Source: Cafeteria roenbergensis (Eukaryota > Sar > Bigyra > Bicosoecida > Cafeteriaceae). From it: a stretch of DNA of 64,000 nt. This document shows, in pieces, positions 1 through 64,000 of this stretch (positions within the stretch are counted from its first letter, which is position 1; each line of letters starts with the position of its first letter). The notes under the pieces are model-generated. The model did not search any database. It was given only the letters and a program-made list of their open reading frames with translations, and was not told the DNA's origin. The stretch covers positions 1-64,000 of the forward strand of contig VLTN01000026.1 of the NCBI GenBank assembly GCA_008330645.1, read 5' to 3'. Position numbers and translations under genes: made by a program.

Positions 1-401
1 AGCGCCTTGCCGGGCACCACGATGAAGGGCAGCGGCGAGGTGTCGAACTGGCGCGCGCTGGCGCGGGCGGGGCACGAGACGGCCGCCGCTTTGGGTGGCG
101 GCGTCCGCTGACGCATCGAAGGAGGTGAACAGGCTGCCGCCGCCGAGCAGCTGGGGACGGCAACGTCGGTAGCCATGGGAGAGGCGGAGGCGTCGAAGAA
201 GAAGAACCGCATCGCGCGGGGCCTCGGCGAGAGCTCGGCCTCTCCGGGGCAGCGGGGGCGCGAAGGCGCGCACGTCGATGAACTGCTCGGCGGAGCGCAG
301 CACCGACACGGACGAAGGGGCCACGAGGCTGGGGCGGCAATGCCCTTGCTTCACGATGGCCGACTGCGTGGTGGCGGAGCCGCCGTTGAAGTTGGTCACG
401 G
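1..401 (-). CDS. Probable continuation of the giant protein past an apparent stop
   Basis: The long frame ends at a TGA at 402-404, but the next minus-strand bases read GTLEVTVTNFNGGSATTQSA in another frame, which looks like natural beta-sandwich protein rather than random sequence. Restoring one G in the GGG run near 412-414 would join them, so a one-base consensus deletion is the simplest reading. Further left, protein-like stretches (SLFTSFDASADAA; ARQFDTSPLPFIVVPGKA) occur in different frames, implying more indels or an intron. This is inference from protein-like composition only. It is the host's own gene and is cut by the window edge. Confidence 0.5.
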
Positions 402-3400
402 TCACCTCCAGGGTCCCACGGTGTACCCGTCGGCGATGGCGGATGCGTTGGCGAGGGCGATGGTCGCACAGGACACGGACCGAGTCCCGGCATTGCGGGC
501 GTCGAGCACCGTCTTGAGGCCAGCGGCATGGACGGCCGCAGTGGACGTCTGGCGGGTCGCGGTGTTCACCACGGACACGATGCTCCACTGGCACGCGAGC
601 GGGCGGTTCCCCGCCGCCAGCCTCGCGACGGAGACGGTGAGCTTGTCGCAGCGGCCGATGGTGCGGGAGCCGGGGCCAATGTCAGCAACCGGCAAAATGC
701 CGTTCGCTGCAGCCGTCACGTTGACGACGCCCGCGGAGCTGAGGCGGGCGGCGCTCGATGTCTTGACCTTGCCGGGCACCAGCGCGATGGAGTGGCCGGG
801 CAGCACGGTGGGCGCGCGACCGAAGCGCACCTGCAGCTGGCGGCGCGACTGCCACTGGCACGAGCTGCCAGCGCCGAAGAGCGTGGCGACGGCGCTTCGG
901 CGGGCATCGACGGCCGGCACGTTGCACCGGCTGACAGAGCTGCCAGAGGCGGCCACCGGGCTGAGGAGCTCCGAGCAAGCGAAGGCGCCGCCCGCGCTGC
1001 CGCCAGCGTTGGTGTCGCGGTCGAAGGTGAGGGTCAGGGAGGTGAGCTCGTTGTCGAACTGGGCCGACGACAGCACCGGCGGTGCCGTGAAGGCGTCCTC
1101 GCGGATCGACACCTCCAGCGAAGGCACGGTGGCCATGCTGCCGTACATAGTGTCGTTGGAGACGATGGCAAGCTGAGCACTGACGCGGTGCTCGTCGCCA
1201 GCCTCGTCCAGGCGGTCATCACGAGCGCCCACAATCACTACCTGCGGCTCGAACCAGTTCTCGGCGGTGAAGGTGAGCTCTGCAATGAAGGATCCGTCGC
1301 CCCCCGTCACGGCTTGGGGGCCGGACGATTCCAGCTGCGCCTGAGACACGCCGCTCTGGCCGGAGCCCGCGGGGCCAGCGACGCACGCATCCGCGACCAC
1401 GGTTCCGGTGATGACCTGCATCACGCTCGGCACGCGCACGGTCACAGGGGCCACGGGCTCGGACGTGAGCGAGATGGCCACGGCGTCGGGGGTGCCGCCC
1501 TCCACGGCGACGAGGAAGGGCGCGCTGGCCTTGGGGTAGCTGAACACGTTGCACACGTCCCGCGGGCACGCGTTGATGCTGTTCTGGCAGACGGCGATGC
1601 ACGCCTCCGTGGTCCAGACGTCGGACGCCGGGTCGACGGCACGGATGAAGACGGACTGCTCGGCAGATCCAGTGCCGACAGAAATGGGCTCTTCGCGCTC
1701 AAGGAGCAGGCCGGCCTCGTCGTTGTCCATGATGCTCACTCGCAAGGCGGCGGTGAGCCCGTTGTACGCGGGGTCGGCCGACTCGCAAGCCAGGGTGACA
1801 TTGGCAGCGTGGGGGCGCGCCTCCGCGATATCGTCGTCCACGGCTGACACCTCGATGAGCATGACATCTTCCCACGAGCGCTCGTCGAAGGCCAGGACAT
1901 CGGGGAAGACAGTCAGCTGGTCAGCGGGAGCAGCCACCGAGCACAAGACCGCGGCGCGAGGCTTCGAGCTGAGCTCCACGAAGAAGGCTCCTTCGGCGTC
2001 CGACTCGCCGAACTCGGCCTCAGCCAGCATCATGGGCGTGCCCGGCGCAGCTTCCGAATTGGCGATGCGGGACACAAGCCCGATCACGTCATTGTCCGTC
2101 GCGGAGAAGGCGGTCTCTGCCTCCAAGCCGGTAACCAGGGCCTGGTAGCCGGCGTCGTTGCTCTGCTGCGCGTCGACCACGGCGCGCAGCCTGAACGCGA
2201 AGACGCCACCCACGGCGACGGAGTCGTCTGCGACTGAGATAGTGACAACGCGCGACACTCCAGCCACGCCGTCCGCCTCGGAGAAGGTGATCGTGGAGCC
2301 AGGGACGGACGAGAGGCCGTCGCGCGACCGCACCGCGATGGTCGGGTGCGGCAGCAGGCCAGAGACGCATTGGGTCGTTGCGCCAGTGGCAGAGGCGCAG
2401 TCGGTGGCGTCAAAGCAGGCGCTGGTGAAGTCAGCGGCCAGGCGGAACTCGGCCTGCGCATCAAACTCGCCTCCGGCAATCACGCCGTCGTCAACCAACG
2501 AGCAGTATCCAGTGGAGGCCTCGAGCTGCAGGGTCACGGAGCCGGCACCGGAGTTGGCACTGCCGATGACGAAGGGGGCCGCACCGATGGACACTGAGAA
2601 GCTGGCGGGCTCGCTGCCGCCCTCGGCGACCTGCTGGTCGCTTCCAGTGGCGCTGACGAGGGCGACTGACGGCATGTCATCGTCCTCGACTGCGATGCTG
2701 GGGCTGGGCAGGGTGAGCGAGGCAAGGAAGCCGCGGTCCGCAGTCTGCTGGGCGTTGACGGACATGGACAGGCGGCCGGTGTGCGTGCCCTGGGCGAACT
2801 TGTCGTCCTTGACGACGGCCGACACGTTCTGGGGCATGTTCCAGTTGGCGGCCGTGAAGGTCAGCTTTGCCGGAGAGGCGGTCACGGACGCGTCGCCGGC
2901 GACGTCGACCACCACGTTGCCTCGGGGCTTGGCCGAGAGAGTCACGCTGCCGAGCACGGCCGAGTGGCCAGGGGCGCTGGCGGACGCAGCGGCGCTCTCC
3001 TTGAGGGGCATAGGGGCGGGCGCCGCGGCCGCAAAGAGCACGGCCGCGACATCGGTGTCGCGCACGGTCGCGGCGATGCGCGGCAGGGAGCGAACGTTGC
3101 GGATGATGGAGCCGTCCGCAAGCTGGGTGGTGGCAGCGCGCGGGGTGGTGGACGCCACGCCGTCGAGGGCGTACGAGTCGTCCGTCGAGGTTGTGCGCAC
3201 GGCAATGGTGCGGGCGCGGTCCCCGAGCGCGGCGTCGCTGCCAGCGCCGGACACGGTCACGGACACCGCGGTGTTCCAGTCGGCCGGCTGGATGACCACG
3301 CTGGCCGGCGAGAAGCTGAGAGCGGCATCGGCCCCCGTGGCCTCCTGGGCACCCACCAGCTCGACGAGCGACACAGTCACAGCGGCGCCGGGCATGGAGC

Positions 3401-6400
3401 CGAGGCGCACAGAGAGGCTGGCCGTGGCCCCGGACGCGAGCTCGTCCACCACGACGCTGGAGGCGCTGTCAGCGGCAGCCACGAGCACCCCGGGGGCGTC
3501 CTCGAAGTCCTCCACGAGCACGGTGACCTCCATGGTGGACGCCGCGGCGCCCTCCGGGGTGAAGGCGTGCGAGACGGTCACCACGCGCAGGGCGAAGGCG
3601 CGGTCGTCGTTGGCGGCGGCAAACTGCACGGCGCGCGTGAGGGCTGCGGAGGAGAGCGCGAAGCTGGCGTCACCAGTCAGCACCAGGTTGGCATAGGGCG
3701 AGGCCAGGCCGACGCCGGAGCTGGGGGTGGCAGTGAGCGCAACCGAGCCGCCGACGTCGGAGGAGACGAGGCCCACCGTGTAGGAGCCGGCAGCGCCGCC
3801 CTCGGTCAGGCGGATAGTGGAAGCAGACGTCGTGAGGCCGGCGCTGATCACGCTGACGGTGATGCCGGTCGCCGAGGTGGACGGGCCGGCGGTGGAGCCA
3901 AGCCGGGCGGCGGACCCGACGGCAAACTCGGAAGCTGCCGAGGCCGTGACAAGGGCGGTGATGCCGCACGTGGCAGCGGTGGTGCCGCTGGGGGTGACGG
4001 TCACGACCTTGGCCGCAGCTGCGGGGCCGTCGGTGGTGGTGAAGGTCACGGTGGCGGGGCTGATCGACACGGCATCACAGCCAGCGTCGGAGCCCTTGGC
4101 AAGCGTCACAGTGACATCGCCGGTGGGCTTGGAGCCGGCCACAACGCTGAAGGAAAGAGAGCCGCCGACGGGGACGCTGACGGCGGGGGCGGCGAGGCTG
4201 CTGACCACGATCTCGGCTTCGTCGTCGTTCTCCACAGCCAGGTTGACAGCGGTCTGCGAGGTGGTCCACAGGTCGGACACGTCCACGTTGGCGCCGGAGC
4301 CAACTCCGCGGGCAGTTGCCGTGACCACAAGTGCCGCCACGTAGTCCCGCGCCACGTCGTCGTTGGCCACGGTGACCGTGAAGGTCTGCTCGGTCTGCCA
4401 GCTGTCCCGGTCGAACACGAGGCCGGCGGCGGGAAGGCTGTGGGACACGGTGTCGGTCTCGGTGTTGGAGGCAGTCAGCACCACCTCCACTCCAACCATG
4501 GGGCGGGCTGCGAGCCGCACGCCAACGACGACGGACGATCCCTCGGCGGCGACCACGGTGACCACTCCGGAGGCGGCGTCGACGAGCGTGGCAGCCTGGC
4601 CGCTCACCGCGCGGACCACTGGGGCGCTGGACTCCAGCTTGTCGACGTCGTCCACGCGAAGCGACGCGGACAGCTCCGGAAGGGAGTCGTACTCCGGATC
4701 CTGAGGGGCGGCCACGCTGGCAGCGATCTGGGCGGAACGAACCGCGCCGACGACGCCGTCGGACGTTGAAGTCGCCTCCACGAACACAGGAACGTCCCAG
4801 TTGTTGGGCGTGAAGGTGACGGAGTCGGGCGACAAGGCAATGCCGGACTCAGCGATGGCGACAGGATCGCCGCCCACCACGGACTCGGTGGCAGAGCGCA
4901 CGGCGAGGGACAAGGAGACCACGCCGCGAGGCATGGACGTGAGGCGCACGCTCAGCAGGCCGGGGATGGTCTCTGTCGCGACCAGCGAGCCCCCGGCAAG
5001 GATATTTCCAGCAACGGCCGCGGTCGCGCTGGCGAACGTATCTTCCACCGCAGCCGCGCTCAGGCCCGCAACATCGGAGTCGTCGCGCACGATTGCCGTG
5101 AAGCACTGTTGCCCGGTCGCCGCAGAATACGCTGCGGCTTTTGAGGCAAGGATGGAAACGCAGATGCGAGCTGAACCTTCGCCGGCCATCTGGTCGTCCT
5201 CGGCGCTGACGAGGACGCCCTGGGCGCCTGCATCGCCCGATGCGGTGAAAGAAAGGGAGGAGGTGGTAGGGGACACAGAGACGCCCGCCCCGCCGTCTGC
5301 GGCAAACGCCGAAACCACAGCGAAGATGAGCGCCGAGCCCGGGAAGGCAGCACCCATCGTGAGATTGAACGCCGTCGTGGTGCCCTCCCAGAGCGACGTG
5401 CTCAGAACGTCGCCTGGCATTGCCCCGTTGATCATTGGGACAGCGGAGTCGTCGTCGTAGACATCCACGGAGGAGGTCGCTGATGCGAAGAGTTCAAAGT
5501 CCTCCCCGGCAGTGGCCTCGGCGACAAGGATGACGTTGTCTCTGTCGGGCTGCGACAGCGCGTCGTCCGCAGCCTCGACGCGGACTGACTCGCCCGCCTG
5601 CCAGTTGTCTGCACTGAGCGTCACGGTGGAGGGCACCGCACGCACGCGAGAGCTGAGAGCCGCCAGAGTGACCGTGATGCCCTCCGCGCCCAGCGGCTGC
5701 GAGGCAAGCGCGACGAGGACCTCGGTGGCGGAGTCGGACGTGCCCTCCGTGAGGCTGGCAGCCACCGATCCCTCGGCGTCGGCTGAGGGCAGGGGTGAGC
5801 CGTCAATGCCCAGAAGCAGCACAGTGTTGCGGTCGTCGTCGTTTCGCTTCACCACGGCAGCAACCGTGCCCGCAGGGTCGTCAACGTAGCGGTCCGCGGT
5901 GGAGAGCTCTGGGTCGACGCTGAGCTGCACGCGCACCATCTCGAACGTGCCGGAAGGGTCTGAGCTTGAGAACTCCGACGTTCCTCGGCGAAGTGCCCTG
6001 GAGTCGTCGTCGGAGGAAATGGCAATCGCCTGTGGCACGTTCCAGTTGCCTGCGTTGAACATCGCGGCTCCTGTCGTCGACCCACCGGCGGCCGAGGCGT
6101 CTGCGCCAGCAATGGCCGCAAGTCGGGGGTTTCCGCCTGTGCTGAGGCGCACATGCACGCTCTGGCCGACCGGGGGCGCTGCCTGCAGCTTCACGAACAC
6201 CAGCGCGACTGCTGCCGAGCCGGATGCCCCCTCTGTCACCTCGTCGCCTGCGTCCGACGTGTATGCCGGCTGCTCGGCCACCTCCATGCCAGGGCGGAAG
6301 ACCTTGGCCGCTGCGGGGCCCGCAGAGGCCCCGATGTTGGATGCCGACTCAAAGGCTGCCAGCACCGCAAAGACGTCGTCGTCCACGAGCGAAAGAGGCT

Positions 6401-9400
6401 GTGCAAGCTGTGAGTTGGCCAGCGAAGCGTACTCGGGAGCGAGCGCACTCGGGTCTGCAGCGACAGTGACCTGGACGCTCGGCTCGTCCGCCTCGTCCAC
6501 GTCGTCGTTCAGGTTGGCAATGGGCACGTCGATGGACCGCTGCCCTGGCGCGAGAGCAACAGATACGGCAGGTGCGACGGTAGGCACCCCAGACAGGGAG
6601 CGGACGAAGATGGCGGCTGACGCCGAAAGCCGCAGCTGAATCGATGCCTGCGGCACTGACGGGGCCGTTGCCAGCGAGACCCGAATGAATCCGGCCGATG
6701 CATTCGCGTCCCCCTCGATCAGCAGCAGGCCGGCGTCCGTTGCCACAGGCGTTCGGTCGCTTGACAAAAGCTGCATCGTCACCGCTGCAACGTCATTGTC
6801 CGACACTGTCACAATGACGTCGGTCTGCGTCAGTGCGTCGCCTGTGAAGCGCGGATCGGCACTCTCGAGAGCGTGCACAACGGTCACGTCGAAGGAGGAG
6901 CCCATGTCGATGTCGTCGTCGCCGATGAGGACTGTCACGGAAACGCCGGCCTCCCAGTTGTCGGCGTCAAGCACGATGGAGGTGATCGAGTGGCCACTGG
7001 CATTCTGAAGCACCGCCTGGCCGGGGGGGAGAGCGACTCCAGAAGCCGCAAGCGTCACAGCTGGCACAACCACGACAGCATCCTCCGGAGCCGCAGACAG
7101 CCGCAGGGTGTACGTGGCTCCTGCCCCACCTTCATTGGCATTGGGGGTGGTAACGTTCGTAAGTATGCCGGCAAAGTCACTGTCGGTGCTGTTGCCGGCC
7201 GGCGGCTTCGTGGGGCAGTCATCGGCGTTGGCCTCGTCGGAGCAGTCGAGCACGTCGTTGTCCTTGATGCGAACCGCGATGCTGCTCACCACACCGGCCG
7301 GGAATGCCTGGCTCAGCTCCTCGCAGCTGTCTCCCGCTGCAATCACCAGCGTCAGCCCGGACATGTGCACCGGACCCTCAACCGCGTCGTCGTCCACCGC
7401 TGACACGCGGATCACGCCCACGTCGCCTGTCATTTCGGCCAGGTCCAGCACCGCCATGCCCGCCGCGTTGCCGGAGAGGGCCGCGTCCTCGGAGACCAGT
7501 CCGCCCGCCTCCAGCCGCAGCTGCATCCCGGGCACGCACTGCTCCTTGGCGGGGCTGCCCGCCGACGAGCACCCGCCGCACGACCCGAACACGAGGCTGT
7601 GCTCGCGGCCCGAGAACCCGGTGCTGCACGGCAGGTCGAAGCGGTCCACCCCATCGCATCGGCAGTGGCCGTCCGCCAGGAAGACGGACACGGTCGTGCC
7701 CGGTACTGTCCAGGCGGGATCGCCCGACGCGCACCGCGACGGGATGTCCTGCACGTTCACGAGCACCTCCGCCACCGGCGTGGTGGGCCCCGTCGCTCGT
7801 CTCCTCCACGGACGGCACGATGCCCGTGCCCGAGAACATCAGCGCGTTCGTGGGGCCGCTGTTCTCCATGGACTGCATCAGGATCACGTCGAGCGACGCG
7901 ACGACACCCTCGTACAGGGCGTCCTCCCCCTCGGATGCCCTCGCCGTGGCCACCAGGCGCAGCCCCTCCGTCGCCTGGGCAGGCGCCACGAAGCCCACGA
8001 CGACGGACTGCTTCCAGTCATCGCGGGGCACGAGCACGGTGACGGCGCTCCTCAGGAGCTCGCGGAGCGGCGACTCCTCCGGCACGCCATCCATGTCGAA
8101 GGCTTGCAGCAGCTCGTCGCTGGAGCCCGTGAAGAGCCGGGGCGCGTCCATCATAGCGGACGTCTCGCCGCTCGTGTCCATGGCCGCCACCTGCACGAAC
8201 AGCCCCGGCGCCGTTGGCGGCGACGACAGGGTCACGATCACCGGCACGGCCTGGCCGTAGGCGACGTCATGTCCGCTGGCCACGCCGCCCAGCGATAGCA
8301 CCAGGCTGGCCTTGGCACCGCTCGCCGCCTCCGAGAACCTGGCCGATCCCACACCGCCCTGGCCGGCAGCGAGCATGGCGTAGAAGGGGTCCGTGGTCCC
8401 GGCCGCGATGGCGTGCTCCACCGTGACGGAGAGCGGGGCGGTGCCGTCGTCCGACGGCTCGCCGACCACGCGGGCCGTGAGCGTCTGCACCGCCGACCAG
8501 TTGCCGGGGCCGAACCACACCTGCTCGGGAGCCACGTCCACTCGCAAGGCGCTGGTGCTGGACACGTCGACCTGCCCGGAGAGCAGCGTCACGCGGCCGA
8601 CCCCCACCACCACGGTGCCGGTGGGCTGCGACGCGAGCACCATGCCGTACGAGTAGGCATCGCCTCTGGCCACCACCGGGGAGCCCATGCCGATCACAGT
8701 CACGCCGCTGCGGTCGTCGTCCTCCACCGTCACGGGCAGCGCGTCGGCCACGAAGGCGGCCGGCCAGTCGGCCGCCAGCTTGCTGTCCGCCGCCAGCGGC
8801 GTCACCGGCTGGGAGCGGCCCGGCCGGCTGGCGACCACGGCGGCGCTGTAGTGCGGGTCGTCCGCGCGCAGCACCACCGCACCGAGCGCCGCGTGCACCA
8901 CGTGCGCGGGCGACGCCATGGGCCCGGCCGAGTCGATGCCGTCCGACCTCACCGTGACGAAGAACACCGCGTCGGGCACGTAGAGGAAGTCGGACGGCGA
9001 GGCGGGGCGCTTGTCCACCGGCTGCGTCAGCTCGGTGATGGACATGCTCCAGTTGCCCGGGCTCACCACGGCCGTGGACGGAGTCACGTCGAGCACGTCG
9101 GCCACGGCGGACAGGCACACGCCCGCCACCGCCTTGCCCGACGCATCCGTGAGGCCGTCGCAGTCGTCGTCGCGCGCGCAGAGCCTGAGGTCGCTACTGC
9201 CGGGCCTCCCGTCCGCCGCGCGGCACACCCGGATGTCACTGGTCAGCGACACCGTGACCGGCGTCCTGGGGCGGGAGAGCAGCTTCACACCCACGGCGAT
9301 GGTGGTGGTGCCGTTGCCTTCCTCCCGCAGCACCGGGGCGGGGCCGGGCGGCGCCAGGAACGCGGCCGGGAGCGATGCCGGCTGGAAGGCGCGCGCCGCA

Positions 9401-12400
9401 ACGCCGGCCAGGTCGTCCTCCTCCACCACCACCGCGACCGAGCGACGGAAGCCCGCGGCCGCCAGCGCGTCGAACCGCGCGTCGCACGGGACCTGCTCGA
9501 AGTGGCCCGAGGCGCACGGGGCCAGGGCGATGGTCAGCGCCTCGTCCAGCACGTCCACGGGGCGCGGGGTCGCCTTGCCGTCGTCCGCGGACTGCTCGAT
9601 GTGGCGCGAGTCGACATCGTCGTCCACGACCGCCACGCAGACCAGGCCGTTCACGGCAGACACGCCGGCCGCCGCCGCGGCGACGGGGTTGCCCACCGGG
9701 ACAACCTGCCACGCCTGGCCGCCGGCCGTGGCCATCTCCAGCGCGAGGCGGTCGGCCGTCGCCGGGCCGCGAGTGGGCTGGTACAGCACCGTGCCCAGCT
9801 GCTCCCACGTCGAGAGCACGCGCAGGCCGCGGCGGTGGGCGGCCTCCGACAGCGACACGTTGAAGAACACCACAGACACGCCGTCGAACGACGTCGGGAG
9901 GATCCGCACACACAGGCGGCCAGCGGCGCGCTCCCGCGGTTCACGCGCGACTCGGACGGCGGCTCGTCGTCGTTCAGCCGTGTGCCGTCGTTGTTGAGCT
10001 GCAGGTCGGCGATGTTCGGGAGCGTGCCCTCGCGCGCCAGCAAGCGCAGGTCCTCGCCCGTCACGATCTTGGCGTCGGGCGGGGAGAGCGCCCCGGCGTT
10101 GAAGCCCAGCACCGGCTCCTGCGCCATGTCGGTCGGGTAGTACATGTGCGAGGAGCCCGGGGCGGGGATGTCGTACTCGAAGGGCAGCACGCTGAACGCG
10201 ACAGCCGGGGCGGGGAGCGGTCCTGAGGAGTTTCCGCCGGGAAGGCAGCCCGACCCGTCGGGCGCAGGCACGCAGCCGGTGCCGTTGCCGGCCGGCGGCT
10301 TCGTGGGGCAGTCATCGGCGTTGGCCTCGTCGGAGCAGTCGAGCACGTCGTTGTCCTTGATGCGAACCGCGATGCTGCTCACCACACCGGCCGGGAATGC
10401 CTGGCTCAGCTCCTCGCAGCTGTCTCCCGCTGCGATCACCAGCGTCAGCCCGGACACGTGCACCGGACCCTCAACCGCGTCGTCGTCCACCGCCGACACG
10501 CGGATCACGCCCACGTCGCCTGTCATTTCGGCCAGGTCCAGCACCGCCATGCCCGCCGTGTTGCCAGACAGCGCCGCGTCCTCGGAGACCAGTCCGCCCG
10601 CCTCCAGCCGCAGCTGCATCCCGGGCACGCAATGCTCCTTGGCGGGGCTGCCCGCCGACGAGCACCCGCCGCACGACCCGAACACGAGGCTGTGCTCGCG
10701 GCCCGAGAACCCGGTGCTGCACGGCAGGTCGAAGCGGTCCACCCCATCGCATCGGCAGTGGCCGTCCGCCAGGAAGACGGACACGGTCGTGCCCGGTACT
10801 GTCCAGGCGGGATCGCCCGACGCGCACCGCGACGGGATGTCCTGCACGTTCACGAGCACCTCCGCCACCGGCGTGGTGGCCCCGTCGCTCGTCTCCTCCA
10901 CGGACGGCACGATGCCCGTGCCCGAGAACATCAGCGCGTTCGTGGGGCCGCTGTTCTCCATGGACTGCATCAGGCTCACGTCGAGCGACGCGACGACACC
11001 CTCGTACAGGGCGTCCTCCCCCTCGGATGCCCTCGCCGTGGCCACCAGGCGCAGCCCCTCCGTCGCCTGGGCAGGCGCCACGAAGCCCACGACGACGGAC
11101 TGCTTCCAGTCATCGCGGGGCACGAGCACGGTGACGGCGCTCTTCAGGAGCTCGCGGAGCGGCGACTCCTCCGGCACGCCATCCATGTCGAAGGCTTGCA
11201 GCAGCTCGTCGCTGGAGCCCGTGAAGAGCCGGGGCGCGTCCATCATAGCGGACGTCTCGCCGCTCGTGTCCATGGCCGCCACCTGCACGAACAGCCCCGG
11301 CGCCGTTGGCGGCGACGACAGGGTCACGATCACCGGCACGGCCTGGCCGTAGGCGACGTCATGTCCGCTGGCCACGCCGCCCAGCGATAGCACCAGGCTG
11401 GCCTTGGCACCGCTCGCCGCCTCCGAGAACCTGGCCGATCCCACACCGCCCTGGCCGGCAGCGAGCATGGCGTAGAAGGGGTCCGTGGTCCCGGCCGCGA
11501 TGGCGTGCTCCACCGTGACGGAGAGCGGGGCGGTGCCGTCGTCCGACGGCTCGCCGACCACGCGGGCCGTGAGCGTCTGCACCGCCGACCAGTTGCCGGG
11601 GCCGAACCACACCTGCTCGGGAGCCACGTCCACTCGCAAGGCGCTGGTGCTGGACACGTCGACCTGCCCGGAGAGCAGCGTCACGCGGCCGACCCCCACC
11701 ACCACGGTGCCGGTGGGCTGCGACGCGAGCACCATGCCGTACGAGTAGGCATCGCCTCTGGCCACCACCGGGGAGCCCATGCCGATCACAGTCACGCCGC
11801 TGCGGTCGTCGTCCTCCACCGTCACGGGCAGCGCGTCGGCCACGAAGGCGGCCGGCCAGTCGGCCGCCAGCTTGCTGTCCGCCGCCAGCGGCGTCACCGG
11901 CTGGGAGCGGCCCGGCCGGCTGGCGACCACGGCGGCGCTGTAGTGCGGGTCGTCCGCGCGCAGCACCACCGCACCGAGCGCCGCGTGCACCACGTGCGCG
12001 GGCGACGACGCCATGGGCCCGGCCGAGTCGATGCCGTCCGACCTCACCGTGACGAAGAACACCGCGTCGGGCACGTAGAGGAAGTCGGACGGCGAGGCGG
12101 GGCGCTTGTCCACCGGCTGCGTCAGCTCGGTGATGGACATGCTCCAGTTGCCCGGGCTCACCACGGCCGTGGACGGAGTCACGTCGAGCACGTCGGCCAC
12201 GGCGGACAGGCACACGCCCGCCACCGCCTTGCCCGACGCATCCGTGAGGCCGTCGCAGTCGTCGTCGCGCGCGCAGAGCCTGAGGTCGCTACTGCCGGGC
12301 CTCCCGTCCGCCGCGCGGCACACCCGGATGTCACTGGTCAGCGACACCGTGACCGGCGTCCTGGGGCGGGAGAGCAGCTTCACACCCACGGCGATGGTGG

Positions 12401-15400
12401 TGGTGCCGTTGCCTTCCTCCCGCAGCACCGGGGCGGGGCCGGGCGGCGCCAGGAACGCGGCCGGGAGCGATGCCGGCTGGAAGGCGCGCGCCGCAACGCC
12501 GGCCAGGTCGTCCTCCTCCACCACCACCGCGACCGAGCGACGGAAGCCCGCGGCCGCCAGCGCGTCGAACCGCGCGTCGCACGGGACCTGCTCGAAGTGG
12601 CCCGAGGCGCACGGGGCCAGGGCGATGGTCAGCGCCTCGTCCAGCACGTCCACGGGGCGCGGGGTCGCCTTGCCGTCGTCCGCGGACTGCTCGATGTGGC
12701 GCGAGTCGACATCGTCGTCCACGACCGCCACGCAGACCAGGCCGTTCACGGCAGACACGCCGGCCGCCGCCGCGGCGACGGGGTTGCCCACCGGGACAAC
12801 CTGCCACGCCTGGCCGCCGGCCGTGGCCATCTCCAGCGCGAGGCGGTCGGCCGTCGCCGGGCCGCGAGTGGGCTGGTACAGCACCGTGCCCAGCTGCTCC
12901 CACGTCGAGAGCACGCGCAGGCCGCGGCGGTGGGCGGCCTCCGACAGCGACACGTTGAAGAACACCACAGACACGCCGTCGAACGACGTCGGGAGGATCC
13001 GCACACAGGCGGCCAGCGGCGCGCTCCCGCGGTTCACGCGCGACTCGGACGGCGGCTCGTCGTCGTTCAGCCGTGTGCCGTCGTTGTTGAGCTGCAGGTC
13101 GGCGATGTTCGGGAGCGTGCCCTCGCGCGCCAGCAAGCGCAGGTCCTCGCCCGTCACGATCTTGGCGTCGGGCGGGGAGAGCGCCCCGGCGTTGAAGCCC
13201 AGCACCGGCTCCTGCGCCATGTCGGTCGGGTAGTACATGTGCGAGGAGCCCGGGGCGGGGATGTCGTACTCGAAGGGCAGCACGCTGAACGCGACAGCCG
13301 GGGCGGGGAGCGGTCCTGAGGAGTTTCCGCCGGGAAGGCAGCCCGACCCGTCGGGCGCAGGCACGCAGCCGGTGCCGTTGCCGGCCGGCGGCTTCGTGGG
13401 GCAGTCATCGGCGTTGGCCTCGTCGGAGCAGTCGAGCACGTCGTTGTCCTTGATGCGAACCGCGATGCTGCTCACCACACCGGCCGGGAATGCCTGGCTC
13501 AGCTCCTCGCAGCTGTCTCCCGCTTCGACCACCAGCGTCAGCCCGGACATGTGCACCGGACCCTCAACCGCGTCGTCGTCCACCGCCGACACGCGGATCA
13601 CGCCCACGTCGCCTGTCATTTCGGCCAGGTCCAGCACCGCCATGCCCGCCGTGTTGCCAGACAGCGCCGCGTCCTCGGAGACCAGTCCGCCCGCCTCCAG
13701 CCGCAGCTGCATCCCGGGCACGCAATGCTCCTTGGCGGGGCTGCCCGCCGACGAGCACCCGCCGCACGACCCGAACACGAGGCTGTGCTCGCGGCCCGAG
13801 AACCCGGTGCTGCACGGCAGGTCGAAGCGGTCCACCCCATCGCATCGGCAGTGGCCGTCCGCCAGGAAGACGGACACGGTCGTGCCCGGTACTGTCCAGG
13901 CGGGATCGCCCGACGCGCACCCCGACGGGATGTCCTGCACGTTCACGAGCACCTCCGCCACCGGCGTGGTGGCCCCGTCGCTCGTCTCCTCCACGGACGG
14001 CACGATGCCCGTGCCCGAGAACATCAGCGCGTTCGTGGGGCCGCTGTTCTCCATGGACTGCATCAGGCTCACGTCGAGCGACGCGACGACACCCTCGTAC
14101 AGGGCGTCCTCCCCCTCGGATGCCCTCGCCGTGGGCCACCAGGCGCAGCCCCGCCGTCGCCTGGGCAGGCGCCACGAAGCCCACGACGACGGACTGCTTC
14201 CAGTCATCGCGGGGCACGAGCACGGTGACGGCGCTCCTCAGGAGCTCGCGGAGCGGCGACTCCTCCGGCACGCCATCCATGTCGAAGGCTTGCAGCAGCT
14301 CGTCGCTGGAGCCCGTGAAGAGCCGGGGCGCGTCCATCATAGCGGACGTCTCGCCGCTCGTGTCTATGGCCGCCACCTGCACGTACAGCCCCGGCGCCGT
14401 TGGCGGCGACGACAGGGTCACGATCACCGGCACGGCCTGGCCGTAGGCGACGTCATGTCCGCTGGCCACGCCGCCCAGCGATAGCACCAGGCTGGCCTTG
14501 GCTCCGCTCGCCGCCTCCGAGAACCTGGCCGATCCCACACCGCCCTGGCCGGCAGCGAGCATGGCGTAGAAGGGGTCCGTGGTCCCGGCCGCGATGGCGT
14601 GCTCCACCGTGACGGAGAGCGGGGCGGTGCCGTCGTCCGACGGCTCGCCGACCACGCGGGCCGTGAGCGTCTGCACCGCCGACCAGTTGCCGGGGCCGAA
14701 CCACACCTGCTCGGGAGCCACGTCCACTCGCAAGGCGCTGGTGCTGGACACGTCGACCTGCCCGGAGAGCAGCGTCACGCGGCCGACCCCCACCACCACG
14801 GTGCCGGTGGGCTGCGACGCGAGCACCATGCCGTACGAGTAGGCATCGCCTCTGGCCACCACCGGGGAGCCCATGCCGATCACAGTCACGCCGCTGCGGT
14901 CGTCGTCCTCCACCGTCACGGGCAGCGCGTCGGCCACGAAGGCGGCCGGCCAGTCGGCCGCCAGCTTGCTGTCCGCCGCCAGCGGCGTCACCGGCTGGGA
15001 GCGGCCCGGCCGGCTGGCGACCACGGCGGCGCTGTAGTGCGGGTCGTCCGCGCGCAGCACCACCGCACCGAGCGCCGCGTGCACCACGTGCGCGGGCGAC
15101 GCCATGGGCCCGGCCGAGTCGATGCCGTCCGACCTCACCGTGACGAAGAACACCGCGTCGGGCACGTAGAGGAAGTCGGACGGCGAGGCGGGGCGCTTGT
15201 CCACCGGCTGCGTCAGCTCGGTGATGGACATGCTCCAGTTGCCCGGGCTCACCACGGCCGTGGACGGAGTCACGTCGAGCACGTCGGCCACGGCGGACAG
15301 GCACACGCCCGCCACCGCCTTGCCCGACGCATCCGTGAGGCCGTCGCAGTCGTCGTCGCGCGCGCAGAGCCTGAAGTCGCTACTGCCGGGCCTCCCGTCC

Positions 15401-18400
15401 GCCGCGCGGCACACCCGGATGTCACTGGTCAGCGACACCGTGACCGGCGTCCTGGGGCGGGAGAGCAGCTTCACACCCACGGCGATGGTGGTGGTGCCGT
15501 TGCCTTCCTCCCGCAGCACCGGGGCGGGGCCGGGCGGCGCCAGGAACGCGGCCGGGAGCGATGCCGGCTGGAAGGCGCGCGCCGCAACGCCGGCCAGGTC
15601 GTCCTCCTCCACCACCACCGCGACCGAGCGACGGAAGCCCGCGGCCGCCAGCGCGTCGAACCGCGCGTCGCACGGGACCTGCTCGAAGTGGCCCGAGGCG
15701 CACGGGGCCAGGGCGATGGTCAGCGCCTCGTCCAGCACGTCCACGGGGCGCGGGGTCGCCTTGCCGTCGTCCGCGGACTGCTCGATGTGGCGCGAGTCGA
15801 CATCGTCGTCCACGACCGCCACGCAGACCAGGCCGTTCACGGCAGACACGCCGGCCGCCGCCGCGGCGACGGGGTTGCCCACCGGGACAACCTGCCACGC
15901 CTGGCCGCCGGCCGTGGCCATCTCCAGCGCGAGGCGGTCGGCCGTCGCCGGGCCGCGAGTGAGCTGGTACAGCACCGTGCCCAGCTGCTCCCACGTCGAG
16001 AGCACGCGCAGGCCGCGGCGGTGGGCGGCCTCCGACAGCGACACGTTGAAGAACACCACAGACACGCCGTCGAACGACGTCGGGAGGATCCGCACACAGG
16101 CGGCCAGCGGCGCGCTCCCGCGGTTCACGCGCGACTCGGACGGCGGCTCGTCGTCGTTCAGCCGTGTGCCGTCGTTGTTGAGCTGCAGGTCGGCGATGTT
16201 CGGGAGCGTGCCCTCGCGCGCCAGCAAGCGCAGGTCCTCGCCCGTCACGATCTTGGCGTCGGGCGGGGAGAGCGCCCCGGCGTTGAAGCCCAGCACCGGC
16301 TCCTGCGCCATGTCGGTCGGGTAGTACATGTGCGAGGAGCCCGGGGCGGGGATGTCGTACTCGAAGGGCAGCACGCTGAACGCGACAGCCGGGGCGGGGA
16401 GCGGTCCTGAGGAGTTTCCGCCGGGAAGGCAGCCCGACCCGTCGGGCGCAGGCACGCAGCCGGTGCCGTTGCCGGCCGGCGGCTTCGTGGGGCAGTCATC
16501 GGCGTTGGCCTCGTCGGAGCAGTCGAGCACGTCGTTGTCCTTGATGCGAACCGCGATGCTGCTCACCACACCGGCCGGGAATGCCTGGCTCAGCTCCTCG
16601 CAGCTGTCTCCCGCTGCAATCACCAGCGTCAGCCCGGACATGTGCACCGGACCCTCAACCGCGTCGTCGTCCACCGCCGACACGCGGATCACGCCCACGT
16701 CGCCCGTCATTTCGGCCAGGTCCAGCACCGCCATGCCCGCCGCGTTGCCGGAGAGGGCCGCGTCCTCGGAGACCAGTCCGCCCGCCTCCAGCCGCAGCTG
16801 CATCCCGGGCACGCACTGCTCCTTGGCGGGGCTGCCCGCCGACGAGCACCCGCCGCACGACCCGAACACGAGGCTGTGCTCGCGGCCCGAGAACCCGGTG
16901 CTGCACGGCAGGTCGAAGCGGTCCACCCCATCGCATCGGCAGTGGCCGTCCGCCAGGAAGACGGACACGGTCGTGCCCGGTACTGTCCAGGCGGGATCGC
17001 CCGACGCGCACCCCGACGGGATGTCCTGCACGTTCACGAGCACCTCCGCCACCGGCGTGGTGGCCCCGTCGCTCGTCTCCTCCACGGACGGCACGATGCC
17101 CGTGCCCGAGAACATCAGCGCGTTCGTGGGGCCGCTGTTCTCCATGGACTGCATCAGGCTCACGTCGAGCGACGCGACGACACCCTCGTACAGGGCGTCC
17201 TCCCCCTCGGATGCCCTCGCCGTGGCCACCAGGCGCAGCCCCTCCGTCGCCTGGGCAGGCGCCACGAAGCCCACGACGACGGACTGCTTCCAGTCATCGC
17301 GGGGCACGAGCACGGTGACGGCGCTCCTCAGGAGCTCGCGGAGCGGCGACTCCTCCGGCACGCCATCCATGTCGAAGGCTTGCAGCAGCTCGTCGCTGGA
17401 GCCCGTGAAGAGCCGGGGCGCGTCCATCATAGCGGACGTCTCGCCGCTCGTGTCTATGGCCGCCACCTGCACGTACAGCCCCGGCGCCGTTGGCGGCGAC
17501 GACAGGGTCACGATCACCGGCACGGCCTGGCCGTAGGCGACGTCATGTCCGCTGGCCACGCCGCCCAGCGATAGCACCAGGCTGGCCTTGGCTCCGCTCG
17601 CCGCCTCCGAGAACCTGGCCGATCCCACACCGCCCTGGCCGGCAGCGAGCATGGCGTAGAAGGGGTCCGTGGTCCCGGCCGCGATGGCGTGCTCCACCGT
17701 GACGGAGAGCGGGGCGGTGCCGTCGTCCGACGGCTCGCCGACCACGCGGGCCGTGAGCGTCTGCACCGCCGACCAGTTGCCGGGGCCGAACCACACCTGC
17801 TCGGGAGCCACGTCCACTCGCAAGGCGCTGGTGCTGGACACGTCGACCTGCCCGGAGAGCAGCGTCACGCGGCCGACCCCCACCACCACGGTGCCGGTGG
17901 GCTGCGACGCGAGCACCATGCCGTACGAGTAGGCATCGCCTCTGGCCACCACCGGGGAGCCCATGCCGATCACAGTCACGCCGCTGCGGTCGTCGTCCTC
18001 CACCATCACGGGCAGCGCGTCGGCCACGAAGGCGGCCGGCCAGTCGGCCGCCAGCTTGCTGTCCGCCGCCAGCGGCGTCACCGGCTGGGAGCGGCCCGGC
18101 CGGCTGGCGACCACGGCGGCGCTGTAGTGCGGGTCGTGCGCGCGCAGCACCACCGCACCGAGCGCCGCGTGCACCACGTGCGCGGGCGACGCCATGGGCC
18201 CGGCCGAGTCGATGCCGTCCGACCTCACCGTGACGAAGAACACCGCGTCGGGCACGTAGAGGAAGTCGGACGGCGAGGCGGGGCGCTTGTCCACCGGCTG
18301 CGTCAGCTCGGTGATGGACATGCTCCAGTTGCCCGGGCTCACCACGGCCGTGGACGGAGTCACGTCGAGCACGTCGGCCACGGCGGACAGGCACACGCCC

Positions 18401-19904
18401 GCCACCGCCTTGCCCGACGCATCCGTGAGGCCGTCGCAGTCGTCGTCGCGCGCGCAGAGCCTGAAGTCGCTACTGCCGGGCCTCCCGTCCGCCGCGCGGC
18501 ACACCCGGATGTCACTGGTCAGCGACACCGTGACCGGCGTCCTGGGGCGGGAGAGCAGCTTCACACCCACGGCGATGGTGGTGGTGCCGTTGCCTTCCTC
18601 CCGCAGCACCGGGGCGGGGCCGGGCGGCGCCAGGAACGCGGCCGGGAGCGATGCCGGCTGGAAGGCGCGCGCCGCAACGCCGGCCAGGTCGTCCTCCTCC
18701 ACCACCACCCGCGACCGAGCGACGGAAGCCCGCGGCCGCCAGCGCGTCGAACCGCGCGTCGCACGGGACCTGCTCGAAGTGGCCCGAGGCGCACGGGGCC
18801 AGGGCGATGGTCAGCGCCTCGTCCAGCACGTCCACGGGGCGCGGGGTCGCCTTGCCGTCGTCCGCGGACTGCTCGATGTGGCGCGAGTCGACATCGTCGT
18901 CCACGACCGCCACGCAGACCAGGCCGTTCACGGCAGACACGCCAGCCGCCGCCGCGGCGACGGGGTTGCCCACCGGGACAACCTGCCACGCCTGGCCGCC
19001 GGCCGTGGCCATCTCCAGCGCGAGGCGGTCGGCCGTCGCCGGGCCGCGAGTGGGCTGGTACAGCACCGTGCCCAGCTGCTCCCACGTCGAGAGCACGCGC
19101 AGGCCGCGGCGGTGGGCGGCCTCCGACAGCGACACGTTGAAGAACACCACAGACACGCCGTCGAACGACGTCGGGAGGATCCGCACACAGGCGGCCAGCG
19201 GCGCGCTCCCGCGGTTCACGCGCGACTCGGACGGCGGCTCGTCGTCGTTCAGCCGTGTGCCGTCGTTGTTGAGCTGCAGGTCGGCGATGTTCGGGAGCGT
19301 GCCCTCGCGCGCCAGCAAGCGCAGGTCCTCGCCCGTCACGATCTTGGCGTCGGGCGGGGAGAGCGCCCCGGCGTTGAAGCCCAGCACCGGCTCCTGCGCC
19401 ATGTCGATCGGGTAGTACATGTGCGAGGAGCCCGGGGCGGGGATGTCGTACTCGAAGGGCAGCACGCTGAACGCGACAGCCGGGGCGGGGAGCGGTCCTG
19501 AGGAGTTTCCGCCGGGAAGGCAGCCCGACCCGTCGGGCGCAGGCACGCAGCCGGTGCCGTTGCCGGCCGGCGGCGGCTGCAAGCACATGGTCTCATTGTC
19601 CGTCGACGAGCAGTTTGGCCCGCTGGTTGACGGTGGCTCCAGAGTTGAACAGCTTGTTCCGTTGACAAGAGAATTGTTCGCTGGGGTTTCGCATTCACTT
19701 CCTGCCGCTCCCGGGTCGGCTGCTGTCGCGTTGTCGTGCTCGGCAAGCGTCCTGCCCACGCCCGCTCCTGCAAGGTGTTGGCCTTGGGTCTGGCTGCTCA
19801 CGAGGCCAATGGCCAGAGCAGCCACTACCAGCGCTGAGGTCTGCGCGGCACGAGAGGCTCGCAAGGACGGAGCCAACGAATGCAACCGTGACTGCCGCGG
19901 CCAT
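1..19904 (-). CDS. Giant Calx-beta-like repeat surface protein, partial at left edge
   Basis: A single minus-strand gene encoding about 6,490 residues within the window and continuing off the left edge. Order from the N-terminus: a hydrophobic leader (around 19800-19904), a short Cys/Asn/Ser-rich linker, four near-identical 1,030-residue units, then about 2,450 diverged residues with some 14 strands of the type V-x-V-x-D-D/N-D, spaced roughly 100-150 residues apart, the signature of Calx-beta and related beta-sandwich repeats. The distal end has a conserved protist pattern (PPVLSSAQFDNE, then CQW, then LPGHSIALVPG) met near REJ/PKD-type modules. Role inferred: secreted or membrane-anchored adhesion/surface protein; ligand unknown. 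The frame is interrupted by small indels near 18708, 14133, 9909, 7785 and about 412, each in a short base run, probably consensus errors. No in-frame ATG begins the leader; ATG 19904 starts a signal-like peptide in a neighbouring frame, so the 5' end is unresolved. Confidence 0.8.
7201..19568 (-). repeat. Four-copy tandem array, 3,090-bp coding unit
   Basis: Four head-to-tail units: 16478-19568, 13387-16477, 10294-13386 and 7201-10293 (N- to C-terminal order). Base length is 3,090 bp, exactly 1,030 codons. Spacings of 3,091, 3,091, 3,093 and 3,093 are fully explained by one extra base near 18708, one near 14133, one extra codon near 12004 (a Ser, unit 3 only), two extra bases near 9909 and one near 7785. 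Copies differ by only a handful of substitutions. Each unit carries several acidic beta-strand motifs (VAVVDDDVD, VVVEEDDLAG, VTVEDDDRSG, VRIKDNDV), a Cys-rich stretch and the junction GNGTGCVPAPDG. The junction sequence ccggccggcgg marks every boundary, including both outer edges, and may be the crossover point for expansion. Confidence 0.95.
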
Positions 19905-21115
19905 CAAGAGGTCGCGGTCGCGCCCAGCCACAGCTGATCGGCTGGCCAAGACTTCTTGCGCACTGGGTTGTCGCGTTGGCGCCCGCGCGGGCGACCTCAC
20001 GATCCTGTATCGGCTGGTGCCTGCCATTGTTGCGCCCGCGGTTCCACTGTGGAAAGCGCTGCTCTGACCCTGGGTCAAGCTTTGCTGGCCTCGATGGCAG
20101 TCGCCCTGGCTGATCTCGCGCAGGAAACTTGCGGTGGCTGACTTTCCGACAAGCGCAAGATGAGGCACTGCTTGCTCCAAGGGGTGCTGCCTCGCCTGGA
20201 GCGCCTCTGGCACCAGATGGCGGAGTGCAGTCATCAGGCTGGTGGGGCCAACTCGCGGGCTCTGCGCTGCGAGGAATCTGCTCCCGAGGCTCAGCCGGGG
20301 TCAAAGGAACGCTCGCTTGCGCTGACAGCGCGTGGCCAGCATGCTCTCTCTCCTGTTGATTCTGCCGGCGCTGGAAGGCTGCCCCTGGGGGAGGGAGCGC
20401 GGTTGCCCCGTGTCGATCGTCACGCTTGCTCGCGATGGCTTGCGTGTTCCGCGGACAGACAGTTTTTGGGGCTGGGCTGCGAGTTTGAAAGCTGCACAGC
20501 GAGGCCCTGCGATCACTTCTCACACTCTATCTGGCAGCAGCGGATTCCCCTTCGACATTTCCAGGCACGCTAGCCCCGACGGGGGTACACGATGCTTGCT
20601 GGCACACTGGTTCACACGCCCGATGAGCGGTTTCCGGCGCGCAGCATTGACGCGCGCCGCGCGTTTTCGGGCTTCCATTGCGTGCACTGCTCGCAAAAAG
20701 AGCTTGCAGGAATGTCACTGGAAATGGTGCAGACCTGGTGGCTTGTGCAGCGGCAGCGCAGCATGCAATTCGCTGCAACGTGGCTGGATGCCCTGGGCAG
20801 TTGGGGCGCGCGGCAGTGGCCGAGCCGGCAGCGCACTTCTGCAGCAAGCCCTTTTGTGCTGGCAAATGTCCCTTTCGCGGCAAACCCAAGACACGCAATT
20901 GGCCCACGCTTATCCCTCATGGGGCAAGCCGCTTGCCCGCTGCATCGTGCGTCGCAAACTGGGGAATCCCCAAGGATCACGGGCCTCGCCTTTGCCAGAC
21001 CTCGCGTCCCCAAAATGGATGCCACTTGAGCCAAGCTGGTGCGAACGCGTGTCCGAATAGCGCTGGCCAAGCCATGAACGAATGACAACCGTTCTCCTCT
21101 CAGTCGGCAAACCTG
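19905..21115. other. Intergenic spacer, no gene seen
   Basis: About 1.2 kb between the 5' end of the giant gene and the 3' end of the CLC gene. G+C looks lower than in the flanking genes. Open frames on both strands are short, Arg/Ser/Ala-rich and match nothing I recognise. An unseen first exon of the giant gene could lie here; ATG 20234 on the minus strand is one candidate. Confidence 0.5.
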
Positions 21116-24100
21116 TCAGAACAAGTCCTGCTGGAACGAGGACATGATCGTTTGCCGGCTGATGATGCCTTGCACCTCGTTGTTCAGGTCGGTAACGACC
21201 AGGTGCCGCATGCCCAGCGAGCGGAACAGCGTGAAAACCCTCGAGAGCGGGCACTGGAGCTGCACCGTGACCGGAACAGGGTTCATAAACGGCCGCAAGT
21301 CCATTGGCGAGTCCAGGTCGGCATCGTCGACAGCGTCTTCGCGCAACACCACGTGCTGCGCTCAAGGGAGGACAGGCAAGGGCAGCCACGGCACGCCTGT
21401 TATTTTCACATGAAATGGGGAGGCCACAATCCGTGCACCAAACGCAACGACTCGCCCTCGATTCGACCTCCCCTCACCTTGCTCGACAAACTTGTGCTGA
21501 AGTCGTCAACGTGGACGCGCCTGACGGCTTCTTCGGTCGTCCCCCACGCCCGGCGGTTCAGGAGCACAACCAGCTGGTTTCTGACCACCATGCCAACGAA
21601 CTTGCGGCCCTCCGGGGTCTCTCTGATGACAGGGAAGCCGTTGTGGGCGCAGCCCTTCAACGTCTGGACGACTGAGCCAACAGTCTCCTCTTCGCGAAGC
21701 GCCACGACAGGGTGGGCCATCACATCTCTGGCCATCAGGTGGTACATGTTCCCACTGGGAGCAGCCTCGACGAATGGCATGCACTTCAGCTCCACGTGGA
21801 GGTCGTAGAGCGAGATGTTGAACAAGTCTCCCACCCATTTGGAGACCATGAGCACGATCATGATCGGCTGCAAGGGCGACAGGGACCGCGGGGTCGCGAC
21901 GGGCAAGCGTGGGTCGTAAACCGAGTTGCGCGCCCCGAGAGAAAGCGCAACTTGCAGCCACGCCTTCCCCCGATGGGAGGGATGGGGGGGGGGCAGCTCG
22001 AGCTGGGGCTGCGCAATGCGCGCCGGGGCGCCGGAGCCAGACAATGCAAGCAGTGCGCACGCACGAAGCAGCCACTCACCATGATGAACTGCACGTCGTT
22101 CGTGGTTTCAAGCAGGATGACCGTGAGGCTGATCGTCATTCGGGCAACCCCTCCAAGACTTGCCGTAGCCCCCATCAGGGCATAGGTCCCGGGCACAATG
22201 TCGGCGTCCGGGAAAGCGTAGCGCATGCCCTCTCCCAGCAAGCGGCCGAAGGCGCACCCCATGAGAATGCACGGAACGAAGAGGCCTGACGGCACGGCGA
22301 TGCCGTAGGTGATGACGGCGAGGAAGAAGATGATGGCGAAGTATGCCAGCAGGGCGTCCCAGTCATAGACAGCCGTGTTGTGGAAGAACCCGCGAATGGC
22401 AATCTCTGTGGTGGTGAAGACCATGGTGGCCATGGAGTTGTACTCGCCTTCGGGGCACATGTACCGCGAGAAGAAGTTCACACCAAGCTGGTTCATCGTG
22501 TTGACGTCGGCGACTGGGATTTCGCGGCAGGTGGGGAAGAACCACGGCGCCCAGAACGACAGGATTGCGGTGATTGCTGCCACGATGACCGCCTCGGAGA
22601 GGCGCAGGGGAGCACGCCCCGCGAGCACGTCGCGGCGCCACTTGCACAGGGCCGTGTTGAGGTTGTTGAACACCGCTCCCGAGAGTCCGCCAAACACGGC
22701 CAAAAGGACGAAGAACGGAGTCTCCCAGATGCGGTAAGGCACGCCGCGAATGGGCGGGCCGAAGGAGATGAGGCCCTCGAAAGAGTCCCGTCCTGTGTCG
22801 ATGATCTTCCACATGTTGAGGAAGAACGTGCCGAGCATGGAGCACAGGAACACGCGCCAGGTCAGGTCGATGGACCAGAAGGACGAGGCCTCCTCGAGGG
22901 AGAAGAGAATGCCTCCCACAGGAGAGCCAAAGGCCGCCGCCACGCCTGCGGCTGCGCCGCCGGACACGAAGTCCCGCTTGTCGCGGTCGTTGCGGAAGCG
23001 GTGCACCCACCTCCGCCACCAGTTGGGCAGCCAAGTCGCGTGCCCGAGGTACGTCTGGTGGCTGATGTTTGCAGCGAAGATGGCTCCGGAGTGGACGAGA
23101 GGCCCTTCCTTGCCGATGGCCAGGCCAGCGCTCACGCTGAAGATGACGCCCACCGCCTTGACAATGAGCGTTTTCAGTCGCAGGAAGCGCAGGTAGTTGG
23201 TGCCATTGAGGTAGCTCTTGGCCTGCGGGTGCCGCGAGGCAGAGGCGGCTTGGCAGCGCAGTGGCAGGGGCGGGAGGGGGGGGTGGGGGCATGAAATGCA
23301 GCCGAGCCCGAACACGCGGCATAACGCCTGCGCTACCGCATGGTGAGCGCACTCGCTCGCGTGCTGGGTTGGCAACGCGCCAGCTTGCACGCGGGGGCGC
23401 GCACGTCCGCAAGATCAGACTCACCTCCGGGATTCCCGAGCCGCCCGCAGTTGGCTCAATGAAGGCAACAAGAAACGACGAGAAGGCCACGTAGGCCACG
23501 CAGATGCCCAGGAAGGCGAAGAAGGGCCCGACGAGCTCCCCGCGGTTCACCCCCTCTCTGATGGCTCCGAACTTGAGATCTGAGAGGAATTCCACACCCT
23601 TGTTGAGCAGGTAGGCAAGCGTGCCGGTGAACAGGCCGATGAGCGCGAAGATGATCCACCTGGCCACGCTGACGCTGTAGTTCACGCTCTGGTCCACATG
23701 GATGCGCTCCTTGCGATAGAGCTCGGACACAGGGGTGTCGTAGTCCAGGGACTCGTACGTGGACATGAGGCGCACCTGCGGCATCGAGCGCAACTCCGCA
23801 TGCATGTCGTGAGCTCCAGCCCGGCTAGAGCGCAGGCGGGCCGAACACCGGCGCACGCGTTGGCCACGGACACGCAGCCACGGGGGTGCGCCCAATGACC
23901 GGCAGGCAGCGGCGGCTGGCGGGCGGGGCGGCTCAGCCGTGCCCTCTCACCTCGGCTTCGGTCATGTGGTGCACATGCGAGTGCTTGTGCATCTTCGAGG
24001 CGGCCTTTGCCGAGTCCCCGGCCAGCTCCATGTCCCCAGCGAGAACGACGGCGTGCGCATCGCTGCCGTTCAGGACTCCCAGCGGTGGCTCGTCCTCGAC

Positions 24101-24553
24101 CTCGCCGCCGTACGCAGTGTCGTGCTTGTTCGCGCGGCGACGCAGGCCCGACTCTCCGAGCAAGGAGCCTGCGATTGCGGCAGATCAGGGCGCTCGTGCA
24201 CGGCAGCGCGATGCACTGGAGGAGTTCTGCTCGGGCCCCTGAGGGCCGACGGTGAGCGAGGGCGAGGGCGGGGCAAGCAAACTGTTGATTGTTGAACTGG
24301 GCCAGGCCGAGCGCCAGAGCCCGAGCCCCACCGAGCCCGCGGGCGGCAAGGTGCACCAGCCACAGGCTCGTGCCCTGGGAGTTCGAGAGTCCCGGGGTGG
24401 CGCTCGCGCAACAAGGGCAAGCGCGTGCCCAGCCCGGGCGCGGCGAGCCAGCCGAGCGTGGCCGCAGCACAAGCTTTGGCTGAACAAGAAAGGGCATCAA
24501 GGCTGCGCACCTGTGGGAAGCAGTGAGGACGTATACTCGCCAACATGCGCCAT
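21116..24553 (-). CDS. CLC-type chloride/proton antiporter with two CBS domains
   Basis: Six exons rebuilt from splice sites and phase: 24553-24511, 24168-23951, about 23775-23425, 23222-22080, 21867-21478 and 21355-21116, giving about 794 residues, normal for eukaryotic CLC. The membrane domain has GSGIPE (Ser in the selectivity filter, as in chloride-preferring members), GKEGPLVHSGA with the gating Glu, SLEEAS with a second Glu at the proton-glutamate position typical of exchangers rather than channels, and PSGLFVPC. Exons 5 and 6 encode two cytosolic CBS domains (MARDVMAHPVVAL; PFMNPVPVTVQ). Likely role: 2Cl-/H+ exchange in an endosomal, vacuolar or lysosomal membrane. Every donor is GTGAG except the first (GTGCGC). 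The exon 3 acceptor is the least certain: GCGGAG at about 23799 and CCGCAG at 23776 both keep frame. Head-to-head with RNASEH2B. Confidence 0.92.
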
Positions 24554-25283
24554 AGTCTTCGCGGCCAGCTGCCAGGCGCGCGGGGCTCGCCCTCCGCCGG
24601 CGACAGGCGGCGTGGCGGGCCGGCCGTCGCAACGGAGGCTGCTGCTGCTGCTGCTGCTAGTAGTCGTCCCCCGCGCTCTGCAGGCAGCAAGCGTGCCCAA
24701 ACCTCCGCAATCGCGCTTGGAGGCGCCAGGGAGGCACCGAATCCAGGCACTATCCGCCGGTTGACCCACTCCTTTGCTGCGCCAGCGAGCGAATCAGCAA
24801 GGAACGTGCCGGAGAGCTGTTCGGCCGGAGGTGCAACCGCTGGCGTTCCTTAGCAGCGGCGGATGGGAGCCGTGCGCACCCGTTGCACGAGGCTGGTCCC
24901 GGCGCCTCGAGGTCCAACAGTTGCCTTGGTGTCATTCATTCGGCCCTCGCACGCGCCAGTCTCGCTTCGGTCCCATTGGGGCACCAATACTCTCAAGCCC
25001 GGACACAAGAGCCGATTGCGCCGGGCCATCTACACAGGTGGCAACAGCAACACCACGGATGCTTCGGCAGACTGAGGCGGAGAGCGTCTCCTGAGGAGCG
25101 GGGAAACAGGCTGGTTTGGGCCTCGTGTTCGATGTTCCGGGCACTGGCTGTAGCGACCATGCTGCAGCAATCTGATCCCGGTGCAACAGAGCCGCCAATT
25201 TCAAATGGCTTGCCCAAGCCAGCACTCGGCCCACAGTCGTGAGGCAACGGCTGAAGGCTCCCGGCAGAATCGAAGTAGGGGTC
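24554..25283. promoter_or_regulatory. Divergent intergenic region, CLC / RNASEH2B
   Basis: 730 bases separate the start codons of two divergently transcribed genes, so both promoters should lie here. A (GCT)7 microsatellite runs from about 24638 to 24658. I see no convincing TATA box. Long open frames across it are Arg/Ala/Ser-rich and judged non-coding. Confidence 0.4.
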
Positions 25284-27250
25284 ATGTCCATCACTATGGC
25301 GCGGCGGAGGCGCGTCCTCGTCTTGCCGTCGGGTGAGGCGGTGGCTTCCTCCTTGACAGCGCGCCTATACGGGTTCCCAAGCTGCGCCCACGCCAGCACC
25401 CCGGCCCACCAACGAAAACGATCGCAGGATTCGCGCCACAAGGCTTGAGCAGCGCGTCGGGGGAGAGCGTCCTGGCACTGCACAAGCTCCGCGACGGCAC
25501 AGGAGGTGAGCGGCGGCAGCAGCTCGCTGTCCACAAGCTGCGCAAGGCGCTCGCGCTCCGCGCCGCCTGGCTCGATCATCGCGCTGCTGACCGACGTGCG
25601 GCGCCCTTGCAGTCACTCGCCTCTTCGGGCTCGGGCACCCATCTGGCCCTGCTGGGCCGCTGGTGGCGCTGGAGTTCCGACTCGTGGCCAGCGATTCACC
25701 CTCGAGTTTTTTCGTGGGAAACTCGATTGTCGGAGGTGAGGCTGCGTCTTGTGAATGCAGGGCCCGGCTTGGTGGCGGCCAGGGCCCAGGCGAGAAGCAG
25801 CCCGCTCACCAAGCCCCGGCAGTCCCGGCCTCGCCGCTGCCGCTGCTCGCGCGTTCGCAGATGGCTCAGCTCTGCTGGGAACCCCTGTGGACCCGCTCCT
25901 CCTGGCGCTGCCGGTTCTGGAGGCCTCATCCGCGAAGCTGGTCCCCGGGTCGCAGCTTGTGGACAGCGTGGGTGCGACTTGGGGCCCGGCCAAGGCCTGG
26001 TCGCGGCTGCTTCGCGGCTGCCTCAGCCAAGGCCTGCTCGGGCGAGTGTGTGACGTGGACGGTGAGCCAGTGCGTCGTTGGGCGCACGCCCCTCGATCGT
26101 AGGGGCGGAGGCGGAAGGAGGGGCGACCGCGTGTCGCCGGGGAAGCGGGGCAGCAATCGTACCAGCACCCAGCGGAGAGGTGGCTACCGCGGATCACGAG
26201 AGTCGCTGGCGGGGACGGATCGAGTCTTGCCTTCCCGCGGCTGCCTGAATGGCCAGCCGTGGGGGCGGCTACCCGGTCGGCTCTCGGCCGCGGAGGCGGC
26301 TGCCCCCACGCCCGCTGCGCCGCTCCGCGAATCGGTTGCGCCGCAATACCACTGCCCCCGCAAGTGTCCTGCTGTCGCTGACTGCTGCTGTGATTGTGGA
26401 CCTTCCCTCCGTGGTGCCTGCGTTCCCAGAGCGGATGGGCCCGTCCATGCTGCTCTACCGGCTCTCTCTTCCCAAGACGCGGGCCTGGCTCCGGCGGAAG
26501 CTGGGCGCGGCGGTGGCGGCCATTGCCAGCGAGCGGGAGGCCCGTATCCTGACAGACGAGGCACTTCTTAGGGCTCGGCTGCAAAACGGGGAGTGCGGCG
26601 CGTTCCAGGTGTCATCGGGCAGCTCAGCGGCAGCTGCTGCGACAGCTGGCGCCACCCCGACGTCGGCGCCGGCCTCGTCTTGCCAGGCGGCTGGGACAGG
26701 CCCCGCTCGCCCCAACGGCCGCGCAGACGCCGCCGCGGCGGCGACGACAACAGCCGCTGTCGGACTGCCGGCCGTGCCCGCAGCGGGGTCGCTCTGCCCG
26801 GCAAGCGCCATCAAGGCCGCGTCGCGGCAGGATCTCGTGGAGGCCGCACGTCTCCTGGCGTCGTATCTCAGCGACGCCCTTGTTCAAGAGCTCTGCGATT
26901 GCGTGGCCGACGACGCGTCGGGCGTCGAGGCGCTTGATTGGGAGTTTGTGACTGGCAGGCGGGCACAGAGCAGGTCCTCCGCCGCCGCTACCGCCGCAAA
27001 GGCGAGCAGGGCTAGCAGGCCTCGCCCGGGGTACTCTGCGGCAGGGAGCGGGGGCGTTGCTGACGTGGCCCGGTTCATCTCGACGGGCAGGACGGCTGAG
27101 TCCGGCAGCTCGCCTGCCTCCAGCGAGGCCGCGAGGGCTGCGAAACGGAGGCTCAGCGGGGACGGGCGAGTGGCCAAGAAGCTCAAGGGTGTGGACACGT
27201 CAGGGATGCGGTCGCTGGCCTCCATGTTTGGGCCTCGCAGGAAAGCATGA
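25284..27250 (+). CDS. RNASEH2B: Ribonuclease H2 subunit B
   Basis: Four exons with matching phase: 25284-25332, 25613-25735, 25861-26061 and 26430-27250, 397 residues. The N-terminal part (RVLVLP, then LFGLGHPSG, then GTPVDPLLLALPVL) follows the triple-barrel domain that pairs with subunit C. The third and fourth exons carry the winged-helix-like part (LLYRLSLPKTRAWLRRKL) and the helix before the tail (DLVEAARLLASYLSD). The C-terminus KGVDTSGMRSLASMFGPRRK aligns with the vertebrate PCNA-binding tail that contains MKSIDAFFG. RNase H2 is the nuclear enzyme that removes ribonucleotides and RNA from DNA; B is a non-catalytic structural subunit that targets it to PCNA. An Ala/Thr-rich insert (about 26620-26800) separates the folded part from the tail. 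The start could also be ATG 25296. Confidence 0.9.
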
Positions 27251-27310
27251 CCCTAGCTTGCAAGCCGAGTATTGCGCGCCTTGCTAACATTGCTGCTTCA
27301 CGTGCCACTG

Positions 27311-28506
27311 ATGCCACGCTCCTCGCGCCAAGCACACGCAATGGTCGCCCGCGCCGCCGCTGCTTTCGTTCCTGCCCTAAGGCACCTGCCTCGGGTTGTC
27401 CGTCCAGACGGGAGGGCTCCCGTCGCGGCCATCGTTGCTGCTTCTTGCTCGGGCGGCATCGGACGGAACGGCGACCTTCCCTGGCGCATCCCCACAGACT
27501 TCGCATTCTTCGAGCAAACGTCACGGGCCACGCGGGTGAAGGCCTGCAAAAATGCTGTTGTGATGGGGTCGGGGACTTGGCTCAGTATGCCTGAAGCGCA
27601 GCGCCCGTTTGCCGGCAGGCTGAACGTGGTCCTCTCGCGGCAACCGCATCCGGCTGTCAAAGCGTGAGCGAGCATAGTCAAGCCCCAACCACCCCCCACA
27701 GTGGTCGTGCGGGGCACCACAGGTCGCGAAGAGAGTGACTGCATGGGGCCTTCATTTCCAAACCCGAATCCCAAACGCCCCACCCCCGACTGTCGCGCTC
27801 GCCGCAGGGCTTTGCGACTCCCCGACTCGGTGGTCTTGGCCCCGAGCCTGGACGCAGCTCTCGCGGAGCTTCGCTCTTGCGGTGAGCTTGCTCGGCAAAG
27901 TCTCAGTCGCTGTTCGCCGATTCGCTCCAATGCCCAGCATCAAGACTCGGGAAATCCAGGCTGTTGCCTGGCCAGCAATGGCGGCCAACGAACGAGCACA
28001 CGCGAATTGTTTTGTTGTTCTTCTGTGTAAACCCGCCACTGCAGAAGATAGGGAGGCTCTTGAGACGATTCATGTCATCGGGGGGGCGTCGGTGTACGAC
28101 CTGGCCCTCAGCAGCGGCGTTGTGGACTTGCTGTTGTTGACGCACGTCCAGCACCAGGCAGAATCGATCGAAACTGACACGGCCATGACTTGGCCTTTGC
28201 CGGCAGACAGCCCCTATCAGCGCGTCCTTCAAGGTGTGAGAGAAGCCTGCCAGTGGCTGGCCGAAGCTTGAGCTTCGGCGCTTGTGTTGCCACGCAGCAG
28301 GAGCGTGTGCTATACCTGGCTGTCACTGTCGTCCTTGCTGCCCGCTGTCGCAGCCGCCGATGTTGGAAAATGGATTTCTGTTTCAGTTCACCGCATGGGC
28401 AAAGCGAGGCAATGGCCAGTTGGAGGCCCCTGAAGAGCTGGCAGCGGGGTTTGAGTTTCTTCCGCCTGAGAGTTGCGGCAGAATGTCGCTGAGCATTTGC
28501 TGCTGA
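27311..28506 (+). CDS. Dihydrofolate reductase, stand-alone
   Basis: Four exons: 27311-27663, 27808-27881, 28045-28235 and 28354-28506, phases consistent, 256 residues. Hallmarks of DHFR are clear: GIGRNGDLPWRIPTDFAFF (substrate/NADPH loop with the W-R pair), NAVVMGSGTWLSMP, RLNVVLSRQ, IHVIGGASVYDLAL (the GG motif) and an acidic THVQ strand. The enzyme reduces dihydrofolate to tetrahydrofolate with NADPH for dTMP and purine synthesis. The first 45 or so residues are Arg/Ala-rich with no acidic residue before the Asp of RPDG, compatible with a mitochondrial presequence; ATG 27341 is an alternative start. The last exon (ENGFLFQFTAWAKR) supplies the final beta strands. No thymidylate synthase follows, unlike the fused DHFR-TS of most plants and many protists. 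Confidence 0.88.
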
Positions 28507-28654
28507 CTCTGCCAAACGGCGGAGCCGGCACTCTTGCAGGCCTGCACGGGCGCGGGGGCCAGGGCCTGGCGCAGCGCGCACAGTTACGCCTAGCTGGGCC
28601 TCCATTGGGCGGCTGCCGCTCGTCGGGGGAAGGCGCAGCGGGCCGCGTGGGCAA

Positions 28655-30532
28655 ATGGCTGGCACAGCTTGTTCTGACGCAATCGCCATTGCTTGGGCCT
28701 CCGGTCCAGCCACTTTCGACGAGCGCGCCCGCCGCATTAAGTTTCGCGAGAAGCACCCAAGTGAGTATTTTGGACCCCTGGCGGGGAGGGGAGAGGCGGA
28801 GCCAAGGTCTGCGCGGCGAGCCGGGCGCTGCTGCGGGGCGGGGCGTCGAGTTTTGCTCCGTCAACGCCGTGCCGTCCGCTGCCCTGCTGCCCTCGCAGAC
28901 CTGCACGAGCTGTTCACGCAGTTCAACCATCTGTTCTTCAGCGGGGCGCTGGACTGCGTGAGCGTGGAGTGGAGCAAGCGGATGACGCTGTGCGCGGGGC
29001 AGTGCCAGTTTTCAAGAACGCACTGCGTTGTGAAGCTTTCCGAGCCCTTACTGGCGCTTCGCCCCGAGGCCGACCTCGTGGACACGCTTCTCCACGAGCA
29101 GATCCATGCGTGGCTGTGGACCCGGCGCGTGTTTGAGCGCGAGGACAACGGCCACGGACCCCAGTTCAAGGCGAAAATGCGGGAGCTCAACCAAGCCTAC
29201 GGCACCTCCATCAGCCCCTACCACGACTGGCACGCGGAGGTGGACTCGTTCAGGGGCCACTGGTGGCGCTGCACCGGAATGTGCCGCCACCAGCCACCGC
29301 GGTACGGCATGGTTAAGCGGGCGATGAACAGGCGGCCAGGCCCCTCGGACCCGTGGTGGAAGGACCACGCTGAGCGATGCGGGGGGTCGTATGTCAAGGT
29401 GCGGGAGCCCGAGGGCTACGGCAAGAAGCGGGGCGGCAGCAGCGGCAAGAAGCGACCCCGCTCACAGTCCGCGAGGCGAACGCAGCCTGGTCAGCGGAGC
29501 GTCGACCCAGCTGCAGCAGCAGCAGCACCAGCGCCAGCAGCTGGCGCGACTGGCACCGGCGGCGCCGGCGCCGGCGTCAGGAAGGGACCTCGCCACCGCA
29601 CGCTCGACGACATGTTCGGCCAGCCAGCGACCCGCCCGGCGTCGGAAGCGGATGCGCAAGCGAGCGGCGCGGCCGGCGACGTCACCGGCGACGCAGTCCA
29701 GCGAGGCGCAGGGCCGGCCCGCGACGCTGAGGGCGTGTGGCCGCCCACCGCCCCCTTCAGCTACTGGCCGCGCCGAAGCAGCGGTCGCGTTGACCCACTT
29801 GCGGCGTTGCAGCGGCATGCCACGGGCTCTGCCACGGGCTCTGCCACGGGCTCTGCCGCGCCGGCGGCTGGAACAGGCCAGGGGACGACCGGAGAAGTTT
29901 CGGGGGGCGGTGCGGACGCTGCCGTGCCGGGTGGCAGGGGTGGCCTCGCCGCCTCTGCAGCTGTGTCTGCTGCGGGCGCGGGCGCGGGTGCGGGTGCTGG
30001 TGCTGCGAGTGTGGGCGGGTCTGGGCTGGCGCTAGGCGCGGCGGCTGCGGCCGCTGATAGCGAAGGCCGAAGCCTTCGCAACGAGGCTTGGCCGTTCAAG
30101 GGGCTTCGTGATGGCGAGATGATCGTGCTTGACGGCAGGGCCGAAGACGACGACGAGCTGGCTGTGATTGACCTGATGGACATGAGCGACGGCGAGTCGC
30201 TCTGTAGCGACCAGGATGCGCTTGCGGAGTGGGATGACGACGGCAGGGTCGATCGACCGGTGAGAGCCGCGGCTGCTGCAGACGGAACGAGCGGGGGCAG
30301 GGGGGACACACCCCGGAGCCAAAGGCCGGGCAGCCTCCCCCACAGCAGCGGCGGCGGTGTCGGCGGTGGCCAGGCGCCTGGGGGCGACCGGGCCAGTGCC
30401 TCGATCGGCACGAAGCGGCCGCGATTCGGCGACGCACCGGACGCCGCCGCCGCCGCCGCAGCTGCTGCTGCTGCTGTGGCGGCGGCGGTGCCTCCCCAGC
30501 TTGTTGTCGATCTTACGGCTGACCTAGACTAA
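28655..30532 (+). CDS. SPRTN: SprT/Spartan-type DNA-protein crosslink protease
   Basis: Two exons, 28655-28760 and 28899-30532, 579 residues. The SprT metalloprotease domain fills residues about 36-210: LFTQFNHLFFSG, VEWSKRMTLCAG, the zinc site LLHEQIHAW with third ligand in GHGPQF, then HWWRCTGMCRH and CGGSYVK, close to vertebrate Spartan. The family cleaves proteins crosslinked to DNA during replication. The rest is low-complexity. It holds a PIP-like motif (HRTLDDMFG), three copies of a 12-bp repeat coding ATGS (about 29818-29862), and two SUMO-interacting-like motifs, AVIDLMDMSDGE and QLVVDLTADLD, the latter at the extreme C-terminus. I see no UBZ zinc finger, which vertebrate Spartan carries. 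The start is the only ATG that keeps phase across the GTGAGT intron. Confidence 0.93.
   Translation: MAGTACSDAIAIAWASGPATFDERARRIKFREKHPSEYFGPLAGRGEAEPRSARRAGRCCGAGRRVLLRQRRAVRCPAALADLHELFTQFNHLFFSGALDCVSVEWSKRMTLCAGQCQFSRTHCVVKLSEPLLALRPEADLVDTLLHEQIHAWLWTRRVFEREDNGHGPQFKAKMRELNQAYGTSISPYHDWHAEVDSFRGHWWRCTGMCRHQPPRYGMVKRAMNRRPGPSDPWWKDHAERCGGSYVKVREPEGYGKKRGGSSGKKRPRSQSARRTQPGQRSVDPAAAAAAPAPAAGATGTGGAGAGVRKGPRHRTLDDMFGQPATRPASEADAQASGAAGDVTGDAVQRGAGPARDAEGVWPPTAPFSYWPRRSSGRVDPLAALQRHATGSATGSATGSAAPAAGTGQGTTGEVSGGGADAAVPGGRGGLAASAAVSAAGAGAGAGAGAASVGGSGLALGAAAAAADSEGRSLRNEAWPFKGLRDGEMIVLDGRAEDDDELAVIDLMDMSDGESLCSDQDALAEWDDDGRVDRPVRAAAAADGTSGGRGDTPRSQRPGSLPHSSGGGVGGGQAPGGDRASASIGTKRPRFGDAPDAAAAAAAAAAAVAAAVPPQLVVDLTADLD
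29818..29862 (+). repeat. 12-bp tandem repeat in SPRTN
   Basis: Three in-frame copies of gccacgggctct coding ATGS in the low-complexity region of SPRTN; a likely length-polymorphic site. Confidence 0.85.
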
Positions 30533-30957
30533 ACGGTCATCGGGCGTGCATCCATGAAGCGGAGGGGACCGCAGGGGGGACCGCAGGGGGGACCGCAGGG
30601 GGGAACGGGGGGGCTTGGGTTGGGGACAGGGCTCGCTCTGCCGAAGCGCGCTCAAGGGGCCGCGAGTGAATCGCGGGCGAGGCCGAGGGAGCCGAACAGC
30701 ACTACCCAGCCCAGCTTATTGCGCATCGAACACGACAAATGGGCGTGAAGCGCACTCATGCAACAGCTGCCTCTCCGCCAAGACATGCACACAGGGTTGT
30801 GTCCCTCCGCCCCCCGGGCCCAGTCCCCCCTTCCTGTCCAGTGCCGACATCGCCGCACACCGCGCCCCACGCGAGACGAAAAGGGATCACGTGACAGGTG
30901 GAGGGGGTCGGGCGTGACAGGTGGAGGGGGGCTTCGTGCAAGGGGACAGCCAGCATG
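30533..30957. other. Convergent 3' spacer with short tandem repeats
   Basis: 425 bases between the 3' ends of SPRTN (+) and BBIP1 (-). It holds about three copies of a gaccgcagggggg unit (30567-30602) and two copies of gtgacaggtggaggggg (about 30891-30931). No gene seen. Confidence 0.6.
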
Positions 30958-31531
30958 CTAAGAGGTCGGGGGCGCGGCTTCTGCGGTGGCCGCCGCCACA
31001 GCCGCTGAAGACGCTGCGGCAGCAGCCGCGTTGTCGCCTTCTTCCTTTGCCTCCTCTGCCACCACTTGCAGGCCGGCGCTGTCGGGTTGCTGCGCTTGGG
31101 CAACGGGCATGGGCTTGCTGACTGTGCGCGCCTCCCTTGCGGCCTTGGCGGCGTCCTCCTCAAGCTGCTCGAGGCGTTCCATCGTCACTGACTTGATGGG
31201 CAAAATTTTGGGCTTGCACATGACCTGCGCGGGCGCAGCAGAGAGCGGGGGCGGAGGCCCACGCGCGAGATTGGCCCGTGGCCGCAGCCGCGCCGCGCCT
31301 GTTCGCTCCCCCGCTTGCTTGGCGGCTCACCTCGGACAACTCTTGGCGCTCTGAGTACACGAGTCCGTCGAGAGGCAACAACTCTGCAATCCTGCCGTCG
31401 GCGTCGATGATCGAGCCGGAGGCTCCAGTCTGCGAGCGGGGCGCGCCGCAACAGGCCGCAGGCGGGGCGAGGGCTGGAGGGAGCGGCGCCAGCGGAACCA
31501 GGCCTTGACGCGCGCACGGGCGGCACTCCAT
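30958..31531 (-). CDS. BBIP1: BBSome-interacting protein 1
   Basis: Two small exons, 31531-31331 and 31224-30958, about 155 residues. The core across the splice junction, IAELLPLDGLVY then EVMCKPKILPIKSVTMERLE, matches the short conserved block of human BBIP1 (LCKPKLLPLKSLTLEKLE). BBIP1/BBIP10 is the smallest BBSome subunit; it helps assemble the complex that moves membrane proteins in and out of cilia. The human protein is about 92 residues; here the extra length is a Pro/Cys-rich N-terminus and an Ala-rich tail. The exact start is uncertain because an acceptor-like site (CTCGCAG, about 31430) could mean an additional upstream exon. It lies head-to-head with the TBC gene, 171 bases between start codons. 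Confidence 0.82.
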
Positions 31532-31702
31532 GCCGCACCTGCTCAGCCCCCGCCATTTTGCCGGTCCCGGGGCGCGCTGGCCGGGCGGGAGTGCTGGGCC
31601 GGCGGCCGCCACCTCTGCCAGCCTCAAGTTGGAATCGTGACTTGGGCGCTGCACTCTCGCACGGCTGCGTCCGACAGCAGCGGACTGCACCCCTGCCGAG
31701 CC

Positions 31703-33999
31703 ATGGCTTGGGCTCACCTGCCCCCGTCTCCTAATCGGGGCGCAGGTGGCGATGCCACGGGTGCGGCCGCACCGGAAGCGGGGCCGCCCATGTCTGCGGA
31801 AGTTGCGCAGTTGCGGCAAGAGGCCACTCGGCTTGCCATGGCGGAGCAGCGCGCGATGGACTCCAGCGAGGTGCGCGCGGCGATTCAGGAGCAGGACAGG
31901 CGGGCCGAAATGGCCCGGCGCGCGGACGCCAAGCGGTGCGCGCAGTGGGAAGCGTTGCTGGAGCGCTGGGACAACGGCGATGACTCTGTGCCCAGCAGCC
32001 TTGAGGCCCGCAAGTTGGGCCAATGCGGAATTCCGGAGCGGGTGCGCGGTCGAGCATGGCCCATGCTCATAGGCAACGGCCTGCGCATTACGCGGCGCCA
32101 CTACGCGGTGCTGTGCGAGCAGGCGGCCCAAATGGTGCCTTTGATGAAAAAGCGGCAGCGAGCTGAGGCCACTCTGGCAATCCACGCCCAGAAGCAGCGG
32201 CGCGTTGCCGCTCGCAAGGCCCGAGAGGATGCAGCCGCCAAGGCGGCGTTCTTCGAGGAGGCGGGCCCTTCAGGCGACGGGGCGGCTTCGGAAGGGCCCT
32301 CCGCGGCGCCGCCGCTCGAGTCGCCGGGTGCAGCGCCGCCCCCGCAGGCGCCCACCGCTGCTAAGGGGAGCAGCTCGCCCCCATCGTCGTCGAGCCACGG
32401 CCCGGCGGTGCCGCCCGCGTCTGCGGCGGTGTCTGCAGCCCCAGGGGCGGCGGGAGCCGCAGCGGACGCCCCTGCCCCAGGCGCGGCTGCGGCGGCGTGC
32501 GGGTCGCTGGCCAAGCGAGCCACTGCCAGCGCAGCCACGGACCCAGAGGAAGCCGAGGAGGCACGTCGCGTGGAGGAGGCACAACGAGTGCTGGACACGA
32601 CGCCAGTCTTTGGCAGCCAGCTGTCCGTGCTTGTTGTGGACTTGGACGTGCCTCGCACGTTCCCGCACCTGTCGTACTTCAAGCCAGGCACTGACATGGG
32701 CGAGGCCCTGCGCCGCATCCTCACCGCATTCATCTGCTACCGCCCCGATCGCGGGTACATCCAGGGCATGAGCTTTGTTGCTGCAACGGTGCTGCTGCAC
32801 GTGCCCGATGAGGCGCAGGCGTTTTCGGCGTTCGCAAACTTGATGCTGCGCCCGGCCATTTTCGAGGCCTTCGGAGACGGCGCGGACTTGGGAAATGTCC
32901 GGTTCATCGCAAGGCTGCGCGCCTTCGCTCGCGTTGTGGCGGCCAAACAGCCTCGCATCGCTCACAGGCTCCACACTCTGGACATCGGGCCGGACATGTT
33001 TGTCGGCGCGTGGTGAGCATCGCGTCCGGCCGCCGTGCCGCTGCCCGTCCCCGTCTGCGCCCGCCCGCCCGCCCGGGCACGCGCGTGCCACCGCAGCCCT
33101 GCCGCTCCCGCGAGTCGCCCATCGTCCCTGTTTGCCACCTCCTGCCCGCCCGCCCGCCGCGCGCGCGCCGCAGGAGCCGCACCATCTTCTCGCACGTCCT
33201 CCCCACGGAGCTCACCGCGCGCATCTGGGACCGCATCCTGGTGGAGGGCGACAGCTGGCCGTGGCGAGTGTGCGCGGCGCTGCTGGCCTCCCTCGGAGAC
33301 ATCGTGCTCAACCCCAAAGTGGACTTTGGCACCGTCAGCATGGTTCTGACCAACCCCAGCATCCTCCGCGACATGCCTGCCCTGGCGAGAGGGCGCGTCC
33401 CCTCGGGCGGCAGCAGCGTGTTGTCAATGTCCGGGGCGAGATCGTCTCGAGGCGGGAGCAGACGGGAGTCACAGGAGGAGCACCGGCCGGACATATCGGC
33501 ACCGCCCCCCAGCGCCGCTTCGGCTGCATCAACTCCCACTAGTGCGCGGGGGTCGGACACCGGCCCGCGCAGGGCGGGCGCGGCCAGCGTGGAGCGCGAC
33601 GAGGCTGGCGACGAGGCGAGCGGCGCCGCAACTGCAGGCGGTACCGTAGCGCCGTCCGCAGCGCATGCCCCGCTGCCGCTGCTACAACCAACGGAGGAGC
33701 AGAAGGAGGCTGCGATCCAGCGGCTGCTGGAGGCCATCCCGGGCCGGGACGACCCGCTAAACGCGGACAGGATCGGGAGGATGCTTGAGAGGTGCGGGTG
33801 GGACGACGCCCTGTTTGAGGCGTTCACCGCGGAGGAGGAGCGCCTCGTGAGGCGAGACGCCGCCCTCAGGGCGCGCTCGCGAAAGGAACCTGGAAAGTCG
33901 CGCCACCCACCCCTGCCGGGAGTGTGGGACTCGGGCGTGGCGGCGGCTGCCACGCCAGCGCAAGCGTCGAAGCCAGGCCTGTTCTCGTGGCTGTGGTAG
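31703..33999 (+). CDS. TBC-domain Rab GTPase-activating protein, TBC1D12/14-like
   Basis: Two exons, 31703-33012 and 33174-33999, 711 residues. The TBC domain starts at GIPERVRGRAWPMLIGN, which resembles TBC1D12/14 (SVRGKVWSLAIGN). Both catalytic fingers are present: VDLDVPRTFP (Arg finger) and GYIQGMSF (Gln finger). The domain resumes after the intron with IFSHVLPTELTARIWDRIL. Such proteins speed GTP hydrolysis by Rab GTPases on endosomes. About 120 Ala/Pro/Ser-rich residues (about 32230-32590) are inserted between the first helices and the Arg-finger motif. The C-terminus is disordered and ends FSWLW. Start chosen as the first in-frame ATG downstream of the BBIP1 promoter; a later ATG (MSAEVAQL, about 31791) is possible. 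Confidence 0.9.
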
Positions 34000-34373
34000 G
34001 CGGAAGCCCAGCTTGCGAGGCACGTGCGCCGTCTATTTGCTTTTGCGTTTGCTTGCAGCGCTGCTTCTGGTGGCAGCCGTCCAAAACTTGCTTGACTCGC
34101 ACTTGGGCGATGGAGCTGCGCAGCCTGGCACCAGCCTCGCATGCCACTCTTGCACCATGGGCCGGAAACGGCTTTGCCCCCAACGGCGGCGAGCAGGGCT
34201 CCGTGTCGGGCTCGCGGCCAATCGCAGTCGGTTGTGCAGCTGCATCGCGGAAATGGCAATCCATGGTGAACGAGGTCTCAGCTTCCAAGCGCCTCGTTGC
34301 CCCTTGTCGAAGCGCACGGACGACAGCGGCGAGCTGCTGGCGAAGCAAGCTGCAAAGGACCGGAGCAAGCTGC
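34000..34373. other. Convergent 3' spacer
   Basis: 374 bases between the 3' ends of the TBC gene and the aldose epimerase gene. I see no gene, repeat or clear polyadenylation signal. Confidence 0.4.
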
Positions 34374-35513
34374 TCAGCGTGCGCTCGCGCGAAAGTATAT
34401 CCCCATCTCGTCGGTGTGCGTGGCACCTGCCGCAAGCACCGTCAGTCCGTCGCCCGTGTTGTAAGCGTTGGCCGCCCCGCTCATGGGCTCGATTGCCACC
34501 GACTGCTCGCCCCAGGTGAACGACCCCGTGAACACCTGGAACACCCGGAAATTGCTGTCGCCCCACACGGTCACTGCGTCACCAGGGTAGGACGGATCCA
34601 CGAGTGTGACTCCCGCGGAGCCGCAGTGTGCCGCGTCTGCGGTCATGGTGAATTCGTCGTCGTAGTACGTGGCGTTGGGTGCAGAGCCACCCACAGGAGC
34701 CGAGCCGTCGAACGCCGTGAACGGCGACGTGGTGCCGAGCGGCAAGAGCGGACCTGCCCGTGGAGCGAGCGGCCCCATGTCGAGCCTGCGCCAGTCCTCG
34801 CAGCTGTCCCTCGGCTCGCCGCACATCTCGCAGGGGCCCAGCCGCAGCAGCACGCCGGATGTCCTGGAAACATTGACATAGGGGTGCATGGAGTGGAAGA
34901 AGGGCAGCGACGCGGACTCCTCGGTGTTGGTCATGGACGTCGTCACCCTGAGGCCGCGGGCGTCGAACGAAAAGACGATGCTCAGCCGGAAGGACCAGGG
35001 CCAGCCCGGCCAGGAGAGCCTAGGCACGTCCGCCACGATGGTGACCTCCGCGTGCGTGTCGTCAGCTGCCGAGGCTCCCACAGCGAAGGAGCGGTTCAGC
35101 ATGAATCCGTGCAACGCGTCGTCGCGGAGCGAGTTGTCCTCGTTGCAGGGGAGCTGGTACTGGGTGCCGAACCAAGAGTACTGGCCCTTGCCGATGCGGT
35201 TCGCCCACGGGGCAAGGACCGCCGCCCGGAAGTGGTTCGCGTTGGTGCGCACGATGTCGGCGTCGGTGGTCCGCATCAGCACGTCGCGCAGCCCGCCGCT
35301 CGCCGACCGCATCAGCAGCCGGTTGATGCGCCCCCCCGAAGAGAATATGATCTCGGCCTCCTGGCCGGTGGCCGTGTCGTGCATCACGGCCATGTCCAGC
35401 GGCTGCCAACCAGGGAGTGTGCGGTTGAACACGACAAATCGCGACGCGTCTCCGGGAAGCGTCGAGCAGGCCACCAGTGCCGCGAAAAGCGAAACTGACG
35501 GTCCCAGCCTCAT
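34374..35513 (-). CDS. Secreted aldose 1-epimerase (mutarotase)
   Basis: Intronless, 379 residues. GalM-family motifs occur in order: APWANRIGKGQYSWFG, LHGFML with the first catalytic-site His, SMHPYVNVS with the second His, a DDEFT segment, and AIEPMSGAANAYN whose Glu is the family's catalytic base. These enzymes interconvert alpha and beta anomers of sugars such as galactose or glucose. The ATG at 35513 begins a good signal peptide (MRLGPSVSLFAALVACS), so the enzyme should enter the secretory pathway and act outside the cell or in a vesicle. The four Cys in the CEMCGEPRDSCEDW area and N-x-S/T sites also suit a secreted protein. Head-to-head with the EVE-domain gene. Confidence 0.92.
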   Translation of the reverse strand: MRLGPSVSLFAALVACSTLPGDASRFVVFNRTLPGWQPLDMAVMHDTATGQEAEIIFSSGGRINRLLMRSASGGLRDVLMRTTDADIVRTNANHFRAAVLAPWANRIGKGQYSWFGTQYQLPCNEDNSLRDDALHGFMLNRSFAVGASAADDTHAEVTIVADVPRLSWPGWPWSFRLSIVFSFDARGLRVTTSMTNTEESASLPFFHSMHPYVNVSRTSGVLLRLGPCEMCGEPRDSCEDWRRLDMGPLAPRAGPLLPLGTTSPFTAFDGSAPVGGSAPNATYYDDEFTMTADAAHCGSAGVTLVDPSYPGDAVTVWGDSNFRVFQVFTGSFTWGEQSVAIEPMSGAANAYNTGDGLTVLAAGATHTDEMGIYFRASAR

Positions 35514-35950
35514 TCGCGCACCCAATGTCCGCCTGCAGCGCCCAGGCGGGTGGCTCCGGCGCATTGTGGAGCGGGGGGGTTGACTCTGCGGACCGTGCGC
35601 TGCAGCTCTGCTTTCAAGCCGCCCCCTCGCTCAGCGGCGAGCTCCGGGAGTTCCCGCACTTGGCGTACTGCTTGTGCGCAGCGAGGCACGTGAGAGTCCT
35701 TGCGGGCGGCCCTTGGTCGCGTGCTCCGTGTGGCAGCGCGGGCCGGCTGGCGAGCGCGAGTCTGACGCCGCACCTGCTGCCTTGCCCACACCAAGTTTCC
35801 CCCCCCCACCCCACGCGCAGCACGCTGCGTTCCATCGCGCGCGGGTCACGCCAACTTGCTACGGTGCACGCAGCCCAACTGCCTGGAGCAAGGGGGCGCG
35901 GCCCCTTCCCGAGCCACCTCGCCTTGTCGTCGCCAGCATTCGCCAGCAGC
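35514..35950. promoter_or_regulatory. Divergent spacer, aldose epimerase / EVE gene
   Basis: 437 bases between two divergent start codons, containing a C-rich run near 35800. A 5' untranslated exon of the EVE gene could lie here. No separate gene seen. Confidence 0.4.
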
Positions 35951-36805
35951 ATGCCCGGCCGCTTCTGGCTCTTCAAGAGCGAGCCCGAGCCCCGCATTGT
36001 CAAGGGCGTTGACGTATCGTATGGAATCGACAAGCTGCAGGCCGACGGGGAGGCGGACTGGGACGGCGTGCGCAACTACCAGGCGCGCAACAACATGATG
36101 GCCATGTCCAAGGGCGACATGGCGCTCTACTACCACAGCAACACCAAGGTTCCCGGAGTCGTGGGCACCTGCGAGGTGGTGCGCGAGTCGTACCCCGACG
36201 AGACGGCCTTCGACCCGGAGGACCCCCACTTTGACCCGAAGTCGTCGGAGGACAAGCCGCGCTGGTTCAAGGTTGACATTGCCTACCGCTCCCGCACGCC
36301 GCGCAAAGTCAGCCTGGCAGAGCTCAAGGCCGATCCCGCACTGCAGCAGATGCAGCTCTTCACCAGGGCGCGCCTGAGCGTGTGCGAGCTCACCGAGGAG
36401 GAGTACAACCACGTGCTATCCTTGGCGGAGACGCCTGAGCCCGAGGCCATCGCCGCCGCCCGCCCCAAGCCAAGAGCCCCCAAGGGCGAGCCCAAGTCGG
36501 CGGCCGCTGCCGCGGCGGCCGCGTCCACCGGGCCAGCGGTGTCAGCGGCAGCTGCAGCGCGCCCAGCCGCAACGTCGAGTGCACCCAAGCCGCGGCTGTC
36601 CAAGCAGGCCTCAGCCAAGCGAGGCTCTGCCGCTGCTGCTCGGACCACCAAAAGCCGCGCCGCTGGCTTCGCTGCGTTTGCTGCGGCGGAACGCCCAGCT
36701 GTTGAGGCTGCACTCGGGCAGGGCGCCAACGCGAGGTCGGTGAGCAAGGAGCTCGCTGCGCGATGGGAGGCGCTTCCCGACGCTGAGCGCGCCAAGCTGT
36801 CATGA
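35951..36805 (+). CDS. EVE-domain protein with HMG-like C-terminus
   Basis: Single exon, 284 residues. Residues 1-155 are an EVE domain of the THYN1 type: FWLFKSEP at the very start, DWDGVRNYQARNNM, MALYYHS and VVGTCEVV. EVE domains belong to the PUA-like fold and bind modified bases in DNA or RNA. After an Ala/Pro/Lys-rich linker the C-terminus (FAAFAAAERPAV, then SVSKELAARWEALPDAERAK) looks like an HMG-box-like helical DNA-binding segment. Vertebrate THYN1 is about 225 residues with the EVE domain C-terminal, so the added DNA-binding-like tail is unusual. Inferred role: nuclear reader of modified nucleotides. ATG 35951 directly precedes the first EVE strand. Confidence 0.88.
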   Translation: MPGRFWLFKSEPEPRIVKGVDVSYGIDKLQADGEADWDGVRNYQARNNMMAMSKGDMALYYHSNTKVPGVVGTCEVVRESYPDETAFDPEDPHFDPKSSEDKPRWFKVDIAYRSRTPRKVSLAELKADPALQQMQLFTRARLSVCELTEEEYNHVLSLAETPEPEAIAAARPKPRAPKGEPKSAAAAAAAASTGPAVSAAAAARPAATSSAPKPRLSKQASAKRGSAAAARTTKSRAAGFAAFAAAERPAVEAALGQGANARSVSKELAARWEALPDAERAKLS

Positions 36806-37172
36806 AGGTCTGCAACGCTCCCGAGCCCCCAATTCAGTCGATTAGCCCCGCCGCGTGGACCTCGCCGCCCATTGCTGCCGCGCGCTGCGCTTGTTGCCTG
36901 CCTGGCGCGCCAGAGGCAACGGACACGCACAGCACAGCCAAGCCACGCTCACAGCGCCGCCGGGGCGGTGCCCCCCATGATGGCGGCGAACACGTCGTCT
37001 GCAGCTGGCGCGGCCGCAGTCGCCGAGGCCAGACACGCCCGCTTCGAAGACCGACCGGCCGAGCCCTCCGCGATTGGGCGAAGCGGCGGGGTTGGGGGCG
37101 GCCCCAGCGCCGCCTCAACGGACTCCAGCCCGTCCAGAGCAGCTTGAGCAGGGGCATGCACCACCAGCCCGT
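36806..37172. other. Convergent 3' spacer
   Basis: 367 bases between the EVE gene and RAD54B 3' ends. Ala/Pro-rich open frames are present, as expected for GC-rich DNA, but nothing recognisable. Confidence 0.4.
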
Positions 37173-40100
37173 TCAGCCCGCCCGGCTGCGCCGCGGCAGC
37201 CGATGGCAACGGCCCCCCCCCGCACCCTTGTTGAACCAGGTGCACTGCGCATATGACACGACGTCGTCCGCACCTGCGGCGGCCACAGCCTCCGCCAGCA
37301 CCGCGTCGTCTTCCACGAGCGACGCAGGGCCAGTGTACGGCGGCCAGTCCAGCTCGCGAGCCTCCTCCGCGGCAGCGGGCTCATCGTCGTCCCCGCCCTC
37401 GCCGTCGTCGGTCTCGCAGCCGTCCTCGCACTTGACCGTGTCGTCGCTGTCCTCTTCTCCGCTGCGGCGGGCGCTGGTACGGCGCGGCTCCCGCCTTGAA
37501 GACTTGCATGGCCCTGACGCGGAGGTTTTTGCCTTGCGCTCCGACAGCATGGCGAAGGTGCTGCAGCTCCCGGCGGGCTCCTCGGTCGGCTCGTCGAAGA
37601 GCCTGCGCAGCTCGTCCGCCGAGAAGGAGCGCGCGCCTCCGGTGTCGCCGTCCACGATGGCGGACGACACCTCCTCCTTGAGTAGCTGCCTTTGCAGCAC
37701 CTTTTCCTCGAGGGTCCCGGCCAAGGAAAAGCGGTAGATGGCGCAGCGCTTGGGCTGGCCGTCGCGCCACACGCGCGCCATGGCCTGCCGGTCCGTCGCG
37801 GGGTTCCAGTCCACATCAAAGAGCACCAGCCGGTTCGCGCCCACCAGGTTGAGGCCGACGCCGCCGGCCTTGGAGGAAAGCAGCAGCACGCGCGATGGGT
37901 GGGAGCCCCTGTTGAACGCCGACACGAGCGTGGCGCGCCGCTCTGACGCCGTGGACCCGTCCAGCCTGAGGAAGGGCACGCCGCGGCATGTGCACAGCCC
38001 ACTGATCACGTCCAGCGTGGCGGTGTAGTTGGACACGACCACCAGCTTGTCGGGTGCCTCGAGGCTCTGCCCCTTGCGAGGCGTCTGCACGGACGAGAGC
38101 ATGAGCTCGTCGAGGAGCCGCAGCTTGCCCGATCCGGATGCGATGGCGTCCCCTGCCCTGCGCAGCGCGCCCGGCAGCGCGTCGCGGCCGGAGCGGGACT
38201 CCGCAAAGGGCAGCTTGGAAGCCGCCGCCACGGCGCGGCCGTCCGCGGAGAGCATGCCGAGCTCCTGAAGCGCGCTGCGGAGAGGGTCGGGATTCGCCTG
38301 GAAGGCGTCGTCGTACGCCTCGAGCAGGCTGGTGCCCTGGCGCGGGCCATGCAGCGAGGAAGGCCGCCCTCGCTTCGGCGCCCTGGTCGTGCCAGACGCG
38401 CCTGAAGAGCTCGCTGCCGTGTCGCCGCCACCTGCGTCGTCATCGTCGTCGTCGTCTTCCTCGCCGCTGCCAAGCGATGCCAGGTCGTCACTGTCGTCAT
38501 CGAAGTCGACGTCCTCGTCCCCGCTGAGGCTGCCGCGCTCCGACCCGCTCATGCCCGTCGCCGTGGACGCCACAGACGGGGAGCGCTTCGCCGCAGGGGG
38601 GCGCCGCGCGCTTGGCTTGCCGCCTGCCCCTCCCTGGACTCCCATCTGCCTGTGCATGGCTGCCACGACTGCGGAGGCGGTGGCCCGGAGAGTTGCGGAG
38701 TCGATCAGCGCTGCCGCCCGCTGGTGGCCCTCCGCCGCTGCGGCGCGCACTGCGTCCCCCCACAACAGCGCAGGGCTGTTGCAGAGCTTGCGGAGCAGGC
38801 CGACCGCCGTCAGCGCCTCGGCAGCGGCCGCCCCGCCCGCCGAGCCTCGGGCACTCGCCGCGTACCGTGCCGACGTCTTGGCGAGGACTGCGCGGTAGAG
38901 CCGCAACTGCAACGCGGTGGGACGGCAGAACACGCAAGACTCCGTCTTGGAGGGCAGGTAGCGGTCGAGGATGCGCTGGGTGCGTCGCAGGATGAACTGG
39001 GTGGACACGCGCGAGAGCTCCTTGGACCGCTCCGCGCCGATGGCCTGCTCCTCCGGGGAGGCCGACTTGTCGCGGCCACGCTGGATGGGCGTCTGGAACA
39101 CGCGGCGGAAGACGTTCAGCGGTCCGAGCACGTCCGGGTTGACAAAGGAGCAGCAGGCGTAGAACTCGTCCAGGCGATTCTGGATGGGCGTGCCGGTGAG
39201 AATGACGCGCCTGCGGCAGGGGCAGGCCGCCAGGGCGGCGATGGTCTGGTTCCCGTCACTGTTCTTCAGCCTGTGGCCCTCGTCGCAAACGAGCAGCCCC
39301 ACGTCGCAGCCGCGTTTGGCCGCGCCCGACTTGGTGGACGCGCCCGACCCTGCTGCGGCCGCCCCTCCGTTGATGAGGCCGGCGTACCTGCGGAACTGCT
39401 CGTAGCTGACGATAAGGACGGGCGAGACGCTGCTGGAGGAGAGGCAAAAGTCTCTCACCGCCTGCTCGGCCTCCTTCCCGCCTTTGGTCACGGCGATGGG
39501 CCGGCACTTCTGGTCGCCAAGCCACTTGCGGAACTCGCGACGCCAGTTGGCCACGAGAGAGCTCGGACACACAACGACGGCCTTGGTGGCGAGGGGTGCT
39601 CCTCCCAAAGACTGCTTGAGCGCCGTGTAGATGAGCGTGATGGCCTGCAGCGTCTTCCCCAGGCCCATGGCGTCGGCAAGCACTGCGCCTGCGCCCGAGA
39701 AGGGCCGCATTCCGGCCACGCACTCCCAGAGAAACCTGATCCCCGCGACCTGGTGCGGGCGAAGCGCCGACGCGAGGGCCGGGTCAACTACCACGGGAAC
39801 CTGCGGGCGGCCGTCGGCGCCCACCACGCCGCAGGCCTGCTGCAGCGCCAGCCGCGACGGGCCGCTCCCGCAAGCGCCTCCGCCTCTGACCCCAGAGCCA
39901 GCAGAGGAGGCCGCCGACGAGGCGCCAGCCGAGCGCTCCCACCGCTGACGCGCCGCCTCCTCGTTCCTGGGCGCCCCCTCTGGCCACTGGAGCACCACGG
40001 CGCCGGGGGCCAGCGGGTCGAAGCGCGCCCGAGCGCTGCGCGGCACCGCGCCAGCCTCCTCCGGCGCACCGCCTCCCCCCAAGGAGGCGCCAGCCGTTCG

Positions 40101-40997
40101 TCGGGCGAGGGACTTGCTCATCTTTGCGGACACGCGAGCGACGCTGGCAGCGAGAGAACGAGCCGCCGTAGCGGGAGCGCGCACGCCCCCGACGACGCCA
40201 GCGTCGCTCCCCGACGAGGCAGCGATGAAGATCCTTCCAGACTCGTATTCGGTCGCTGCAATTTCGTTCACGACCTCGAGGTCGTACGACCGCACGGACA
40301 GCGTGCCGCCAACCTTCATCATCGTCTGCTTGGTGTGCTCCGTGGCCACATCCTTGCCCTCCATGGTCTGCAGGATCGCCTTGCGGGAGGGAACCAGCAC
40401 GAGGATGCCGTCGTCGTACGTCTTGTGCTTCTTGCGCGAGTACTTGCAGTACATGACCGAGTAATATTGCCTCGCACCGTCGTTGGGCGCCGCTGGGGTC
40501 GCATTTGCGCGGGGTCCCGCTGCCGAAAGTCGCGCGATTGCCGCGGCGGCACCAACAGCGGATGCTGCGGGCTTGGGCGCCGAAAACGACGACGCCGCAC
40601 GCGGAACTTTGAATGCCGGCCGCCGTTTCAACCCGAGCGGCCTGCGGGGAAGCGCAGCCTGCGGCGGCTCTCCCGCCCCCGGTACTCCCGGCACTGACGC
40701 GCTCGGGCGGATGCCGGGGGTAGCATCTGCCGCCGGAGCCCCAGCAGCCGGGGGCGGCGCCGAGTCCGCAGGGCCAAGCGGCGCGGCCGTCGCGGCGGGC
40801 GCCCCCGCGGCTGGGCGAGTGCACGCGCTCGCCGCGGCTGGCGCCGAGGGGCCGGGGGTACTGCCGATCGGGCGGGGCGCGCGGAAGGGCTTGCCCTTGA
40901 GGGCGCCGCGGCGCATCGCGCAAGCCGCCGGGCAAGTGCTCCTGCCGCGCGGGCCCGCCGCCAAATGCTTGCTCGGCGCAAACATCGGCGCGATCAT
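37173..40997 (-). CDS. RAD54B: RAD54B-like SNF2 recombination translocase
   Basis: Intronless, 1,274 residues from ATG 40997. Order: a disordered Ala/Pro N-terminus (about 175 residues); a DUF2439-like domain (YYSVMYCKYSRKKHKTYDDG, then MEGKDVATEH) that marks RAD54B rather than RAD54; then the SNF2 ATPase with motif I GLGKTLQAI, Walker B CDEGHRLKN and ILTGTPIQNRLDEFY; then the helicase C half with LLSSKAGGVGLNL and motif VI ARVWRDGQ. A long acidic insert (SDDLASLGSGEEDDDDDDD) lies between the lobes. RAD54B remodels RAD51-DNA filaments and chromatin in homologous recombination in the nucleus. The residue before the Met of motif I is Ala (LADAMGLGKT) where most relatives have Glu. It is larger than human RAD54B (910) because of the low-complexity inserts. 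Confidence 0.94.
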   Translation of the reverse strand: MIAPMFAPSKHLAAGPRGRSTCPAACAMRRGALKGKPFRAPRPIGSTPGPSAPAAASACTRPAAGAPAATAAPLGPADSAPPPAAGAPAADATPGIRPSASVPGVPGAGEPPQAALPRRPLGLKRRPAFKVPRAASSFSAPKPAASAVGAAAAIARLSAAGPRANATPAAPNDGARQYYSVMYCKYSRKKHKTYDDGILVLVPSRKAILQTMEGKDVATEHTKQTMMKVGGTLSVRSYDLEVVNEIAATEYESGRIFIAASSGSDAGVVGGVRAPATAARSLAASVARVSAKMSKSLARRTAGASLGGGGAPEEAGAVPRSARARFDPLAPGAVVLQWPEGAPRNEEAARQRWERSAGASSAASSAGSGVRGGGACGSGPSRLALQQACGVVGADGRPQVPVVVDPALASALRPHQVAGIRFLWECVAGMRPFSGAGAVLADAMGLGKTLQAITLIYTALKQSLGGAPLATKAVVVCPSSLVANWRREFRKWLGDQKCRPIAVTKGGKEAEQAVRDFCLSSSSVSPVLIVSYEQFRRYAGLINGGAAAAGSGASTKSGAAKRGCDVGLLVCDEGHRLKNSDGNQTIAALAACPCRRRVILTGTPIQNRLDEFYACCSFVNPDVLGPLNVFRRVFQTPIQRGRDKSASPEEQAIGAERSKELSRVSTQFILRRTQRILDRYLPSKTESCVFCRPTALQLRLYRAVLAKTSARYAASARGSAGGAAAAEALTAVGLLRKLCNSPALLWGDAVRAAAAEGHQRAAALIDSATLRATASAVVAAMHRQMGVQGGAGGKPSARRPPAAKRSPSVASTATGMSGSERGSLSGDEDVDFDDDSDDLASLGSGEEDDDDDDDAGGGDTAASSSGASGTTRAPKRGRPSSLHGPRQGTSLLEAYDDAFQANPDPLRSALQELGMLSADGRAVAAASKLPFAESRSGRDALPGALRRAGDAIASGSGKLRLLDELMLSSVQTPRKGQSLEAPDKLVVVSNYTATLDVISGLCTCRGVPFLRLDGSTASERRATLVSAFNRGSHPSRVLLLSSKAGGVGLNLVGANRLVLFDVDWNPATDRQAMARVWRDGQPKRCAIYRFSLAGTLEEKVLQRQLLKEEVSSAIVDGDTGGARSFSADELRRLFDEPTEEPAGSCSTFAMLSERKAKTSASGPCKSSRREPRRTSARRSGEEDSDDTVKCEDGCETDDGEGGDDDEPAAAEEARELDWPPYTGPASLVEDDAVLAEAVAAAGADDVVSYAQCTWFNKGAGGGRCHRLPRRSRAG

Positions 40998-41110
40998 TCG
41001 GCAGAGCCCTGGTTCAACATCAAGGGGCGGGGCGGAAACAAAGCCACGTGGTGCAAGCGCCGTCCGGCAACAGCACTCCACCCCCCCCCTCCACCAGGAG
41101 GTAGGCCAAC
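40998..41110. promoter_or_regulatory. 113-base bidirectional promoter region
   Basis: Only 113 bases separate the ATG of RAD54B (minus) from that of the PDI-like gene (plus). Both 5' UTRs and both core promoters must fit here. It holds a C9 run (41081-41089) and no obvious TATA box. Confidence 0.55.
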
Positions 41111-42736
41111 ATGACCCTTCGTGCTGTTCGTGCCGCCCGAAGCGTGCGGGCCATCGGCTTGATGGCCGCGCTCGCGCTTGTGGTGGCGACGGCCGCCACG
41201 GCGGCCCACGCTGCAGACAGCGCGCCTGCGACTGGCGGTGACGCCCCCGGCGCCAAGGCCCCCAAGACCGGCCCCAAGGGAGGCCGTCGCAAGCCGCGCT
41301 CCAAGCGCCCCCCTCCGCCCCCAGGCCCCGACGGCACCGGCCCGCCGGGCAGCGCAGATGTGCAAGTGAACGGCGAGATCGCCGCGCTGCACGCCGCCCC
41401 CTGGCAGGGAGACGTCGCGCACGTCGCCCCCAGCGACCACGGCGCCTTCGTCCGGAACAACGAAAACACCCTGGTGCTCCTCACTGGCAAGGGGTGCCAC
41501 CTCTGCAAGCGGATTGAGCGCGAGTTCTCGCGCGCCGACTGGCTCGCGCGCACCGTCGAGCTCCCCGTCAAGTTCGCCCAGGTGGAAACCAACTCGGAGG
41601 AGGGCACTGCGCTGCTCAAGCTCCTCAACGTGGGCGCGCTCCCGGTGATGTTCCTCAACTCGAACAAGGGCAAGAAGCACGAGTTCATCGATGAATGGTG
41701 GTCGGCAGAGCCGCTTGTGGCCGACGTGCAGCGCCGCCTGGGCCAGCCGCAGGTGCTCCCGCCTGTCCGCGAGCTGGAGGCGGTGTCGGAGCTGGGCCGC
41801 TGGCTGTTCGACCGCGCCAACGACCAGGGCACCTTCGCCACCACCGCAGTCGCCTTCATGCCGCACGGCGGCCGCCACATCCCCGCCCTCCACGCCGAGA
41901 ACGAGGCGTGCGCCTCGGTGTTCGACAACGCCGCCCTGAACATCGTCTTTGACGACGAGGTCGCCTTCCGCTCCCGCCCGCGCTTTGCCCGCGTCACGGA
42001 CGTCGAGGTCATCAAGGCGTTCGGCATGCCCGTCGACCACGCCTCGCTCGTGGTCTACAAGGACTTCGACGAAGGCAAGGCCATCTTCAACGGCACCTGC
42101 GGCGCTGCCGTGGAGGACACGATCGACTTCGTCAAGAGCGAGGCCACGCCCCGCGTCGTCGTCGTCAACCACGGCAACATCCGAGACTACATGTCGTACG
42201 GCACTGGCATCATCCACGTCTTTGTCCCGGACCAGTCCCTCGACGACCCCCGCGTGTCCAAGGGCATCCTCACCACCATGCAGAAGCTCATGCGCAGCCT
42301 GGAGGCCGACAAGGTCATCGAGCGCGGCGAGTTCACCCTCTTCGTCTCCAACGGCCACCAGTACCACAACTGGGCCACCGACTACGGGCTTACCAAGCAC
42401 GAGCTCCCTGCAGTCGGCATGGATGTCGTCACCCGCTTCAGCCGCTACGCGCTCCCCAAGCTCTCTACCGCCTCCATCGTGGAGCCGTACGTGCCCACCG
42501 AGGCCCCGGAGGACAGCGAAGACGCCCCGACCCCCGACCCGGTCACCGGCCTGCTGCCTGAGATTCCCATCCTGCCCGAGGCCCTCGTCGAGTTCGACTT
42601 GGACGAGATCGCGCGCGGCGTCGCCGCCGTTCTGAACCGCGAGCAGGAGCCCGTGGTGACCTACGCCAAGGCCAAGAAGGACGCTGCCGCTGGGGGCGCT
42701 CAGCAGGAGAGCGCCGAGGAGCCCAAGTCGGAGTGA
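41111..42736 (+). CDS. Secretory thioredoxin-fold (PDI-like) protein
   Basis: Intronless, 541 residues. A signal peptide (residues 1-35, core LMAALALVVATAATAAHA) is followed by a Lys/Pro-rich linker and then a thioredoxin-like domain with the redox motif GCHLC (CxxC) in LVLLTGKGCHLCKRIEREF and the cis-Pro region VGALPVMF. A second and perhaps third thioredoxin-like fold follow without a CxxC, as in PDI b domains (FNGTCGAAVEDTIDFVKSE; GIIHVFVPDQS). Inferred role: thiol-disulfide exchange or chaperone work in the secretory pathway. The C-terminus (EEPKSE) is acidic but lacks a KDEL-type retention signal, so residence in the ER is not assured. Codon use is very strongly G/C-ending, suggesting high expression. 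Confidence 0.85.
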   Translation: MTLRAVRAARSVRAIGLMAALALVVATAATAAHAADSAPATGGDAPGAKAPKTGPKGGRRKPRSKRPPPPPGPDGTGPPGSADVQVNGEIAALHAAPWQGDVAHVAPSDHGAFVRNNENTLVLLTGKGCHLCKRIEREFSRADWLARTVELPVKFAQVETNSEEGTALLKLLNVGALPVMFLNSNKGKKHEFIDEWWSAEPLVADVQRRLGQPQVLPPVRELEAVSELGRWLFDRANDQGTFATTAVAFMPHGGRHIPALHAENEACASVFDNAALNIVFDDEVAFRSRPRFARVTDVEVIKAFGMPVDHASLVVYKDFDEGKAIFNGTCGAAVEDTIDFVKSEATPRVVVVNHGNIRDYMSYGTGIIHVFVPDQSLDDPRVSKGILTTMQKLMRSLEADKVIERGEFTLFVSNGHQYHNWATDYGLTKHELPAVGMDVVTRFSRYALPKLSTASIVEPYVPTEAPEDSEDAPTPDPVTGLLPEIPILPEALVEFDLDEIARGVAAVLNREQEPVVTYAKAKKDAAAGGAQQESAEEPKSE

Positions 42737-43189
42737 GAGTCTCGCGCAAGAGCGCGCGCGCGCCAGTGTGTGTGTTCGTGTGTGGTTTCGTGTTGTGGGC
42801 TCGCGCCGGCATCCGCGGGCGGCCCCGCCGCGCGGGTGCTTGCCCCCATTTCGCCGCGCGCCTCCAAGAGCGGGAATGGCAGGGTCGGTGTGGCCTGCGC
42901 GATGTGCGGAACACTCGCGCCACGCACTGCCCAGCTCGGAGCGGCGACTCTGGCCCCGGCCAGGCAGCGCCCACCAGCCGTCGTGCCAGCGCGCACGGCC
43001 TTGCGTCGACGCGCGCGGCCACCGGGGCCCCGAGACTGGGGAAGGCGGACGCGGGGCGCCGCGCGGGGCAGACGCAGGGCTTCGGCAGAGCAGCGGCCAC
43101 GTGAGCCCTGCTGCTGCTGCTGCTGCTGCAGATCTGACGAGGCGCCATTCCCCGCGCACTCACCTCAAGTCCCCAGGACAAGACTCAAG
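42737..43189. other. Spacer with CTG microsatellite
   Basis: 453 bases between the PDI-like and cystathionine gamma-lyase genes, both on the plus strand. A (CTG)7 run lies at about 43108-43129. The promoter of the second gene should be here. Nothing else recognised. Confidence 0.5.
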
Positions 43190-44917
43190 ATGGCCGCCGC
43201 CGCATCCGCCGGATCGTCCCACGGCGCTCACTTCGCCGCCAAGGGCTTCGGCACCCGCGTGATCCACGTCGGCCAGGTGAGCCCCCCTCTTCGGGCGCGT
43301 CACTAGGCAAAATGACGGGCTTGGCTCCGGCTCGCGGCTTCGCCCGCTCGCGCGCGACCTGCTGCCTCGCGAGGCGCCCCTTCCCCGCCCAGCACGGGAA
43401 GCGCGGCACACGCGGGCGCAGCGCCGGCCTTGCGCCCGGCGAGCGCGCCAGGCGCCGTGGCCCTTTTCGCCGCGGCGCCGACGCGATGAATAGAACACCG
43501 CCACGGCCTCTGCCCCAGCTCGCTCACCCGCTCGCCGCGCCCGTGTCCTGGGCCGTGCCCTTTTCCCGCAGGCTCCCGACCCCGTGTCTGGCGCTGTGAC
43601 CACCCCCATCAGCCTGTCCACCACCTTCGTCCAGACCACTCCGGGTCTCGCCACCGTGAGTTTGGCGCGACAACTTTGCTCCTGATGCTTCTGGGCCGCA
43701 AGCGCGCGCTTCCCGCCTCTCGCCCTGCCCCGGGTCCCGACCCCAACGTCAACCCCGGCCACGTGGGCCTGCGCGCTCGCCTATGGTTTTTGCTTCGGCT
43801 TCTTCTTCTTCTTCTGCTTGCCTTCTTCTCAACCCCGCAGGGCGCCGACCAGGCGCTGAGCTATGGCAAGGGCTACGAGTACTCGCGCACCAACAACCCG
43901 ACCCGCGCCGCGTTCGAGACCGCGCTGGCTGCCGCGGAGGGAGGCAAGCACGCCCTCGCCTTCGGGTCTGGCATGGCCGCGACCACTTCGCTCATCCACC
44001 TGCTCAAGTCCGGCGACCACGTCATCTCCATCGACGACGTGTACGGCGGCACCCAGCGCTACTTCCGCCGCACCGCCGCCCCGACCTACGGCATCAGCTT
44101 CAGCTTCATCGACATGACCCCTGAGATGCTGGAGGCAGAGTTTGCCAAGCACCCCGGCACCAAGATGGTGTGGGCCGAGACCCCGACCAACCCGACGCTC
44201 AAGGTGTGCGACATCGAGGGCATCGCCGCTGTGGCGCACAAGCACGGCGCCCTCCTGGTGGTGGACAACACCTTCATGTCCCCGTGGAACCAGCAGCCGC
44301 TCTCCCTCGGCGCGGACATCTCCATGAACTCCGTCACCAAGTTCATCAACGGCCACAGCGACGTGGTCATGGGAGTCGTCACCGTCAAGTGCGACGAGCT
44401 CAACGAGAAGCTCCGCTTCATCCAGAACGGCGTCGGCGCCGTTCCCGGCCCCCACGACTCCTACCTTGCCCTCCGCGGCCTCAAGACCCTGCACGTGCGC
44501 ATGCAGCGCCACGCGGAGAACGCCCTCGTGGTGGCCAAGGCCCTTGAGGCCTCGGACATGGTCGAGAAGGTCGTCTACCCCGGCCTCGACTCCCACCCCC
44601 AGCGCGCCCTCGTGCTCAAGCAGTGCAAGACCGGCGGCGGCATGATCACCTTCTACATCAAGGGCGGCCTCCCCACCGCCCGCCGCTTCCTCGAGTCTCT
44701 CAAGGTCTTCACGCTCGCTGAGTCCCTCGGCGCCGTCGAGTCTCTCGCCGAGTCCCCGGCCATCATGACGCACGCCTCCGTCCCCGCCGAGCAGCGCGCC
44801 GCCATCGGGCTCACCGATGGCCTGGTGCGCCTCAGCGTGGGCATCGAGGACGAGGCCGACCTTGTCGAGGACATTGAGTCGGCCCTTGCCGCGGCGCGCG
44901 CCGTCCTCTCCGAGTGA
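43190..44917 (+). CDS. CTH: Cystathionine gamma-lyase
   Basis: Three exons, 43190-43276, 43572-43655 and 43841-44917, all phase 0, 415 residues. A Cys/Met-metabolism PLP enzyme: GFGTRVIHVGQ, YEYSRTNNPTR, GSGMAATTS, VWAETPTNPTLK, VVDNTFMSPW and the PLP-binding Lys in MNSVTKFINGHSD. It should cleave cystathionine to cysteine, ammonia and 2-oxobutyrate in the reverse transsulfuration pathway. Closely related cystathionine beta-lyase, gamma-synthase and methionine gamma-lyase cannot be fully excluded by eye, but ESLGAVESLAESP followed by MTHASVP and the eukaryotic length favour gamma-lyase. The second intron ends in a very long pyrimidine tract (about 43792-43840). No organelle presequence is evident. 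Confidence 0.92.
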
Positions 44918-45397
44918 GCCCCTCGCCGTGAGGCGGAGCACCCGCCCGCGGCGACAAGCAGTCTCCGCCCGCAGGAGCGGGCGGGCGCGTGCTGCGAGGC
45001 GGCAGAGGATGAGCTGCCTGCCACGCGGCGCGGTGCCGCACTGCCGACTTTATTTGTGCCGGCGACGTCAGCGTGCACGACCACGAGTGCGTGTGTCAGG
45101 CGAGCGCGTGTGCGAGCGCGCGTGTGAGCGAGAGTCCTGCGAGGGCGGCGGCTGCTGCCAGCTTCGCTGACCTCCCGCACTGCCGCGTCCGGCCAGGCGG
45201 CGACGAACAGATGGATTGAGGTGCCCACGTTGCTGCTGCCGCGCACGCACGCACGCACGCCCTGCTCACTCGATGCTTTGCGACGGGCTCGTCGCCCACA
45301 ACAACGGCGCGCGGCTGCAAGCGCCGCTGTGCGCATGCTTGCGCACGGCACTCATACTCAAACGCATGCGCAGCGATGGACACACACAACATATGCC
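44918..45397. other. Convergent 3' spacer
   Basis: 480 bases between the 3' ends of CTH and the RING gene. An (ACGC)4-type run lies at about 45243-45260, together with alternating GT/GC stretches. No gene seen. Confidence 0.5.
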
Positions 45398-47097
45398 TCA
45401 CTCCGCGCCCGCTTGCCCCACTGCTTCGCGGGCAGGCCTCTTCGCCCCTGGCTCGGGCAGCTCGCCGTCTTCCCCTTCGTCCGCCGCCGCCGCCTCCTCC
45501 TCCTCTTGCTCCTCCTCGCTGCCGCGCCGTGAACGCTTCGATGGCCGATCGGCAACCCTCTGGGCCTGCCTCTCGCCGCCCCTCTCCTCTTGAGCAGCAG
45601 CGCTTGCCCCCGCTGCAGCGACATCGTCCGCGTCCAGTGTCGAAGCCTCGCCCGCGGCTGCGTCCGCTGCCCCGGAGTGATGCGACCCACGGGACGCTGC
45701 AAGGTCCACCTCGTCGTCGCTGTCGGCAGGCACGGAAGCGAGATCAACGTTTCCCAGCTGGTCCAGCGAGTCCTCCTCCTGCGAAGCCGCCGCCGCTGAT
45801 GGCGGCGAGGCGCTGCCTGCAGAGCTCGCAGTCGCAGTGAGCAGGGCCGCGCCGGCCCGCCGAGGAGCGGGGGGTTCGTCCTCGTCGTCGCTGTCGAGCA
45901 GCAGGATTGGCTCGTCCGCTGAGGGCACGGAGGCTGCCTCACCGGCTGCGGCAGCCGCGCGGCCTCGCCTGCCCGCCTGCTGCGAGGCAGCCGAAGCAGT
46001 TGCGGGCCTAGCAGCACCCTCGTCGTCGGAGTCGACCAGGCTAATGATGGCCTGCGGAGCCCGCGCCGCTGCGGCTGCGGCTGCCCGGCGCGATCGCCGC
46101 AGGGCGCCAGGCGGCGACGCGGCCGCAGCAGCAGCGGCGCCGCGCCTGCGGGCCCCTGGCGCCGGGGAGTCTCCGAACTCGTCCAGGTCAATGTCGCCGT
46201 CCTCCTCGGCCCAAGGGCTCCGAGAAGAGTCCTCGTCAAAGTCCTCGTCGAAGTCCTCGTCGTCGTCGTCGTCGTCGTCGCCAGCTGACGCGAGAGCGGG
46301 GCGCTCTCCTCGGCGCGGGCGTCGCCGGCGACGCAAACCCCGGATATACGCGGCGCGGTCTCTTGGGGCGGGCGGCGCATCTGCAGCTCGGGAGCGGAGC
46401 GCGGCTGCGTGCAGCCTGGCTCGCGCCGCAGCCGCAGACCCTGGCGGGCCAGCGCCGCCACTCGATTGAGCGGCCCCCATGCCGTGAAACCCGTGGCCAG
46501 TTCCCAAGCGGGCCATGGCGAACTCGACGCTTGCGCGGAGCATGCCGAATCCGCTGCTGGCGAGCAGGTGCAAAATCGCGGGCGAGGGAGTGCCCGCCTC
46601 GGGGCTGGAGTAGCCGTAGTCCCCGCCCAAGTCGCGCCGCTTGACAGTCACAGCGCGCGGCTTGCGGGCCGCTCGCGGCCTTCGTCCCTTGCCGCCCGGC
46701 TGCGCTGCCGCGGCGGGCGGCGCAACGGGGGAGATGCGAGTGAACCGCGCCTTGCAGTTGGGGCACGTGTTGGACTTGCCGGCCCAGGTCTTGATGCAAC
46801 CGAAACTGCACAGGGGCAGGTCATCCAGGAGGGGAAGCGCGCGGGGGCGAGTGGAGGCGGGGCATGAGCGCGGCTGCGCAAGCGGGCCAACCGGCTGCTG
46901 CCCATGTGCCCGGCTGGCGCCACGTCCGCCCGCCGGGCTCACCAGAACTGATGGGTGCACCCGCTGATGCGCGCAACGGGGTTGGTGCCAAGCACCTCGA
47001 GGCAGATGCTGCAGTCATCAGGCTGGCTCGCGGGGGCGGCCGCCGCGGCCTTGCCTGCTGGCGTGGTCGGAGGGGGGCTCCGCGCCCTGACAGCCAT
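45398..47097 (-). CDS. RING finger protein with SUMO-interacting motifs
   Basis: Two exons, 47097-46943 and 46805-45398, 520 residues. The intron splits a C3HC4-type RING: CSICLEVLGTNPVARISGCTH, then (after the junction) QFCFGCIKTWAGKSNTCPNCK. The first Cys of the third pair is itself rebuilt across the junction as TG plus T. A basic stretch follows (KGRRPRAARKPRAVTVKRR). The long acidic, low-complexity tail has three hydrophobic-acidic clusters of SIM type: AIISLVDSDDEG, PILLLDSDDEDE and NVDLASVPADSDDEVDL. RING plus several SIMs is the layout of SUMO-targeted ubiquitin ligases, which ubiquitinate SUMO-modified nuclear proteins; that function is inferred. The 46257-46280 (GTC)n run encodes part of an Asp stretch. 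ATG 47097 is the first in-frame ATG; an upstream exon is possible. Confidence 0.82.
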
Positions 47098-47291
47098 GCG
47101 AGCGGCGCGCTCGCCGGGGCGCCTTTGCTCCGCTGCCAGGGACTCTTCCGACGGCGCGCGCCAGCGCGGTGCCGCAGCCGAAACAGTTGGGCGGGGGCGT
47201 GGGTGGGGGGAATGCAGCGCCGAGGGGGCTCGGAGTGCCTGTTGACCCGCGGCGCTTGCCGAACCGGTTCGATATAGGTGGTTCCACAACA
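47098..47291. promoter_or_regulatory. Divergent promoter region, RING / RMND1-like
   Basis: 194 bases between the proposed start codons of two divergent genes. No TATA box or named motif is visible. Confidence 0.4.
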
Positions 47292-50200
47292 ATGTTCTGC
47301 GGGCGGGCCCGGCTCTGCCAGTCGTGTCCGGCTCTGCTGGCCGAACCTGCGACGAGCTTTCGAGCCGTCAACTCGCCGGGCCGTCGTGCAACTGCAGCTC
47401 CGCCGCACCGGGCACTCTTCTCGGCTTCCCGCGAGAGGCGTCGGGGGCCAAGCTCCTCCAGCCGCGCCGCGGTCGAAATGGCCGACTCCGGCGCGCCCAC
47501 ACCGGCTGGCGGACGCAGCGTGCGGTTTGCGGGCGGAGCCGAGGCGGCGCGGGTCAGCGCTGACGGCCCGGCGGCTAAACCCGCGGCAGGCGCCGCGGTG
47601 GCGCGAAGCGGCAAGGGGTCGGACGCGGCCGTTCCCTCTGCCCTCAAGCCGCCGGTGGGGCCTGGGCCGAGCAGCCAGATTCAAGTTCACGGCGGCGAGG
47701 TTCTTTCTGACGCCGGAGTTTCTGACTCCGAGAAGGCGCGCATCACTGACATCCTGCAGGCCCTCCTCCGGTCCCAAGAGCCCAAGCACGTCGTTGGCAC
47801 TGTGGGCGCGACGGGGGCCGTGATTCCGGCAACCCTTGCCCCTCGGGTGCTGTCCGGGGGACGCTCGTCTGTTCCCATCGCCGGGCTTCGCGGGCAGCGG
47901 CCGCCCCCCGTGCCCGTGCAGCCCCTGGTGTACGCGGTTCCCCAGAGGCGGTGGCGCCGCGACGCGCGCCGTCCGGGAGCGGGCCAGCTGGGATCAAAGG
48001 CTGCAGCGCGAAAGCGACGCCGCGCGCTGGCCACGCGCGAGGCTGCCCGCGGGCGCGTGGCAGCCTACTGCATCGCCGACGGCGTTGCGGTCGACCGAGT
48101 CGCCAAGACGCTGCGTCGATGGGGCCGCCAGGCCGGGCTGCGCGTGCTCGCCCCCTCGACGCGCAACTCGTCCAGCGCGGCGGCGGCGGCGGCGGCTGCC
48201 GCGGCGGACGCGGACGCCGAGCCGGCCATCGTGACTCTGCTCCCGCCGGCCACGGTGGTGTCTGTGGAGCGCCGCTTGCGGGCCGACTCGGCGTCCCGGC
48301 GTCGGCGCGACTCTTCCGGCCTGCGGTACAGAGGCGCCCGCGGCGACGGCGACGGCGACGGCAGCGGCGGGGCGGCAGGCCGAGGCAGCGGCGCGGGCGT
48401 CGGCTCGGACGGCGGGCCCGGCCATGGGCTGCTTCCCGGGGCCAAGGGCGGCTGGGCAGGCCGCACCGAGCCGCTGGCCAGCATCCCGTGGCGCTGGCAG
48501 GAGCACGCTGACGTCCTCCACCTCTTCCTCGACCCCGAGGAGGCCGCCAGCGAGACGGCGGCGGTCGACCCCGCGCTCGACCCGGAGGCCGCGCTTGAAG
48601 AGCGCCGGGCCATCGCCCGCGACGTCGTGAGCGCCGTCGACCTGACGACCCACCGCGTGCGGATCGAGCTCGGGCTGCGGCAGCTCGCGGACCCCGCCTC
48701 GAGCAAGCCAAAGACGTCCCTCAAGCCGACCAGCGCCTTCGTGCACACCACCGTCGGCGCGGCGGGCAGGGGGCACGGTGGCGTCGTCCCCAGGATGGGG
48801 TCCCTGGCGGGTCTGGCGCCGGCTGCAGCAGCAGCTGCCGACGACGACGACGATGACGAGGAGGAGGAGGATGAGGAGGACGAGGACGAGGACGAGGATG
48901 ACGAGGAGATCGCGGCGTTTGTGCACCGTGACCTCGACCGCTTCCAGGCATTCAGCACCGGGCCGCCCAGCCACGCCGCGAACAGCAGCGGCGGCGTCGG
49001 CGCGGGCGGCGTCTACGGCGAGCAGTCCAGGTGGGGCGCGTGGGGCTACGGCAGCGGCGGCAGCGGAGGGCTCAAGCAGGCCAGGCCGGCCGCTGCAGCA
49101 CGCCCCGCGTACGTTCGCCCCGTCCGGACCGGGCCCTCGCCCTTCGCGGCGCTGATGCGGCCGCGCGCCCCTGGGGACCCCGTCGCCTCCGGCGCCCGCC
49201 GCCATGGCGTGGAAGGCCGCGGGGAGGACGCGCCCCTGCTCAGCAGCTCCGGAGCCGAGGGCTCCGGCAAGCCTGCCGAGTCCTGGCTCCATCCCCCCGG
49301 CTCCCAGGCCCCGCCCCCCGCCGCCAGCAGCTCTCGCTCGGCTGCCGCGGCCGCGGCCGGGCTCACGACCCCCGAGTACACTGGCCGCAACACTGCGATG
49401 GCGCTGGTGCATGCGGCCGGCCAAAACGGGGCGACGCTCCTGCCCCCGTCAGCAGGCGGCGCGGCGCCGGCAAGCCCCTCCCAGGACCCCATCAGCCTCG
49501 CCCCTCAGGCAGCCGGCGACGAGGGCGCGGGGGCGTCCGCGGGGCAGGCCTTGGCAGCCGCCCCCGTGGCCGGCGGCTACATCAATCGGGAGGGCTCCTG
49601 GGTCCTGGTCGATGACCGCGGCAGGGCTGTGTCGACTGTCGCGCAGCACTCGCGCGCTGGCGGGCCCGACGCCACCGGGTCGGCCACCCGCGGCGCTGGA
49701 GGCGCCGCTGTGCGCATTTCCGACGGCATGCGGAGCCGCAGTGTCCCCACCTCGCTCTCCGCCCACGGGGACACGCCGAACCGCTCGAGGTGGGGCCAGG
49801 AGGCCACCATGGCGGTGCGCCGAGGGGGCTCGCTCCAGCAGCGGTCGTCGGCGTCGTCGAGGTCGTCCTCGGCCTCGTCAGCGATGCGCGGCGATGACAT
49901 GGCCGGGGACGGGGTGGGCGCCGCAACCGCCCGTCGCGGATCGTTTCGCAAGCAAGGGCCGCGCCAGGGCGACGGGGACAGCGACCGCAGCACCGACAGC
50001 GAGCAGGGAGCCGCAGTCTCGGCCCGGAGGCGGTCTCGCCGCGCTGCCTCGTCCGGCCACGGCAGCAGCAGGCGCCACGCGCGGGCCCGCGCCGAGGCGC
50101 GCCGTGGCGGCCGCGGGAACCAGGCTCTCCACCTCCCGCCGCACCGCGGGGTGCGGGACACCTCCAGCACCAGGAGCGGCGACGGCGACGCGCGCGGAGA

Positions 50201-50357
50201 CGATGCGGGCTCGGGCTCGGAGGGCGGCAAGCACGCCATCCCCGACCGGCACGAAGACGGCGCGGGGTCGCTGACCTCGGGGTCCCTCTCGCCGGCCGGG
50301 CGAGCTCACCGCGTGGCGCTGAGCGCCGAGCACGGCGAAGGCGCGAGCCGCTCTCGG

Positions 50358-50395
<38 letters not shown>

Positions 50396-51521
50396 GGCCA
50401 CGGAGCGTCGGTCGGTGAGCGCAGGTGCGGCGTGGGTCCGGTACTCGTCCGCCGACTCGGGCGCAGAGGGCGAGGTGGACTCCATGTGGGAGCGCGACGG
50501 CAGGCGGTCGTCCAACCGTGCGAGGCAGGTGGACGCAGGCCGGGCCGACGGCGGTGCAACGGACACAACAGCGAGCGAGACAGAGGTGGATGCCGGCAGA
50601 GCCGGGTCGGAGCGGCGCTCTGCGGGGCAGAACGGGCACGTCGACGTTGACGCCGGCGCCGTCACCGACGGCCAGTCCGATGCCGAGCACATGGTTGCGC
50701 TGGTCGGGTCCACCAGCTCCGGCCCGGTGTCGCTGGCGGGGGCCCGTCGGCGGGACGTCTTCGTGTTCCCCTACGGCTGCGTGGTCCTCTGGGGCTTCCG
50801 CAGCGAGGCCGAGGAGCGAGCGGTGCTCGACCGCCTGGCCCCGTTCCTCGTGGGGGCGCTGGCCGAGGGCGAGTTCGACGACATGACCTACTTGCAGAGC
50901 CACAACAGCCCCAGCACCATTGCGTCGATCGGCTCGCCGATGAGCGGAAGCCGGCGCCGGGACCGCGGGGAGGACGGCGCCGTATCCAAGTCCCGGGTGA
51001 TCGGCGGTGACGAGGTTCGGCTGGCGACCACCAGCCCGCTGGAGCGCCTGGCGGTGTCGTCCGCCTTTGCCCAGAGCGTCAAGCTGAGCGTCATCGAGGA
51101 GCGCGTCTCGGCCAAGATCGAGGACACTCGCGACATCCCCAAACAGCTCGCCACCACGGGCCTCATCCGCCTGAGCACCACAGAGGTGAGCAAGCGGATC
51201 GGCGAGCTATTCATCGAGCGCTCCTCCGTCAACCTCACCTCGGACCTGCTCGACACCCCGGAGTTCCTCTGGGACCATGACGAGTACCAGGACGTGTACG
51301 ACGGCGTGCAGGAGTATCTGGACATCTCGCAGCGCGTCGAGGTGCTCAACCGCCGCCTGGACGTCATGCACGAGCTCCTGAACATCCTCATGGCGCAGCA
51401 GGAGTCGCAGCACGCGCAGTACCTCGAGTGGATTGTCATCTGGCTCATTCTCATCGAGGTGGTGCTCGAGGTCGTCGGCATTCTTATCGAGGTCGTCCTC
51501 TTCGAAAAGGCATCGAGCTGA
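47292..51521 (+). CDS. RMND1/DUF155 family protein, very large
   Basis: Intronless, 1,409 residues from ATG 47292. Family signatures: VAAYCIADGVAVDRVAKTL in the N-terminal half, then near the C-terminus VFVFPYGCVVLWGF, AFAQSVKLSVIEERV, VNLTSDLLDTPEFLWDHD, YLDISQRVEVLNRRLDV and a final hydrophobic segment (LEWIVIWLILIEVVLEVVGI) that should anchor it in a membrane. RMND1 and yeast Rmd1/Rmd8 relatives act at mitochondria; human RMND1 supports mitochondrial translation. Starting at 47292 adds an Arg-rich, acid-poor leader with RALFSASRERR, typical of a mitochondrial presequence; the next ATG (47478) removes it. Usual length is 400-700 residues. Here about 800 disordered residues, with an Asp/Glu tract (about 48840-48910) and a Gly13 run (50361-50398), separate the two halves of the domain. 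Confidence 0.87.
50361..50398 (+). repeat. GGC trinucleotide run coding Gly13
   Basis: A near-perfect GGC run inside the disordered part of the RMND1-like gene, encoding about 13 consecutive Gly; likely length-variable. Confidence 0.85.
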
Positions 51522-51719
51522 GGCCCCGAGCTTGCCCACAGTCGCTCAGCCCAAGGGCGGCGGGTCAGCACGGCTTGTCTGCGTTCGTTGCCACTGCGCG
51601 GCTCACCCAGAGATGAGACACCTGCCCCCCGCGCAGCCGTGTCACACAGCAAATCAATCAAAGCAGAGCACACTTGGTCGCGCCGCAAGCACTCTCGACG
51701 CCATCGCGCGGCCGCCAGC

Positions 51720-52230
51720 ATGGCGATCCAGGACCCAATGCTCCTGTGGCCGCCCGGCAGCGACCATCCGCGCGCTGGGGTGAGTGGTTGTGTTCCGCAA
51801 CCGTCGGCCACGACGGCGAGACTTGCACGGCTTACTTGACCGGCTTCTTTGCTCTCTCCGAAGCGAGCGCCGCGCAGCTCATCGCAGTTTGTTTGGCCCT
51901 GGCCGTTTGCGCGGCGTTTGTGGGGTGCATATTGGCCCCCCTCTGCCTGGCCGTCGGGTCCGTGGTGAGCCCAGCGCATGGCGTTCCTGTCCTGCAGCCC
52001 CGCGGGCACGGTCTCAGCATCCCCAACCCAGCTGCACGCCGCTTTCAATGCGCCCCCCATCGCAGCCCGAGCAGCTTGAGGGAGGCATCGGTGTGCTAGA
52101 CGAATCGGGGAGGCTCTCGACCTTTGCGGGGCAGCTTCGCAGGCGAAGCAGCTTTGCAATGAACTTCTTGGAGACGCATCCGGCATTCACCAGCGGCTAC
52201 CAAGGGGACGCCGCGACGAACGCAACGTAG
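51720..52230 (+). CDS. Small single-pass membrane protein, hypothetical
   Basis: Proposed exons 51720-51779, 51878-51964 and 52018-52230, all phase 0, 119 residues. The middle exon is one hydrophobic segment (LIAVCLALAVCAAFVGCILA). The last exon encodes a polar tail (GIGVLDESGRLSTFAGQL, then RRRSSFAMNFLE) whose composition looks genuinely coding. The donors are GTGAGT and GTGAGC, as elsewhere in the window. The second intron would be only 53 bases, and an alternative that keeps upstream residues ETCTAYLTGFFALSEAS in the middle exon is possible but does not keep frame with this ATG. No family recognised. RRSSF resembles a basophilic kinase site. I am moderately sure a gene is here and less sure of its exons. 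Confidence 0.45.
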
Positions 52231-52681
52231 CAGGCAAGCCGTCCTCGCGCGCTTGACCAGCAGACACTTGGCCGACGAGCGATGCCGTCGGCTCCTCGGC
52301 ATTCAGCTCCGAAGCGCGATTGCCGTCGGCGTGGCGAGCGCCAACGGTGGCTCGACGCCGCTGGAATTCTGGCTGCCCCCTCCGGACACGGCAAACGGCC
52401 GCCACGGGCTCGGCTTCTAGTCTTGACGGAGTTTGGCGTGGGGTACTGCGGCTCGGTGGCCCGCGCACAGCCGAGACGCTGCCTGCCCAGCCGCTGGCGC
52501 GAAGGAAATGCGCGTGTGGCGCAGGTTGCCAGCGCTTCCTCCCAAGCGGCGCGAGCCGCTGCGCCAAAACGTCAGCGAAGCAGGCATGCAACATTGGGCG
52601 CCTCGATCACAAGCGCACGCGGCCTCGCGGGAGCAGACACGCACGAACATGCAAGGCAGAGCTGCGCGTGCAGTGCATGGC
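52231..52681. other. Convergent 3' spacer
   Basis: 451 bases between the small membrane-protein gene and the 3' end of seryl-tRNA synthetase. Nothing recognised. Confidence 0.4.
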
Positions 52682-54358
52682 TCAGCAGTCGTCGTCCGTG
52701 GCCGGAAGCAGGGTGTCCGCGTGGCGGCGGCGACAGTGGATGCCGCGCTGTCCCTCCACCGCGGGCTCCAGCTCCTCGGGCAGCAGGGCAAAGGCTGGGC
52801 AGCTGGGCGGCAGACGCACACTCCCGGTGGGCGTCTGGTAGGTCTCAAGCAGGGCGACGAGCACGCGGGGGATGGCCGCCGCAGTGGCGTTGAGCGTGTG
52901 GGCGAACACGGGCTTGCCTGTGCCTGGGTCTCTGTAGCGGATGCCGAGGCGGCGCGCCTGGTAGTCGGTGCAGTTGGAGGCGGAGGTGACTTCGCCCCAG
53001 CCACCGGGAGGCGCGTCGTCGCCGACGTCGCGTCCGGGCATCCACGCCTCCAGGTCGAACTTTCGGTGGGCCGATGCGCCGAGCTCCATGGTGGGCATGT
53101 TGAGGATGCGGCCGCGAAGGCCCAGCTCCGCCATGGTGCCGGCCTGCAGGCCCACGAGCACCTCCAGCCACGCGTCGCTGACGAGGGTGGGGCGGGGGCC
53201 AAGCCTGTCCGCAACCTTGGCCTCGGCCTCGTCCGTGGTGGCCGCTGCGCCCGTGGCGATGAGCTGGCGCTGGAGCACGTCGCGGATGCCCTGCCGGCGA
53301 AGGCGCTCGGGCACCTCGGCGAGGGCGTCGTCGCAGGTGCGGTTCTCGCACACGATCATCATCTCCACCTTTGAGAACTGGTGGAGGCGGTAGAGGCCGC
53401 GGGAGGCGCGCCCGGCGGCTCCCGCCTCGCGCCGGAAGCAGTGCGAGAAGGCCGCGTACAGCCTGGGCAGGGAGGTCGCTGGCTCGGGAAGGATTGTGTC
53501 GGCGAGCATGCCCGCGAGGGCGATCTCCGACGTCGCGCTGAGGCACAGGTCGGTGCCCTCGAGGGGGTAGATGTTCGACTCGTCGCCGCGGGGCTGGAAC
53601 CCGCAGCCGGCAATCACGCTCTGGTGGGCGACGTCGGGGGGCAGGATGGGCATGAACCCGCGGGAGCGCATGCGCCCCAGCACGTGGTTCACGACGCCGA
53701 GCTCGAGCATTGCGCCGTCGCCGGTGAGCATGCTGAACTTGGGGCCCGTTGAGCGGGCGGCGGCGTCGAAGTCCACGATGCCGAGGTTTTCCGCGATGAC
53801 GGAGTGATCGAGGGCCGCCTGGCCAGGGTCGAGCATGTGAGGGGGCGTGGCCGGGGTCCAGCCGTCCATCGCGCTGCGCTCCTCGCCGGCGGGCGACGCG
53901 GCGGCGCCCCGCTGATCGGCCGCGGCAGGCTTGGTCAGCTCGCCGAAGAAGCCCACGGTGACGGCAGCGCTCTCGTCTCCCACAGGCGACTGGGCGTGGG
54001 TCGTGTTGGGGATGCGGAGGGCCTCCTCAAGGAGGGCCTCTCGCAGCGGCACCTGCGCCGCTTCCAGCGCCTGCATCTCGTCGCGCAGGGCTGCGCCGCG
54101 CCGCCGGGCCTCGATGGCCTCATCGGAGTCGCCCCTGCCGGACTTGGCGACCTTGTTCCGCTCCTTGCGGATGGCGTCGCCACGCTTCTGCAGCGCCGTA
54201 ACGCGCTCGCGCAGCTCGGCCACGCGCCGAGGATTGGCCTCCAGCATGCCCCGCTGCACGCAGTTGCGCTCAACGCCCTCGATGTCCGCCACGATTGCAT
54301 TCATGTCCAGCATCGGCTTGATGCCGCCTGCGGTCGCACCATCTCGGGTCGCCTTCAT
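52682..54358 (-). CDS. Seryl-tRNA synthetase
   Basis: 558 residues from ATG 54358. The N-terminal coiled-coil arm that grips tRNA-Ser is present (MLDMNAIVADIEGVERN, then RRVAELRERVTALQKRGDAI). The class II core follows, with SEIALAGMLAD, motif 2 (FRREAGAAGRASRGLYR, then LHQFSKVEMM) and motif 3 (HTLNATAAAIPRVLVALLE), and ELGASAHRKFDLEAWMPG and SASNCTDYQARR typical of SerRS. It charges tRNA-Ser with serine. The insert TVGFFGELTKPAAADQRGAA between arm and core is longer than usual. An upstream minus-strand exon (about 54621-54538) encodes MLAIRAAAAARRAGTAP, an Arg/Ala leader like a mitochondrial presequence, and ends at a GTGAGC donor, so the mature gene may start there and give the mitochondrial form. 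Confidence 0.92.
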   Translation of the reverse strand: MKATRDGATAGGIKPMLDMNAIVADIEGVERNCVQRGMLEANPRRVAELRERVTALQKRGDAIRKERNKVAKSGRGDSDEAIEARRRGAALRDEMQALEAAQVPLREALLEEALRIPNTTHAQSPVGDESAAVTVGFFGELTKPAAADQRGAAASPAGEERSAMDGWTPATPPHMLDPGQAALDHSVIAENLGIVDFDAAARSTGPKFSMLTGDGAMLELGVVNHVLGRMRSRGFMPILPPDVAHQSVIAGCGFQPRGDESNIYPLEGTDLCLSATSEIALAGMLADTILPEPATSLPRLYAAFSHCFRREAGAAGRASRGLYRLHQFSKVEMMIVCENRTCDDALAEVPERLRRQGIRDVLQRQLIATGAAATTDEAEAKVADRLGPRPTLVSDAWLEVLVGLQAGTMAELGLRGRILNMPTMELGASAHRKFDLEAWMPGRDVGDDAPPGGWGEVTSASNCTDYQARRLGIRYRDPGTGKPVFAHTLNATAAAIPRVLVALLETYQTPTGSVRLPPSCPAFALLPEELEPAVEGQRGIHCRRRHADTLLPATDDDC

Positions 54359-54537
54359 GCGCACGCCTCCATCGCAGGCCTCCCTGTCAGACGCCCGTGT
54401 CGCCCCTTGCGGCCCCGCCCGCGCTTGCGCAAGTGACGCGCAGGCTTGGCTGGCGAATGCACCCCCAACCCTCCCCCCCTCTCCAGGAGTGGAGTTTGCC
54501 TCTGCCGGGGCAGCCTCGAAGCGCTCCTCAGCTCACC

Positions 54538-54621
54538 GCTCGCGGCCGACATGGCCCTGGCCATGCGCAGGGGCGCCGTTCCCGCGCGCCGCGCCGCGGC
54601 CGCAGCCCGGATGGCCAGCAT
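54538..54621 (-). CDS. Possible leader exon of seryl-tRNA synthetase
   Basis: ATG 54621 begins 28 codons rich in Ala, Arg and Met without acidic residues (MLAIRAAAAARRAGTAP, then MARAMSAAS), ending at a GTGAGC donor at 54537. It could be spliced in phase to an acceptor at ATGGAG near 54372 to extend the synthetase with an organelle-targeting leader. The acceptor is weak and a better one (GACAG) does not keep frame, so this remains tentative. Confidence 0.35.
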
Positions 54622-54827
54622 TCGCGCCAAGAGCTGTCGGGTGCAGGCCTTTGAGCTCGGGCACCGACCCGGCACCAGCAATCGCCGCCCAAGCCGCTTT
54701 CACCGTATGTTAGATTCCCAGCAAGTAATGGCGAGCAACAGCGCTCTGCAGCGACCGACGTCTGACAGGGCCGGCCGCAAGCAGCCGGCCCACCCGCGAC
54801 GCCGCGTCCAGCAGCTGTTCGGCCAGT

Positions 54828-56391
54828 ATGCGCGCCATCGTCGCGATGCTTCTTGCCGCGGTGGCCTTTTCGGCCATGACCGCCCAGGCTGCCGCTCGCC
54901 TCGGCCAGGAGCCGAAGCTCCAGGTCGTCTCCACCAACTACGACGAGGCCAAGGGCGCCAAGCCCGCCGCCGACGAGAGTGAGGCCTGCAAGCGCGCCCG
55001 TCACGAGCCTAATGCACCCCCCCTGTGCTGGGGGGACGAAGCGGGATGCCAAGCGGCGGGAGCGGCGGCCGCAGGGCGGCTGCGGCGGAGGTAGCGAACT
55101 GCGGCTCCCGCTGCTTGCCGCCCCCCATGCGCCTCGCCGCCCCCCGCGGCGTCCATCTCCTCAAGCCCGCCCCGGGAGCGCTATTGCGTGGCTCCTGCGG
55201 GCGGGGCGATCGGCCCTGGGGCGGTCCAAGGGAGACGGACGGGGAGGCCGCGATGGCGGCTGCGTTTGCAGGCCATGCCGGACCCGCCCGTGTGGACTCA
55301 GCCGCCCCCCAGCTCCAAGGGCGCCGACTTGCCAGCGCCGGGGCAGCCGCGCGTTGTCGGTAGTTGGCGTGTGCCTGTGCCGCTGGTTGCGTCGGTCGCC
55401 TTGGGCCCTGGTGTTGCGGCTGCAAGTCGAGGGAGCCGATTTCGGGGCGAGCGTCCGGCGTTCCCACGCGCCACCGTTCCGCCGCGCCCGGCCACCCCGA
55501 TTCTGCGTGCCTCGCGCCAACTCCGTCTTCTCACTGCTCGCAGAGACCACTTCCCCCAAGATCGTTTCCGCCCCCGCCGAGGGGGAGGAGGATCGCGATG
55601 ACGCTGTCGAGGTGCCCGACTACACCTCGCCCAAGTCCCCCGCGGACAAGGACTTCGACACCCATTTCGACAAGATCGAGTCCCGCCTCGACGAGAACCA
55701 GAAGAACCTCGCGGACATCACCAAGCACGTGGCCGAGAGCCTGCACGAGCGCAAGCGCCTGCTGCTCGTCGGCGAGGAGATGCACGCCCTGATGAGCCTG
55801 CACCGCGCCGCCAAGCAGCTGCACGAGAACCAGCAGGAGGTCGAGGCCGTGGAGGAGGAGATCAAGAAGCTCGGCGAGGAGGCCGAGGAGCTCATCCGCG
55901 AGCGCACCGAGCTCAAGCGCCAGATCGAGGAGGAGCTCAAGCAGAAGGACGAGCAGCTCGAGGCCACCCGCGGCAAGCTCGGCGAGCTTGACCAGCAGCT
56001 CACTGAGCTTCGCCAGACCCACGAGCACACCTCCCGCCTCGTTGCCGCATGGCAGGAGCGCGCCAAGGCCATCCGCGCCGCCCGCGAGAAGCACGAGGAG
56101 ATGGACGCCATGGCCCACCTTGTTGGCGGCCACACCGAGGCCAGCCCCGACCTCGCTTTCCCCATGGGCCACGAGCCGACCGAGGCCATCCCCGAGGTGT
56201 CTGCCAACGCCGACGACCTTGCCAAGCTCGAGACCTCCATCAACGAGTTCGCCAACCGCCACGTGCACGCCGGCAAGGCAGCCAAGACCGAGGAGGCGCC
56301 CAAGACCGAGGAGGGCCCCGTCGCCCCCCCCGCCCCGGATGCCCGCTTCGCCACCACTAGCGATTCGCTCATGGTGAACAACCGCGAGTGA
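54828..56391 (+). CDS. Secreted coiled-coil protein, hypothetical
   Basis: Two exons, 54828-54978 and 55544-56391, 332 residues; the 565-base intron is the longest in the window. It begins with a clear signal peptide (MRAIVAMLLAAVAFSAMTAQAAA). After a short linker ending in EVPDYTSPKSPADKDF, residues about 105-220 form a strongly charged coiled coil (HENQQEVEAVEEEIKKLGEE, then RTELKRQIEEELKQKDEQLE). The C-terminus is polar. Codon choice in the second exon is extremely G/C-ending, like the PDI-like gene, suggesting high expression. I do not recognise the family; a secretory-pathway or cell-surface structural protein is a guess. It lies head-to-head with seryl-tRNA synthetase. Confidence 0.8.
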
Positions 56392-56793
56392 GCACGCGTC
56401 GCATGCATGGCCCGTCCACGTGGCGGACGGCGGCCAGAGCGGAGCTGCGCCAGCCACTCTCCCGCCACCAGCTCGAGGCGAGGGTTGACGGGGTTGTAGT
56501 TGGCGTGGCTGGAGTCCTGCACGGGATCAAGGTCGCTTGTGCAAGCGCACCGTGGTCGGCAGGTCGCCGGGGCTGCGTGCAGCAAGCAGGTCTCCTCCGT
56601 CCTCTCCCCCCCCCCCCATTCGTGTGTGTTCCCGTTGAACTGAGTGAGAGGCCCTGCCTATTGAGGAAGGTTGTGGTTCTCGTCACTGAGCGCTTGCCCT
56701 TCACTGCCCGGCCCCAAAGTTTCTCAAACCCAGGCACACAGGTCATGCTAGTTCGCTCGCTGAGCTGGAGCCTGCGTCTGTGCGGCCGCCCTC
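56392..56793. other. Convergent 3' spacer
   Basis: 402 bases between the coiled-coil gene and the kinase gene 3' ends, with a C10-type run near 56609. No gene seen. Confidence 0.4.
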
Positions 56794-58194
56794 TCAGTCC
56801 GAGTCGCTTTGCGCACCGCCCTCTGCTAGGCCAGGCAGCCACCGCCAGGCGCCGTCCGCCTCGAGGTCCACAGGAATTGCTTCGGCAAGGCGCTGGCGGG
56901 CTCGGCGCCCACGGCCGAAGAACGGGTGGCGAAGCAGACTCTCCACTCCCGCATCGCGCACACCAAGCCTCCGCTCGGGGTCCTTGCAGAGCAGGTCCTC
57001 GAGGAGCGAGGTGGCCTCCTCCGAAAGCTGGCCGGAGGACGCCCACGGAGGGAGCTCGAACGGCTCGGTCAAGACACGCCGCGCAGTTTCCGCGTCCTGC
57101 TGGCCCTTGCGGAAGAACGGGGGAACTCCAAGGAGCAGCTCGTACAGCGTGGCTCCCAGGGCCCACCAGTCCACAGCAGTTCCGTGCTCGTTCGCGGTGC
57201 TTGCTGGTGCATGCGCCACCGACGGCACCTCGGCGCCGCACGCAGCCCCAGAAGCGTCGTCCGGCTCTACGCCTCCGCCGGACGACCCCGGGCCAACAAC
57301 CACTCCCGCGCCCCTCGTCGCTCCAAAACAGCCAGCGAGGCCTTCCGGACCCATATAGGTCGCCGTCCCGGACTGCAGGAACACCCCTCTTGTCGGACTC
57401 CAGCAGTCGGTGGCGGAGAGACCAAAGTCGGACAGTCGAATGGACCCGTCACGAGCAATGAGAACGTTCTCCGGCTTGAGGTCGCGCACAGCCACGCCTC
57501 GGGAGTGGCAAAACGCGAGCGCCAAGACCAGGTGAAACGCAATTGGCCTCGCCTGGGCCTCGGTGACAAGGCCTCCCGCAGCCGCCCGCTTTGTGTGGGA
57601 AAACCTCGCGGCCAGGTAGTCCCTGAGGTCTCCACCGAGGCATGGTTCCAGTACCAGGGCAGTTTCAAACGGCGACTGCTCCAGCCCAAACGCTCTGAGG
57701 ATGCTCGACGATCCAGCCTCCACCAGACGCTCAACCTCGTCGACGGGCACTGCGAGTGTGGACGACTCCGGCGGTGGGCTGGGGCACGATCGCCGCCTCC
57801 GACCTCGTCGGGTGGCTGCTTCCGGGTGGTCCTCGCCGGCGGCCGACGCCAGGCTGGCAGCCGCTTTTCTCGGGTCGTGTCCCGCAAGCCCTGCTCGGCC
57901 TGGAACCGCGGCGCGTGTGTGACTCCACGCTGAGAGGGCGGTCATGGCTCGAATCTCGGCACGAAGGTCTGCGGCCGAGTCTCCGGCAGGAAACAGCTTC
58001 ACCGCCAGCGGCCCCGGCGGCGCGAGGAACCCCAGCGCATCCCTGTCCAGAGGCTCAGCCAGGAACACAGTCGAGAACGACCCGCGGCCAAGCTCGCGCA
58101 CAACCTTCCACCTGGAGGCGAACGGCGAATCGTGACGTGTCGTCGGAATCGAGCGCGCCTCCGGAGTGCTTGCTTCGCAAGTCGCGCTGGCCAT
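56794..58194 (-). CDS. Serine/threonine protein kinase
   Basis: Intronless, 466 residues. The kinase core: Gly loop RELGRGSFSTVFLAE, the ATP-anchoring Lys in LAVKLF, the catalytic loop AVRDLKPENVL, DFGLS, TATYMGPEG in place of APE, and DWWALGATLYELLLG. An insert of about 45 Gly/Ala/Ser residues lies between the activation segment and the DW motif, and another of about 70 residues between the beta3 Lys and the aC region. The His of the usual HRD motif is Val here, while the catalytic Asp, Lys and Asn are kept, so activity is still likely. The HPFF near the C-terminus and overall shape suggest an AGC/CAMK-like kinase; substrate unknown. ATG 58194 (MASATCEAST) is preferred over longer Arg-rich extensions without ATG. 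Confidence 0.85.
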   Translation of the reverse strand: MASATCEASTPEARSIPTTRHDSPFASRWKVVRELGRGSFSTVFLAEPLDRDALGFLAPPGPLAVKLFPAGDSAADLRAEIRAMTALSAWSHTRAAVPGRAGLAGHDPRKAAASLASAAGEDHPEAATRRGRRRRSCPSPPPESSTLAVPVDEVERLVEAGSSSILRAFGLEQSPFETALVLEPCLGGDLRDYLAARFSHTKRAAAGGLVTEAQARPIAFHLVLALAFCHSRGVAVRDLKPENVLIARDGSIRLSDFGLSATDCWSPTRGVFLQSGTATYMGPEGLAGCFGATRGAGVVVGPGSSGGGVEPDDASGAACGAEVPSVAHAPASTANEHGTAVDWWALGATLYELLLGVPPFFRKGQQDAETARRVLTEPFELPPWASSGQLSEEATSLLEDLLCKDPERRLGVRDAGVESLLRHPFFGRGRRARQRLAEAIPVDLEADGAWRWLPGLAEGGAQSDSD

Positions 58195-58592
58195 CGCCAC
58201 GGGCGTTGGAAACTGGCCTCGGCCAGGCTCTGAAGCGCGCGCGCGGCCCTGCCGTGTGCGGGTGGTGCCTTGGCCGAATCCGCTCTGTCGCAGACTGGCC
58301 CTGGCTCTCGCTGGCAGGTGCCACGCGTGCAGGTTCCTGCGACCGAAACCCGCCGAAATATTGCGTCGGGCAAATGTTCGCTGCCGCGACAGAGGGGGCA
58401 GGGCAGAGCGTCGCAATGCAGCCACCAAGTTCGAGTCGCGCCCGCCACCGAGCGCACTCGCAGACGGCTCTCGGCCGCTGCACGGCGCGCGAGGCCCCTC
58501 CGCCCCGCAGGCAACAGGTACAATCTAGCTGCCCAGCAGCTGCCATTGCTGCCCCTCGACGGAATTGCTCCTGAGTTCGCTCCCGGCGCACC
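58195..58592. promoter_or_regulatory. Divergent spacer, kinase / kinesin
   Basis: 398 bases between two divergent start codons. No core promoter motif is obvious and no independent gene is seen. Confidence 0.4.
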
Positions 58593-61500
58593 ATGGCCTC
58601 TCTCAAGTCCCCGACAAAGCTGCACCTGCCCAAGCAAGGGGCTGACCATGACGCAAACCTCAACCTCATGAAGCTGTATCGCAAGGTCGACGATGCGCCT
58701 GGGGCCGTGACTGACAAGGAGCTCACAAGGCGCCAGCAGCGCGCCGTGCGCCAGCCAGCGGAGCGCGTCTCCGACTCAGTGCCAGTCCGCGCACTGCGCA
58801 GGGGCCGATCCAAGAAGGCCGCGGCGAGCACTGCCGCCATGGCATCGGTGAGTTTTCACCGGGACGCTCGCGCTTGGCGCCGCGCGCTGCGATGAGGAGG
58901 ACGGGCAGCGGACGGCGCCGGCAGCGCTCAGTGGTTTGCTGCCACCGACCTTGCCCGCTGCTTGTTTTGCGCCGCCCTCCCGGCGCGCCTTCCACCAGAA
59001 CGGCACCGAGCCAGCCTGAAAATGTTGCCTTGTTCATGCCTGTTGCACCTGTTGAGAGCCTTGCAGCCGGGGGGTGAGGCCGCGAGCCCGGATGCGGACC
59101 CAACGCCCGCCGCGTCGTCCGCCAGCCCTGCCCCGGTCGGAACCCCTGCCGGCCGAGGCCGCAAGACCGACGAGGACCCGTCGGACAGCCAAGCGGAGGC
59201 CCATCTCCCTTCCGCGGCGCCGCAGAGCGCGAGCCAGAAACGCCAGCGCTTTCGGCGGGCAATGTCGGTGGGCACCGCGCGTGCCCGCTCCCGCTCCCGG
59301 AACGCCACCCAGCGGCCTTCCGCCGATGGAGCACCCCCCCGCGACGCCGTCCATGGTGGCGCTGGACGCTCGGTCAGGCCTGGTGCGGACAGCATCCCGG
59401 CGAGCCGGATTCCGCGTGCCATGTCCCGGACCCCCAGCGGGCGGGCTCGTTCCCGCCAGTTCAGCTTCAGCGCCGGCTCTCCAGCGAGTGCCTCCGGCGC
59501 ACACACCGCACGGGCAAGCACCCCTGGGGGCCGGCGTGGGGACGCGTCGGAGCTCGAGGGCTACACCAGCGACGACACGGCCAAGTTCAGAGACCTGATC
59601 AAGCAGCTGCACACCGAGAGGCGCAAGAACAAAACCCTCTCCGAAACCCTCGCCGCAACCTCGACGGGGGGCAGCGGTGACGTGTCCCGGCTGGAGCGGG
59701 AAAAGGCCCAGCTGGAAACGGACCATGCCATCGCCATGGCCACCATGGCGTCTCAGGTGACGCAGCTCGAGGCGCAGCGGGGCCAGCAGGCTCGCGCCGC
59801 GGAGAACGCGATGGTCCGGGCCAAGAGCGCGGAGGAGGCTCTCGCAGAGGCGGAGGATGCGGCCCAGGCCGCCCAGCAGGAGGCGGAGGCGGCCAAGGCC
59901 GCAGCCGAAGCGGGGCAGGCCGAGGCCGAAGCCGCCGCAGCCGTAGCGCAGGAGAGGGCGGCAGCGTCCGAGGCCGAGGCCGCAGCGGCAACGAAGCGTG
60001 CCGCCGAGGCCGAAGCGGCCGCTGCCGAAGCCGCGGCATCGAGGCAGGCCGAGGCTGAAGCCCGGACAGCCGCCGAAGCCGCTGCCTCGGCAGCCGCGGA
60101 GGCAGCTGCGGCAGCCTCCGCGCGCGCCGCAGCCATCGCCGAGGAGCTTGCGGCCCTCAAGGAGAGCAGCCAGGCTGCAGCAGAGAAGGCCGTTGCCGAC
60201 ACTGCCAGGCTCAGCGAGGCAAAGGCAGCCGCCGACGCTGCGGCCGCCGATCGCATCGCGGCGCTTGAGGCAGCACTTGCAGAGCGCACCGCTGCGCTGG
60301 AAGCCATGACCACTCGCCAGATGGAGACCTCAGCCGACCTGGAGACCGCGCAGGAGGCCGCCGAGGACCTCGAAGCGCAGCTGGAGCGCTCGGCCGCCGA
60401 GGGGCAGCGCCTCTCGGCAGAGCTCAAGGCGCGAACCGACGAGGTGGCCGGCCTGGAGGATCGCCTGGCGGCCGAGACCGCCCGCGCCGAGTCGGAGCGC
60501 GAGCGGGCCGAGCTGGCCGAGGCGGAGGCGTCGGAGGTGCGCTCGCGGTTCGAGGCCGTGGACTCCCGGCGCCGCAGCGTGGAGGAGCAGCTGCTGGACG
60601 CCAAGGGCGCAGTGCGCGTTTTCGCCCGCGTCCGCCCTGCGCTGGCCTCGGAGAAGGAGGCCGAGGCCGAGGCAGGCGAGGCATCGTCGGGCGCCGCTTC
60701 AAGCCGCAGCAACAGCCGGACCAAGGCAGGCCGCAGCGGCAGCAACGGCTCCGCCCGCCGCACTGGCGCAGCCGTCGGCCTGAAGCGAACCGGCTCTGCC
60801 AGCTCGATGAGCTCCACTGGCTCTGCCGGGTCGGGGATCTCCTCCAAGGCCGCCCTCGTCGCAGCAGCGTCCGCAGCCGCATCGGCGGGGCCGCTGTTTC
60901 AGTTCCCTGCGGCCGAGGCCGCGGGCGAGGAGCGCATGCTCCGCGTGCAGCAGCTGCCAGGCGCCGGCGTCGGCGGTTACGGCGTTGCCTCCGAGGGCAA
61001 GAAGACGGACTTCTCGTTCCAGCGCGTGTTCGGGCCCCAGGCCGGCCAGGAGGACGTGTTCAACGAGCTGGACGGGCTGGTGAACAGCGCGGTGGACGGC
61101 AAGCGGGTTTGCATCTTTGCCTACGGCCAAACAGGCGCCGGCAAGACGCACACCATGCTCGGCCAGACGGCGCCCGCCGAGGCTGCGGAGGGCTCGGACG
61201 TGCGCGTGACTGGCGAGTCGGGCGTCATCCCCAGGGCCGTCACGTCTGTCTTCTCGCGCGCCGCCACGCTCCGCGACCACGGCTGGACGACCGATGTGCG
61301 CGCCGAGTTCCTCGAGGTGTATCTGGACGACGTCTACGACTTGCTCGCCCGGGCAGGCATCGGCAGCGCGCCGGTGCCGAAGCACTCGAAGCAGGCCAGC
61401 AGCGGAAGCGACTGCGCATCCGCGGCAGCAGACGCGGCCACGACCACCACCACCACCTCCACCACCAGTGGCGCCCCTCCTGCTGCTGTGAGGTCCGCGA

Positions 61501-62291
61501 GCGGCTCGGGCAGCTCTGCCGGGGGCATCGCCAGGAAGGCTTCGCGCGGCGCTGCCGGGGCGTCCTCTGGCCCCGCGGGGGGCACCCCTTCGCCCACGGA
61601 CGCCCTTGCCATCCGTACTGCACAGGACGGAACGCTGCGGGTGGTGGGCCAGCGGGCCATGGTGGTGGAGTCGGAGGCGGCCGTGTTCGAGCTGCTGACT
61701 GCGGCAGCTGCGGTTCGCAGCACCGCCTCGACGGCGATGAACGCCACGTCATCCAGGAGCCACTCGGTCTTCACGCTGCGCATCGCCTGCTCGCACGCGG
61801 AGTCGGGCCTGTCCCGCTCTGGGGTCCTCAACCTCGTGGACCTGGCCGGATCGGAGCGCATTTTGCGCAGCGGCGCTGCCGACGACGCCCAGCTGAAGCG
61901 AGAGGCGACTGCCATCAACAAGAGCCTGACCGTGCTGGGGTCTGTCCTCCGCGCCATGGGCGCCAACGACCAGCGCAGGGCCGCGCGCCCGCGCAGCGCC
62001 AGCGGCCAAGGCAACCGCCGCCAGGGCTCGGGCGACCCCGCAGGCAGTCGCAGCGGCGGCAGCGGCGGCAGCAGTGCTTCGCTGTCCAAGTCGAGCGCTG
62101 GGCGGGGCGGGGAGGCGCACGTGCCCTTCCGTGACTCGACGCTGACCAGGCTCCTCCAGCCTTCGCTCACGCGCGGGGCCCGCGCCGCGATGATTGTCAA
62201 CCTCAACCCGCTGCATTCGAGCGCGTCGGAGTCGCTCTGCAGCCTGCGCTTCGCCGAGGACGTCGCCAAGCGCTGCTCAACGTCGTCTTGA
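58593..62291 (+). CDS. Kinesin-14-like motor with C-terminal motor domain
   Basis: Two exons, 58593-58847 and 59067-62291, 1,159 residues. The basic, Ser/Arg-rich N-terminus (likely microtubule-binding tail) is followed by a long Ala/Glu-rich helix (about 59750-60600), then the neck and motor: GAVRVFARVRP, P-loop FAYGQTGAGKTHTM, switch I NATSSRSHSVF, switch II NLVDLAGSERI, and VPFRDSTLTRLLQ. A motor at the C-terminus after a coiled coil is the kinesin-14 (minus-end-directed, spindle/flagellar) arrangement. Three low-complexity inserts interrupt the motor: about 80 residues after RVRP, about 90 after VYLDDVYDLLARAG and about 45 before the VPFRDS motif. Catalytic motifs are intact, so it should be active. 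The 3' end faces DECR2. Confidence 0.92.
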
Positions 62292-62708
62292 GCCGCCCGG
62301 GGATGCCATCACCGGTGCACAGGGCAGCTCCACTGCGAGCCCGCCCCGTGTCGGAGAGGTGAGTCTGTGGGACAGTGAGCGGCTCTTTGGCCCGGGGAAA
62401 GCGGGGGTGGGAGTGGCGGGGGGGAGGGGCGGTTGGCAAGCGCTGCCGCAGCGCCGCCGCCGCGAACGTTGACCCTCCCTCCTGCCGCTGGGCGGGGGGG
62501 AGCGGGGGAGGAAAAGGACGGTAAGTGTAAGAATGGGTTGATCGGTTCGTGACAGAGGCTGTGCGTGCGGACCACTTGCTGGAACGCTATCCAGAGTGAG
62601 CTTTTCTGTGCCTTGGCCTTCACACATCGCAAACACTCGTCCACACGCAAACGGGCAGGCAAGGAAGCCCTGCCATTCCCCTCCCGTGGGCCAGTGACAG
62701 CCTGCTTG
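62292..62708. other. Convergent 3' spacer
   Basis: 417 bases between kinesin and DECR2 3' ends, with G-rich runs at about 62400-62430 and 62488-62515. No gene seen. Confidence 0.4.
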
Positions 62709-63587
62709 TCAAAGACGAGAGGGGCGGTGCCCAGCCGCGACCTCGTCCATCATGGTGTCGACGAGCCCTCCGAGCCAGGCCCCCCCGTCCACCACGAACG
62801 AGTGGCCCGTTACGTAGCCTGCCGCGTCGTCGCTCGCCAAGAACAGACAGGCCTCCGCGATCTCCCTGCGCTTGGCAAACCGCCCCAGCGGAACTCGCGC
62901 CTTGGCCTTTCGCTGAGAGGCCTCTGGCAGGAACCCCCCAAGCCGACGAAGGCCTTCGGTGTCGTCAACAGGGCCCGGGGCGACGTTGTTGATCCTCACG
63001 CCGTCCCTGCCCCACTCCCGAGCAAGGTGGCGACACAACGCGTCGATTCCCGCCTTTGCCGCGCCTGCGTGAGCCTGCAACGGGTCCCCGCGGTACTGCA
63101 GCGTAGCGCTTATGTTGACGATCGCCCCGCCGTGCTCTTGCATCCAGCTGGAGTAGGCCGAAACGCAGCAGTTGAACGTCCCAACTAGGTCAATCTCCAC
63201 CACGGTCTTGAACGCGTTCTCGGACAGGTGCGCAGCCGGGGACAGGAAGTTCCCTGCCGCGCAGTTCACAAGAATGTCGAGGCGCGAGAACGTTGAGACG
63301 ACGGAGCTGACAACGCGGTCGGTGGCTTCTCGAGAGCGGACATCGCACTGGAACGCTTCCACGTCCCCCCCCGTGCCTGCGCGCAGGGAGTCGGCTGCAC
63401 GCTGGACGCGAGATACACTGCGGCTCGCAATTGCTACGGACGCCCCGTGCCGAAGGAGCAGCTCCGCGATGCGGAATCCGATGCCGGAGCCCCCGCCAGT
63501 CACGAGCGCAACCTTGCCTCGGAGCAAGTCTGCACGAAAAGGCCCCCGGTACCCAGACAAGCAGTGCTCGGACCCAGATGCTGCCAT
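62709..63587 (-). CDS. DECR2: Peroxisomal 2,4-dienoyl-CoA reductase
   Basis: Intronless, 292 residues. Short-chain dehydrogenase: NADP-binding VTGGGSGIGFRIAELLLRHGA, then DILVNCAAGNFLSPA, INNVAPGPVDDTEGLRRLGG and YVTGHSFVVDGGAWL. The region NISATLQYRGDPLQAHAGAA with AAKAGID lacks the Tyr of the usual YxxxK dyad and matches DECR2 (human: [20 protein letters not shown]). The C-terminus SRL is a PTS1 peroxisome import signal. It should reduce 2,4-dienoyl-CoA with NADPH during beta-oxidation of polyunsaturated fatty acids in peroxisomes. ATG 63587 is the first in-frame ATG. Confidence 0.94.
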   Translation of the reverse strand: MAASGSEHCLSGYRGPFRADLLRGKVALVTGGGSGIGFRIAELLLRHGASVAIASRSVSRVQRAADSLRAGTGGDVEAFQCDVRSREATDRVVSSVVSTFSRLDILVNCAAGNFLSPAAHLSENAFKTVVEIDLVGTFNCCVSAYSSWMQEHGGAIVNISATLQYRGDPLQAHAGAAKAGIDALCRHLAREWGRDGVRINNVAPGPVDDTEGLRRLGGFLPEASQRKAKARVPLGRFAKRREIAEACLFLASDDAAGYVTGHSFVVDGGAWLGGLVDTMMDEVAAGHRPSRL

Positions 63588-64000
63588 TCTCAAGAGGCCT
63601 GCCGAAGGGGGCTGCGCGATGCTCTCGAGCGGCAGGGAATGTGCGGCGCTTGGGTCGCAACCAAGTTTGCAGGGTTGAGCGAATACCGCAGGTTTGTGTG
63701 TCGGATTCGTGGCTCATAGTCCGAGCGGCAATCGATTGATGCTGCCACGCAAACGCAACCACGACCGCTAATGCGAACCCGGAGCGCTTGCTTTGCAACA
63801 GCAGCCTTCTATGCCTAGGGGGGCTTGTTTGCCAAGGCAGATTGCGCTTGCAATTGCCTGGCCGCTTCAGCCGAGACAGTTCATGGTGCCTTCCCGACCA
63901 GCTTCCTGGGGGAGAGCATCGGGTTGTCTGCAGGGCGGCGCCGCTCCTGCCGCCCCGCGCGACAGGCTGCATCAGCTGCATCCTTGTCCAGCATGTCGGA
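63588..64000. other. Right-edge sequence upstream of DECR2
   Basis: About 410 bases holding the DECR2 promoter. G+C is lower than in the genes, and nothing recognisable is coded up to the window edge. Confidence 0.4.

Follow-up and report, generated by a model that had tools for sequence, protein, structure and literature searches.

In a GC-rich eukaryote, probably a protist, a giant modular gene composed for the most part of diverged Ig-like beta-sandwich repeats has recently been extended, by recombination, through extra copies of a block of about 1,030 residues. This reading, to which a probability of about 0.6 is given, comes from the analysis of a window of 64,000 nucleotides of Cafeteria roenbergensis (contig VLTN01000026.1 of assembly GCA_008330645.1, positions 1 to 64,000). 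The block amplification in the giant gene is probably real and recent, and it is of a kind known from nebulin. The exact copy number and the reading frame of the array are not secure in the given sequence.

Tandem array and its units

When the window was compared with itself, four head-to-tail units were found on the minus strand at 7184-19574, with a consensus length of 3,090 bp and a 23-bp tail (Table 1). Thus, the four near-identical tandem units of the original prediction, which had placed them at 7201-19568, are indeed present. They are 99.29-99.47% identical to one another, as given by the three off-diagonal matches of the comparison, and at E 1e-5 the window was without any self-match besides these three. 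Exact repeats in the window reach 1,002 bp, against 35 bp once the array is removed and 16-18 bp in three mononucleotide shuffles. An origin of the array by chance is therefore excluded.

The start-to-start spacing of the units ranges from 3090 to 3095, and the length of 3,090 bp is the value left after setting aside the insertions private to single units. The units had been described as exactly 1,030 codons long and in frame. This is true of the consensus, which is a multiple of three, but as written the units measure 3093, 3093, 3091 and 3091 bp, three of the four carry frame-changing insertions and the frame switches four times. Unit 2 has 1,031 codons, owing to its in-frame insertion, and the array as a whole is split over five open-frame pieces of the minus strand. 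The view of the unit as a multi-domain block, on the other hand, holds good, as several domains are present in each unit and three of its repeats are recognised by profile.

Table 1. Features of the giant gene, in positions of the window
Feature	Position	Strand	Remarks
Hydrophobic, signal-peptide-like stretch near the N-terminus	19793..19849	-	hydropathy only, score 1.70
Tail past unit 4	19552..19574	-	23 bp; identical at 22 of 23 positions to 7184-7206, the start of unit 1
Unit 4 (first in protein order)	16461..19551	-	3091 bp; frame changed by one private insertion near 18.7 kb
Unit 3	13370..16460	-	3091 bp; frame changed by one private insertion near 14.1 kb
Unit 2	10277..13369	-	3093 bp; the sole unit open from end to end; in-frame 3-base insertion
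Unit 1 (last in protein order)	7184..10276	-	3093 bp; frame changed by two private insertions, near 9.9 and 7.8 kb
Counterpart of the tail (23 bp) at the opposite end of the array	7184..7206	-	
Unique region, one open frame	405..7183	-	14 diverged repeats by the profile made here
Coding-like sequence running to the window edge	1..416	-	weak scores; further apparent frame changes

Diverged repeats of the unique region

Next to the array, 405-7184 forms 2,260 unbroken codons. The 2,450 remaining residues suggested earlier exceed this length; the figure fits a 2,457-codon open frame at 402-7775, part of which lies in unit 1. Starting from a single repeat of the unique region, a profile was built that recognised 14 repeats in this region, all with E below 1e-10, and three in the unit, with E 2e-5 or better. 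These values are optimistic, since the profile was built from the very sequences that it scored. Five more stretches in the unit and three more in the unique region lie below the profile threshold. In the unique region, the repeat starts are 110-194 residues apart, and the mean column identity among 17 single repeats is 20%. Set against the 11-18 substitutions per about 3,090 bp that separate the units, this divergence supports the earlier proposal of a recent expansion on an older scaffold.

History of the array

The units differ at 25 substituted sites, 14 of which are private to single units and may include errors, while 11 split the units two against two. The latter fall into two incompatible groupings. 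At unit positions 158-356, six of the 11 sites group units 1 and 4 against units 2 and 3; at positions 553-2010, the other five group units 1 and 2 against units 3 and 4. Full separation of the two groupings has a chance of about 0.004, an optimistic value since it assumes independent sites in linear order and neighbouring sites may be linked. The variable sites are also crowded: the first 356 bases of the unit hold 12 of the 25 (binomial p 7e-6, with the boundary picked after the sites had been viewed), and 10 lie inside 200 bp (simulated p 0.0003). The crowded patch corresponds to window positions 7341-7539 and the equivalent place in the other units (unit positions 158-356). It could have arisen by conversion from a copy or allele that had diverged.

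Conflicting groupings in separate stretches, along with the direct repeat of 22/23 bp at both ends of the array, point to unequal crossing-over or conversion. It is proposed that the array probably began with a duplication in which two short direct repeats of a linker were joined, the tail at 19552-19574 being the probable seed. Later unequal crossing-over or conversion between units would have led to four copies and shuffled their variants. Such a process would account for the mosaic groupings, as crossover between misaligned units yields patterns of this kind.

Frame breaks

The frame-changing insertions are of one or two bases, with two in unit 1, one each in units 3 and 4 and none in unit 2. 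Each of the four adds bases that the other three units lack and extends a short base or dinucleotide run. A codon-usage track, which depends on unit 2 and the unique region because it was partly trained on them, switches between minus-strand frames near 18.71, 14.12, 9.94 and 7.79 kb and is thereafter unbroken to 417, with zero frame changes over the 6.8 kb adjoining the array (417-7183). Several apparent switches with low scores appear again at 1-416, which is possibly an error-rich end or contains unrecognised introns. As these lie outside the array, errors or decay are not limited to the repeats. For the changes within the array, introns were considered and ruled out, since the changes coincide with the unit-private insertions of one or two bases and unit 2 is fully open.

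It is known from the Polypolish paper (PMC8812927) that short reads align to an error-free copy, so that errors in repeats persist. In a PacBio/Illumina assembly of Cafeteria burkhardae, conserved genes in multi-copy elements appeared split; none of the Sanger assemblies confirmed that splitting, though not all genes were re-sequenced (PMC8547959). By analogy, the frame breaks seen here are most likely residual long-read indels that short-read polishing missed inside the repeats, and assembly error is taken to be a more likely source than decay.

Eight of the 25 substituted sites (32%) are synonymous and 17 are not, against 27-30% synonymous expected at random; no coding constraint is therefore visible on the copies. 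New repeat copies are in general reported to be under strongly relaxed and positive selection (PMC5120217), and the synonymous share thus leaves the choice between error and decay undecided. Claims about frame within near-identical repeats of an assembly call for independent sequence.

Identity of the repeats

The repeats had been labelled Calx-beta-like. Support for this label was weak or absent. Pfam, at E up to 10, found no family in unit 2 or in two pieces of the unique region, and NCBIfam gave no match for long pieces of the unit and the unique region. Among the 17 single stretches, one of which lies below the profile threshold, none was called Calx-beta (PF03160) by Pfam; two stray matches to other families were at chance level. 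PDB sequence searches gave no match below E 0.39.

Structure models of two repeats were also made. For the Calx-beta question, both models rest on two alignments: one of the 14 unique-region repeats and three unit stretches, which includes the sub-threshold stretch at 10950-11405 and omits one accepted unit stretch (residues 326-413), and one of 16 of those 17 repeats, with 2076-2444 left out. The modelled repeat of the unique region is all-beta, with a mean pLDDT of 75.9. Among the 50 PDB fold matches listed for it, an MSP-like domain stands first and most of the following ones are PapD-like chaperones; the list also includes axoneme central-apparatus chains and, at rank 39, a HYDIN domain. 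These matches are weak, the best E being 4e-4 and the TM by query length lying at 0.41-0.69, and 2dpk, the NCX Calx-beta calcium sensor, is absent from these 50. In a library of viral models, the same model resembles portions of phage tail and giant-virus proteins.

The modelled repeat of the unit is likewise all-beta (mean pLDDT 72.6), and its search against PDB folds returned nothing at E 0.001 or better. Its top match is 9ifr, a domain of a Gram-negative fibrillar adhesin, which is weak (E 1.4e-3, TM 0.35/0.42). For this model, 2dpk comes 19th (E 0.021), and its TM of 0.45/0.53 is the highest among the 50 matches listed. Calx-beta is thus represented at rank 19 in one of the two fold searches. 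Taken together, the results point to an Ig-like sandwich but to no particular family. Of acidic motifs that could bear on calcium binding, DDD/DND number five in unit 2 and ten in the unique region. A by-eye impression of a REJ/polycystin-like C-terminus was dropped, as Pfam on two pieces gave two chance-level matches to other families.

Relatives of the whole unit were not found in plasmids, nor in viral contigs in a search that reaches close relatives only; a search of genome contigs with the same reach gave nine pattern matches, none of which was confirmed. The part of the unique region at 2901-7184 has no relatives in plasmids or phages. The part at 405-2900, for which plasmids were searched, gave one match, in which one repeat is 34.2% identical to a Spirosoma plasmid protein. 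That plasmid stretch is not called Calx-beta by Pfam either, and a Calx-beta search of the plasmid record gave no match, which is uninformative because none was obtained in 14 control genomes. Literature on this gene was absent among the matches listed, in a scope that left subscription papers mostly outside.

Location of the protein

The gene product had been taken for a surface protein. The present measurements lend this little or no support: hydropathy maxima of 2.05 within the unit and 1.85 within the unique region exceed the 1.70 of the single hydrophobic stretch near the N-terminus, and the unique region has no excess of N-glycosylation sequons, with nine against a shuffled mean of 10.5. 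In the unit, there are five sequons against a shuffled mean of 2.5. The C-terminus of the protein was not found inside the window. A chain of sandwiches with DDD/DND motifs, cysteines (20 of them in unit 2) and a hydrophobic stretch near the N-terminus would nevertheless suit a long rod that is secreted or stands on the surface, and the protein is probably such a rod, though support for this is weak. Each block would then lengthen the rod.

Alternative explanations

It is possible, though doubtful, that the repeat is real and its number of four is a product of the assembly, for example of two alleles with fewer units joined head to tail. Over part of their length, the units do fall into allele-like groups (units 1 and 2 against units 3 and 4 at 553-2010), and Cafeteria contigs were rebuilt as individual alleles owing to high heterozygosity (PMC6972860). 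Yet the grouping flips at 158-356, and the farthest pairs are units 1 and 3 and units 2 and 4, with 18 differences each, which simple joining does not predict without further recombination. Moreover, four distinct versions in an organism assumed to be diploid still require at least two units on one allele. An array that is real in a gene that is decaying, with frame breaks that exist in the cell and a product that ends within the first block, is considered unlikely. Such decay would agree with the four frame changes, with the lack of clear purifying selection between units and with the possible further changes at 1-416. Against it, the codon-usage signal persists in the shifted frames across the array (on a track that took part of its training from unit 2 and the unique region), every break belongs to the error type expected of long reads, namely insertions in short runs, and the 2,260 codons adjoining the array are uninterrupted.

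The protein could also be an internal flagellar or cytoskeletal one, similar to HYDIN and built of MSP/PapD-like (ASH-type) sandwiches, instead of a surface protein. One of the two PDB fold searches is led by an MSP-like domain and lists PapD-like, axoneme and HYDIN matches, but these are the weak matches described above, the MSP/ASH family is absent in the Pfam search, and the cysteines of unit 2 and the DDD/DND motifs, in our judgement, fit a protein outside the cell better. This alternative is regarded as highly improbable. The amplification of a block in a giant gene of beta-sandwich repeats remains the preferred reading.

Genomic context

The window holds genes for a kinesin, a Rab-GAP TBC protein, SPRTN, an SNF2 protein with a ZGRF1-like domain, a CLC channel and SerRS, which marks it as eukaryotic. 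No tRNA and no match to Rfam were found in it. Its GC content is 62-77% in 2-kb steps; Cafeteria has 70-71% GC (PMC6972860). The SNF2 helicase frame (37176-41480, minus strand) bears the ZGRF1-like domain, assigned by Pfam, at its N-terminus. On the plus strand, a 1,476-codon open frame at 47091-51518 has acidic and GGC simple repeats and, at its end, a DUF155/RMND1-like domain. The best motor-domain stretch of the kinesin frame (58896-62288, plus strand) is C-terminal (residues 902-1123 of 1131) and is preceded by short tandem repeats.

Comparison with known systems

The triplicate region of nebulin (human NEB exons 82-105) is an 8-exon block of two super-repeats in three head-to-tail copies, and its copy number varies (PMC7109182). 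As in nebulin, several modules or domains have been duplicated as one tandem block inside a giant modular gene, here as four units of 3.09 kb. The NEB blocks are interrupted by introns and form part of a muscle filament protein, whereas the present unit requires no intron and encodes beta-sandwich repeats. Copies of a nebulin-type block would be expected to keep one frame; the array as written changes frame four times.

The sponge aggregation factor is a Calx-beta repeat protein. Published Calx-beta arrays range from 3 to 41 units, each about 114 residues long (PMC2805694). Proteins of this type, such as FREM2, share with the present gene the runs of beta-sandwich repeats, whose starts lie 110-194 residues apart here, but they differ in that Pfam finds Calx-beta in none of the 17 stretches and the fold match to 2dpk stands no higher than rank 19 (E 0.021). 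Bacterial fibrillar or RTX-type adhesins are long extracellular rods of repeated Ig-like domains, in which the number of domains sets the reach. The weak top fold match of the unit repeat, 9ifr, is a domain of a protein of this kind; the source here is eukaryotic, and the amplified unit consists of several domains, not one.

Implications

If long reads confirm the array, it would be a clean and recent case in which a block of several domains was amplified within a giant protist gene and the traces of crossover can still be read. A further proposal, which we hold to be rather improbable, is that recombination between near-identical blocks lets the protist adjust how long a giant surface rod is, by about 1,030 residues at a time, with a hot exchange patch at one end of the block and with strains or alleles that differ in reach. 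Should the rod reading be true, more blocks would mean more reach.
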